Below the pieces are notes generated by a model. The model saw nothing but the letters and a program-made list of their open reading frames with translations. It searched no databases and was not told where the DNA came from. This document shows positions 1 to 64,000 of a DNA stretch of 64,000 bases, one piece after another. The stretch is from Bolinopsis microptera (lineage: Eukaryota; Ctenophora; Tentaculata; Lobata; Bolinopsidae), in assembly GCF_026151205.1 (NCBI RefSeq), contig NC_087073.1:14217837-14281836 (forward strand), given 5' to 3'. The position numbers and the translations under genes are program-made. Numbering within the stretch: position 1 is the stretch's first letter; each line of letters starts with the position of its first letter.

Positions 1-2510
1 TCTTGCTTTTTTAAAAATAACAACCTCGAGGTTTGGCAAATAAAAAGAAAATGCAGCCGTTTCCAAATCAAGACCGTTTTCAGAACAATATTACCCTCGT
101 AAAAATAACCAAGATAAACGGCCGACCGCGTTGTTATGGCCATTTGTCCTTTAATTATAATTACAACATGGGGTCTGGCACTCTGAGTGTGGCTATAGTA
201 TCACCTATAATATAATATATATTATATAATATACACTATATTATAGTGTAACCCGTGCCTACGGCCGGTACTTCAATGACAATATTGCAGTTGAATTGCA
301 TAAATATAATAAACAGTGCAAAAGTTGGAACGGTGCAAAAGTATGAACTCGCTCAGTCGAAACTGGCCGCATTAGAGTAAATTTAATTCTGAGCGCCCAA
401 CACGTATCCAATGGTAATACTTAATAGGCTCCACTGCCAGTGCCAAATTAACTAATTATTTACTAATCTGTAATTTGGGGAGCTGTAAATGAGGAGAGAG
501 AGTGTGTGAGAGAGGGGGCGAAAAAGTTAGACACTTTAATATCATATTTGGGGTACGAAACCATCAATTAAACCACTTACCAACGGCCGAATTTTTAAAA
601 ATTTGCTTATTCGCTTTGTCGGAGTATTGTCGCAACTATACCGAAAAAACCAGTTTCATAACTAACCGTTTTCTTGATTAAGCCGCTCGTTTATTGGGAT
701 TATTAGCATAGATAATCACTAACCCTGGTCATATTATATGATCGACACTACCTGCGACCAATATCTGCAAAACACTATCCAATATCACAGCCAATTCCAT
801 TACCAGTACCACAGTACCAGGCACCGAATGTACGAGCACTGGGGTGGTAATTACATGCCAGTGAATTTCTTACCAGTCAAGGGAGCTGCTCACAGTTTGG
901 TGTTACTTTGTTTCTCTATACACCACTATACCTCTTTACCTGTATAGTGCTATAGTGCGGTTATCTCTCTAGATCGAGGGCATTTTATGATAATTGAACC
1001 AGAACTAATCCATTTAAATTCCGTTGGTCAAGTTATCAAAATATTGATCATAGCTTCTGCAATTTTCACTGTTACTTCACGGTGCTTATTAAAAAGTTTA
1101 AGCTTTACCAATAGTATGCGTACCCGACGGGGTTGTATCGTATTATATTATATTGTACATAAATCAATTTGAGTAAACATTTATCAGTAGACTAAAAGCC
1201 GGTCCCCAATCAATCAAATAAATCTGTGTCCACTCCTTCTTAATCTTACGTCACGAGGACGAACTGTCACGAACTACAAATTATGAGCTGCATTTCAATT
1301 TGGTGTAAAGATTTAAATTCTAATTTTCCCTGAAATTGAAAGAAAATATCTAATGATCAATGTTCTGTCATGGTTCGTAGTTAGAGGTGCAGACTGTGAA
1401 AATAATGTGAGGTGAGCAGCGCAGTTAAACTCGCTTCAAATAGAACATCGTAATATGTAATAATATAATGAATTGTCAAAGGCAAATTGCAATGATCAAA
1501 CTGTTATGTCATAATATCTCCGTTCACAAATTTGTGAAATTTACTTTTCCTTCCGTTTTTCCCCGATACATTGTCCAACACAAATTTACTCTTCGTTTTC
1601 ATTTTGTCAATAAGTGTTGTTCCTTTGTTACGGTTCATCTTGCTTAAGTCTTGAGGAAAATTCATTGCGCTCTGTTCAAATTTTCCTCTTGTAAAGTTAC
1701 TTAGCAATAAAAATAGGAAATTAAATCAAACCTGTTAACTAGCCAATCAACAATAATCTGCACAATCCAACATCAGACCGTCTACAGTTTTATTTACAAC
1801 TCATTAATCCTACCTTGTCCCTCTTACTCGTACTCCAAGTTCTATTTATAAACTAACTATGCGGAACGTACCGATTTACGTAAGTGCTATTTCTTATCTC
1901 CCTAGTTCATATCTCCCTAATAGAATTTCAATATTTTTGAATGAATTTATCATAGATTGATGCGTATAACTGCTATGACAAGGTTGTATTAGATGTTGAT
2001 TTGATGCCTTTTCGGTGAGTATTAAGCAGTGCCCACGTTTGAAAAACTGTCATCCACCATCACTGAAATTTGTTTAGAATTTACCAAACCTTGCATTTTA
2101 AATTTAAAGAAGTTCAGGGCTTCTCACATGATATCCGTTAGGCTACGTTTATTATTATTACAGATGAAGCCTGAAAGATGCAGTATCCTTTGCAGTTGGC
2201 TGTATCATTTGATTTTGGACTAAATTACAAACTATTAAGTTAAATATAAGTTACATATAATATGTGTATTCTGATTACGTATATTAAGATAAAGGCTAAT
2301 ATTACATAACGGTTAATGCCATGGTTAAATGATTAAATTTTAACAAATTTGTCTTGTTTCTTTCTAAGCATCAAAACACTGACTGGTAACGCTCAGAATG
2401 ACAAGTCAATTAGTCTTTATTCCAAAGTTTTGTATTTGCTTGATTGATTGTAAGTTATAAAATAATTTTCATTTTGTAACGACATTTTGCATAGAACTTA
2501 TTGCAATTTC
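1..2510. other. Intergenic, no gene recognised
   Basis: The short frames here show no domain, no splice-consistent continuation and no codon regularity. A small AT palindrome (TATAATATA-type, about 205-250) and a GA/GT-rich patch near 490-520 are the only structures I noticed. Confidence 0.6.
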
Positions 2511-2514
2511 TTAA

Positions 2515-2548
<34 letters not shown>

Positions 2549-3653
2549 GGGGGGGGGGGGTTCACCCTGATTTTTTCGTGAAACTTGGTTTCGAGATAGC
2601 AGTTGACCAACAAACTAGGACCAGTGACCGAACTTTTGAGGGGGTCCCGGACCCCAACCGCCAAACGGTGCTCGCGGGGCAGCCACGCCCATATTTTGTC
2701 CAAATTATGCCCAATTTAGCCAAATACCCTGAACATGCCCAAAATCCAGATTTTAGGTGCTCTACTTGTAGCTAGTGGTCCCCTGAACTCGTATATGAAT
2801 TTTCATCAAGATTAGACAATAAATGACTGAGTTATGACCAAAAAAACCATATGACCATATTTGGGCATACGCACCAAATTTGATCGATTTTGGCCCATAT
2901 ATTGGTCAAAATCGATCAAACCAACTTTATATGGAAGGTAAGCCTATACTACACATTATCTATGATTATCAGCTCAGTATCTACCTAACTGTGGATTCTG
3001 TGTTCAAATAATCGCAAAAAATTAACAAAATTGCCCATATCTCAGTTCGCGATATTTGCAAAACTGATTTCGCTCAAAACAATAGAACTCAATAGGGTTT
3101 CAATATTTTTACATGAAATTTTCAGAATCAACGTAGAATCGCATTTCGATCTTAAGTTTTGGGACAGAATTTTGAGTTAGGCCTTTAAAAAAATTTGGCG
3201 GCCAAATTCAAAAATTTGCAATGCGAGATTCAGGATTTGGCATTGCAATGTGTAGTATAGGCTTACCTTCCATATAAAGTTGGTTTCATACAAAAATATT
3301 GATATTTGACCAATATATGGGCCAAAATCGATCAAATTTGGTGCGTATGCCCAAATATGGTCATATGGTTTTTTGCTCATAACTCAGTAATTTTTTGTCC
3401 AATCTTGATGAAAATTCATATACGAGTTCAGGGGACTACAATCTGGATTTTGGGCATGTTCAGGGTATTTGGCTAAATTGGGCATAATTTGGACAAAATA
3501 TGGGCGTGGCTGCCCCGCGAGCACCGTTTGGCGGTTGGGGTCTGGGACCCCCTCAAAAGTTCGGTCACTGGTCATAGTTTGTTGGTCAACTACTATCTCG
3601 AAACCAAGTTTCACAAAAAAATCAGGGTGAACCCCCCCCCCCCCCCCCCTTAA
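2511..3653. mobile_element. Foldback (MITE-like) element bounded by TTAA
   Basis: Two long inverted arms, 2511-2957 and 3247-3653, are near-perfect reverse complements around a spacer of about 290 bp. Each end reads TTAA followed inward by a homopolymer: G on the left (2515-2560, one T interruption), C on the right (3632-3649), then TTCACCCTGA and its complement. TTAA at both borders matches the target duplication of piggyBac-type elements; that family assignment is inference. No transposase frame is present, so it would be non-autonomous. The right arm carries about 20 extra bases (ATACAAAAATATTG near 3290). Confidence 0.8.
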
Positions 3654-5571
<1,918 letters not shown>

Positions 5572-6900
5572 CTACGATTTAGGCTTTCCAAAAGTCGAAA
5601 GGTAATTCGACCGGAATTCGTACCACTTATAAGTCCTTATAAGCGGTATGATAATGTCAGGTTCAGGAGCTACACTTGGTGGTCCAGGAACTGGTGGAGC
5701 AGGAGGTGCTGTTGTGAGTTCACTTTCAGAGGGTTCCGTTTGCACTGACACCTCTGAATAATGTTTCGGTTCTGTTCCGACAGCTTGATCACGTTTTTCA
5801 ACTTGAATATTCAGGTAAGAGTCAAGTTGTTCTGCATCTTGATTTTCAATAGCTCGGTTGGTAAGCTGCTCTATCGACAGCCAAGTAGCCGCAAAGTTCT
5901 CATTGTTTGGTTCAATTACCAACAAGTTCTGAAGAACGGCATGAAAGTGATCACGCTCGGGGAGATGTTGCATTTTAGAGTATACCTTCGATAAAATAAA
6001 CTCGGTACTGTCTAAATCCTCGTAACTGTCCGCGTCCTCTTTACCATCATGATCTTCATTTTCTACATACGTTTCGAGCTGTAAGAGGAGATCATCATCA
6101 GTCTCCTCAGATCTCAGCTTCTCTATAATCTCCGGTAAATGAAGTGAGGCTAGTTGGGTTCTGATGTTGTTCCTCTCAACCCTACTGTCCGTACTTACGA
6201 GTATAGTATTGACGAGGGCTAGTATGGTAGTACTGTACTCTGGTATCTTAGTGGCTTTCAGCTCGCTCACCAAGATGTAGTAACTGTTTTTCGGTACAAC
6301 ATGACTCTTTGTTTTCTTAAGTGCCTCTAGTGCCATGATGTACCCTCGTTTGGAGTTGTAGCACAGTGCACTTAGTAATTCAAATATTTGCTTCTTGACC
6401 ATTATGTTGTTTGTAGTCAGTGCGTGTGCGAACTGGTCGCTGTAATCATCCCTCTCCAAGAAGAACTCGAGCCCATTTTGTCTGTTTAGAATAGTCTTCA
6501 AGAGAGACACACAATCTAGCTGTATCATAGAGTCTGATATACTGAAGTCTTTATGTTTTGCAAGAACGTTCAAAGTTTCGAATATGACTGAGACCCCGTC
6601 TAGCTCAAGGAAGGATAAGAACCACTTCTTGTCGACTGACTTGAACCTGGTCTTGGCAGCCATGTATGTCTTGCAAGTCGGATGGCACTTTATTAGGTCG
6701 ATGAATTTTTCAGGTGTGGAATCTGACATAATACCCTCCGTATTAACAAGAAATTCTTCCTCTTCATCCTGAAGAGATTCCGGAGTCCCACTAGAGATCG
6801 CAGTCTTATTGTCTGACTCCTGGGTGTCTTCCTGCAGATGTGTTGAGTTGCCTGCCTCATTCAGTGGCCCCCAGAAGTATCTCCAAAGTCCGCTGATCAT
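5572..6900 (-). CDS. INF2-like formin N-terminal (GBD/FH3) protein without FH2
   Basis: An intronless frame of 442 residues starts at an ATG at 6900. Residues about 60-330 match the GTPase-binding/FH3 (diaphanous inhibitory) region of inverted formin 2: the stretches SMIQLDCVSLLKTILN, NNIMVKKQIFELLSALC and LLLQLETYVENE correspond to well conserved INF2 segments. In formins this armadillo-like region holds the actin-nucleating FH2 domain inactive and binds Rho-type GTPases or other partners. After a proline-rich FH1-like remnant (PPAPPVPGPPSVAP, about 404-417) the protein ends within 30 residues; no FH2, WH2 or DAD is encoded and none lies downstream. It may be an expressed retrocopy acting as a free regulator, or a truncated pseudogene. 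The long frame with intact domain argues against old decay. The lack of introns contrasts with the exon-rich genes nearby. Confidence 0.8.
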   Translation of the reverse strand: MISGLWRYFWGPLNEAGNSTHLQEDTQESDNKTAISSGTPESLQDEEEEFLVNTEGIMSDSTPEKFIDLIKCHPTCKTYMAAKTRFKSVDKKWFLSFLELDGVSVIFETLNVLAKHKDFSISDSMIQLDCVSLLKTILNRQNGLEFFLERDDYSDQFAHALTTNNIMVKKQIFELLSALCYNSKRGYIMALEALKKTKSHVVPKNSYYILVSELKATKIPEYSTTILALVNTILVSTDSRVERNNIRTQLASLHLPEIIEKLRSEETDDDLLLQLETYVENEDHDGKEDADSYEDLDSTEFILSKVYSKMQHLPERDHFHAVLQNLLVIEPNNENFAATWLSIEQLTNRAIENQDAEQLDSYLNIQVEKRDQAVGTEPKHYSEVSVQTEPSESELTTAPPAPPVPGPPSVAPEPDIIIPLIRTYKWYEFRSNYLSTFGKPKS

Positions 6901-7084
6901 TCCGTTATGATGGATCGTGCAGCCATAGGAGTTGGTCCTCTAAGTGTAATTAAAATAGACGAGAAACATTCCACAGATCAACAAAACGTTCAATAAAAAA
7001 TTCCCTAGCTTTGCTACACCACCTCCTGTTCTACATCTGACATGAGACTGCTTTGTTATAGTGAATCAGGCACGTGTCACATGT

Positions 7085-7300
7085 CTCAGCTTGTCCACAA
7101 ACGCCGGTAACTGGAATTGAAGCTAGTTCTGATGTTATTCCTATCTACCATATGCAGTCTGTACTTACGAAGTATAGTATAGAATGATGACCGTTACAGT
7201 AGCACTGTAGTACGATAATTCGAAGACCTTCAACTCACTGACGAAACTGACTGTAACTGTTCTTCAGTCCTGATCTGTGTAATGACTCTGTTGTAATAGT
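7085..7300 (-). pseudogene. Decayed partial copy of the INF2-like FH3 region
   Basis: This stretch aligns in the same orientation with 6115-6330 of the neighbouring INF2-like frame. Shared blocks include TCTCAGCTT, GCTAGTT, TCTGATGTT, TACTTACGA and AGTATAGTAT, broken by many small insertions and deletions, so no frame survives. It looks like an old local duplicate or the trace of a second insertion. Confidence 0.6.
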
Positions 7301-10119
7301 CCCATTGTCATTGCATTGTTTTTGCTTAATGTAAACCCTATTACCTCACTGGAACGCAGCAGAGTGTGTTTCAACCCAGCTCACGGCCCTACTAGGATGG
7401 CGAGGCATAACAATTAAATACTTAATTAATTAAGTAGAGGCACCATCAGTAACCAGTGTCATTTGATTGTGGTTTGAGTGACGCAAGCAAGAACTTTGAC
7501 CATGTTTACGTTTTGTCATCTGTCCAAGAATCACAGAAAAGTGTACATCTTACAGTGACTCAAACATCACAACAACTCCACAGTCCACCACCCTCGTTCA
7601 TTCTAAGGACTGAAGATCACATATAGCAGGTGGTTACACAGCTAGACACAGAACTTTCAGCTGTTCCAAAACAGATCATTTCGTTTAGCGTTAGTGGGAA
7701 TGTTCTAGTAGCCTCCAATTATTATCCAGTATATTGATAATACAAGTTTTACTTTTCAACATGAATCTTTTTATTTGTCATTTGCCTTCGGTGGTAATTA
7801 CGAATACACTTACAAAGATGTTTATTAAAAGGTTAAGGGTGTCGAGTCGTTGGTGTTTGTGATTACTTGTGTAACCTCCACTTGAGTAGCTCTAGTTTCT
7901 GAAAAACACACACATACGTTAATCTAGGTGCTCTCATTTGCTCGGCTCATGGTTTTACTCTGCTTCAAATCACATCTCACGCTGTATTCTGTAAACTCTA
8001 CCAGAGAATTTGTCATAATTTCTAGGAAATATTGTTGAGCTCCTATCAAAAACGGAATCCACATTCATCCACCTACTGCAAGTTCGTCATATCAAATTTC
8101 AGGCCACATTTTCAGAACTAATTTCATTTCTTAGGACGGAAAAATAAGTAGAATAAAGATGTTAAGTTCATTGTCACTTCATTCGCCCAGCTGTAATAAG
8201 CAACAGTAACTATAGTGGAGTAATGGCTCCCCACTTTATTGTACTGAACATTGGTATATTTTGTTACAGTTTGGCTGAGGTCACGAATTTTAATTTTTAC
8301 AACTTACTGCTTCACTTTCCACTTTAACATCGTAATACTAATGAGCTCTATAGTAAGGCTTCGATTCTAATTCTGGTGGGCAAATATCGAAATAACGGTA
8401 CGTTTCATCTCAAAGTCATAAGAATGTGATGAATTTGTTGTGAATTATATGGATTAAGATGAGTTCAGGATGTTGTAACTTCACAACTTCAACTGAAATT
8501 ATAAAATTATGTTAGATCGCAATTCGCACGTTACACTTACGTCTGACAGCTTTGGAGTTTGCAGGTTTTAAAAGTTGAAACTTTAAAAATTAGCACTTTA
8601 AAATGTAAGACAATTTCGTAGAAAATCATAAAAATATCATGTGTATTCTTATTTTTCATCCCAGTTCAATATGCATGAGTAAAGTGGCAGTGCGTGTTCC
8701 TGCACCTGAATATTCAAGTTTCCTTATCATACCATTACCGGTTAATTAAACACCGCGTGCATATTATATATTAAATAATACATCGAATAGACCATAGAGT
8801 TGAGATTGTTAATAACCCTGAGTATAACACAGATATATTACTTTTTCGTATACTGAATATAGATATTAGATACGCATTACTCATTCGCAATTCGCATATA
8901 ATATATTATATAGATACACTTATTACTCGTTAGTTTTAACTTACATGTTAAAAATTTGGGTGTAATTTGCACCATCTGGTTTTATACTGACTCCTTACTC
9001 GGACTTACCTGGAATATCACGTATTAGTTGTTAGTTGACGCTAATAACTGGGTGTAGACTGTAGAGTGTAGCTATAATCTACACTCTACACTCCAGAACC
9101 GCTCCACATGGGACCCTGTACTACTGGCAGCGCCTTCTCTTCACTGCAGGACACATTCTGCTGGATTGTGGAGGATTTAGCCGTTATGTGTACTTTTCTT
9201 TGTGTTTCTTTGTTTTCTGTGTTTAGAAGAGAGAGAGAGAGAGTTTTGTGTCTCATACTGAACGTCCCTTTCTAGTTTCTGTCGACTTTAATATTATGTG
9301 CTCCGTATCTCCTGGCTATGTTTTGTGTGTCATGTTGCTAGAATAACTAAGTACACTAGTACAGTAAAATGTATAATTTGGCCGGAAATAGTTTGAACAA
9401 AAGCAATGCTTCACGGGACCTGTCCCAACCTTTTTTTTGTTGAAATCGCTTTTGTGCAGATCATTTCCGGCAACGTTTGACGTAATGAAATATTTGACTG
9501 TTCTACTCATCTGTCAAGTGGTAAACCAATTTTATTATCTTTGATCTCTGTTTTCAACAGTCAACCTTTAGTATAACTACACGGTAACTTGTGGCCTTTA
9601 GCGAACGCAGGATTAGTGCTAGTTGTGCTAGTTGTTAGTGCTAGTTAGTTAATTAGTGCTAGTTGACGAAAAATAATTGAGAGTCTGATACAAACATTTG
9701 GGAATCGGCGGAATTGAAAGTTGGACTTCTATTTCTATCGTTTATGTTCGCTTAAAGTTCAAAGGGAGTTATTATTTTAACTTCTGTCTGAGCGAGCCCT
9801 AATTCAATGTTTTGTAAAACGACCACCTGTAAGTGTAACATCTCCAGTGTTTAATAATCACATGCTCAATAATCACGTTTGTAAGAATCAGGAGTAGTAC
9901 TAAAATTACTGTATATCAGGTACATTTATCTTTTATTCTGCACCGGTTATGTTTGAAGTCTCCGAGTGTAATGACTTTTTTTAATACTCTAAATCTGCAG
10001 CTCTATCATGGAATGGATTACGAATGACTGACACCCGTGGAGATAACCTCAAACATCCCCATCTCTCAGACATCTAGCTGCTCTAAAGCCACTACATTTT
10101 ACACCCCGTACACCTCAAT
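7301..10119. other. Intergenic, no gene recognised
   Basis: AT-rich sequence with no frame I can support. Small features only: a GAGAGA patch (about 9228-9242) and a cluster of imperfect TGCTAGTT repeats (about 9615-9665). The promoter and 5' UTR of the downstream tetraspanin-like gene presumably lie near the right end. Confidence 0.5.
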
Positions 10120-13100
10120 ATGAACAGTAATATCCAGAACAAGAACTCCATGGCCGCGTTCCTGATGAACGACAACCTGGAGCCAGCAACAATGACTCTA
10201 GACTTTGTCAGACTTGTGTTTCACTTCTGTAACTTTGTTAATCTGACTCTGGGAGGGATTGCGTTTGGTGTTGGTATTGGCTACGATCTGACTCCGATTA
10301 ATGTGAGCGGTAGTGCTGCTATGACTCCTGTACAGGTTCGTGGGACTCTCAGAGTTACAGACTATTTATCTGTTATTTGGGTTGCAGACTATTTATCTGT
10401 TATTTGGGTTGCAGACTATTCAAATTTCATTACAAGTTTGCTATCCATGCAAGAACTAGACTTCCAAGCATGTTGAATGTGATTAACATCAATTTAGGTA
10501 AACGTGAGCTATTTATAGTTTGTATAATTGAAAAATATTATTTCAGACGAAGTTTGTCATAACAGGGGTATTTGTGATAATACACGGGCTTATTGGAGCG
10601 TACGGCTTCGTGTCTAAGCAAAGCAGGTATTTTAAAATTTAGTTTATCACTTTCCAGTTTAATAAGACTTCGCTTTTTTTAATTTGAGAAATTAAATTCA
10701 CAAATAATTTCTCTGGGCTATGGTAAGCACTAAGCAGTCTCGCGACTCACATTGACCGAGACTGTTATGCGATAAACATATTATAAAGTTATAAAGCAGC
10801 GGGTACTTGCATTTCTGAGCTATCAATTTGCGCAGATTACCAAAACATTAAAGTGCTTTCAAATAAAGCCATTCAAACTATGCCATTTCAATAAGTTCAA
10901 AGAATTCCGATACTTATTCTCTCCACAATGAAGCTGTAAAGTGTAGACAGACCTTTAAATTACATAAAACCCCTCTAAAACCCCTCTAAAACCCCTCTCC
11001 TTCCAGGTCACTGATAGTATATGGGTGTCTGGGTTTCTGTCTCCTGATAGTGGGAAGTGTAGCTGCCTGGTCCGCAATAACTGGTGAAGAGAATATTATC
11101 AGAGACTCCAGGGACCACTTTTACTTCAAGTGGAAGAATTTCGATGAGAAAATTGATAAATGTAAGTTATTCGTTAATCCATATTCCATATTAATTACTC
11201 ATCCTCCTTATCACCGATTTTACTGATTCCGAATTAAATGAAGTCAATATAATCGCACGACATCATGACACAATTAACATTACCCCTGCCGTACAAAAGA
11301 ATGAGCCGCATGTAATTCAGCTCAATGTATTGGAGTAGTGAATATAATCAGCCTGGTTCAGTGGTCACTGCATCACACTGAATATTTCCATTACACCTCA
11401 CCCTCTTCACAGCGCTTATGTACAATGTACAATCTAGATGGTTCCGCAGTTCCATAGTGTACTTTGTGCATTCTCATCTCTACTGGGTTCACAACAATGA
11501 AAATGACAATGAAATAAGGGAACAGGTGGGATGCTGTAATAATCTAATACGTAATCTTATATACACGGCACACTAGTGACACAGTTAGTGACACAGTTAG
11601 TGACACAGTTAGTGACACAGTTAGTGACACAGTTAGTGACACAGTTAGTGACACAGTTAGTGACACAGTTAGTGACACAGTTAGTGACACAGTTAGTGAC
11701 ACAGTTAGTGACACAGTTAGTGACACAGTTAGTGACACAGTTAGTGACACAGTTAGTGACACAATTAGTGACACAGTTAGTGACACAGTTAGTGACACAC
11801 TAGTGACACAGTTAGTGACACAGTTAGTGAAACATTTAGTGACACAGTTAGTGACACAGTTAGTGACACAGTTAGTGAAACATTTAGTGACACAGTTGGT
11901 GACACAGTTAGTGACACAGTTAGTGACACAGTTAGTGACACAATTAGTGACACAGTTAGTGACACAGTTAGTGACACATTAGTGACACAGTTAGTGACAC
12001 AGTTAGTGAAACATTTAGTGACACAGTTAGTGACACAGTTAGTGAAACATTTAGTGACACAGTTAGTGACACAGTTAGTGACATATTACCTCACAGTCGT
12101 GGGCGAACACAAAATGACCAGAGTGGTACACAGCGACTGCGAGTGCAGGTACAGTCCCACGGACACGGATGTTCCGGAAGCAGTGAGAGACCACATAGTG
12201 GATTGTTGGTCCGGTAAATTGCCGAAATCATCACGAAAACCGCTGACCACTTGTAAATGGCTTGGGAACTTCACTTATTCTGATCAAAGCACTATTCGAT
12301 CGTAGTCTTGACTTTCATTTTAAACTTTTCTTTCGAACCTTTAAGCCTTTTATTGCTGAAAAGTTGCGATTGTTTTATGATTTTTTCTCTCGACATTATT
12401 CTTAGATACTTTCTCAATGCATATATTCTTTGCATATGCAGTACACTCTACGAATACTCCCATTTAGAGAAATAGCATGGTACTTTTAGTCTATGAATAC
12501 TCGAGCTTTTTATTGATATGACACTCCGGTTCAAAGATGATAATATCGCCATGAAAATTGATAAATGCCTGAAATCTGAATGGTTGACTGATGTCTGCCT
12601 GCATGACTTAATTCTTGATCTAGTTATAAGGTTACTGTTAATTCTGTAAAAGTCGCTCAATATTCCTGCCGCATAACTCAACTGTTATTTTTCAGCCAAA
12701 GAAGGGATCGCTCCTACACCAAAGGATGAAGATAATCCTCTTGACAAGGATGATCAGTATATCTGGAACTTGATCTGTATCCAGAAGTCATGCCATATGA
12801 GATGTAAGCAATACAAATTACTATATACTTTAATCGTGACTGTAACAAAACAACGCGGATATATTGCTTTAAAAAAACAGAATACTTATAATGAGGGTTA
12901 TGCTGAACATGACAAAAACCGTGTGATATCTGGCGCATTCCTATAACACAATACAGTCAGTTTATATGTGTTCAAGAATGTTCAAGAACTTTTTGACCCA
13001 TAATATGTATAATTATTAACATGTTCTGCATAGTGCCAACATTTCAGATATATTTTTTTTTATAAAAAATAAAATAAAAAAACATTTTAGATATTCCTGT

Positions 13101-13999
13101 CAATATCGATAAAGACGAGGCTAATTTCACGAAAAAGATCGATGATTATGAGGATCAGAAATACTATAATTGCAAGTGAGTTGTTTTTGTACTCCGGGAA
13201 GTGTCGATGCCATAATTGAGCAATTTACGTTTTTAAGCGTTTCCAGTTTGACTATCCATATTCCATAACTTATGATTATGCCTTAGCTGTAGAGGGAGGG
13301 AAAGTAAAGGGGTGAGAGGGTTACTTACTTATTATCACCTATCTGAACCCTCTATATTAGAAGTTAACATCTGATAAACCTACAGAGAAGAAAAGGTATG
13401 TACCGACGAAAACAGTTGTGATACGAGATGTGATCCTTTCCTCACCACTTACGACAAAACTATGTGCTCGGATCTCTGCAATGTTCATTCCGAGCCTTAC
13501 ACCTGCATCAGATTCGTTGCCATACTTACCGGGGTGAGTTTAGTAACCTTGTTAGTACTAGGTTAATTATTATGTACTAATTTATAACCTAGTAACCGCT
13601 TTTGTGCAAGATTAAAAAATCACAGAACAAATAAGCCCCAAACTAACACCAAACTAACACTCTCCTCCTCAGTATCGAGTAGTAACGATGTACGTGATCC
13701 TGTTCTGTTTGTCTGTTACTCAAACCGTCTGCCTACTTTGTGACATCCTCTTCATCTTCTGGTCCCTCAAAGAGGAGGTGGATATTGAGATCCACCAAAC
13801 AGATGGTAAAGACGGTAAACGTTTGTCAACCAAGATTCAGCTCCTAAATCGTTTCTTACCCTGCTGTTTCGGCATACCTACACCCGATAACAATAGACAG
13901 TCCAATGTGGCCCTAAGTGACATTTTCTCAGCCTCTGACCCGGACAGTTCCCAAATTAACGCTATCACGGACTCCGATCCTAGTGATCCCAAAACTTGA
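10120..13999 (+). CDS. Tetraspanin-like four-span membrane protein, nine exons
   Basis: Exons by phase-consistent GT-AG splicing: 10120-10335, 10547-10626, 11007-11161, 11413-11535, 12097-12213, 12696-12803, 13091-13175, 13386-13533, 13673-13999. They sum to 1,359 bases, 452 residues plus TGA. Three hydrophobic segments lie in the first three exons (around FVNLTLGGIAFGVGIG, FVITGVFVIIHGLIGAYGF and SLIVYGCLGFCLLIVG). A large loop rich in cysteine and acidic residues follows, then a fourth span in the last exon (YVILFCLSVTQTVCLLCDILF) and a short charged tail. This is the topology of tetraspanins, which organise membrane protein webs, but I see no clear CCG motif, so another tetraspan family is possible. 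The exon 4 donor (GCT|GTAATA) was chosen because it alone keeps phase with exon 5. Intron 1 holds a duplicated 27-bp unit ending in TTGCAG. Confidence 0.75.
10966..10998 (+). repeat. Three 11-bp units (AAAACCCCTCT) upstream of an acceptor
   Basis: Three direct copies end a few bases before the TTCCAG acceptor of tetraspanin-like exon 3 (exon starts 11007). They form its pyrimidine tract. Confidence 0.85.
11575..12083 (+). repeat. 12-bp minisatellite (AGTGACACAGTT) filling an intron
   Basis: About 42 tandem copies with a few variant units (for example AGTGAAACATTT). The array takes up about nine tenths of the intron between tetraspanin-like exons 4 and 5 (11536-12096), starting about 40 bp after the donor and ending about 13 bp before the acceptor. 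The open frames on both strands (TQLV and VSLT repeats) follow from a 12-bp unit without stops. Confidence 0.95.
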
Positions 14000-16156
14000 A
14001 CCTTACACCCACGTTACTGTGTGCTCTTGTCAGGGAGGCACTTAAGGGGTATTAATTAATTAACCTCAGATGACCAAATTTGTTTAAAAAAGCTGCACAT
14101 TAAACTTAAGGCAAGTTTAATTCATGCTAGTACTGATCAATGAGGAAAGCTTTTTAATGATGATAATTTCGTCCCTTCTACAATCTACAATCTGGCCGAA
14201 GAGGCCTGCAGTAGTTAGTTTGAATACTGATAGGCATCTGAAGGAACTAAAGCAGGTGCCCAACATTCAGCCAACAAGACAAAGTACCAGTCATTTAAAT
14301 ATCAGATAAAATGTCAGATAAGAGAAAGCAAAGAACCTACCTTGTGCCAGTGGCCCAATCTGATATATTATTTCATATGGAATGCTGCTTAAAGTAACAG
14401 ATCAGTTTTTCAGGATTATAAACATAAAGACATCTATTTATCAAGAAAGGGTACATTTGTAGCATATTTTCTATTTTAATTGGATTGCAGTTTCTTATGA
14501 CGCTATACATATTCTGAATGGGGTTCTTTTGCAATATCTTTGTGATGTTACTTTTCGTTGTGAAATAACTGTTTCCATTTAATTACAGATATCTTTAATT
14601 CATAACTCAATTTCTCACTGCTTTTAGTAACAAAACCGGAATAAGCGATAAATACTCAGAATAAGGACATTATTACAATTTGTCTCTTCAAACTGACGAA
14701 TAAAGGCGAATATCATGTACACATAACATTATAATGAATATCACAATGAAATAAGTGTTCATGAAAAATGTACGAGGTCTGTTGTCGATATCAGGGGTGT
14801 GGTTTTCATGTGATTTCGGGAGAACTGATAATAAGTGCATGTGCACTCAGTACTGGAATGTTCCAATTGACCAACAAAATTGGTGACGTAACTATTGAAT
14901 GATATCATTATTGATTGCAACATGTTTTTAATACTCAACAATGACGTGACGTAATTAATACTCTCTTCAATCTGTCTTTAAGATTAAGAGCTTAATTCAC
15001 ACCAATCAGCAACCTAGTTCAACTTTAATTTCGCTTTCCTTCAACATAAAATAAATCTGTTTACTTTAATCTCGACACTACAATTTTCAACAATGATAAT
15101 AAGAATGAATAAAAAGCTTGTTCTTATCAGTAAATCACATTACGACTCAGTCCTGTATTGGTGGAACACTGCATAGAAGGACCCCGGTCTCCCTGTCCTA
15201 ATACCTACGAACACAGTGCATTATTAGCGGGCATGTTACCCGATACTGTACTGGTGGTCAGATAACAAACACATGACTGCTTTCCCTCGCCACCTGACTG
15301 CTTACCAGCCTGGAGAACCCGAGAATTCGTCACTACCCAATCAGGTTCCAGATGAGATAAGGGAGAAATGAGAGATAAGGCAGGCAAGCTACAAATCTAG
15401 ACTGCTTTGAGTTTGCCTTTACTTCAGCTTTTTGAACTTCCATTTTGTTTACTCAGCGAGATAAGAAACTCAAGCTAGGAATCTAGCCTGCTTTCAGTTT
15501 ACTCTTAATACAGCTTTTTGAACTTTCTTTTCTGTTGATTTATCGTTAGAAGATTCAAGACAACGGAGATTATAGTTTATGGTGTACTGGTTAATGCAAA
15601 GGAATGCAAAGGAGTAGGGTATTACTCCTACTACTCCTAGTACATTACACACGTGAGTTATGGAAGCTATATTTATCTTGGTGCTAATACTACGAACGTA
15701 AAAGGAGCTTTTTTGTGGGTGATCATGGTTCGCCCGGTGCTTGAAAATGTAATTCAGCTAAAGTGATGCATTTATTAGCAGGATAGAGCTTGCAAAACCT
15801 GATGTCTTGCTGTCGCCTTTAACTTAACGAGTACAGTTGAAAGGAAAATCGAATTAATATCGAATTAATATAAGCCGGAATTAAATAATAACTGAACTGG
15901 GTTTCTTGCGCTTTTATCGTCGAAAATATGAGATCAAAGCACAGGACATAATTTAATGATAGCGTTTTGTTGACGAGAATGACAAGGAGAGCAAACAGTT
16001 CAAAAGTGTACACACCGAGAATAGATTTAACTACACTAACTATAAGGATGAGTGTAAGAGTTGCACAGTGCACGAGCAATAATGTATCCCGATCGGCTAA
16101 TCGGCTAATCGGCTAATCGCTGCGTGTATGTTTATCTGATTGGCTGTAAGGGTCTC
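14000..16156. other. Intergenic between two genes, nothing supported
   Basis: No recognisable exon. A hydrophobic minus-strand frame (15819-16079) begins at TTG and has no support. A 9-bp unit (CGGCTAATC) is tandemly repeated at about 16090-16116. Confidence 0.5.
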
Positions 16157-16206
16157 ATGCGCGCGCTTATTGCTTTTCTATTTTGTTGCGTGTTCAGTGT
16201 TCGGAG
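16157..16206 (+). other. Candidate signal-peptide exon of the giant gene
   Basis: The ATG at 16157 opens MRALIAFLFCCVFSVR, a good signal-peptide-like start, with a possible donor GAG|GTATTT at 16207. The phase of that donor (2) does not fit the first traced exon (needs phase 1). A small intervening exon, another donor, or a different start must be involved. A possible micro-exon, AG|ATTTAACAAAG...CGCGG|GTATGT at about 16309-16337, does not repair the phase with this donor. Confidence 0.25.
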
Positions 16207-16544
16207 GTATTTTGTTTAATGTGACTATCTGCTGTTATGTAGAAGTTTCCACTTCGTATTCAGTTACATTTCACGATAGTAATTTGTAACGAATTTCCTG
16301 TCCTCAGATTTAACAAAGTCAAAGCTTATCAACGCGGGTATGTTTTGTTCGCAATTGTTACTCTCTTGATATTATAAATTTCCCGCTAGTTCCTACAAAG
16401 TTCCTACATATTGAGTCACTGTTAGGGTACACTGCACTGAACATCTAAATGATTAATGAAGTGAACAGTGTCGAAAATAAATAATTATCAAATGCTGGTA
16501 TCGATGTTTGGTGTGCCTATGTTTCAAAAATCGTTCTTGTTCAG

Positions 16545-17252
16545 AATTATCGTTTTCGGCCCCATGCAAACTTAGTACTACGGATGGATCGAAAAAGTGT
16601 GACCTTGCGGTTGATGGAAACACCAGGACAACTTCTACCTATAGCTGTGCGACGTCAAAAAGTCAGGCAAACCCATGGCTTTGGGTGGATCTGGGTGACT
16701 ACCACTGGGTTTCTCAGGTAAGATCTGACAACTACCCACATTCTTCAGCTGCCATTGAGTTTTAAAACACACTATTGTTCACTCTACCCTCCATCTTCTC
16801 AGTGATCTTACTTATTTGACCCCTCTTGACCCCTCTTGACCCCTATTGACCCCTCTTGACCCCTCTTGACCCCTCTTGACCCCTCTTGACCCCTCTTAAC
16901 CCCTCTTGACTGTCAGGTAGTAGTGTACGGACCGACATCCCTAAAACAGTTCACTGTTTATGTTGGAAACAGCACTACCGACCCCACTAGTGGGATCCAG
17001 TGTGGTGGAACTTACGATATTGCTTCTGGAACTACTAACGTGAGTTACTGAATGTTAGTAAGTCTCAAACTGTTAAAAAATGAAACGATGAATAAGTTTC
17101 AACTCCTTTATCTAAGAACAGGTTACCTATAAATCTGATGATGTCCCAGGAACAAGTGAACTGTGACCCTGTGATCAGAGGACGGTATGTAGCCATCACT
17201 CTCGCTAATACCGCAGTTCTAACTGTATGTGAACTTATGGTCTACGGAGCTG
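16545..17252 (+). CDS. Giant gene exons 1-3: F5/8 type C-like domain
   Basis: Exons 16545-16717, 16917-17039, 17150-17252. Discoidin-type motifs: [12 protein letters not shown], then [21 protein letters not shown] and FTVYVGNS, ending [10 protein letters not shown]. This fold usually binds glycans or phospholipids. Exon 3 starts after GTCCCAG; the earlier AACAG acceptor would run into TGA. The first exon needs one base from an upstream exon. Confidence 0.8.
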
Positions 17253-20200
17253 GTTAGTTACATTTCAATCCAAATTAGAGGCCTGAAACTGGTATTTTTG
17301 TTATATCTCAAATCATAAATAATGTTCTTTGTACCAAATTCTAGAACTCTCTCCAATTTTCAGACTTGTTTAACGTGATGGGAGCCCAAGGAGCAGACTG
17401 TAACACAGCCTGTAACGAACAAGGCCTCACCTGTAACACACACATTAATTCACGGGATGACTCTAAAATAATGAACAACGCTGGGATTCCCTTCTGTTAC
17501 AGATACAGTAGCTCTAATACATGGTTCAATGATGATCAACCTGGATATGTGGCCGGTACTTCTGATCCTAACAGATACAGATGTATTGGCTTCAAGTCTG
17601 TTCCTGATTCTGTTCCTTGTACTGGAAATTATTGGTCTGTTCAGAGACTCTGTGCGTGTGACAACTCCGGTAAGTTCATGAAAGTTTTAGATTAACCTTG
17701 TATTCTATTTTAGAATCATATGACTATAAAATTATCTTATGGGTTCTGATGATGGTGCTCAACTTAACCTCCTCTCTTACCACCCCAGGAAGTGTATCTG
17801 CGAGAGCTTGTGAGACTCACACCCCTACCTGCTCCTCTGTTGCTGTTATTCAGTGTCCTGCAGGTACGGACCTACAGCAATCAATGCTTTAAAAGTTTAA
17901 ACTTCACAACATTTACATTTCACAGCATGGACGTAATGTGATTGGTTACCTCTTACTCATCATAAAATAAATCAAACGTTTTAAAAATTCAAACTGTTTA
18001 AATAACTTTTCTCACCACTTTTCTCATCTTTTACTCCACTTCCAGGGATGCAGATAGTCATAAATGATGCCCAGTTTAACGGGACGAGCTGTGGAATAGA
18101 CGCTACAGACAAGGTAAAAGCAATGTGTCACAACAAGGACAGATGTCAACTGTACGCTAGTTCAGCTACAATTGGGAACAGTGGATGTAATCCTGGAACT
18201 GCTACTCTAGTCGTGGGATACTCTTGTAAAAGTAAGGGACTGGGATAAAGTTTACTGTTGCAGTGTATTGCACGGTATTGTTCCACCGTTTATCGGAGGA
18301 AACCAAACCTGAACTAACAGTTAACTACCAATATTTCCTTTTTAATATCCTTTTGCTTAAGTTCCTGATCCTGACCGGGTGTTTACTTGTTACAGTTCCG
18401 ATCCCATGTGCTCTTGGAGAGTTCACCTGCGATAACGGAGAGTGTATATCAGACCACAAGAGATGTGATGGAACTACAGACTGTGGAGATGGTAGTGATG
18501 AGATCTGCTCCTTCATGGGTCAGTATGAGGAGGGAGGTATTAGGGATTTGTCGCTCTATTTTAGCTATTTAGAGGAGGGTTCAGGAGTTATCTCTTGGAT
18601 GGCACTGGTAGTTACAGTAGCTGTAGTGGTGAGATGATTATGATTTGAATTTAAAATCTGTCTTTATAACCACCTCCTGCCCCAGACATCTCAATGGGAT
18701 CTAAGTGTAAATCCCTGACCACATTCTACGAGAACGTGTGTGACAGAGTAGTGGACGGTAACGAGAACTCGGACTACTACGCGGGCAGTTGTTTCCACAG
18801 CGAGATGGATATTAAGAACCCCTGGGTACAGATTGATCTGGGCAAGACATCACAAGTGGACCAGATTACTATTGTTAACAGGTACGTTTGTTGAAATGGT
18901 TTAACAAAATAAAAAAGAATTATTGAAAAAGAAATAGTTCGGTATTTCATTTATTGTTTGGTTTATCCGTGGAGCAAGATTTGGCTACCCGTTTAAACCA
19001 CAATAATAACATTTGTCTTGTGCACGGAATCGCACGGTTCTGCACGCCAGCATGCTCGGTATCGCACGGTTCAGCATTCTAGCATGCACGGTTCAGCACT
19101 CCAGCATGCACAAAAGGTTCCCATCCATCTTCCCAGGAATCCGTCTCTTGGCAGACTTAGTTCTTATCAAACAATGAACTATCTTTTTTGCTTTGTTTCC
19201 TTATCTTATCGCAGCTCTCATATTTCTACTTTTCCCAAATTCTGGTCCCGTGTTAATCAAATTATACGGCACCAGTTTCTGCATGGGTTTTAGAAGACAT
19301 CGACACTGTTATGAAACATGAAAACGTTCGATGAAGTCATCGAGTAGAGTTTGATAAACTAGTCGGCAGTCCTCACGTGAACAAGTGCTGTCTTTGTGTA
19401 CAGTCCTGGAATTTTGGGAGGGGTGGGAAAGGAATTTAAATTTGAAATGTTTCTCTTATCGAACGTATGACGTCACACTCGTGACCCACCAATCTATACA
19501 GGAATGATAATTGTTGGTATGTCTCATTATCATCGACTATCATGTGAAACATAAATAAAGGTCTGAAAATTGGTCTGCTATGGAGATAGATAATTTTACC
19601 AAAGAAAAACCGTTCTGAAAGATGTATATCAATAGCATCAACTAAATATAATGTAAAGAACTACCAACATTCCTCATCTCTTTTTTTTTAATATCGTAGA
19701 AACCTGGAAAAGCAGCCATCGTAGACTTAACAACAAATCAAAATCAAGCAATATTGTTGATATCTCAATTGCCCATCTTTACAAATCCGTGGCAACTTCT
19801 TAAACCAACTTCACCCCGACCTGGAACGTGTTCACCTCAACCTGACACGTGTTCTCCTCAACCTGACACGTGTTCTCCTCAACCTGACACGTGTTCTCCT
19901 CAACCTGACACGTGTTCTCCTCAACCTGACACGTGTTCTCCTCAACCTGACACGTGCTCTCCTCAACCTCACACGTGTTCATCTCAACCTCACACGTGTT
20001 ATCCTCAACCTGACACGTGTTCTCCTCAACCTGACACGTGTTCTCCTCAACCTGACACGTGTTCTCCTCAACCTGACACGTGTTCTCCTCAGGATGGAAT
20101 GCACTTACTGTGAGGGTCGTATCAACCCCTTCCGACTCTACGTTGGGGACACCACAGACCCGGACAAGATGACACTATCTGAGGCTTGCCAGGGAAAAGT

Positions 20201-23200
20201 GTTCAACATTCCCACTGGACAATCTACTTACGATGTCAAGTGCAACAAAAAAGGTTTAATATGTTCCTATACATTATACAAATCAACTAGGAAAATAATT
20301 ATGCAGTCTAACCTAAAAAGGAAATGGTATGTGTTGGTGACAAAACTCCACCTTCAGGCCAATACGTTACCATCTACCTTCCTGGAGACAAACGAACCCT
20401 GAACTTCTGTGAGATGACAGTGAAGACGAAGGTGAACGGTCTGGAGTGTAGTACTAATGTTGATAACACGTACTATGTAAACGGAAACACTTACCAGCTC
20501 ATGTGCCCCGCTTGTGCTACTACAGGTACGTTTTGCCTGATCAATCATGGTCGGTCTGTTTTATTCAGCTAAATACAGATCTAACGTACACTGCTTTTAT
20601 TATTGACAAAATAAGGTTGCACAACTGTTTTGTGGTGTGAGTAGTCGATAATCTGATAGGATTAAGACACCCTCTGTTCCAACACCCCTCCTCTACACAG
20701 GTTCAGTGTACGGTACAGGAACATACGCAGCCCGGTCCTCAGTCTGCACTTCTGCAATACACTCTGGGGCTATATCTCCGGAGGGAGGTTGCATCTACGC
20801 TACTATTGGAGCTGGAGCTGCTAACTTCAGAGGCAGCACTCAGAACGGAGTCACCAGTCAAGAGTAAGGGGAGATTTCGAGAAATGTTTGGAGAATAGAC
20901 AAAGCAAAAAACAGATGTCTCTGATTTTGATTTTCTTACGTTGGAGGTAAATTCTTCGATGATCGTAAGTCTGACGTAGCTCAACCATAACTCGTCCCAA
21001 TTTCAGTTATGGTGGACTGAGTAAGTCGTTTGATGTAGCAGCATGCTCAGGAACCATCTCAAAGTCAGTGTGCCAGACCCCAGGAGTAGGATCCTGTACT
21101 AACAACACCATGATCATACAGTGTCCTAAGGACATGGTCCTCCTCATTGAAACTGCTTCTTACGGAATAGCTCCCAGCTGCAGTGCTCCAGATACATTCC
21201 AAATCGTATGTTTGCTAGATAGTGTTGGAGATGATTGGTATAATAGTTATTAAAATCAAAGAAACACTTTAATGTAAGAGTTAATCTTTGGTCTCAAGTT
21301 AAGATGAGTAGAGCTAGAGTACTAGGGTAAGCTCACTTTAACACCTCTGATATTCCCAGGTAAGAGAGAAATGTAGTCACAGTAACTCTTGTAAACTCTC
21401 TGCTAACAACAACATGTTCGGAGATCCCTGCACTGGAAACAAACAGCTTACCGTGTCTTACTACTGCCAAGGTGAGCTTTTTAGAGGATTTGTCATTGAT
21501 CTTATAAATTACTTGCGTAAATACAATTTTAAATTTATGCAACGTCTAAGAAAGCAATTTTAAAATGAATTCCAACAACTTAAAGATATACGACTATACC
21601 AGTATCATAATAATGCATATACCAGAAACTCCTGAAGATAACCCTATCTCCCCCTCCTCAGTGTCCGCTCCTTGTCCTACGAGCGCATTCGCCTGCGGTT
21701 CTGGTCAATGTGTTGACCACGCCCTTGTGTGTGATGGAAAGCTGGACTGTTATGACGGGAGTGATGAGAACTCAACAAACTGTGGTATGTGTCTTGAAGA
21801 TTCCTTGTTTTTTGGTGAACTAGTTGTTTTCATTTGTCATTTAGTCTCTGCGTGGGAGGTATTCTGAATATGTAGTCTGGTTTATATTATGAATTTATCT
21901 TTCATTCAGTGGGAGGCTGTAATTTCGACAAAGGAGGTTTCTGTGATTGGAAACAGTCAGCTGGTGACGATCTAAAATTCTATCTGGACTCAAGTGATAT
22001 CTACAACAACTACGATACTGGTCCTCCTCATGAGCATACCAACCCGGTGGCACTTCCTGATAAGGACTGCAAAACCTGGAAAAAAGGTGTCTGAATTATG
22101 AAGAAGTCGTTGATCAATGAAACTTTTTTTCAATTCAAGAGAAATAAGATCAGAAAAGTGTATACCAATTTTTAATTTGTGGTTTTTGATCGTATGCGTA
22201 ATTCTCTGATTTTAAACCCACCAAATAAAAATGAATGTTAAAATATTAACAATTGAACCCCTCGTAGGTCTAGAATACCGTGGTACTGAAAGTGTCACGA
22301 TGTACGGTAACATTTGCCAACGTTGGAGTGCTCAGAAACCTCAGACTAACCCCTACATCCCCGCGTCGGCGTACGCAAGCAAGGGTCTGGGAGACCACAG
22401 CTTCTGCAGGAACCCGGACGGCAAGGCTGGAGGACCCTGGTGTTATACCACGAAAACTAATGTTGTGTGGGAGTATTGTGATATCCCCGTCTGTGGTGAG
22501 TGGTTCTAAAGTGATCGCTCTGTTTTTAAGCAACATAATGTTTTTCAAACTTTAGCAACATTAGCAGGGTTCCTTCCTACCTCTTATCTACTTTAGCAAC
22601 ATTAGCAGGGTTCCTACCTTTTATCTACTGTCACCCTCTCCAGGAAAGTTCGCCTTTCTACCGAACGTAAACCGGCAACCAGACGAAGCAGCAATAATAT
22701 ACCTGACCATGACCAACACTTCACCTCGGTGTACCATGACCTTCTGGTACAGCATGTACGGATCTGGTATTGGTACTCTCAGTGTTATCGGAGATAGTGC
22801 TACTGTCTGGTCTAAAACTGGTCAGTTTAGTGAAAATATATTCGACATAATTGCAAAACAAACATACGAAAATGTCGAATAATCTTCGGAGGCTGTTTTG
22901 AATAAGATTGTTATATTTAAATTTCCAGGTAATCAAGGTCATGGTTGGAGCAAAGCCTACGTCTTCATAGGCCAAGAGGACTCTTACACTGTCGACATAA
23001 AAGCAACAGTTGGCATGTCACCAAATTCTAGAATAGCGTTTGACGACATAGCGATGCTGCACTGTCACGACACTGCTCCAGCAGCTTGTTCTGACTTCGA
23101 GTTCAAGTGCAGTACCAGCACCATGTGTATCCCTGGTGAGAAGAAGTGTAATGGTATTCAGGACTGCTCTGATGGCTCAGATGAACAGGGGTGTCGTAAG

Positions 23201-26200
23201 TACCTTCTAACTTATTTATTTTCTTCCTTAGACTTAGAACTAGAATCTGCTTACGGCTTGGAAACGTTTTACTTCCACATTAAATGGCATAACATATTAC
23301 CTTATCAAAACTCACAACAGGTTAATTAATTCCCGATACTCACTAGCCCCTCTCCTTCAGCCCCCGTTGGAAACTGTAACTTCGAGAACGACATGTGCGG
23401 TTACAAGCACTCCAAGTCCTCCGACTTTAACTTCGTGATGCAGAAAGGTGCTGATGCTATGGAGAACAACGGACCACTGCATGATCACACGACTGAAACT
23501 AATCAAGGTAGCGTATAAGTTCCGTCAGATAAAGAACCTCATCTCATCCAACGATAACACATGAATGTGACCATGTACCTATATGTGGTTCTTCCTCAAG
23601 CCGTCCACTTAATTAATCTTTAAAGTCCGCTCTCTTACCCTAACCCCTCCTCCTCTCAGGTCACTACATGTACGCGGAAGCAGCCGGGAAAGCGAGTGGA
23701 GCTAAAGCGACCCTCTCCTCCCCATGGATGACTCTGAACACGGACTGCACTGTCAGGTTCTCCTACTACCTCTACGGAGACAACGCTGGTTCTCTCTGGC
23801 TCAACAATACCAACGCTTACAGCACTTCCTCTGTGAGTGGACTGATATGATTATCTGTTGATTACGAATGTATTTAAAAGTCTTGTTTTGGTTATAATGT
23901 CGAACTCAATTTTGTTCCTCATAATAATGCTGAACAAACTGTCTCCTCAGGTATGGAACAGCACTGCCTCCAGTGCAGACAGACACTGGCAGTCTGCTCA
24001 AGTCAGTGTCGGACGTGGATCCCAGTCTCAGCTTGTGTTTGAGGCTGTTATGGATGGAGACATGTCTGATATAGCTTTAGATGACATTCAACTGATCAAC
24101 TGTGGAGGTAACGTCTCAATATTTTAAATTCAGGTGTCTCACAGTTTAGGACATTGTACAGCTCAAAAACTCTTACTCTTAGAAACATATCATGAAACTT
24201 TCTTTTAATTTAGAGATGTTTCGGGATTTGTAGTCTAGTTTGAAATTGTTTATTGCAGTGAATCCACTGTGTTCGGACCAACAGTTTGGGTGTAACGATC
24301 CTACTTGTGTGAGTTTGGATAAAGTATGTGACTTCGAGAACGACTGTACTGGTGGAGAGGACGAGGATGTTTGTGGTTCGTTTATTCAATGTCTTGAGAA
24401 CTGAATAGCGGTTTATAGATTATTGATAATGAGCAAGTCTAATTCAGAATGATCTTCACAGATTGCACCACATTTTGTTTATAGATTTATGATCAGTATC
24501 TTTGACTCACCTCCTCTCCCTGCAGGAACATGCTCATTTGAAGATGGTAGCTGTGGATTCAGCAACTCTGAGGATGATACCTTCGACTGGTCCAGGAACT
24601 CTCTGGGAGATGAGAAGTTCTACAGCACCATGCCTGCTGACCATACTGTACCTGGTGAGGGTCCTAAATCTGTAGAGTTGTCATTTAATTGTATTTTCTT
24701 GTTAAAATAGGCGGAGATTTGTCTTCGCAAGTCCTACATCCTGTTTACATGAAAATACCAATATTTTGATGTTCAATCCTCCTCAGCTGCTGACGATCTA
24801 GTTCTAAATTTCCCGACCCCGAGCTCGAAGAACTACGCGCTGCTGAAGACCAACATGCCATCTCTAACTGAATTCACCGTGTGTGCTTGGGCGCAGAGTA
24901 ATGATAAGGACAGCAAAGGTTACTTCTTCAGTCTGGCTACCGGCAAAGGAGATGCTGCTAATCAGATTGTTCTCAGTGCTCTCAATAGTCTGAATGTTGC
25001 GGTTTTGAGCTCTTTCCAACAAACTATGGTAAGAGTCACTATGAGCACTACCTTGATGAAGTTCAAGAAAAGTGCCAGTTTTAATTTAGCCAGTTTTGTT
25101 AATTTATTTCATATCAATATTTCAACCAACAATTTACCGAACAATATACGAACCGAATTGTGGAAACATTTCACTAATCCCGCTCTCTCCTTAGATCCCA
25201 CTGAACGATGGAGGTTGGCATTACATATGTATGACCTGGGCAAGTGGCAGTGGAGACGTGAACATTTACGTGGACGGCGCACTTGGTAAAACTTTCACCA
25301 GTATTGCTCAAGGACAGAATATTCCGGCCGGTGGCACGGTCGTTCTCGGACAGGTTAGAGGAGGATTGTTATAGAATTGTAGAATGTGGCTAATTTTACT
25401 AAGTCTTAATGCTTTAATACTATTCATTTAATAACGAACTAGCAGTATAGATACGTTGTAGTTTCCAAATGCCAAGATTACATTCAAATAATCAATATAT
25501 AATTTACTAGGATCAAGATTCTGTGGGAGGAGGATTTGCCACAAAACAAGCTTTCACCGGTAAACTTTACGGAGTGTACGTGTGGAAGAAGGTTCTGAGC
25601 GTTGGTGATATTCTCTCTTTCGCTAGCGACTGCTCGGTAAGTACTCAACATCATGTGTTTCTGACCTGGCTCAAAATACACATTCAGATTTACAACTTCA
25701 ATTGTTATTCTTGATGCTTGAATTAGATATTATCCAATTGCTTTTCAGACTTCGATATCGAGTACGGACTTGGTTTTCCAGTACGGTTCTATCAACAGCA
25801 ACTTGTTCGGAGGTGTGACCTCTCCAATGGAGACTAAACCTATCCTAGGAGCTTGCGGTTAGTTGAAAGGTCCTTTTTAATTAGAATAGTCATCAATAAC
25901 GGTACTCAGTATAAAGAGTAAAGGTAGTAGAGAAGCACCTATTTATAGCTCGACCCCTTTGCTATTATCTATAGCTAATGTAAAACGTTCTACAGGACAT
26001 TACATGTACATCAAGACGGAAGGATTCCCCAAGCCGAACTTTGCAACTCTAGTAACTCCCAAGTTTGCAGTCACCGGACCGTCCTGTCGACTCAAGTTCT
26101 GGTACAATATAGATGGAATTGGAAAGATCGGTTCTCTAGACGTGAGTTTCAGTGCTCTTATAATTGTGCAGTTGTCTACTAGAGTACTAAATAATCAAGT

Positions 26201-29200
26201 ATGAACGGATAGGTGAGAAAGCAGTAGATTGTTAGGGACTGAGAATTCTACTAAAATCATTCCATTATCACTTGGAGAAGTACAACGAAACAAATTTCCA
26301 GGTAGTAGCTGTTTTGGAGAACAGCACCTCCCTTCTCTGGTCCATGGGCGGTAAGCAAGGATCTGAGTGGAAGGAAGCTAACGTAGCTATCGGACAACAC
26401 GGCAACTACCACATCGGTATCAGGGCTAACACTGATATCGGCAGTCCAGAGGGCCACATGGCTATTGATGATACCCAGTTCTTCGGGTGTTCGATTAAGA
26501 CGTACAAGACACCAAAGAGGATAGGATGTTACCGTCACAACACGACAGTATCAGGGTTACCCACCATCGTCAGACAGTACTTCTACCCTCCCTACGGTAT
26601 CAGACAGCTCTGTGAAGAGGCTGCTCTCAAGGGAGGCTACACGGTACGTTTTATTATTAGCTGTGTTACAGAATTTGGTTTTATGTGCTTTTGTTTTATA
26701 ATCTTAGGATAAAATTCAGGTGCCGAAAACACCTTTAAACTAGTTCGATGAGGAATAATCATGACTAACTATAACTCGTTTCTTTCCGCAGACCTTTGGT
26801 ATCCTGAACGGTCGTGAGTGTCGCTCCGGACCTGATGCTATGAACACATACGATAAGGACGGTAAGAGCACCTCCTGTAACGGTGACGCGGGCAGCTATG
26901 ACGCTTACACCGTGTTTATGTTCGAGGACGAGAAAGCTCCCCCACTGACCCCCGCTACGATAGTAACCCCACCTGCTAGTGGGGTGGTACCTGGAGGGTT
27001 CAGCTTCACTCTGACTTGTGGAACTACTGGATATCCCCAACCTGCTGTTGTGTGGACTAAAGATGCAGTCAGTCTTCCTGATGACAACAACTTTAAGGTA
27101 GGCCTTGATGGTAGAGCTTTTAGTGATAATGGTAGGAGTGTATGATTGAGTTATGATATGATGAAATATTCCTCACATTGTTGTCGTTGTAACAGAACCC
27201 ATAGCAAAACCTGTTTCTCATCCTCAGATTGACAGTAACGGGACTCTGATAATCACGAATGTTGTCTCCGAATACTCTGGCACTTACATGTGTAGCGCAG
27301 AGAACGGTCTCGGATCAGACTCTGCTTCAGCTACTTTCACTGTTCTGGGAGAGTGTACGTTTGAGACGGACATGTGTTTCTTTAGTCAGAGCTCGGATGA
27401 TAAATTCGATTGGATAAGACAAACTGGCAAAACTGTCAGCGTAGACACCGGGCCTACCAACGATCACACTATCGGAAAAAGTAAGTTTCGTTTTTATCTT
27501 CAAAGTGCAACAGTAAGTTCCACTTTCAAGGTAGCAGTGTGTAAATTTTCCCATCCTATATACAACTCTTGAACTTGAAATTATTTTTAAACAATCCAGT
27601 AACTTCCGTCCGTTACTCACACCACAACCCTTGTAGCTGGAACACAGTGCCCTAAAGCATATCCCAACGTGTATTACAATGGAGAATATTGCTGCAAGTA
27701 CGACAAAGAAAGCACCTACCCAGCCCAGGGTGATCTCTGTGATGGGGGTCCTATTGGGTTCGACAGTCTCTGCTGTCAGGGCAACGCTTATAGATCATGT
27801 TCTAGTGCTCCTTGCTCTAGCTATGGATCTGCTGGTTCGTCTTAACAGCTGTGGTGTACTTATTGAACAAATAAGAAAAACGATTTCTTAATAAGAGTGT
27901 GTTAATGTTAATTTTAAAATGTTAATTTAGTTACAAAATTGCTTATATTTAAAAATCACCAATACTCTAACATCCCAGGTTACTACATGTACATCGAGGC
28001 ATCAGGCCGCCGACCCGGAGACAACGCTATCCTGGCCACTCCAACTGTAGACCGTGCCGGACCACGATGTGAGATGAACTTTTGGTATCATATGATGGGA
28101 ACCAAGATGGGGCATCTCAACGTCTGGATGACTGCCAATAATGTTAAGACTCTGCTCATGAAGAAATCGTTTGACCAGGGCGCTGATGTTTGGTTTGAGA
28201 GCGGTGCTTTTATTGGTGCTCAGACAAACTTCTCCATTATGGTCGAAGGTTTGATGATACGATTATTGTCATTACATTCATAAGCTATGTACTTTATTCG
28301 CGCTCATAATCTCTGAATTTAAAATAAACCCACTCCACCTTCCTGTAAAAAGAAAATTCCTGTAGGAGTGGTTGGAACATCCTACACAAGTGACCTGGCA
28401 ATAGACGATGTTGGGTTCAGACACTGTGGCGAGAACGAGCTCCCAGTTTGTAACTTTGCGGAGTTTACTTGCGGTAATGGTCGGTGCATCCCACAAGATC
28501 TATTGTGTGACTTGGTGGACCACTGCTGGGACGGCAGTGACGAGAACGACTGTGGTAAGTGGAAGAAAATCAAGGTTATATAAAATGAGCACTTTGGAAC
28601 TGACTCATTCGTTTCTTTTCTAGCTAATTGCGAAACGGTTGTTCGTGTATACTGTATAAGTGTATAGAATAGTGTATTTAATTCACTAAATTCCTTGCTT
28701 CACTGACATAACACCTCTCAGATAACCACCCTGTTAACATTGGTTGCTACACTGAAGTACCTGATAACCCTGTATTCCCTGAAAAGTTAGGAGATTTCTC
28801 TCAAGCTCATAACGCGACCACTGCTTGTGCTCAGTTGGCTCTTGCTAAGGGTTACAAGGTAAGACTTGTTGTATCTTCCACTCATTCGGAGGCAGCTTAC
28901 AGTTGAACTTGTCTATTTAGGATAACTTTTGTTTCAAATATTTTAATGCCGTATTACAATGATTTGTGGAACGCGCTTCCGATAGTCATTTACATATTTT
29001 CACACTTAATTGGAATTCTAATTGGATATCATAATGATCATGATACTGATTATTTTCCATGGTCGGTCACTCTAATAGGTCACATGATCAGATCCCATAA
29101 TCAGATCACATGATCACATCTTGACACCACACTAAAGACCACATTATCGTGAGCGCCTTTGGAGGTGGTCTGTGAGTTGACACCAGTCCATTAACGATAT

Positions 29201-32200
29201 GTGAACTGTCCTGGTATCAAGCAGATATTTGACACCACCCACAGGGCCAGTATAAATACCCCCTCCGACTCAGTACTATTATCCAATTCTCTTACTTCAT
29301 CTTATAACGATATCAACTAAACTACAAACTCTCAAAATGGTTTTCTCTCTCCCTAAAATCTCTCTCCCAACTCTGAGACACCGCAAAGTTGCCCCTGCTT
29401 TCTGCTCGTGCACTGCTACACAGAAGAGCGTCCGAAGAAGGGAAACTCCTCTTGTTCTCCTTCCTGCTGGTTCCAAACCTAACACACAAGCTTTCTACGC
29501 AAACCCTCCTAAGATATCCAGTCAGGATTCCTTCATTCCCAAATATACCTCAACTGGGATATCTGATGAAGATTTGGAAGAAACTAAATCCTGCCAGACC
29601 ACTGGATGCACCACCCTGTACATCACAGCTTCAGCTCAGAGGAACTTTGTTGCCCCTATAATCGAACTAACTGACGGAACAGTCACACCAATGAACTTTT
29701 CACACGATGAGATCGTATCTGATGACACCCCTGCAAACTTCCTGTTCTGCACTCAGAACTCCGAAGATATCCAACCTTGTCCAGTCATGTCCGGACAGAG
29801 CAAGAAGTCAACTATAGGCAGATTCATGAAAAGAAACCTGACAAGAGGACGAACATTCCTGAGGAAGATGAAGAAACCAAGATCCCTCCCTGTCTACCCT
29901 GCTGGAAGAAGCTCTGAGCGAAGGACGATGAAAAGAAGTCTCCCCTCCATGCCCGGATCATTTGTTTGAATGAATATTAACTAGTGTGAATATTTGAGTG
30001 TGACTATTTTATAATTATAATTCTTATCCGTTAAACTCAGAAATTCATTTATTATATCAATAAACTTCATATCAATAAACTTCATATCAATAAACTTCAT
30101 ATCAAAAAACTTCATATCAATAAACTTCATATCAATAAACTTCATATCAATAAACTTCATATCAATAAACTTCATATCAATAAACTTCATATTTTCATTT
30201 ATTATATCAGTAAACTTCATATCAAAAAACTTCATATCAATAAACTTCATATCAATAAACTTCATATTTTCATTTATTATATCAGTAAACTTCATATCAA
30301 AAAACTTCATATCAATAAACTTCATATCAATAAACTTCATATCAATAAACTTCATATCAATAAACTTCATATCAATAAACTTCATATCAATAAACTTCAT
30401 ATTCATAAACTTCATATTCATAAACTTCATATTCATAAACTTCATATTCATAAACTTCATATTACCTACTTACTTGTGTAGGTCTGTAGAAGCATTAGAA
30501 TCGGGCGTTGCCTGCCACAGGTTATCCCGAATTTAGAAGCTTGCTTTAATAATAATACTTCATATCAATAAACTTCATATTGATAAACTTCATATCATAA
30601 CTTCATATCAAACTCGGGCGTTGCCTGCCACAGGCTATCCCGAATTTAGAAGCTTGCCTTAATAATAATACTTCATATCAATAAACTTCATATCAATAAA
30701 CTTCATATTCATAAACTTCATATCAATAAACTTCATATTCATAAACTTCATATTCAAAAACTTCATATTAATAAACTTCATATTCATAAACTTCATATTC
30801 ATAAACTTCATATTCATAAACTTCATATTCATAAACTTCATATTCATAAACTTCATATTCATAAACTTCATATCCATAAACTTCATATTCATAAACGTCA
30901 TATTCATACTAAATTTGTTTTTGCAAACAAAGCATTGCAAAGTGTAATATGGGTTAACATAAACTGGTCAGCCACAAGTATGGTAATTTTACTTTCTAAT
31001 CCCCAGGCATTTGCCCTGCAAAGTGGTGGATTGTGCTACTCGGGACCCAACTGTGACAAGGACTACTCTAAGTACGGACTCTCCTACAGTTGTGTTAATG
31101 GACTTGGTGGTTTCAGAGCCAATGATGTCTACATGTTTGGACAAGGTTTGAACTTACTGTTTTGATGTATTTTCTATCAAATAAACGTTTTACCAATTCA
31201 CCTTGAACAATGAATTAGTTAACAATGTGTACCTAAGCAATTGTGGTAATAGCTAAAACCAACCTATTTAGATGGATCCTGCAACTTTGAGCACGGAACC
31301 TGTAAGTGGAGCAGCACTACAACCCTCCAGTGGACCCGACATCATGGTCCCAGCAACCCTCCCTTTACTGGACCACCCACTGATCACACTCAGGGTAACT
31401 CATATCACTCATTTAGCTCCTCTTTCACTTTTTGTTTGGTCTGATTTCGAGTCACTCCTCTCGACTTGGAATGCCACTAAATAACAAGTTGGGCATTTTC
31501 AGGAACACCAGCAGGGAACTACATGCTTCTGAATGCCACAGCAGGCACCCCCGGTGACATCGGGACCCTTGTCTCACACCAGATAGAAAACACTGGTCCT
31601 CTCTGCGCTATTAGCTTCTGGTACAACATGAAGGGTAGCGGTGTCGGTAAACTTCAGGTCAGTTACCGGGTTGGCAAATTAAAAATACGTAATTACTCGC
31701 TGCTTCAGGTGAAGTTAAATGGGTTTAGTTCAAGTCGTTCATCTACAGTCTAGACTGTAGTTTATAAGCGCAGTTTCTGTTTACTTGTGACCATGATCAA
31801 TGTCGGTTAAATCTCCATTCTGTAGGTGTACGTGACGGACTCAGCCGGACAAGTTGAGCTCTGGTCTCAGGTCGGTTCAAGTGGGGACGGCTGGAGATAC
31901 GCAGGTTTCTTCGTCGGAGAGAAGATGCAAGCTAACATCACCTTCATGGGTATTCTTGGCAGAAACAAATACGGAGATATTGCCCTTGATGACATCCATT
32001 TCTCTAGGTAATTTTATCGCTGACAAAATGATATCTAAAAGATAAAGTTAAAGAAATTTTAAAAATCCATCTCAACTTCCTAAAGATTTTTCTTGTGATT
32101 CTCAACCCCTCCAGATGCGGGGCGGAACACAGTAACCTGTACTTCGTGGGGGATCTTGGTGAGGACTGTGACACAGTTTGTGAGAACAACCAGCTGCTCT

Positions 32201-35200
32201 GCACTGGTAAAGTTGCTACTGATAACAAGCTGGATCTGTTCACTGAGCTGGGTATCACTTGTACTCCTAACACCAGACCTTATCAATACGAGTGAGTTGT
32301 CACTTGTCTTTATCAGTGTGGAAACGGTTTGATCGCTTATCTGAGATTATGTGTGGAGATAAAATGAGCGTATTCGTCTTGTTATAGAAAAGGGTTATCA
32401 TTTAAATTTGTATAACTACAATTTTGGTAATGAAACTCCTCTGAATAAGATCATTCATTTTAATCTCTTCTAGTGACGAACCTTGTTACCACGACGACCC
32501 TCGGTCGCCTAACTACGGAGAATGTATCGGATTTATCAATGTGCCTGACAGTGTGCCATGCTCTGGAAGTTATTCTTCTTCTAGACGTCTCTGTGGCTGC
32601 AAACTCAGTGACGGTTGTCAAGGTAATATTAACAGCTTTTTAATCAATATTTATTATTTGAGTCATGGATGAAAATCTAAAATCGATGTTGTCGGCCAAT
32701 TTGTGATCGCGGAAAATATACTGAACTTTGGGAATACGAATATCATTTTCACTAAAATATACCGATTAAGTTTTACGATCTCTTCTGAATACCAAATTTT
32801 CTCAAGGTGCTGACTCGGAGCGCGTCGACTGTTTCCCCGGTAACTCGGGAGTTTCCCAAGACCAGTGTCTCCGGGCTGATTGTTGCTATGACGAGACTCT
32901 CACTGCATCCGGAATCCACTGCTTCAAGAGGAATCTTACTGAAGTTTGCCCTGTTGGTAAGTCATGTTTAATTAATACAATAAAGAAGACGATTAAGGAT
33001 ATAGATTTGCACTTGAAATTGTAAATCTCAAAATTGGATGTACTGTTGGATGTAATGGGAATTATGAAAATACAGCCAGTTTATTAACCATGACCCGTTC
33101 CCAGGTGAGAGAGCGTGTAAGAGCGGACAGTGCATCCCAGAAGGATTGTTCTGTAACTATGAAGCTGGTGACTGTTTCGACGACACTGACGAAGACGGTT
33201 GTGAGCAAGCCTTCGGGGACTGTAACTTTGAGGGAGATTTGTGTGGGTGGAGCGATCATAAGCGGGACCAGTTTGACTGGACCCGGCACAGAGGTTCCAC
33301 TGGTACTAGCAGCACCGGTCCTAAATACGATCATACAAGAGGATCACCCAAAGGTATGTGAAATGTTTGAAAAGAGCTGATGGTCTATGAAGAGTTTCCT
33401 GGTTTAATAACTTCTATTTCCTATGCCTGTTTCGTGATTTCTCAAGTTTTAACGAACGGAACCCTCCAAGGTTACTACATGTATATAGAGGCTTCCCTAC
33501 CTCGTATCTCCGGTGATAAAGCTATCCTGAAATCTCCCGCCATGTCCGCTGAAGGACAGTGTACTCTGAACTTCTGGTACACCATGTACGGGAACACTAT
33601 CGGTGATCTCAACGTTCATCTGATAAACGAAACTGGGCAGTTCGTGGTAAGTGCTCTATAAATAGGGAGATATAGTTTTTATGATATCAGTGAAGTTGAT
33701 GGAATTTGCATAAATAATTTTATTGAAAGAAATATTGGCTTTAAGTCATGTTTGTTCTCAGATCTGGTCAAAGAGTGGTAATCAAGGCGCGGACTGGATC
33801 TCAGCATCCTATCAACTACCGACAATGTCAAAGTTCCAAATCATGTTCGAAGGTTTCAATGCACACATATTCCACTTGAAATAAATTAGTAATTGAACGA
33901 TTTGATATAATAATGATAATTTTGATATAATAATGATAATTTTGATATATTAATGATAATTTTGATATAATAATTTTGATATAATATTGGACACATTTAT
34001 TTTGGATAGAATATTCTAAAACTTAAAGCTCAAACCCAACCCTGCTCAGGAGTGAGAGGATACAGTGTAGGGGCAGATATAGCAATAGACGACGTCTCAT
34101 TCTCCGGCTGCACTCTCGCTAGTCTATGTCCTGAGGACGCTTTCACTTGTGGAGGTTTAGAGTGTATTCACAAAGACGAACAGTGCGACTTTATCAACCA
34201 GTGCTCTGACGGAGAGGATGAAGCTTATTGTGGTAAGTTTGGTTGCTACCGAAGAGATTCTTATTCTAGAGATGTTTCTTGCCAATCCTTAAATGTGTTA
34301 AATTATCATATATTCTCGAGTCTTTTCGACGATCGCATCTAATGTTAATGCGCCCAATCTCAGGCTCTTGTGACTTCGAGAACGGAATCTGTGGTCTGAT
34401 CCAGAGTGTGTACGACGACTTCGACTTCACACGTCAGACAGGACAAACAGCGAGTAAAGGAACAGGACCTAGCACTGACCACACTACAGGATCTGCAGAC
34501 GGACACTACATCTACATAGAGTCCTCCTACCCCCAGCAGGCTGGAGACAAGGCTGAGATCATGACTCCCGTTTACAGGGGCTCTGCTCCTAAGTGTAGGA
34601 TGACATTTGCTTATCACATGTACGGGAATACTATCGGAACACTGGAGGTGAGGGTTTAGTATTTTACTTTGAAAATAAACTGCACTTGTAACTTATTTAT
34701 TAATCCATCTGAGTACTTTGATTTATAACTACTAATCCTCTCTCTAATTTGTGTAAACCTGTGTTATTCCCTCAAAATAACACTCGATTAGTAACTATCC
34801 ATCGCCTCCCTAGGTGAGAGTGCTCTCTACTGCTACCGGTGAAAGCAAGACAGTTTGGCAGCACTCTGGTACTAGCGGAGACGCTTGGTTTGAGACAGCT
34901 GTTGCTATTGGAGCTCAAAACATGTTCCAGGTGGTCTTCTCGGCTACCGTCCGCAACAATGCTGGAGATATCGCTATTGATGACATCTCATTCATTGACT
35001 GCAGTCCTGGAAACTTCTATGGCCCGGTTGATTGTTCGTTTGAGAGTGATTTCTGCAACTACCTCAACCAACAGCACGAGGTACACTAGATTCTATCAAA
35101 ACATTTAGAGATTGGATACAAAATTGAAATACTATACAGCTCGTGATGATATCTACTGACTTCAAAACTTCGAGAAAAAAACTATAAACTTTTTCTCCCC

Positions 35201-38200
35201 TCAGGACAACTTTGACTGGACGAGGATTCAGGGTACCACCCCTAGTTGGGACACAGGACCAGGATTTGATCACACCTATAACGACACCTTCGGTCACTTC
35301 GCCTACATCGAGACGTCCTATCCTAGGATTCCAGACGATAAGGCTATCTTGACCAGTCCTTGGATTAAGACTGAGAATCCTGCAACTGGTAAATATACCC
35401 CTATAAACTACTCCTATCACTCAGAATTAATCGTTACACTTTCTGTATCATACGTTCCCCTCTTATTTCATTGAAGCTAAGTTAGTTCAATTTCTTTATC
35501 TCTCCTGAATCTTGACCAGGTATCTACGCTGGATACAACTGTTCGTTCAGTTTCTGGTACCACATGTACGGAGCTGATGTAGAAAGTCTTGAGGTCATCA
35601 TGAAGACTGCTGCTGGTGAGCTTTATTCACATCTCCTTGAAATTGCTAGCTGTTTCTTTTGATTTCATATCGTAATTTCTAGACATCGAGTAGTAGAAGT
35701 AAATATATAAAATCATGTCTGTTCTGTAATTGAAATCACCACTTAAAGCTGGGAAATGCAATTCAAGGAACTAACCTCTTGCTGGGCAGGTAACACGACG
35801 ATAGTGATGGAGAAAGGAGATCAAGGAGACGCCTGGAAAGAGGGCTCAGCTGTTATTAACGAACACGACGCAGCTCGGTTCATGTTTGTGGGTACTAGTG
35901 GGAAAAGTTTCTCCGGAGACATTGCCATCGACGACATCTCTGTAAAGACCTGTCTCATAACTCCGCTCTGTAACGACAAGGATTTCATGTGCCTCACTAC
36001 TCCTAAGTTCGTGAACTCTATGGGAGTATTCCTGTAGAAATTGTATTGGTGTTTTTAGACATAGATCTTTGGGTCTAATTATTTCTGAATTTAGTGCTCG
36101 ATCACCTTCTAGTTATAACCTCAACCCTATCAGGTGTATCACCCCTTACAAAGTGTGCAACTTCTACGATGACTGCGGTGACAGTACAGACGAGAACAGC
36201 TGTGGAGACTGTGACTTTGAGAGGGACTATTGTGGTTGGACCTCCCCTGAGAACTACAGGCTCTGGGCCCGGTTCAGAGGATCTACTTTTACTAACGGTA
36301 CCGGCCCTGATACTGACCACACTACTGGCAAAGCTAACGGTTAGTTCAAACTTGTAGCTGTTCCCCTTCTACATATAATACTTGACACCAGAGCTGACTG
36401 AGAGCCTTGATTTTCATCATGGTCTCTTAGCGTTAATATTTTGAGATTTTAAGATGTTGGTTCCTAAATTTCAATTTATGTTTGAATATGTTTTAGTAAA
36501 TGTTCAAATATCAGGTTTCTACATGCTATTCGAAGCCCATCTGGGTGTTCGACAAGGAGAGCAAGGATTACTAACAAGTCCAGTATTCATGGAGAGTAGT
36601 GCTACCTGCAAGATAGACTTCTACTACCACATGAAGGGAAAGAATATGGGAATTCTAGAGCTTTTCATTGTCGATGAAAACGATGGTAGGTTCTCTTTGT
36701 GGTTCTCACTAGAATGTCTGAACATTATTTTAGTTCAAATCTTTCCTTTATCAATCCGTACAAAATTATGAATTTGCCCCCTGATAACCTGCCTTACCCT
36801 GATATTATTTACAGTGAAGACCTCTTTGTGGAAGAAGGATACGGAACAAGGCAGTGACTGGATGTACGACACTGCTCAGATCGGACACAAACGGAACTTC
36901 TACATCGAGTTCGTAGCGACCAAGGGTTTGGGAAGTCAGGGTGATATAGCTCTGGACGACATTAAGTTCTCCAACTGTGCCATGGGACCAAGCGCCAACC
37001 TGACCATCAAGGACATGGCTGTTAACAAAACAGTCGGTGTGGATACAGATGTGATTCTGGACTTCACTTACGATGGTGCTCCACTAGCTTATGTTACCTG
37101 GACTAAAGATGGAGATGCTCTGCCAACTTCTCCTAGATTCTCAGTCGGCATGGACGGTTAGTTCATTTTCAATGGTATTTTGGTATTCGGTTGTGAGTTG
37201 TCTGAAATAGTTGACATTGCAACACATGAGAACGTTTATAATTCAACTTTTAATCTAATGATTCTAATTCTAATGTTTGGCAGGGTCTCTGTCTATCATG
37301 GCAACTGCAGCGGAAGACTCGGGAGTATACACGGTGAAGATCAGTAATGGTTTCAGTGAAGCTACAGGACAAACACAGTTATTTATTGCTGTTGGATCCT
37401 GTGACTTTGAGACCAATCTCTGTGGTTTGAAACTCAGCTACAAGCCTTCCTTTTACTTTGAACGAACCAAGGACAGTGGACTCACTGATCATACTACAAG
37501 TGGAAAGGGTGAGTTTATCTCTAATTCTGTGTTTGATATCTCCGTAACACTGATAACAGTTTTGTTTGCAATCACAACCATAACGAATTGTGATAACGTG
37601 ATCTGAAATGTAAACTCCTCAGGTTACATCCTAGCTCTGCAAGCCAACAACCCCGGACCTGTCATCTCAGCGACCATAACCTCGCCACTCTACCGGGTGA
37701 AGTATGCCAGCTACTATGATACCTGCAAGATGCAGTTCTATTACCATCTCAACGGCACTGCTGGTCCCATCAAGGTCAGAGTCAGGGACATGGCTTCTGC
37801 TGTCCCGAAATGGAAAACTATCTGGTCAAAGTAAGTGATGTCTTAGATTTAATCGAAATTCCTGTGATGAATATGAAATTAGTTTATTTATGGCATTTGA
37901 ACTTATTTTAGTTAATGGTCCAAATCATGACCATAAAGGTACACCATCCTGTATATTTGTTTGACGTCGTTTTTTTACTGGACCTCGTGCGATATCACTA
38001 CACTGCTAATTTTCAGGATCCCACAAGGTAACGGATGGAAAGGAATAGCTCTTTCCTCAGAACTCGGATACAGAAACACTCTGATGTTCCAGATACAGGC
38101 CAACTCTAAGAAGGGCTTCAACTCTGTGATCGGAGTAGACGATCTGCAACTCACTGGCTGCCAAGGTAATATTGTATAGATAGTAGAATGGTTAATGCTT

Positions 38201-41200
38201 CTCCCCTTATTTGTAATTGTATCAGTTGCCTTGTCAAGGACCCCTCTAACAGTTCACCCCTCAGTTACACCGTACTGTCTGAAGGACGAGTTCACCTGTC
38301 CGACCGGGTCTTGTCTTAACAAGGATCAGGTCTGTGACTTTACCAAACAGTGCGGAAATGGAGAAGACGAGGCCCAATGCGGTGAGTGTTGATGAAATGG
38401 GGCCCATAAAAGTTCTATTTGGTGTTTCAATGTCTGCAGCTCTTTTGATAGTATCACCATTATGATAAGTGTTATCATACCATAATAACAATAAACTTTG
38501 TAAATCCTTTAATTATGAAATCTCGTCTACAGGAGCGGGTAGTTTTGACGATGATATGAACGGTTGGCTGCCTGACATGGAGTCAGCAGTAGGAATCTGG
38601 GACCGAACAACTGGTCAGGACGGCTTCACTGACCACACCACCGGAAAAGGAGGTTCCTACATAGAGGTGGAGACAATCAAGCTGAAGCGGCGCGACTTCG
38701 CCTCCCTTGTCTCTCCTAACTTCGCCTCCTCCGACAATGGCTGCAAGATGTCCCTGTACTATGCTATCTGGGGCACGAATACTGTGGGTAACATCACCCT
38801 CCATCTGAAGACAACTAATGGGGACATCTTGCTGTGGAATGTTGCTGGGAACGGAAACTCGGTTAGTTTGACTTTGAGAACACTGCAGAGACACATTTAT
38901 ACAGTTTCTGGTCCACTTCGTAAAATACAATTATAAGGTGAAAGAATAAATAGATTTTATCGCTTATATAGTGCTTTGCCAGATCATAATTGTTCTATTT
39001 ATAGAAGAAGCAGTGGACAAAGGCAGAGATCCTTATCGGAGCAAGAGTTAACTTCAGGTTGGAGCTACGAGGAGAGTCTGGAGGGCCAGTCCTTGGCTTC
39101 CTTGCTGTTGATGACATATCTTACGTTGGCTGTGACCACGGTATAGCTTTCAATGATTTACATTCTTTTTCTGTTCTAGATACATAAATTGGTTTTATAA
39201 TATTGAAATTGAATGTGTATATTGTGTGGTATCTAATATAATTGATCCTCTGACACGATCCTGAGTCCTGACTGTAACCATGCCTAGGACCACCACAGCA
39301 AGCTGTTATAACGGTTAACCCAATGCCGAAGACAGTTTTACTTGGAGATGATGTCACTTTTGCTTGCAAAGCCACTGGTGTGCCAACACCTAACATCATT
39401 TGGCAAAAAGACGGGGTTGACATCGCCATTGGTGGACAGTAAGTTTTTTATGGGGGGTCATTACTCTCGGACAGCAAGTTTTAATTTATTTCAATTCAGC
39501 TGAACTTCGATTAAGAATTATCCACTTGATAATGTACAAATCTCAAGCGAGATGGCTGATGAGAAAGTTTCACTTCGAACTTTTCAGTTACTCACTATCA
39601 CATGATTTCGTTCTGACTGTCACCAACGTGGAGAAGGATACTGCTGGTAACTACAGATGCCTCGCTAAAAACCCTCAGAGTGTTGCTAAGTCTAAGATCG
39701 CCAAACTCACTGTCAATAGTAAGTGTCAATATTCGCTGCAGGGTCACTTTGACTTCATTTTTAAACGGCGGATTAATTATGATAGTCGATTTACAGATCA
39801 ATTTTGATTTGAAGCACGAGTGGGATTTAAAATAAAATTTGCTGTTTTTCATTTTATGTTATGTATTTAATTTTATGATTTCTTCCTCTTAACCTGACCT
39901 TGTTACCCAACTCCTCCTCCTATAGATCCCCCGGGAAGCTGCGACTTCGAGGACGGACTGTGCGACCTCAGAGACGTTGAGAGGGATGATGACTTCAACT
40001 GGATCCGACAGAAGGGTCACACTCCATCCATTCACACCGGACCCGTCGCTGATCATACCCTCAAAACTCAAGAAGGTGAGATTTGTGTGTTTAAACAAGA
40101 TTGAGCAAATGAAACATCTTTTGAAGAAATTTTTGTAAAACACTTACATAACAATCGGAAAATTTTAAGATAATGATACAAAGAATATAAAATCAAATTT
40201 AACAAATCGGTAAATATCAGACAATCAATAAAATAGGACCATTTTAAAAGAAAGAAAAAGCAATCACATCTAACAAGTAATAAGTAATTATCGATTCTTG
40301 TATTCAGTAAACACGGCGTCTTCAGCCTTCATCGCACAGATTTTCCTCTAAACAATCTGCTTACCTTACTCGGGATTATTACGACGGGTTTATTAACGAC
40401 CGGTTAAAATATGGTTCGGGAAAAATATGGCGAAATTGCTCAAAACCCACCACATTTCCCCGGTCGCCATTTTACCGGTGTCCAACCTTTCAATTTTAGA
40501 TTCAAAAATTTTGTCTCAGGTGTAAATTTCCTTATTAGAGATAAGCAAGTTTAGAAATTTTCGCATTGCTAAAACTTGTGAAACAAGTCGAATTATCAAT
40601 AATTGTTGAAAGTAGACAGAAATAATGACTTGTGGTTAATCAAACTAGATGGAAATAATTTTTAACATTAGAAGCGTGACTGATGAAACTGATTCATGAT
40701 ATTGACAGTTTTAATTAATTCAAGTTTTAATTTAACTGTTACTTTAACTTTGAGTCCTATTTCATTATGTAGAGATAGTCAATACCTAAGAAATTAAAAA
40801 TTGGCCTATTTAAATCAACTTTGACAATAAGGATATATGACAAGAATTGGGCAAAAAGGTGAATTTTTTGCAATTTTAGCCAAATGAAGTCGAAAAACCT
40901 ACAACAAGTGTCCCAATAGTCTTCTTTAGTGAGTATAAGACAACGATTAAAATATGAGCACCCATACCCCTTGGGAACCCTAAAAGCTGAGACGGCGGGT
41001 TTATTAACGACCGGTGAAAATGTGGTTCGGGAAAAATATGGCGAAATTACCCTAAACCCGCCACTTTATCCCGGTCATAATAATCCAGAGTAAGGTATTC
41101 AAAAACTTGACTTACTATTTATCACAGTCTTAGTTGAAAATTTACACGCGATCCTTCCAAGTGGGCATCGAGTAAAAATACTTTACTATTGTCTCACTTT

Positions 41201-44200
41201 ACTTGATTTTAATTAAACTATAGATTCCTCTATGTTTACCATTGTCTCCCTTTACTTGATTTGAATTATACTAAAGGTTCCTCTATGTTTAATTGTAGTA
41301 ATATCCGAGTAATAGGATCTATTGACACACGCTCTTCACTCTTTAGTTCTTCAATACGTAACACTCTGCGAATTATAACTTGTTAAATCATCTATTAACA
41401 ACCTTTTTGAATCTGTTAGATTTCAGTATCAAGAGTGGGGGTTCCAAGTTCCACTTTTAGATTTTTATTTTGGAGATGAATAAAGATGAGGCTGGAACCC
41501 CGAACCCCGCCATAATTATAAAAACCTGAGTGCTGCTTCAGAAATAGGTAAGTTGGAATGTTGATATCAGTCTTACCTATCTTCGTGGAACTTCTTTCTT
41601 TGTCTGCTGATCGTCGTCTACCAAGAGTCGCTGTCTCCATTCTCAGGAAGAGCCATATTCTGATTGTCCAGATCCTCATAATAGTGGTCATCTTCTGGAA
41701 CAACCGTGTTGTCTATGTAAAATCCGTCCGGGGCCTTTGATGCCACTTGTGCCTTTGAAGCCAGGTTGCCCTCTAAGTCCTGTTGAAATTGAGACTTCCG
41801 GGGGGATTTTCTTTTACGAGTTTTCGCTGTCTTTTCTTCGTTACTTCCCTGGGAGGTCTTTCTTTTCTTGGTGGTAAAGGTGGTGCTCTCTTCTCACAGG
41901 CGGTTCCCTTAAAGTAGTATTCCTGATTACCGTCTTCATATGCCAGACTGTCGGAGATGCAATTCTTTTCTACCTTTCTTGTCTTCATGTCTACCATCTC
42001 TTGGTTATTCGTTGTAGCACAGTCCGTTTCAGCATTTGTAACTTCAGGACAAGGCTCCTGAGTCTTCTTTACGTCATCTTCTTTGTCACCTTCTTCTGCA
42101 CCAGGTCCCTTCTTTTACTCATCCTTCTTTTGTATACTTGTTTCAGTCTTGGGAGGAGTAGGATAAGGCCTGCTGTGAATAACGCAGCTGCTATGCTTGC
42201 CCCAACTACTAATGGAACGTTACTCGTGCTGCTAATTTTAAGACATTCCTGTATCTTTACAGATCCAGTCGGACTGGATTCGCCGTTAGGACAGGATACG
42301 CAGTCTCCTCCAATCCCGTAGAATCCCTCCTGACAGTCACTCTCTGCAGCGAAGCAATCCGGTGTTCCTTCAAGACTTGTTTCCCCGATCGAACAGACTT
42401 CACAATCTTTGCCCACGCCCCTTTCCCCAACTACACAGCCATATCCCACCCTGGTGATGCTCGTAGTGCCCAGAACTTTAGTCCCATCTTTCACGGTGCA
42501 GGACACTTGGTCTTCATTTTGAAGAGTCAACTTTAGGTTGACAGACGGAGGGTTGGTAGCTCGGTGTCCATTTGCATCTATTATGATTTGTGTGTCGTTA
42601 ACATCATCGCACTGTAGGGTTACTTGATCAAGAGGCCATCCTGTGACTATCCACTCAAATGTTGTGCCTTCTTTTACCTTTCGAATGTAAAAGTTTTCCG
42701 AAGGAGATTCTTCAAGTTTTACCTCCCACGAATATCTGAGTTCGTGGGTCTTTTTCACTGAGCCTCCGAAATTCTTATTGTAGATAGAACATGTCCACTC
42801 ACCAATATCATCTACTGTGAAACTCCTGATATCTATATCTGAGGTGATCTTATGATCCCGCTCATCAGATACATAGGAGTGTGAGCTAGGTTTTATCTCT
42901 CCGTCTTTTATCCAGCTGGCAGCAAGGAATGGAGCTCCAGTAGCTGAGCAAGTGAGAGTGTAGGGTTCACCTAACTTAGCTTCTTTTACTGTAGAGAGTT
43001 CGTCTTCGCACAGTCTAGGGGTGTCATCTGGGCAGATAGAGATGTACTTGTAGACCGCAGCATTTTTAGAACTGCGTAACGTTATCGACGTGACATCACG
43101 AACTCGCGCATTATTGCTTTGAAATGTTTTCCAAGTGTCCTCAGAACCGTAATTGTAGTCGAATGAATTCTTCGATCTAGAATCACCTACTATAATCACG
43201 TAATTGTTTGGGTTTTGATCTGTTATTTGGAAATAGTCACTTGTTTCGGAGATCTCAAGATCTTTGCGTCCGTAATAAATCCCTGAGTAACGTCCCCGCA
43301 CTTCCATGTCTGAATCACTGAAGGCAAGCCTAAGTGGATAATCCTTACCAGTACTAAAGTCTAAGACATAGTCCATGCGATCACCCTGTCTAACAAATTC
43401 AGCAGTCACAATGCCAGGGCCTAATGTTCCAGACTCCACGTCAGCTCTGAAGTGCAGATCATTATAATCCGCCCAGTGCGAATTGTTGTACACGAATGTG
43501 CAGATGTTAGGGCAAGTCTCCTTTGAGAGCCCCGAGGTAACTAGTACGAGGAGCAACACGAGAAACATCGGCAGTCAGAAAGTGCTTGCTCTGTGCGAGT
43601 AGCTGCTCCTTTATCACACAGCTACAAATGTGCACGATATGTGGTCCTTGCCATGAAACTCAGAACCTGGATACTCCACATTCGTTCATTCTGATCATGT
43701 GATATGGAGGGTGGATTTCTACTTTAGCTTTGTATTGCATTTCGCATTCCACCGCCTTCTGTCCTTTATTGTAGCTACTTAAGGTTAACATTAACCTAGT
43801 TTATCTATTACTCTCATTATTGTAAATGCAGTAACCTCTCCGAAATTCAAAACCCAGAATATCGATGATCATGATATTGAGCATACTCGATTCATTCTAA
43901 TATAGCCAATTATTGCACAGGAATTAGGAAACAGTCACGACTAGCACTGGCAGGCCGGAAGCCAAATTGCTAACTCAAAAACAACGTTCAGCCTTCAAAT
44001 AAATAAATGATAGAGCAAATAAATTGCGCGCCTCGCACAAATTAAAAGCCTTATAAAGGCTATATTCCATACTAACTAATCAGAAACTTATTAACATCTC
44101 AAAATGCTGTTTTGCAAGTTCTCAAATAGTCTCCACTAACCCATCTCCCACTCAGGTCACTACATGTACATAGAGTCGTCAGCCCCCCGGTCCCAGGGCG

Positions 44201-47200
44201 AGATAGCAATCCTGCAAACCAGCTGGATGGTGCTGAACGAGGACAAGTGTAACATCAGCTTCTGGTACCACATGGTCGGGGACCACGTGGGCAATCTCGA
44301 GGTACGATCTGTTCGTTTAACACTACTCCCCCTCCTTTCTGTCCGTCCTCCCTCCCCCGCCTCCTAGCCCCTCCTCCTCCAGTACTCCTCCTTACATCTC
44401 CCTCTCCCCCGCCTCCTAGCCCCTCCTCCCCCTCCTCCCCTTATACATATCCTCCCCTTATATCACCTCCCTTTACAATTTACATCTCCTCCTCCCTCCT
44501 TCAAGCATGAAGAAACATATCTTAATTTATATATAAGAATGTAATTGAATGGTGAGTAGGGGTTCCACCATCTAACGGGTTACCTTTATGTTTAAGTACA
44601 GTATTATTTTACAGCTGACCAAGCGAACGTACGTGTACGACAACATAAGAAAAGAATCGCTATGGAAACTGTCAGGTAGTCAGGGTGATGTGTGGATCCA
44701 GGCGAATAAACACGTGGGAGCCTCTCCCATAGTGCAGTTCCAGTTTATTGGAGAAATTGGCCAGGGCTATCAAGGAGACATTGCTATCGACGATATGGTG
44801 TTCCTCAACTGTCAAGGTATCGATATTGCAGATTACAATCTTGGTTACGATTTATGTACAACCTATAAATGTTTAGGGAATAGTCTATCAATATTCAATA
44901 AATATATAATAATCTGGTTTTCGTACAGGTTTTTTCACAATAAATCCTCCCCCTCATAAATGTTTTCTCTATTCAGCGGAAAAGTTGTGTCGCACGGACC
45001 AGTTCTCATGTGCAGTGCCCCAGTGCACCTACTACACCCACGTGTGCGACTTTAGGGACGACTGTATGGACGGCAGTGACGAGCATATCTGTGGCGAGTG
45101 TGACTTTGAGGTGAGTTTGATAGGATAAGTGTTTTAAACAGATTTCTTTAGAGGATGATAATGGCTAAACAGACTGGCTAGGAACTACATTCTGAGTCCA
45201 AAGTAGAACAGTTTTGGTTTGATCGCAACTAAAAATTCCTAAATCCCAACAGGATTCAATCTGTGGTTGGGTACAGGATAAGAAGGATAACTTTGAGTGG
45301 ACGAGGTGGCGAGGAATTACACCCAGTATGTTCACTGGTCCTGATCACGATCATACAACGGGAGACTCTACTGGTAAAACACGACAGCTTATCAGTTTCA
45401 CTTGTCTTCTTAGGCAGTAACATCGGATAGGCACAATTTAAATATGCAAATATTAAGATTTGGAATACAGTTTAGACACTGTTTCTTGCGGACTTAACCT
45501 CAAACCACCCACAGGACACTACTTCTACATAGAATCATCTGATCCAAGAGTAGAAGGTGACGTGGCTAACATCTACTCCAACACTTACCGTCACTCTTCG
45601 CACACCTGCAAACTACAGCTCTGGTATAGCATGAACGGCGCTAACATGGGCAGCCTCGATGTTTACCTCGTCACTGATGCTTCTGATGATACAAAGAGAG
45701 TGGAAAACTTGAAGTGGCACAAAAATGGAGATGCTGTAAGTAGCAGAAGTTTAAAAATTCCTTTCTCTGTGATAAGGATCTTCTGATTGTCATTATTATT
45801 ATCAAAATCCGCGCTAAGAAACGTTCATCACTAATCATGCGAACAATTATTTGTATCATCTCCTTACAGCTTTAAATATTAAAGCTGGCCAATATTTGTG
45901 TTTTTATTACTATGAATCCAGGGAACTGACTGGCAACAAGCCACTGTGGATATCGGAGAGCACAAAGACTTCCAGATCAAAATCAGCGCTACTGTTGGAA
46001 AAGATCACCAGTCGGATATTGCTATTGATGACATCCACTTTGCTAACTGCACTGTTGGTAGGTCCCTTTCACGCACATCTACTCATTAAACAAAACGGTT
46101 GATTTATTAAACTCGTTCGTCCCCCGTACTTAAAGTACTACTTTTAACCCCTTCAAAACGTTCTCTACTCACAGTTTACAACTACACGAACCCTGGAGAA
46201 TGCTCATTCGAAGACGGACTGTGTGGGTACCACAACAGTCCTGAGGACGACCACTTTGAGTGGGACCGACAGAACGGTACAACTGCCAGCATATCTACCG
46301 GCCCAGCTAACGACCACACTCTTAACAACAACTTAGGATATTACATGTTCATCGAGGCTTCCATTCCAAGAGTCCAAGGTAAAATTCTATTTTATATTTA
46401 CTCTAATAGAAAAAGCCTGCGGGAATACCTGATCGTTTCTTAGACTGTTAACCTCCGCCCATTAGAAAGCTCGACAGTAACTAATGTTCCACAATGTAAA
46501 TAACTGAAATATCTGTGTCAGGTGACACGGCGATATTCTCATCTCCATGGCTGATAACAAAAGACTGGTACGACTACAACTGTAACCTGACCTTCTGGTA
46601 CCACATGAAGGGGGCCCACATAGGACAGCTGGATGTAAAGGAGACCAGTACTGGGTACTGGAACCAGGGTGACCGGGTCATCTGGACTCGCAACAGCAGC
46701 GTGGTGAGTGTCCTCCGAGTCTGGGTTTTAGCAATGGTGTTATTACTGCCTCTTTAACTTGATTCCGCACAACAATATCCGAAACACTTTCTCTGACCCC
46801 TTCATCTTAGGATAACACGTGGTCGTTTGCTACAGCCACCATCTGGGACATCTACACTCCTGGTAAATTCCACTTTGTGGGTGTCCGCGGTGACAATTAC
46901 CAGGGAGACATTGCTATTGACGACATTGCTTTTAACGAGTGTCCTAGTGTGGAGGCCCTGTGTACGGAGGAGGAGTTTGGGTGTGACAAGACACCTCAGT
47001 GTGTCCACTCTGAACAGGTCAGTACTGAATCTGGCTTATACAAAAAGAAAATGAATCCTTCGCATGCTTTGATAACCCTTTTCCCTTTCACAAATTTTGG
47101 CACCTCATAGAAGAATCAGAGAATGATAACAATAAAAACGTTACCCTCTCTTCAGAAATGTGATTTCATGGTGGACTGTTCTGACTCCTCTGATGAGAGC

Positions 47201-50200
47201 TACTGTGGTAGTTGCACGTTTGAGGGTAGTCTCTGTGGACTCTGGAACTCTCCTGATGATCATTTCGATTGGACCAGATACAGAGGCCAGACACCGTCTG
47301 TTAACACTGGACCCGGCACTGACCACACTTACGGAAACTCTACTGGTCAGTTTTATTGGGTGTTATTATCTAGTTGGGATCTTTGTTGTCTAATCGAGTC
47401 TAAATTTGTTTCTGATCATTAAGTTGTGCTTTTTGTTAGTTTCCTTTTTGTTAGTTAATGAATGTAAAACGGAAGCGTGTTTGCAACTAAATATTCCCCT
47501 AACTAAATATTCCCCTCAGGACACTACATGTATATCGAGGTGACAGGACAAGCTCTGGGTGACATGGCTGTCCTCAACACCCCTGTCTTCAGGAAATCAT
47601 CACGTGATTGCTCCTTCGAGTTCTGGTACCACATGAGAGGTAAGGTGTTGATGGAAGGCTGTTTTCAACTTTCGACTTTTCCTTGCACTCGATATTTGTT
47701 GCGTAAAAAGTGACATCCAAGGATTTACGAATCTAAATTATATTTATTTTACTATCACAGATTTAGCCGGCCAACTTGTACAGAAACCACTAATCACAAT
47801 CTCTATCACTTAACTGAAGATTTTCTGCTAAATTATGTTTCTTTCAGGGACCGCTATCGGCCAGTTGGAACTAAACATGACCTCTACATTCAATGGCACG
47901 AACACAACGCAACTCCTCATGCTCGACAAAGCAACTCCTGATACTTGGCAAAAAGCATCTGTGAGTTTCAATTCCTGTTTTAACTTGCTAATGTTCGGGC
48001 TTTAAGTTAATAATAAACATCCGAATCAGTACTTTCTTTTTTAACAACAATAAACTGAATATTGACGTTGATTAACCTCAGGTGAAAGTTGGCTACCAAG
48101 AGCAGTTCTGGCTCAGTTTTGTTGGAATTGTTGGAAACAACTTCCAGGGAGATATCGCTTTAGATGATCTCAAGTTCCTTAACTGCAGAGTCGGTAAGTA
48201 CTTAATCTCAAGCTATTTTAATTGTTTAGGTAAGTTCTATTGGGAATTAGAAAAAAATGAAAGTAGCTAATTTTCACTTAATAACTAAGTTTAAGAGCGA
48301 AGTAATGAACCTAATCCGTCCAGATATTGGCGACGATCCAGCCTCCTGTGACTTTGAGACAAGCAAGTGCGGCTATGTGGACTCTACTGACAACACCAGT
48401 TTCACCTGGACTCGGCACCAAGGACCAACTTACTCCTTCAACACTGGACCAAGTGTGGACCACACCACTGGAACTGACAAGGGTTCGTCACCTCCCCATC
48501 CTCTACTTTTTACCATGATATATTTAACAGGATCGCTAGAGAGGAATCTCCTTAATTCTGTTTGAAACTAAGAGCTGTGCCTACATAAATCCCGCAAGAG
48601 CAGTTAAGAGCCACGGGTCAACTTAACATCCCTCCCTGCAGGGTACTACATGTACATAGAGACCTCTGACCCCCGAGTGGAGGGCGACAAAGCAGAGCTG
48701 ATGAGCACGTGGTTTAACGTGACGGGAGCGGATTGTACTGTGAGGTTCTATACTCACATGACCGGGCAGGGAATTGGGGAACTGAATGTCTACACTACAA
48801 CTGAGGACGGAACTAAGACTAAACAACTCGGTCTTACTGACCGTGAGTTTATACTGGATTGAAACTAGTTGTTATTTTAGAGCAACATGTTATTTTTGGT
48901 AAATGAGTGTGGATCAGAAAAAGCTTGGTAGCAACTATTTACTATTATGTGACATTTATTTAATTAAAATCTATTGAATCACAAATCTTACTGAGTTGTT
49001 CCTCAGCCACAAGCACGGACACATGGAAAGCCCAGACAGTGAAACTAGGCGCTATATCCGGCAAGTTCAGACTTTCCTTCGAGGGAGTCAGGGGAGCAAG
49101 TTACGACGGAGATGTGGCTATAGATGATATACACTTTGAGAAGTGTGGGTCTGTCACTCCGTACTGCTCCTCCGATCAGTTCACCTGCAACACACCTGAG
49201 TGTATCCCTCTTAAATACCAGTGTAACTTCTACGACGATTGCAAAGATAAATCTGATGAGGTATAGTGAAGAAATTATTAATCACAAAACAAAAACCAAG
49301 ATTTATAGCAATTCGAGCGCAGATTATTTATCGAATCCTCTTACTTATCTCTTAATTAATAAAACTACATTTAACCTCCCCTCGCCCAGTTAACGAACTC
49401 TTATCCGTCAGTTACTGTGTGGAACGTGTGACTTTGAGTCAGGTATCTGTGGCTGGAGAGAGGACGAGGCTGCTCACTTCGAGTGGGTCCGACACCAGGG
49501 CTCTACTCTTTCTTGGGAAACTGGACCCATCTCCGATCATACCACCGGCAACGCTGGCGGTTAGGAAACAGTTTCTTCTTTAACATTTTGTTATGTTCTA
49601 AACGAATTAAATAGGCTCCTAGAAATCTGAATTTCCTAATTGTTTGCAAATAAACTTACCGTCACAATTTGCAGGACACTACATCTACGTAGAAGCGTCA
49701 ACACAAGGAAAAGGAGACCACGCTCGACTCATGTCCCCAGAGTTCCCCAGTTCAGGACCCCAGTGCCAGATGCAGTTCTGGTATCACATGTACGGTGCAG
49801 ATGTTGGAACTTTCAGGGTCCTCCTCAACAACAAGACTCTGGTGAGCTCATTTATCTGTCGATTCTGACAGTATGAACTTTCTCATGTACCATGGTGTTA
49901 ATCATAGCCATTTTTCTATTCACTGTTACTAACACGCAATCATTCCAGCTGTGGAACCTTACTGGCGATCAAGGAAACCAGTGGACACTAGGAAAAGTAG
50001 ATGTTGGTCTTCAAGGAGACTTCTTCCTCGTTATGGAAGCGGAAATGAAGGAAGGATTCCAGGGTGACATTGCTATAGATGATATCTCTTTCGTGAACTG
50101 TGACATCGGTAAGAAAACGATCATTTGAATTGACATACTCACTTTAATGCTGTAAAGTAAAACTAAAGGGCGGTTCTTCTCCCCGTGAAATCTTTCAAAT

Positions 50201-53200
50201 AAATTATAAACCAATCTCAGGGGCGGACGGAGAATACAACGGACCGTCTGACATAACATTCGAGGACATGTACAGAGTGTTCTCACATCTGTCCCAGTAC
50301 GAGCACCAAGATGACACCTACTGGGTGATAGGACAAGGGAAGTGGGACTGGTACAGCAACAAACCTCAAGCTGATCACACTTACAAGAACACATCAGGTA
50401 AGCTGATCACACTTGTGGAAACATGTTAGGTCGGGACCGGTTAAGTAGGTTTTGAAATAAGGGAATTTTAAGGGATCGTGAGAACTGTCAGCCGATGTAG
50501 TTAGAGCGTCTCACTGACTGTTGACTATTTGAAAATATTTTGATCGGTTTAATTCTTGAAGTCTAACACAAAACTCCTTACAGGACACTTCTACGAAGTT
50601 CTGCACACACCACTACCTAACGATTACTACCACGAACCTGAACCAAGTACTCTATACCTACCCTGGATGAAGACACTCAGCAGACACTGCTCCATGAGAT
50701 TCTACTACTTCTTAAACGGCTGGAACTCTGGCGACCTCGAGTAAGTAGCCCTTGGCAGCCCTCCCTTGTTTCAGTTAGATATTTTTGTAATTGTCCTTGA
50801 TTCTGGTTTAACAGCATGTATATTGTATAATGTATATGAAAATATCGTAAACTACACCAATCACCCTCGCAGGATCGGTACCCTAGACAGTCTAAGCGCG
50901 GATGCTGTGTACACGATGAAGATCAGTGGAGCACAGGGCAGTTCGTGGCAAGAAGGCGAGATCCACATCGGGGAACGAGGACTGTTCAGACCAGTTTTCA
51001 TGGCGACCACTGGTACCGGATCCTCTGCTTACAGCAGTATTGCTGTCGATGATATCTCCTTCCTAACCTGTCCGGGTATGTAGTCAGTGAACACTGCTAT
51101 CTTTTTATCTGTAAGGTTAGGTGGTGTATTGGGATACCAAACTACTGTTTTTGAGATATGTGTCCACAACCATACCTCCTCCTGATATCTCCACTATATT
51201 TCTTTTCTCTGAGACTTGTATCCTGACCACCCTCCCTCAGTTGAGCTGCTGTGCAGTGAGCGAGAGGCAGACTGGAACTGTGGGGTCCCCCAGTGTATCA
51301 ACAGGAAGCGAGTCTGTGACTTCAGACAGGATTGTACTGATCAGTCTGACGAGGCTAACTGTGGAGACTGTGACTTCCAGCATGGCATATGCGGGTAAGT
51401 GTTCACTTGAATATTGCCTTCAATCTGCATCTGTGGTAGGGCCATAAACTTCTTGCGGATAAGCAAAAGGGACCTTTGCTTTTTACTCTTGCTCTCTTAT
51501 GAACAGCTTGACTGTTTTTCAGGTGGTCGAATGAGCCAGATTCTGACAAGGATGATTTTGATTGGACACGACATGCTGGATCAACATACTCAACCGGAAC
51601 TGGACCTTCTGCTGATCATACTTACGGCAATAGCTCAGGTAAATATTCTGAACCTACATTTGCGAAATTTCAACTATCTAATTACTCCAGTAGCAGGCAG
51701 GGGTTGAGTGTGCACTTCGCTGCATAGAGTTTTTTGCTACTGAATCGGGTTAAATAGGTCATTGGTAACTCAAATCACCGAGGGGCAAATTTTGTATCGC
51801 TAGTCCCAGTCCTACAGGGCGAAATTTCTAAATTGCCCTCAGTCGCAAATTTGGGATTTTTGTATCTCGGCTTCTAAAAGACTTAGAGACTTGAATATTG
51901 GCTTAAAATAACCGCAATAGCCTTATTTATATACAAGTTATGAAGCAATATAAGGTCTCAAGTGCATGGTTTTAAAGATATTCACGAAAAACTGTTTTTT
52001 GGCTCATCGCAGCCTGAATTACCGGATTATTTTTGTATCTCGAACTATAAATGTCGTAGAAACTTCTGTGATACTGCAAAATATTCGCAATGAGCACATT
52101 TATATAAGACTTATGAATCATTATATGCTCTAAAATGCTTATTTGTAGAGATATTAGCAAAAATCGGTAATTTTTGCTACACCAATACAAATTTGGTAAT
52201 TCGTTTTGTCTTTTTGTTGCAAATTTTCACGTTGCAATTTTCAAGATGCGGTTTGTGGCTATCGATAGGGCTTTATATGCTATTGTATGGTTTTGATACA
52301 ATCCTTCAGCACCTGACATAGGCAATAGGGGTCACAAACCCTGAAATGTCAGGAACTGGGTGCAGTGGCCGAGATAAATATTTGATAATTACTTGAACTC
52401 TTGACTCACATACATCTTTTGAACGTTGAGTAAAACTTCCGATCCATTTGAAGCTCAGGTGATGTGCCCCAGAACCTCACGCCTGAGTGACAGTGGGCCT
52501 TATCGATCATGAGCCGCAAATCACAATGACTTTGGGCCTCAGATACAAGGGCATTCGTACTCTTGGGTTAAATTGGCTCTTCGTTAGTATCATCAATCAG
52601 GTTTATAACTTCTATAGAAGTTAGATATAGATATATCTATTTCATACCAGATGATATAGATATTATCTGCCTGTTCAGTGTCCACCTGTCTCTTTGAGAT
52701 TCATTATTACTTCAAGTTCAGTCATTTCGCTTCTGTTCAACTGTAGGTGTAATGAGGGACTTCAGTCCAGCAATATCTCTAGATTTAGCAATATCTGGTT
52801 TCGCTACTTTTAAGGTAAAGGTGTTCAGCAAGCAAGTTTGTAAGTTTTCAGTCCTACTGCCCCAAAATATTGGCCCCCAGAGCACTGGTTATGCTGGAGT
52901 ACAGAACTGGTAATGCACATGGTAATGCTGATTTTTTGCTTAACATAGCTCTTTTTTAAGTTCCTTTTTCAGCAGTCTTCCCTATCATACTGGCCTTGAT
53001 CTCTAAATTTAATCTTGAACCTGGGCTCTACAGGTTATCGAATGTCCATCTCAGCATTTACAACTAACATTGAGTCATAAATTAGAATTATGTGGGGCAC
53101 AGAGTCACTGAGGCCGAGGGACAGGTATCGTTGGGCCCGAAGTTCTGGGACCCAAAGTTGCAGGTGCCAGAGGTCCTGGGGCTGACATGGACAATAATTG

Positions 53201-56200
53201 GGGCACGAGGTTGGTGGACATTCGATAACATGTAGAGCCCAGGTTCAAGATTATATTGGTGAATCTGTTTTTATGCCAGTATGATAGGGAAGACTGCTGA
53301 AAAAGGAACTTTAAAAAGAGCTATGTTAAGCAAAAAATCAGCATTACCATGTGCAATGTGCATTACCAGTACTCCAGCATTACCAGTGATCTGGGGGCCA
53401 ATATTTTGGGGCAGTAGGACTGAAAACTTACAAACTTGCTTGCTGAACACAATTAGTAGCGAAACCAGATATTGCTAAATCTAGAGATATTGCTGGAGAT
53501 ATATCTATATCTAACTTCTATAGAAGTTATTAACCTGATTGATGATACTAACGAAGAGCCAATTTAACCCAAGAGTACGAATGCCCTTGTCTCTGAGGCC
53601 CAAAGTCATTGTGATTTGCGGCTCATGATCGATAAGGCCCACTGTCACTCAGGCGTGAGGTTCTGGGGCACATCACCTGAGCTTCAAATGGATCGGAAGT
53701 TTTACTCAACGTTCAATACTGGTTAAAGATGTCCAACTAACCGTTGAAAAGATGTATGTGAGTCAAGAGTTCAAGTAATTATCAAATATTTATCTCGGCC
53801 ACTGCACCCAGTTCCTGACATTTCAGGGTTTGTGACCCCTATTGCCTATGTCAGGTGCTGAAGGATTGTATCAAAACCATACAATAGCATATAAAGCCCT
53901 ATCGATAGCCACAAACCGCATCTTGAAAATTGCAACGTGAAAATTTGCAACAAAAAGACAAAACGAATTACCAAATTTGTATTGGTGTAGCAAAAATTAC
54001 CGATTTTTGCTAATATCTCTACAAATAAGCATTTTAGAGCATATAATGATTCATAAGTCTTATATAAGTATATATGCAGTATCACAGAAGTTTCTACGAC
54101 ATTTATAGTTCGAGATACAAAAATAATCCGGTAATTCAGGCTGCGATGAGCCAAAAAACAGTTTTTCGTGAATATCTTTAAAACCATGCACTTGAGACCT
54201 TATATTGCTTCATAACTTGTATATAAATAAGGCTATTGCGGTTATTTTAAGCCAATATTCAAGTCTCTAAGTCTTTTAGAAGCCGAGATACAAAAATCCC
54301 AAATTTGCGACTGAGGGCAATTTAGAAATTTCGCCCTGTAGGACTGGGACTAGCGATACAAAATTTGCCCCTCGGTGATTTGAGTTACCAATGACCTATT
54401 TAACCCGATTCAGTAGCAAAAAACTCTATGCAGCGAAGTGCACACTCAACCCCTGCCTGCTACTGGAGTAAATCATTTTGTAATGTATATTGGTGATTTA
54501 TTCAATTTTGGTCTGATTTAGCTTAACAATAACTCTCCCAGGTGGATATCTATACATGGAAGCCTCCAACCCCCAGCCAGGATCAAAGACCGTCCTGAAC
54601 AGTCCCTACTTCCACAGCTCTGGTCCCGAATGTACCTTCAGATTCTGGTATCACATGTACGGAGCCAATGTTGACAAGATCGAGCTGGCCATCACTCATG
54701 ACACTGAGAGAGTCTGGAGAAGTCCTTATGATACTCTCTGGAGTATGCAAGGTATGTTCACATTAACCTGGTTTTGTGTTTTCACAAATTCCGTGGTTAC
54801 TGGTTAACATCTACGGGTTTCCTAGTTTGTCCTTGATCTACAATCTTCTTGTCAAACAGCTATCCTAGTAGCTGGCAAAATTCTTTGTAATAATTTTTTT
54901 AAATGTATCAGGAGATCATAATGACACGTGGATGATGGGAGAAGTCAAGATAGGAGCCAGAAAAGAGTTCCGACTCCACTTCATCGGCTACGTAGGAGTA
55001 AGCTATGACGGGGATATCGCTATTGATGACCTTGAGTTCCTGAACTGTGCTGGTTCTGGTCTGATCGGCGATCTGGACTGTGACTTTGAGTTCGGTAACT
55101 GCGGATACGCTCAGCCGTTCTACACAGAGAAGCTGGATTGGATGTGGATGCAGGGGGCTAACAGTGGGTACACTGCTCCGGATACTGACCATAGCACTGA
55201 GTCAACACTGGGTTAGTGTCTTCACACCACCTTTAAACCTTTAGTTAGCCAGCAGTAACGCCCTCAAAACTTCTGAAATTCACCCTTCTTAACTGAAAAC
55301 CATCTACAATAACATTTAAAATAAAATCACGTGACACTCCCCAATACACACAGGACACTACATGTACCTGGAGTCTGGTAACAACAGTGCTGCTACCACT
55401 GCTCTCCTAGAGGGACCCTGGATCACTACTCAAGCTCCTGACTGTACTCTTATCTTCTACTATCACATGAACGGTAAGGTTTAATATTGGATACTATCGG
55501 AGAGGGTCTAATCGAATTGTGATCCTGCTAGAATAGAGATTTGGAGAAAATTTAAGTTGCCAATTCGTATCATTATGGGCATTCGGCAAGCACAAAAACG
55601 TTTGATTTTCCAGGCCAGAATATCGGAGGCCTGAACGTGAAAGTTCGTGAGATTGGAACAAACACCACAAAGACATTATGGACGGTGAATGGTAGTGCTA
55701 ACGCTACTGCTAGCAGCTGGGCTAAAGCTCTTGTTAATGTCGGAGAACGCAGTCTCTTTAGAGTGAGTACATTTTCTATTTCAATTGCTTTGGTGTGTAA
55801 CTTTGGAGATCGAAATTAAAGTGGTACTTCATGCGGTACACTTATACATTTCCCAGTTTTGATGTCAAGTATTTTAATTTGTATTCAATACAGGTTGAGA
55901 TCGAAGGAGTAGCAAATGCTGGTTACTTAGGTGATGTTGCTATTGACGACATCGAATGGAATCCGCGTTGCCAAGCAAAGAAACTCTGTGATGACGATCA
56001 GTACAGCTGCAGAGATCCCAAGTGTATACCTTCTTTCTTGGAATGTAACTTCTACGATGACTGTGCCTCGGGTTCAGACGAACATCACTGTGGTAAGTTT
56101 CTCAATAAATCAAAATAGCTGATTATCGTACTTAAAACCATTGTGTATTCTGTGTAAAATTATCTTTATCCCGGTTACTGCGACAAGTAAAAATGCTCTT

Positions 56201-59200
56201 ATTAGGGAAAGGAGTTTACTCGACGTTTCAATGTAATTACATCGTATTCATGATCTCAAATTATTTATTATATAGTAGTGTTGAAAGTATTAAAACCATT
56301 GTGATCGACCAGATTAAGTGCATTTCTTTGTTTTTCAGTTCACTGATCTTGCCCACCCTCAGGTCATTGTGACTTTGGTAACACTGGTTTCGGTATGTGT
56401 GGCTGGGTTAATGTACCCCAGGAGCACATGAAGTGGTACTTAGAGGACGAATACTACATGCAGGTACTTCTAGCTGGAAAATAAGGAGTATGCTGGCAAT
56501 ATTGAGTCTTCGTGTTTAATATGTATTTCTCTTGTGTGCCCCTGTAGCTGTTCTCAATGTTTTGTTAGAAAATACTCGCCTGACTTGTATCTGAATGTTC
56601 CACCTCTTTAACTGTTCCACCTCAGGTTACAACTATAAACTGGTACTATGGAACTGGGGACGCTATTTTGGAGTCTCCTCTGCTTCACTACTCTAACTCA
56701 ACCTGTCAGATGAAGTTCAAGTACCAAGTCTATCAGGGCACCATCACCGTACGTCATTTAATGCTTCTTTTCTGATGTTCATTTTTATTAACTCATAAGG
56801 CTACACAGTTCCTAGAAATCATTTTCGTCCCTGTAATATATTATATCTTAAATTATTATTTTTCCTTCTATTCGGATAATCTAACCACCCTTTCTATCAG
56901 GCCAACATGCTACTAGAAAACGGTACAACAGTTCTTCTTTCCAAAGTATACTCTACCTACGATCTAGACTGGCACATGGTCACTGTAGATATCGGAGCTC
57001 ATGATGCTTTCAAGATACAATTCATCGGAACTCCTACCTATCTTTACTGGGGAATGACTGCTATTGATGATATAGCCTTCATGAACTGTGATATAGGCAA
57101 GTCTATTTTTAGTATCAGTTTTTAATTTCTAATACAAACTAGGGTTTGAATACTATTTTTATCGGAGATTAGTAACAGCAGAACAGTTTCCATTTTACAT
57201 TGTTTTAAAGAATGCAACGTCCCTTCTAACACCCTCGCCATCATCTACAGGACCAGAGGCACCAGTGAAGATCACCACCTACCCTACGGATGCTAACGTG
57301 CCACCCTATGTTGATGTTATGTTCAACTGCACCGCTACCGGCAATCCACCTCCTAAAATTACCTGGACACAAAACGGACGTAGTCTACCTGATGATCCGA
57401 GGTTAGGGTTCAGTCACCATCTTCAGTTCGGCGGACAGCCTTATTTTAATGTTATTTAGTTAACTGTATAAACTGAACAGTTTGAACTAAGTTTTTTTGA
57501 ATCTTGCATTTGTCTTGTCCTCATTTGATATGCTACTCGGATAATAAAGTTACATTACTGATGGCGTTGTTGTTCCAGGTTCAAGGTATCAGACCAAGGA
57601 TTGTTGATACAGAATGCTGATGTAACTGACAATGCTGTGTACAAGTGCGAGGCTAGCAGTCAAGTCAGTCACGAGTCTGCCAGCGCTACTCTATACGTAG
57701 ATGGTGAGGAGACATTATTGCTTAGATAATTAGTGTTTGGAGCTTTTGTAACATCTGTAGTGAAGTGTGGTTGTTCTTTTTTCTGCTTCGATAAATTTGT
57801 ATCCTAAACTTTATGGTATTCTCAATACTTGAGAGGCTAACCTTACAATTTCTATCAGCAAGCAGCTGTGACTTTGAAGCTGGAACCTGCAACTGGTTGG
57901 ACTGGGTCGGTAACGACGATTTCAACTGGACTATTGGCGCTGGGCCAACTGCTTCGGGCAGCACAGGACCTCCTAACGATCATACCTACGGAACAGGTAC
58001 ACATTTGAATGTTTAACCATCCGATGCCTCACTATTATAGTGCAATCTATGATGAGATGTTTTTCAAAGATATGTCGATGCCATTATTTTAACAGATTAC
58101 CTTCCTCTCAGGAGCTGGTCACTACATCTACACTGAAACCAGCCCGCCGGTAGTTAAGGGTCACCAGGCCATCATTGAGAGTATGTGGTACAATCCTATT
58201 GGCAGAATGATGTATACCAAGTTTACTTTCTGGTATCACATGTACGGTGCTACCACCGGTTCTCTCGAGGTAAACCTGGTTATAATCTTTAGATATTTGG
58301 GTTTTTCCTTTCTTACTTTCTTAGATTGTCTAATTCTGTCATGGGTATTTTTGCATGTTTTTAATCTCTGATGTTTTCAGTTGGTGATGGTAGATCAGAA
58401 TACCAAGACAACAAGTCTGTGGAAAGTTAACGGTAACCAAGGTGACCAATGGCAGCAAGGTTCAGTCGACGTCATGGCGTCTGCTTTCAAGCTGCAGTTT
58501 ATAAGTGTTGCTGGCAACGGTCGTCTAGGTGATATGGCTCTGGACGACTTCCAGTTCTTACCAAAAGTTATGCCATCCTGCCGACACAGCGAGTTTACCT
58601 GTGAAAACAACGGAAACTGCATAAAACCCACCAAAGTGTGCGATTTCCACAGTGACTGTCCTCTCAAATCTGACGAAGTCAGATGCGGTCAGTACAATTT
58701 AACTCTTAACTTATAAGATTTGAATTTTATCAACTCTCAGAATTGAATAGAAATTCGGGAATGTTTATAGTTAATAATAATGTTTTTCTGTTACAGGAAC
58801 ATGTGACTTTGAGCGATGGGTGACCTGTGGTTGGAACCAGGTGGAAGGTGATGACTTTGACTGGATCAGACAGAGAGGAAACACCGCCTCTTATGGAACT
58901 GGACCCGGTGTTGATGCTACCTCCGGAAGTGACCTAGGTACTTAGCGTCCCTCGTTTATTATTATCACAAAGCTATAACACACTCATTTACCTCTATTCG
59001 TGGATATTTTCTAAATATGTACCGGTGTTCACAAAGATATTAACCTGTCTTGTACCTCAGGTCACTACATGTATGTGGAAGCATCGTACCCGCGAGTGAA
59101 GGGAGATGTTACCAAGCTGAGAAGTCCTACTTTCCCAATGTCTGGATACAACTGTCAGATGCAGATAGCTTATCATATGAGAGGGTATCACATTGGTACT

Positions 59201-59626
59201 CTGGCTGTCGAGGTTCTAGCTGACGGTGGCAGAGAGGTTAGTTTGTATGGTGGAATGTTTTCTATGCGGGATAAGTTTACTCGTTGGCGAAAATAACCAT
59301 CTTTCAACTTACAACCTTGATCTATAGCTTAGTAATAGCTTGCCCCTGACCTCTTGTCATGTTTGCAGGTAATGTTCCAGAGAGTGGGAGAGCAGCCTGA
59401 CGGTTGGCAGCGAGCCAACATTACCATCGGAGGTCTTACAAACTTCAACATCACAATCTGGGGAATAGTGGGTGATGGATACGCTGGCGATATTGCTATT
59501 GACGATCTAGCTCTGATGAACTGTGAACCTCCTTACTGGGAATATGTACAGATCACTCAACCACCGGTCAGTAAACCCACACATTTTAATTTTCTTGACA
59601 AGGTCAAACCTGTTTCAATGGTATAG
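16545..59626 (+). CDS. Giant multidomain MAM/LDLa/Ig extracellular protein (103 traced exons)
   Basis: Phase-consistent splicing joins 103 exons from 16545 to 59566 into 18,173 bases. With one base from an upstream exon this is 6,058 codons with no stop. Order: F5/8-like, MGAT5-C-like, SUEL, LDLa, F5/8-like, LCCL, SUEL, LDLa, then a long series of MAM domains (23) interspersed with LDLa (15), Ig (4), WSC-like (2), MGAT5-C-like and trefoil. MAM domains mediate adhesion and oligomerisation, LDLa modules bind calcium and ligands, and SUEL domains bind galactose or rhamnose, so a secreted or surface-attached matrix or adhesion role is inferred. Nearly all modules begin and end in phase-1 introns, the mark of exon shuffling. 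No transmembrane segment was seen. If the last exon is not spliced at 59566 (CCG|GTCAGT) the frame stops at 59626. It could be more than one transcript, but I see no internal stop or promoter. Confidence 0.85.
16821..16910 (+). repeat. Nine 10-bp units (CCCTCTTGAC) before a splice acceptor
   Basis: Nine direct copies, two with single changes, end directly before TGTCAG, the acceptor of exon 2 (exon starts 16917). The array forms the pyrimidine tract of that intron. Confidence 0.95.
17364..17669 (+). CDS. Giant gene exon 4: MGAT5-C-like cysteine-rich domain
   Basis: One exon. The pattern [21 protein letters not shown], a YRCIGF segment, SVPC and RLCACD resembles the cysteine-rich C-terminal segment of MGAT5-type glycosyltransferases (GxSCxxxC..LxC.....CxF....SC....RxCPC). 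The similarity is recognised from the cysteine spacing only. A second copy is at 32115-32622. Confidence 0.6.
17789..18231 (+). CDS. Giant gene exons 5-6: SUEL-type lectin domain 1
   Basis: Exons 17789-17863 and 18046-18231. The order [44 protein letters not shown] follows galactose/rhamnose-binding (SUEL) lectins. The second half holds the cysteine pairs that close the fold. Confidence 0.85.
18396..18518 (+). CDS. Giant gene exon 7: LDL-receptor class A repeat 1
   Basis: Single phase 1-1 exon: [20 protein letters not shown] then CGDGSDEIC, with all six cysteines and the acidic calcium-binding CGDGSDE. Confidence 0.93.
18686..20525 (+). CDS. Giant gene exons 8-10: second F5/8-like (fucolectin-type) domain
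   Basis: Exons 18686-18881, 20093-20253, 20358-20525. [41 protein letters not shown], then [14 protein letters not shown] and [12 protein letters not shown] are typical of fucolectin-like F5/8C domains. The 1.2-kb intron 18882-20092 ends in a 21-bp minisatellite that supplies the acceptor. The end of exon 10 begins the LCCL domain. Confidence 0.85.
19817..20092 (+). repeat. 21-bp minisatellite carrying CACGTG, ending at a 3' splice site
   Basis: About 13 tandem copies of a 21-bp unit containing CCTGACACGTG and TTCTCCTCA. In the final copy TCCTCAA has become TCCTCAG, which is the acceptor for exon 9 (exon starts 20093). Every unit holds a CACGTG hexamer and a pyrimidine stretch. The long PDTCSPQ frame through it is fortuitous because a 21-bp unit keeps frame. 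Confidence 0.9.
20460..21065 (+). CDS. Giant gene exons 10-12: LCCL domain
   Basis: Spans the end of exon 10, exon 20701-20863 and the start of exon 21007-21205. The key features are [20 protein letters not shown], the [13 protein letters not shown] helix and a second half ending SKSFDVAAC. This is the LCCL fold seen in cochlin and Limulus factor C. Confidence 0.85.
21066..21471 (+). CDS. Giant gene exons 12-13: SUEL-type lectin domain 2
   Basis: End of exon 21007-21205 and exon 21360-21471. [50 protein letters not shown] and LTVSYYCQ are textbook SUEL lectin elements, including the ASYG turn. Confidence 0.9.
21662..21784 (+). CDS. Giant gene exon 14: LDLa repeat 2
   Basis: Single phase 1-1 exon with [20 protein letters not shown] and [11 protein letters not shown]. 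Confidence 0.92.
21910..23069 (+). CDS. Giant gene exons 15, 17, 18: MAM domain 1, split by a kringle
   Basis: First half, exon 21910-22086: [13 protein letters not shown] ... [10 protein letters not shown]. Second half, exons 22644-22820 and the start of 22929-23195: [17 protein letters not shown] ... [11 protein letters not shown]. The kringle exon 22268-22495 lies between the halves, at the intron that separates the same two MAM halves in most other MAM domains of the gene. Confidence 0.85.
22268..22495 (+). CDS. Giant gene exon 16: kringle domain nested in MAM 1
   Basis: One symmetrical phase 1-1 exon of 228 bp (about residues 797-872). [37 protein letters not shown] and WEYCDIPVC give the kringle pattern, with the NPDG and GPWCYT motifs intact; the first cysteine (DCKTW) lies at the end of exon 15. 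Kringles bind proteins or lysine-type ligands in other families. Confidence 0.93.
22551..22629 (+). repeat. Tandem duplication of about 40 bp before an acceptor
   Basis: A unit beginning TTTAGCAACATTAGCAGGGT occurs twice head to tail, just upstream of the CTCTCCAG acceptor of exon 17 (exon starts 22644). Confidence 0.85.
23079..23195 (+). CDS. Giant gene exon 18 (end): LDLa repeat 3
   Basis: The second part of exon 22929-23195 has [20 protein letters not shown] and [10 protein letters not shown]. Confidence 0.9.
23361..24375 (+). CDS. Giant gene exons 19-22: MAM domain 2 and LDLa repeat 4
   Basis: MAM exons 23361-23507, 23660-23832, 23951-24107: [44 protein letters not shown]. LDLa exon 24259-24375: [20 protein letters not shown] then EDEDVC. 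This MAM has the ordinary uninterrupted layout. Confidence 0.88.
24526..26490 (+). CDS. Giant gene exons 23, 28, 29: MAM domain 3, split by a pentraxin domain
   Basis: First half, exon 24526-24654: [20 protein letters not shown] ... ADHTVP. Second half, exons 25996-26141 and 26302-26643 (start): [14 protein letters not shown] ... LKFWYNIDG ... [11 protein letters not shown]. Four exons of a pentraxin/LamG-type domain sit between them, at the same phase-1 position used by the kringle in MAM 1. Confidence 0.88.
24787..25857 (+). CDS. Giant gene exons 24-27: pentraxin/LamG-like domain nested in MAM 3
   Basis: Exons 24787-25028, 25195-25353, 25511-25636, 25749-25857; the block starts and ends in phase 1. 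[56 protein letters not shown] and [14 protein letters not shown] follow pentraxin and concanavalin-A-like (LamG_3) domains, including the HxC and LGQDQD landmarks. Calcium-dependent ligand binding is the usual role of the family. Confidence 0.9.
26500..26935 (+). CDS. Giant gene exons 29-30: WSC-like cysteine-rich domain 1
   Basis: End of exon 26302-26643 and start of 26792-27097. [50 protein letters not shown] resemble WSC-type carbohydrate-binding domains, but the CYCG motif is replaced by CRSG. Confidence 0.65.
26936..27347 (+). CDS. Giant gene exons 30-31: Ig-like domain 1
   Basis: [20 protein letters not shown], then [20 protein letters not shown] followed by CSAENG. This is an I-set-like Ig domain with both cysteines and the tryptophan, split by a phase-0 intron (exon 31 is 27228-27480). 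Confidence 0.92.
27348..28436 (+). CDS. Giant gene exons 31, 33, 34: MAM domain 4, split by a CC-rich domain
   Basis: First half, end of exon 27228-27480: [20 protein letters not shown] ... DHTIGK. Second half, exons 27979-28248 and 28366-28554 (start): [20 protein letters not shown] ... MNFWYHMMG ... [12 protein letters not shown]. Exon 27637-27834, a different cysteine-rich module, is nested between them. Confidence 0.87.
27637..27834 (+). CDS. Giant gene exon 32: CC-rich domain nested in MAM 4
   Basis: One phase 1-1 exon of 198 bp. Pattern: [44 protein letters not shown]. Two CC pairs and an FDS-CC block recall an unnamed metazoan cysteine-rich module; I do not know its function. The acceptor CCCTTGTAG at 27636 was chosen because the upstream AATCCAG leads to an in-frame TAA. 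Confidence 0.75.
28437..28554 (+). CDS. Giant gene exon 34 (end): LDLa repeat 5
   Basis: [20 protein letters not shown] and [10 protein letters not shown]. Confidence 0.92.
28722..31145 (+). CDS. Giant gene exons 35-36: WSC-like domain 2, split by a 2.1-kb intron
   Basis: Exons 28722-28858 and 31007-31145. [59 protein letters not shown] parallel WSC-like domain 1. The intron, 28859-31006, contains an intronless gene and a minisatellite. Confidence 0.7.
29251..29258 (+). promoter_or_regulatory. TATA box of the intron-nested gene
   Basis: TATAAATA lies 79 bp upstream of the ATG at 29337, in GGCCAGTATAAATACC, with a start-like CAGTACTAT about 25-30 bp downstream. Upstream, about 29073-29119, GATCAGATC/GATCACATG words are repeated. 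Confidence 0.7.
29337..29969 (+). CDS. Intronless orphan gene nested in an intron, 210 aa
   Basis: A single uninterrupted frame from ATG 29337 to TGA 29967-29969, inside the intron that splits WSC-like domain 2 and on the same strand. I recognise no domain. The N-terminus is [17 protein letters not shown], the middle is acidic and rich in Thr and Ser, and the last 60 residues are strongly basic with dibasic sites ([19 protein letters not shown]). No clear signal peptide or membrane span is visible. A TATA box upstream and AATAAA hexamers just downstream support an independent transcript. The basic tail could bind nucleic acid or membranes, but that is a guess. Intronless nested genes often come from retroposition, but no parent is visible here. 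Confidence 0.7.
   Translation: MVFSLPKISLPTLRHRKVAPAFCSCTATQKSVRRRETPLVLLPAGSKPNTQAFYANPPKISSQDSFIPKYTSTGISDEDLEETKSCQTTGCTTLYITASAQRNFVAPIIELTDGTVTPMNFSHDEIVSDDTPANFLFCTQNSEDIQPCPVMSGQSKKSTIGRFMKRNLTRGRTFLRKMKKPRSLPVYPAGRSSERRTMKRSLPSMPGSFV
30056..30908 (+). repeat. 15-bp minisatellite (AATAAACTTCATATC) after the nested gene
   Basis: Dozens of tandem units, mostly AATAAACTTCATATC in the first block and CATAAACTTCATATT in the later block. About 30500-30560 and 30613-30668 hold two copies of a longer unit containing GGCGTTGCCTGCCACAGG. Most units of the first block carry the poly(A) hexamer AATAAA, starting about 90 bp after the stop of the nested gene. The [10 protein letters not shown] frame on the other strand is an artefact of the unit length. 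Confidence 0.93.
31272..32007 (+). CDS. Giant gene exons 37-39: MAM domain 5
   Basis: Exons 31272-31394, 31503-31657, 31826-32007: [61 protein letters not shown]. Confidence 0.88.
32115..32622 (+). CDS. Giant gene exons 40-41: MGAT5-C-like cysteine-rich domain 2
   Basis: Exons 32115-32291 and 32474-32622. [49 protein letters not shown] repeat the cysteine plan of exon 4, here with a phase-2 intron in the middle. Confidence 0.6.
32807..32956 (+). CDS. Giant gene exon 42: trefoil (P-type) domain
   Basis: One phase 1-1 exon: [27 protein letters not shown] and HCFKRN, giving the six-cysteine trefoil pattern. Trefoil domains in other animals bind glycans and mucins. Confidence 0.9.
33105..34232 (+). 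CDS. Giant gene exons 43-46: LDLa 6, MAM domain 6, LDLa 7
   Basis: Exons 33105-33353, 33471-33646, 33762-33852, 34050-34232. LDLa 6 is short: [13 protein letters not shown] ... [10 protein letters not shown], lacking the usual first FxC segment. MAM 6: [45 protein letters not shown]. LDLa 7: [30 protein letters not shown]. The intron 33853-34049 contains four copies of a TTTGATATAATAATGATAAT unit. Confidence 0.88.
34364..36199 (+). CDS. Giant gene exons 47-52: MAM domains 7 and 8, LDLa 8
   Basis: Exons 34364-34647, 34814-35080, 35205-35388, 35520-35615, 35790-36006, 36134-36339 (start). MAM 7 ([32 protein letters not shown]) lacks the usual mid-domain intron. MAM 8 ([26 protein letters not shown]) also reads through this point and has introns elsewhere. 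LDLa 8 (CNDKDFMC ... [15 protein letters not shown]) is split by a phase-2 intron. Confidence 0.87.
36200..37395 (+). CDS. Giant gene exons 52-55: MAM domain 9 and Ig-like domain 2
   Basis: Exons 36134-36339 (second part), 36515-36685, 36815-37156, 37284-37508 (first part). MAM 9: [42 protein letters not shown]. Ig 2 ([30 protein letters not shown]) keeps the tryptophan and the DSGVY turn, but both disulfide cysteines are replaced (F and V). Confidence 0.85.
37396..38381 (+). CDS. Giant gene exons 55-58: MAM domain 10 and LDLa 9
   Basis: Exons 37284-37508 (end), 37623-37830, 38017-38165, 38265-38381. MAM 10: [44 protein letters not shown]. LDLa 9: [30 protein letters not shown]. Confidence 0.86.
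38533..39718 (+). CDS. Giant gene exons 59-62: MAM domain 11 and Ig-like domain 3
   Basis: Exons 38533-38861, 39005-39140, 39288-39438, 39588-39718. MAM 11 starts [12 protein letters not shown] and so lacks the usual first two cysteines. Its [14 protein letters not shown] region is uninterrupted, so the mid-domain intron is missing. Ig 3: [32 protein letters not shown], with both cysteines. Confidence 0.86.
39926..45094 (+). CDS. Giant gene exons 63-66: MAM domain 12 and LDLa 10 around a 4-kb intron
   Basis: Exons 39926-40075, 44156-44301, 44615-44816, 44977-45110. MAM 12: [61 protein letters not shown]. LDLa 10: [23 protein letters not shown]. The intron 40076-44155 sits at the same phase-1 point inside MAM and holds a MITE-like element and an antisense gene. 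The intron 44302-44614 is nearly pure C and T for about 140 bp (about 44320-44460). Confidence 0.87.
40362..41097. mobile_element. MITE-like element with TA borders and CCTTACTC ends
   Basis: The ends TACCTTACTCGGGATTATTA and (reverse) TACCTTACTCTGGATTATTA are inverted copies; reading TA as target duplication gives TIRs starting CCTTACTC. Inside each end lies a related block of about 80 bp (CGGGTTTATTAACGACCGG, then GGTTCGGGAAAAATATGGCG) at about 40384 and 40992, in direct orientation. No transposase frame. A mariner-type origin is inference from the TA borders. Confidence 0.65.
41464..41469 (-). terminator. Possible poly(A) signal of the antisense receptor gene
   Basis: TTTATT here reads AATAAA on the minus strand, about 150 bp past the last stop of the antisense gene (41618). 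Confidence 0.4.
41618..42114 (-). pseudogene. Frame-shifted cytoplasmic tail of the antisense receptor
   Basis: After the membrane span the receptor frame meets TAA at 42069-42071. A second frame, open from 42114 to 41773, continues with tail-like sequence including [11 protein letters not shown] (an SH3-ligand-like proline motif) and EYYF. A third frame, open from 41893 to 41618, continues with TRKRKSPRK and ends in acidic, tyrosine-bearing [12 protein letters not shown] and a final TAG. The crossover windows are 42069-42114 and 41773-41893. Both changes go in the same direction, as if one base were missing at each. Possible causes are assembly error in A or C runs, recent inactivation, or unrecognised tiny introns. 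Confidence 0.55.
42069..43568 (-). CDS. Antisense Ig-domain type I membrane receptor, intronless, nested in an intron
   Basis: 499 residues from the ATG at 43568. Residues 1-15 ([15 protein letters not shown]) form a signal peptide. An N-terminal module of about 170 residues is unfamiliar (starts [11 protein letters not shown]). An Ig domain follows ([20 protein letters not shown] ... [11 protein letters not shown]), then a second beta-type region (VTLQCDDVN ... QVSCTVKDG), and a cysteine-rich stalk [10 protein letters not shown] / [17 protein letters not shown] like TNFR or ephrin-receptor-type (GCC2/GCC3) repeats. A transmembrane helix ([20 protein letters not shown]) and a basic stop-transfer segment close the frame. 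The gene lies wholly in the intron that splits MAM domain 12, on the opposite strand. Its plan suggests cell-surface recognition or signalling; I cannot name an orthologue. The tail continues in other frames. Confidence 0.85.
   Translation of the reverse strand: MFLVLLLVLVTSGLSKETCPNICTFVYNNSHWADYNDLHFRADVESGTLGPGIVTAEFVRQGDRMDYVLDFSTGKDYPLRLAFSDSDMEVRGRYSGIYYGRKDLEISETSDYFQITDQNPNNYVIIVGDSRSKNSFDYNYGSEDTWKTFQSNNARVRDVTSITLRSSKNAAVYKYISICPDDTPRLCEDELSTVKEAKLGEPYTLTCSATGAPFLAASWIKDGEIKPSSHSYVSDERDHKITSDIDIRSFTVDDIGEWTCSIYNKNFGGSVKKTHELRYSWEVKLEESPSENFYIRKVKEGTTFEWIVTGWPLDQVTLQCDDVNDTQIIIDANGHRATNPPSVNLKLTLQNEDQVSCTVKDGTKVLGTTSITRVGYGCVVGERGVGKDCEVCSIGETSLEGTPDCFAAESDCQEGFYGIGGDCVSCPNGESSPTGSVKIQECLKISSTSNVPLVVGASIAAALFTAGLILLLPRLKQVYKRRMSKRRDLVQKKVTKKMT
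45098..47200 (+). CDS. Giant gene exons 66-73: MAM domains 13 and 14, LDLa 11
   Basis: Exons 44977-45110 (end), 45253-45373, 45515-45735, 45922-46057, 46175-46378, 46522-46703, 46811-47017, 47156-47345 (start). MAM 13: [35 protein letters not shown] 14: [34 protein letters not shown]; its intron lies 13 residues further on, after VQ. LDLa 11: [31 protein letters not shown], split by a phase-0 intron. Confidence 0.87.
47201..49260 (+). CDS. Giant gene exons 73-79: MAM domains 15 and 16, LDLa 12
   Basis: Exons 47156-47345 (end), 47520-47639, 47848-47960, 48082-48193, 48324-48482, 48642-48842, 49007-49260. MAM 15: [37 protein letters not shown] 16: [34 protein letters not shown]. LDLa 12: [20 protein letters not shown] ... 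CKDKSDE, its last cysteine falling in the next exon (LLC). Confidence 0.88.
49412..51372 (+). CDS. Giant gene exons 80-86: MAM domains 17 and 18, LDLa 13
   Basis: Exons 49412-49559, 49675-49841, 49949-50108, 50221-50397, 50584-50740, 50873-51075, 51241-51394 (first part). MAM 17: [37 protein letters not shown] 18 is degenerate: its first half ([19 protein letters not shown] ... [14 protein letters not shown]) has no cysteine pair. LDLa 13: [30 protein letters not shown]. Confidence 0.86.
51373..56092 (+). CDS. Giant gene exons 86-92: MAM domains 19 and 20, LDLa 14
   Basis: Exons 51241-51394 (end), 51523-51638, 54542-54751, 54912-55211, 55354-55473, 55614-55762, 55894-56092. MAM 19: [32 protein letters not shown], with a 2.9-kb intron (51639-54541) at the mid-domain point, largely a foldback element. 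MAM 20: [31 protein letters not shown]. LDLa 14: [30 protein letters not shown]. Confidence 0.87.
51682..54471. mobile_element. 2.8-kb foldback element in an intron
   Basis: Two very long inverted arms, about 51682-53050 and 53212-54471, run from TTACTCCAGTAGCAGG inward and end in its complement CCTGCTACTGGAGTAA. The central spacer is about 160 bp. The borders allow a TA duplication (T-TA-CTCC ... GGAG-TA-A). Arm identity is high except for about 130 extra bases in the left arm (about 52640-52775) and a small block in the right arm (about 53718-53742). No transposase frame is present. The frames inside the arms mirror each other and do not look like protein genes. Confidence 0.88.
56363..57703 (+). 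CDS. Giant gene exons 93-97: MAM domain 21 and Ig-like domain 4
   Basis: Exons 56363-56463, 56626-56748, 56901-57096, 57251-57401, 57579-57703. MAM 21 ([15 protein letters not shown] ... [11 protein letters not shown]) is shortened: the DHT...GHYMY segment is missing and the intron there is phase 0. The exon ending at 57096 uses a GC donor (ATAG|GCAAGT). Ig 4: [31 protein letters not shown]. Confidence 0.85.
57859..58687 (+). CDS. Giant gene exons 98-100: MAM domain 22 and LDLa 15
   Basis: Exons 57859-57996, 58112-58269, 58381-58687. MAM 22: [44 protein letters not shown], where the usual final cysteine is absent. LDLa 15: [30 protein letters not shown]. Confidence 0.87.
58797..59626 (+). 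CDS. Giant gene exons 101-103: MAM domain 23 and traced C-terminus
   Basis: Exons 58797-58937, 59061-59236, 59369-59566 (or to the stop TAG at 59626). [53 protein letters not shown] good donor (CCACCG|GTCAGT) at 59566/59567 suggests a further exon that I could not find before 62974; otherwise the protein ends 19 residues later without a membrane anchor. AATAAA occurs near 59825. Confidence 0.75.
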
Positions 59627-60413
59627 CTTTTACTGTTTTTGCGGAAAGTCGTGTTAAAGTTGATGACGTAAAATGGCAGAAGATAATACCGTTATATAGT
59701 ATATAAACATGATATATATCTTCTTGCTTTACATATTATAGTAAGATTCACCAGGATTTCGTGCAAAGTGTATTCGTCATAGTAATGAAATATATTGAAA
59801 ATAATATTCAGCCATAAGATTAAAAATAAATCGGGAAAAAAGGAACCGGCTCCAAAGGGGTCGATTAAATATTCTTCAATGTGTGTGATCATACGTACTG
59901 TTGTCTATGTTGTTGTTGTTTGTATTCGCATTTATCGTTGTATGTCGCCAATATAATATGATCTTTAGGACTTATAGTAAGCTTGAGTAAACAAAATTGA
60001 CGTATCATGAAAAATGTAGATTTGTTTGACGCTAATGACTTCTAATTGACACGCTGTTTATATTAACCCTTCCCTTATATTAATATCAATTCTAATTAAG
60101 TCGCATGATGAATGCTATATATCCACCAGCGGGCTATATTTGCGCCAGCAGGCCCGCGTAGCCCGCTAGTTAGAAGACCTGTTATATCCCGGCCCGCTGT
60201 CACAGCCCGCTGATATAGCGGGCTGCCCGCTATACCAGCGAGCGATATAGCGATATAGCCCGGAGATATATTTTATTTTTGTGTTCTATTGTGTTCCCGA
60301 TAGAAATTGTGTCCTGTTTTTTGTTTTGAAACTACGTAAGCAAGTACTTCGTGATCTCGAGCTCTCTAATTGGTAACTGATGGTATTACAGTCAGTTTAT
60401 AGTTATTAGGTAG

Positions 60414-60474
60414 GTTATGGAACTGCTGGAGCAACGAGTGCCGAAGGCACGAGTTCCGACAGCTGTTCCATAAC
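60414..60474. repeat. Imperfect hairpin with CGAGTGCCGAAGGCACGAG core
   Basis: GTTATGGAAC (60414-60423) pairs with GTTCCATAAC (60465-60474), and the centre CGAGTGCC-GAA-GGCACGAG pairs perfectly around a 3-base loop. Confidence 0.7.
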
Positions 60475-60708
60475 TTACTTATGGTACAGCACATCAAGAT
60501 AGATAAGGCTACAATTTGCGACCAAAAAAACCAAATTTGGACTTAATTAACAATTTAAAAAACACGTTTTTATATTTTCTTCCGTAACGCTGACCAATCA
60601 GAGACGATCCACGTGGCCTATAGCATGATCACTCTTGCATGTCACGTGAAATATTTCCTCTATTTCATTGGATGCTTACTTGTGGGCACGTGTAAAACCG
60701 GTTTTTAG

Positions 60709-60753
60709 TTACTCAATAAGTTGTTTGTATACTCCAAACAACTTATTGAGTAA
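60709..60753. repeat. Perfect 19-bp stem, 7-base loop
   Basis: TTACTCAATAAGTTGTTTG (60709-60727) and its complement (60735-60753) flank TATACTC. Likely a short foldback remnant; no gene is adjacent. Confidence 0.85.
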
Positions 60754-61170
60754 TGCATTTTTTGGCAGATCTTTTAATTGAGTTTTGAGGTGAGATTGAG
60801 AGGATTAGCGTACAAGGACCCGGTCCTATTTGATCTTTTTGTGCCAGGAATCTTCATTTATTTTGATTTCTCATCACTTATGTCTCGTGACTACGATCCT
60901 GTGTCTGGTCCTCTTAATTATGTCAGTTTCCGTTACACCTGCATCAAACAGTGTGTTGATGGTGAATTGTTCTTAAGGAATGATTAGTCGCCTTAATTAT
61001 TAGGAGTGAAAAAAGCGCTTTATTTAAATCCGCTTTACCAGGTAGTTTTGATAAATAAAACTTGAATATATTTTCAAATTATTGTTGGTGATAATTTCCT
61101 GTTCAAATTTATTATATGAAAGTAGTTCCTTTCCGATCTACTCTAATTAAAAACGTTTAAAATGATACTT

Positions 61171-61630
61171 ATAGTTAAGTGTCATCAAACAAATGATACG
61201 ACGTATTCCAGGGTGATCTGCTGAAGACTCAACTAGTTTCGGCCTTTGAGGGCCATCCACAGGAGTGTCACCAAGCAGGAGTCAAAAATTTAATAAACTG
61301 ATATCAGAAGAATATGTCATATTAATAAACATACGGTTAATTAATCTGAAAATCCATAGTAAAGTTACAAACTCATGGGGCAGAAAAAAAACAAAGTGTA
61401 ATCTCGGTGTAACTTTACTATGGATTTTCAGATTATATTAATTAACCGTATGTATATTAATTAACCGTATGTTTACTAATATGACATATTCTTCTGATAT
61501 CAGTTTATTAAATTTTTGACTTCTGCTAGGTGACACTCCTGTGGATGGCCCTCAAAGGCCGAAACTAGTTGAGTCTTCAGCAGATCACCCTGGAATACGT
61601 CGTATCATTTGTTTGATGACACTTAACTAT
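61171..61630. mobile_element. Foldback (MITE-like) element, about 460 bp
   Basis: Arms 61171-61368 and 61409-61630 are reverse complements starting ATAGTTAAGTGTCATCAAAC, around a 40-bp spacer. The right arm has a duplicated TATTAATTAACCGTATG unit (about 61436-61472). There is no coding content; the frame 61541-61732 runs through an arm and is not a gene. Confidence 0.85.
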
Positions 61631-62973
61631 CTTGTGATCCTTTACTGCTATATTCCGGGGCGATTGTGGCTAAAAAACTCGATATTGGCTTGTTTTCCCA
61701 CCTCAACGTCAGCGAAAGCTCTAATAAAATGATACTTCATACTTGACCCGTGCTGTTCTCTAGAACTATAAGGATGTGAATCTAATCTCACATAAATATT
61801 CAGAAAAACCGGTTTTACTCTGAGACGCTTGTGAATGGCCATTGCAGCCAAGTGCTGTGTCACGGGGGCATGTCTCGTGACTACGTCGCTCGACAGTCGA
61901 CTACCACGTGCTTGTGCCGTACCATAATACAGTATATAAAGTCAGTTGATAGAGTCATAGCGAGCACCCAATCGTTTGATCGGCCCTACACACGGTGCAC
62001 TAATTAAGTTTAACTCTCATTGTACATCTGACGTGTTGTCATGGTAACAGGAATTATTTGTTACTCGTAGCATGGATTGATGGAGAATGGAGATACACAG
62101 TTTTTAATCTATGTTAATGATTAAGTGATAAACATCCCGTTGACTGTTCATCGAATCGTTGATGTGTAAATTGTAATACCATTATAGTACGTCTTCTCCT
62201 TTTGATGGTGTAAGCTGTGTAGTAAGCTGAATTTTGTTTTTTTATATTCAGGCCGGATTTGTACTTGTAAATATATTGTGTACCGAATAGAAACTTGCCC
62301 TGTTTTGACACCGCCAGTTAAATGTTGTTTTTGCGAATTTGACGTTCAGCTCTCACGTTTTCTCCGTCTCCAACTCTCCTGGTAACTATAGTCATAGATG
62401 CTTACAGTTAACGAACTCACACTCATCATGGCGATGGCCTGCATTATGATCGTTTACAATTACATGAAGCAATAAGCTGACAATTTTTTTGATAACGGCC
62501 GTTTTTTTTTCGGTTCTCTATTCTTCTATTGTGTTCTATAATCAGTAATTTTGCCCTGTTCTGCATCTTAAACCAAAGGCAAAAGCATGATTTTCTCGTA
62601 AATTTGCAACTTGAGTTCGAAATATTTTACTTCTATTTGCTATGATTGTTGTACTATTTGTTGGAAACTGTAAAGCGCCCGCTGGTGGATATATATATTA
62701 TATACTTCCAACGACGATCAATTAATAGCTTGCTATTAATTTCCAGTTTTATTCACAGTGTAGATCATGTCGTCACTTCATAGAGACTACTTCTATTCCT
62801 CGATAGTTTATCATAATGCAAATTTGAAAATTAAGATTGCTCCAAGAGTCCCGTTATCAGTTGTTTGATCACGGGCAGTAAATGGTTTTACACAATTTAA
62901 TACGCTGCTTTCGTTTTATTCAATTACATTAAATTGATATTCCTCAATTGTTTAGGCACATTTTAGGACTAGG

Positions 62974-64000
62974 ATGGCTCCAAGCATTCCTGTTGTAGTT
63001 CACTTCGCTGTTGCAGCATTCTTCGGGAATGTTGCCTTCTGCGCCATGGGCTTCGGGATGGGAATTTGCTTCCTCTTTCTCTATCAGATAGGTGCTATTG
63101 CAGGACTAATGGAATGCTGTGGACTACCTGGTTTAAAGAATGCTGTTTTTCTTCAAACTATAGCGTTGGCAGTGATTCAACCCATCATGCTCTGGAATGT
63201 GGGACTCAGGAACAACATCAGGTGGGAGATAATGCTACTGATGATACCCTCACAGCTGGTGGCAGCTCCTTTGGGGCAGTATCTTCAGGACTACACTCCA
63301 GCTCCCGTTCTTAAAACCATTGTTGGTGTACTGACCATCGGAGTTGCAGGCTGGCAAATCTTCAATATCTATTGCTCGACTAGAAGCAGAGGTCCAGCGA
63401 TTCCTGTGGATTTAAATGAGGAAATAAAGAAGGAACCAGTATATTTTATGATTGGGAGTCAGAGATCAGGCAGCAACTGGCTTCAACTTTTGATCAATAA
63501 AAGGCATCCCAGTATCGCAGCCCCTCATCCTCCACACATCTTCAAGAATTTCTTTCCCATCCTTTCAAACTTTGGGAATTTATCCTCTGACACCAACTTT
63601 GACGGACTGGTAAATGCGGTATGCGATTTTGTAGAAGCAAACCCAGTGCCATGGCTGAACAAATCTCAGTCAGCGATTAAACTAAACCGATTGATGATCA
63701 AACAACAGTGTGAAGGTAAAAGAAGTCTGATAATGTTATTTGAGGTGATAATGGATATCTTTGCAAAAGCAAACGATTGTCAAACATGGATTTGTAAATC
63801 GATGACGGTAGGATTATACCAGGACGAGCTTTACAGACATTTTGGAGGCAGGTTAAGATACATCTACATCTACAGAGATCCGAGGGATGTTTGTCTGTCT
63901 TTCAAAGAGGCTCCCGTAGGGCCCGCTCACTACTTCATCATATCTACAACTTGGGCAATCCAGCAGAGGATTGCTCTTGATCTTCTGAAATCGTTCCCGT
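62974..64000 (+). CDS. TauE/SafE-like membrane half fused to a sulfotransferase (partial, runs off the window)
   Basis: An uninterrupted frame from ATG 62974 (in-frame TAG upstream at 62953, good start context AGGATGG) to the window edge, 342 residues so far. Residues about 5-126 hold four hydrophobic spans (starting VVVHFAVAAFFGN; then VFLQTIALAVIQPIMLW, IMLLMIPSQLVAAPLGQYL, LKTIVGVLTIGVAGWQIF) like one half of a TauE/SafE sulfite/anion exporter. Residues about 155-342 are a sulfotransferase: MIGSQRSGSNWLQ (about 159-171) is the 5'-phosphosulfate loop and YIYRDPRDVCLS (about 298-309) the 3'-phosphate site, both binding PAPS. Sulfate transfer at a membrane is the expected chemistry; the acceptor is unknown. 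Absence of introns over 1 kb is unusual next to the giant gene. Confidence 0.8.
   Translation, partial: MAPSIPVVVHFAVAAFFGNVAFCAMGFGMGICFLFLYQIGAIAGLMECCGLPGLKNAVFLQTIALAVIQPIMLWNVGLRNNIRWEIMLLMIPSQLVAAPLGQYLQDYTPAPVLKTIVGVLTIGVAGWQIFNIYCSTRSRGPAIPVDLNEEIKKEPVYFMIGSQRSGSNWLQLLINKRHPSIAAPHPPHIFKNFFPILSNFGNLSSDTNFDGLVNAVCDFVEANPVPWLNKSQSAIKLNRLMIKQQCEGKRSLIMLFEVIMDIFAKANDCQTWICKSMTVGLYQDELYRHFGGRLRYIYIYRDPRDVCLSFKEAPVGPAHYFIISTTWAIQQRIALDLLKSFP

What the first reader, a model, noticed from the sequence alone, without database searches (positions are those of the whole stretch)
21910..28436. One intron position inside the MAM fold has accepted three unrelated domains
In MAM 1, MAM 3 and MAM 4 the two halves of the MAM domain are separated by, in turn, a kringle exon (22268-22495), four pentraxin exons (24787-25857) and a CC-rich exon (27637-27834). 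Each insert starts and ends in phase 1 and sits between the DHT element and the G(H/Y)YMY element, which in most other MAM copies of this gene are joined directly across a phase-1 intron. Exon shuffling between domains is well known. Three separate insertions into the same loop of one fold, within one gene, is not something I know to be described. It implies the loop tolerates large guests and that this intron is a repeated shuffling target.
Basis: partly seen in the sequence, partly recalled or inferred. Interest (0 to 1): 0.92.

Follow-up and report, generated by a model that had tools for sequence, protein, structure and literature searches.

The report
Guest domains nested inside MAM domains
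A giant animal gene, probably of a comb jelly, has several times let whole foreign protein domains settle inside one loop of its repeated MAM domain, always at the same spot, which makes that loop a likely natural docking place for added parts.

Summary
The window lies in a giant gene modelled from 16576 to 120653 (199 exons, 12,806 residues, 52 MAM copies). Six of 52 MAM copies are split by a guest, all between DHT and GxY: kringle (MAM 1), pentraxin (MAM 3) and an 8-cysteine "CC" module (MAM 4) in the window; two kringles (MAM 35), a ricin-B-like domain (MAM 39) and a kringle (MAM 48) beyond it. With the guest left out, five of six give one full-length Pfam MAM match. 29 of 46 guest-free copies have a phase-1 intron there. 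The CC module has 63 genome matches; 23 of 23 distinct copies examined read as class 1-1 exons. Best explanation: repeated exon shuffling into an old phase-1 intron in a surface loop, leaving one MAM fold with a side-displayed guest. Corrections: MAM 1's kringle begins inside the upstream exon; skipping would rebuild a normal MAM only at MAM 3 of the cases tested; against other phase-1 introns, six of six here is borderline (P = 0.05). No cDNA and no fold of a split MAM was available.

The parts
16576..64000 (+). Window part of the giant MAM gene; the model runs on to 120653 (199 exons, 12,806 aa, 52 MAM copies, ending in Ephrin_rec_like repeats, a hydrophobic segment and a short tail). The first exon modelled is not the true start.
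   Evidence: own gene finder plus hand corrections; Pfam of the ends
21910..22086 (+). MAM 1 first half (to HEHT); its last 19 bases (22068-22086) already code for the first cysteine and start of the kringle
22268..22495 (+). Guest of MAM 1: rest of the kringle
   Evidence: Pfam Kringle E=7e-22; exon edges
22644..22820 (+). MAM 1 second half, first exon (GKFAFL...)
22929..23195 (+). MAM 1 end plus an LDLa module
23361..24107 (+). MAM 2: guest-free comparator; phase-1 intron 23508-23659 at the same place ([13 protein letters not shown])
24526..24654 (+). MAM 3 first half (to ADHTVP)
24787..25857 (+). Guest of MAM 3: pentraxin in four exons (24787-25028, 25195-25353, 25511-25636, 25749-25857); outer phases 1-1, inner introns phase 0
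   Evidence: Pfam Pentaxin E=5.6e-29; edges and phases
25996..26643 (+). MAM 3 second half (25996-26141 and start of 26302-26643), followed by the start of a WSC-like domain
27228..27480 (+). End of an Ig domain and MAM 4 first half (to NDHTIGK)
27637..27834 (+). Guest of MAM 4: CC module, 8 cysteines, one class 1-1 exon; no Pfam family
27979..28554 (+). MAM 4 second half (27979-28248 and start of 28366-28554) plus an LDLa-like module (by eye)

Best explanation
The gene codes for a very long, probably membrane-anchored extracellular protein built of MAM domains with LDLa, Ig and other modules. Inside the MAM fold, a phase-1 intron splits the conserved glycine of the GxY motif, at the end of a long loop directly before a beta strand. 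Class 1-1 exon sets from elsewhere in the genome were inserted into this intron on at least four occasions (one per guest family) and probably six, giving kringle, pentraxin, CC, double-kringle, ricin-B-like and kringle guests in six of 52 MAM copies. Shown: gene anatomy by computation, phases, guest identities (ricin-B just under the cut-off, CC unnamed), that the split always falls at the same profile position, that both halves together make one full-length MAM match in five of six, and that first and second halves belong together better than chance as a group. Inferred: that the two halves fold into one MAM around the guest, that the guest hangs off the side of the MAM chain without lengthening it (as laminin LF sits in the LE rod), and that it adds a binding face.
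For: Open 199-exon chain with a single stop at its end. 6 of 6 splits at profile columns 37-57 of 156, none elsewhere in 52 copies. Pfam guests. Guest left out: full-length MAM in 5 of 6, 84-123 bits against 70-108 with the guest. Phase-1 intron at this place in 29 of 46 guest-free copies; all 28 introns at exactly column 44 split a GGN codon, as Patthy expects of phase-1 proto-splice sites (PMC8001218, passages). CC module with 63 matches; in the 20 loci fetched, 23 of 23 distinct copies, its own included, read as class 1-1 exons. First and second MAM halves co-vary over the 52 copies (r=0.21, P=0.0005); the own second half of the six split copies ranks 2, 7, 21, 12, 8, 6 of 52, rank-sum P=0.0016. 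The site is residue 45, last of the coil 25-45 before strand 46-51, in a model with mean pLDDT 89.1 that matches solved MAMs. The four kringle guests do not group among 44 kringles (0% of 200 bootstrap trees); the MAM 48 kringle is 67% identical to a kringle on C9 (L064). In MAM 39 and MAM 48 the exon layout rules out a clean skip.
Against: No transcript evidence. No structure of a split MAM. MAM 48 with the guest left out has no Pfam MAM match and only 9.4 and 33.3 bits with my own profile. At MAM 3, skipping all four pentraxin exons would rebuild a normal MAM in frame, so that guest could be an optional cassette. The MAM tree is poorly resolved (5 of 49 branches well supported) and puts MAM 1, MAM 3 and MAM 48 together with middling support (82/78), so one shared early event for some of them is not excluded. 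MAM 4's halves show little co-variation (rank 21 of 52). P = 0.05 against phase-1 places only. Only 9 of the 28 column-44 junctions have the full AG|G; the rest have C, G or T before the G|G.
Confidence: 0.8

Rival explanations
1. The guests are alternative cassettes: exons at the MAM loop that are included only in some transcripts, so the usual product has intact MAM domains.
For: Guest exons can be skipped in frame in MAM 1, 3, 4 and 35; at MAM 3 the skip rebuilds DHTVP-GHYMY.
Against: At MAM 39 skipping the second guest exon shifts the frame and the first part shares an exon with the MAM half; at MAM 48 the guest shares exons with both halves. At MAM 1 a skip leaves a lone kringle cysteine; at MAM 4 and 35 it puts Ser or Arg in place of the conserved Gly.
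Confidence: 0.12
2. One or a few early insertions were multiplied by duplication of MAM units, and the guest was later exchanged or converted, so the number of independent insertions is smaller than six.
For: MAM 1, 3 and 48 fall together with middling support (82/78; inner fork 95/45) in the MAM tree. MAM 35b and MAM 48 kringles share an inner phase-1 intron at what looks by eye like the same place.
Against: Four unrelated guest families need at least four insertions or exchanges whatever the tree. In BLAST each of the four guest kringles has a non-guest kringle as best match, and they do not group in any of 200 bootstrap trees. MAM 39 groups with guest-free MAM 15, 19 and 45 (96/82).
Confidence: 0.2
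3. The halves are not one domain: half-MAM modules were shuffled independently and guests merely lie between unrelated halves.
For: The DHT/GxY intron would make half-MAMs into exon units; MAM 4 halves show little co-variation.
Against: First and second halves alternate along the 52 copies, with part of the first half unmatched in MAM 18 and MAM 21; halves co-vary; the joined halves score higher as one full-length MAM than split, in 5 of 6.
Confidence: 0.05
4. Gene-model artefact: guest exons belong to other genes or are chance open frames in introns.
For: The exons were joined by computation only.
Against: Guest exons are on the same strand, in the right phases, with consensus splice sites; the kringle and pentraxin guests have strong family matches, and both ends fit the flanking halves without a stop. 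Guests in MAM 39 and 48 share exons with MAM sequence.
Confidence: 0.03

Closest known systems
Laminin L4 and LF domains in LE repeats (PMC5338690, passages)
   Same: A globular beta-sandwich sits inside (L4), or directly after a truncated (LF), small repeat module; for LF the neighbouring LE5 and LE6 interact as if contiguous in sequence.
   Different: There related guests enter a cysteine-rich LE module; here four unrelated guest families enter the same loop of a larger beta-sandwich in different copies of one gene.
Fibronectin type II repeats inside the gelatinase catalytic domain; I domain inside the integrin alpha propeller (recalled, not looked up)
   Same: Whole domain nested in a loop of another fold.
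   Different: One guest type at the site of one host domain (recalled).
Class 1-1 module exon shuffling in animals (PMC8001218 and PMC3927616, passages)
   Same: Symmetrical class 1-1 exon sets enter existing phase-1 introns.
   Different: In the passages seen, modules are bounded by introns at their edges; here the receiving intron lies inside a fold and has been used repeatedly.
MAM and LDLa repeat proteins: MALRD1 (recalled; one search listed one unrelated paper) and coral skeletal 'MAM and LDL-receptor' proteins (search listing only)
   Same: Arrays of MAM and LDLa modules (recalled).
   Different: Whether their MAM domains hold guests was not tested here.

Membership tests
MAM domain (PF00629) | Full-length profile match with the guest left out | tested here: met
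   5 of 6 split copies, 84-123 bits, positions 1 to 152-157 of 158; cut points chosen by hand; MAM 48 no match
MAM domain (PF00629) | MAM jelly-roll fold for guest-free copies of this gene | tested here: met
   Model of one copy, MAM 45, pLDDT 89.1; the first 25 Foldseek matches are chains of MAM-bearing proteins: enteropeptidase, SR-C, neuropilin-1, meprins, astacin LAST-MAM, PTPRK, PTP mu
MAM domain (PF00629) | Split copies fold as one MAM around the guest | not testable with these tools
Class 1-1 exon shuffling | Guest flanked by phase-1 introns on both sides | tested here: inconclusive
   Met in MAM 3, 4 and 35; MAM 1 and 39 only on the 3' side; MAM 48 on neither
Class 1-1 exon shuffling | Same module occurs elsewhere as a class 1-1 exon | tested here: met
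   CC module: 23 of 23 distinct copies (own copy included) in the 20 loci fetched of 63 matches; splice sites picked by a weight matrix trained on this gene, some with low scores. Not tested for kringle, pentraxin or ricin-B
Kringle (PF00051) | Pfam match over the curated cut-off | tested here: met
   MAM 1 78 bits, MAM 35 112 bits over two stretches, MAM 48 89.9 bits; cut-off 34.3
Pentraxin (PF00354) | Pfam match over the curated cut-off | tested here: met
   101.7 bits, cut-off 25, positions 2-169 of 194
Ricin-B lectin (PF00652) | Pfam match over the curated cut-off | tested here: inconclusive
   28.9 bits against 29 for the guest alone (E=1.5e-06), positions 10-126 of 126; four related genome copies 18.7-28.3 bits, also under the cut-off
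Any Pfam or solved family for the CC module | Profile or sequence match | tested here: not met
   Best Pfam match of 22 members E=0.032 (BTK motif, one member); best PDB match E=0.065 (ITK)

The most novel reading that the evidence does not exclude
The DHT/GxY loop of the MAM fold is a natural insertion dock: an old phase-1 intron in a tolerant surface loop has let one gene mount unrelated binding domains sideways on a MAM rod, six times, without changing the rod. MAM would then be a host fold whose copies serve as sockets, and this gene a natural experiment in domain insertion with 46 unoccupied controls.
Probability: 0.45. Interest if true: 0.8.

Novelty: new variant of a known kind. Interest (0 to 1): 0.62.

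Why it matters
Nested domains are usually single old events whose steps are lost. Here occupied and unoccupied copies of the same fold lie side by side in one gene, so one can ask which loops accept guests, whether the limit is intron phase or fold tolerance, and how often insertion succeeds. It also points to a site, tried out by nature, for domain-insertion design in MAM domains.

Tried and rejected
Hot spot beyond availability: tested by counting. 29 phase-1 introns at the site in guest-free copies plus the six guest sites make 35 places here, against 21 phase-1 introns elsewhere in MAM copies: all six here P = 0.05; against introns of any phase (73 elsewhere) P = 0.0008. I therefore do not claim a strong hot spot.

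Hidden guests in the long introns at this site: those of MAM 12, 19, 26 and 42 are 2.9-5.0 kb long; plus-strand open frames of 60 residues or more were listed and read by eye only; I recognised no guest module, and exons that the gene finder had put there were dropped by hand. No profile search was made of them.

The first gene-finder run over-predicted (1085 exons) and was thrown away; the exon penalty was raised. Hand changes to the model: 21 listed exons dropped (false exons in long introns, a nested ORF, wrong gene ends), four put back with edges set by hand, exons before 16500 and after 120500 left out, one GC-AG intron accepted, the last two exons re-joined.

The first kringle tree used minus-strand hits translated on the wrong strand; discarded and redone. 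The MAM tree is poorly resolved. The kringle tree used 40 genomic kringles of the 154 matches counted, picked from the longer contiguous ones.

Fold of the CC module: AlphaFold model with mean pLDDT 45.6, not used further.

Organism: not established. 264.65 Mb in 232 contigs; contigs C1-C13 appear in the searches, and the ten of these whose length was shown measure 15.2-26.2 Mb. This fits Bolinopsis microptera (13 chromosomes, 265 Mb, but 346 scaffolds in the table seen; PMC11797021 and PMC10232365, passages). An attempt to confirm through glutamate receptors against the PDB showed no ctenophore chain that I could recognise among the rows shown (best 60 of 350 and of 253) and no match at E 1e-55 for two others. 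No GFP family match, with no positive control.

Reverse strand: of 13 ORFs of at least 90 residues at 21000-29000, four are on the minus strand, all under 100 residues; a reverse-strand gene-finder run over the window gave a 68-exon chain and a two-exon one that I take as spurious.

A loose LDLa pattern found only 12 copies, clearly an undercount; no LDLa count is claimed.
Full report
What was checked. I read the region, joined the exons by their splice sites and found one open chain from 21662 to 28858, 22 exons, AG and GT at each edge. A small gene finder trained on these exons, with hand corrections, extended the gene to 16576-120653 of the window's coordinates, using flanking DNA of the same contig: 199 exons, 12,806 residues, a single stop at the end. 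The start is not known. By Pfam the ends hold F5/8 C, SUEL lectin, LCCL and LDLa at the front, and six Ephrin_rec_like stretches at the back, followed by a hydrophobic segment and a short tail with NPMY and NPAF (read by eye). WSC-like (under the cut-off), Ig and trefoil domains lie between MAM copies where tested.

MAM copies. A profile built from 38 pattern-picked guest-free copies of the gene finds 58 matches, which are 52 MAM copies, six of them in two pieces. The first pieces end at profile column 40, 41, 43, 43, 45 and 37 and the second start at 57, 40, 43, 43, 39 and 49 of 156 (MAM 1, 3, 4, 35, 39, 48). No copy is split anywhere else. MAM 18 and MAM 21 lack part of the first half in the match.

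Guests. MAM 1: kringle, 78 bits. MAM 3: pentraxin, 101.7 bits. MAM 4: CC module, no Pfam family. MAM 35: two kringles, 112 bits together. MAM 39: ricin-B-like, 25.9 bits in context, 28.9 alone, cut-off 29, with near full-length matches under the cut-off for four related genome copies too. MAM 48: kringle, 89.9 bits. With the guest left out by hand Pfam gives a single MAM match from position 1 to 152-157 of 158 in five of the six, with 84.0, 97.6, 114.7, 110.3 and 122.6 bits against 70.0, 86.4, 100.7, 95.0 and 107.9 before; MAM 48 gives none either way.

The intron. Of 46 guest-free copies, 24 have a phase-1 intron at exactly column 44, five have one at columns 40-42, and 17 have none there. 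All 29 are phase 1. All 28 introns at column 44, four of which are 3' edges of guests, split a glycine codon: 12 GGT, 10 GGA, 4 GGC, 2 GGG; nine of the 28 read AG|G, the others CG|G, GG|G or TG|G. In passages of Patthy's review (PMC8001218) a phase-1 intron at an AG/G proto-splice site is said to split a glycine codon; the glycine fits in all, the full AG|G in nine. Inside MAM copies there are 73 other introns: 41 phase 0, 21 phase 1, 11 phase 2. If six guests were dealt at random over all phase-1 places (29 introns plus the six guest sites here, 21 elsewhere) all six would fall here with P = 0.05; over introns of any phase P = 0.0008. So phase and frequency of this intron explain much of the pattern.

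Edges. The 3' edge is the column-44 intron in MAM 3, 4, 35 and 39 and an intron at the equivalent glycine in MAM 1. The 5' edge is a phase-1 intron in MAM 3, 4 and 35. In MAM 1 the first kringle cysteine is coded before the intron; in MAM 39 the guest begins inside the exon of the first MAM half; in MAM 48 neither edge is an intron, and the first half lies in a 2,071-base exon that also holds three whole MAM copies. Loss of introns after insertion is the simplest reading (inference).

Can guests be skipped? In frame in MAM 1, 3, 4 and 35. MAM 3 would become a normal MAM; MAM 1 would keep a lone cysteine; MAM 4 and 35 would have Ser or Arg for the glycine. In MAM 39 skipping the second guest exon shifts the frame. 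MAM 48 was not tried: its guest shares exons with both halves. So at least two of six guests look obligatory, and one could be optional.

One MAM or two halves? Similarities among first halves and among second halves correlate over the 52 copies (Mantel r = 0.21, P = 0.0005; the script warned of a row without data). For the six split copies the own second half ranks 2, 7, 21, 12, 8 and 6 of 52; the median over guest-free copies is 7.5. A rank sum this low has P = 0.0016 if ranks were independent and uniform. MAM 4 (rank 21) is the weak one.

Sources of guests. The CC module has 63 matches in the genome, its own included. In the 20 loci fetched, 23 distinct copies all read best as class 1-1 exons; a few of the picked sites score low. 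Sixteen columns are invariant over 22 members. The four kringle guests do not group in a tree with 40 other kringles of the genome; in 200 bootstrap trees none puts them together. Their inner introns differ: after the first cysteine in MAM 1, phase 2 in MAM 35a, phase 1 at what looks like one equivalent place in MAM 35b and MAM 48 (by eye). The pentraxin profile has 148 matches in the genome. The MAM tree resolves little; it puts MAM 39 with guest-free copies (96/82) and MAM 1, 3 and 48 together with middling support (82/78). The safe count of insertions is four or more; six is likely.

Where the site lies. A model of guest-free MAM 45, one of the single-exon copies, from ten contiguous sequences has mean pLDDT 89.1; the glycine is residue 45, the last of a coil from 25 to 45, and strand 46-51 follows. 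Foldseek's first 25 matches are chains of known MAM proteins. In the PDB the profile matches 18 distinct chains over 141-171 residues each, which leaves no room for a guest there.

Other MAM genes here. The only other MAM matches listed lie at C2:12.75 Mb (lower bound by the tool's own note), in a gene that reads by eye as an astacin protease with EGF, LDLa and two MAM domains and no guest.

Literature. Laminin L4 domains sit between cysteines 3 and 4 of an LE module, and LF is inserted such that LE5 and LE6 interact as if contiguous (PMC5338690, passages). This is the model for my inference that guests hang off the side. PMC3927616 (passages) states that class 1-1 exons as a rule enter existing phase-1 introns. 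Seven searches on MAM or domain insertion with exon shuffling, kringle, pentraxin, ctenophore or nested domains listed no paper that by title or abstract deals with guests in MAM domains; three lists were cut short, papers such as PMC9848320 and PMC2394772 that hold both 'MAM domain' and 'kringle' were not opened, and subscription papers are not held.

Verdict. The mechanism is known exon shuffling; the repeated nesting of four unrelated guest families at one place of one fold in one gene is a new variant of it. Folding and transcripts remain to be shown.

Noticed in passing
27639-27815 and 62 other matches in the genome (e.g. in L019-L037): CC module: about 59 residues, 8 conserved cysteines, no Pfam or PDB relative found, 23 of 23 distinct copies examined are class 1-1 exons; a candidate new mobile module family.
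   Followed up: partly
29337-29969: Intronless ORF of 210 aa, same strand, inside an intron of the giant gene between the two halves of a WSC-like domain; no Pfam match.
   Followed up: partly
16576-120653 (beyond the window after 64000): The gene is exceptionally long: 52 MAM copies, 12,806 aa, with a hydrophobic segment and a tail carrying NPMY and NPAF.
   Followed up: partly
110086-112156 (in L014): One 2,071-base exon holds three whole MAM copies and half of a split one without their usual introns, but the guest kringle keeps an inner intron: local intron loss.
   Followed up: no
57097-57250: Probable GC-AG intron (donor GCAAGT) needed to join MAM 21 to the following Ig domain.
   Followed up: no
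about 19830-20092: Array of a 21-base repeat (CTCAACCTGACACGTGTTCTC-like, by eye) just before the exon at 20093.
   Followed up: no
63823-65064: Long open frame in a 6 kb intron of the giant gene, starting with a sulfotransferase-looking stretch (by eye); possibly another nested gene.
   Followed up: no
C2:12740001-12756000 (L016, L017): Second MAM gene: by eye an astacin protease with EGF, LDLa and two MAM domains largely in one exon, no guests.
   Followed up: partly
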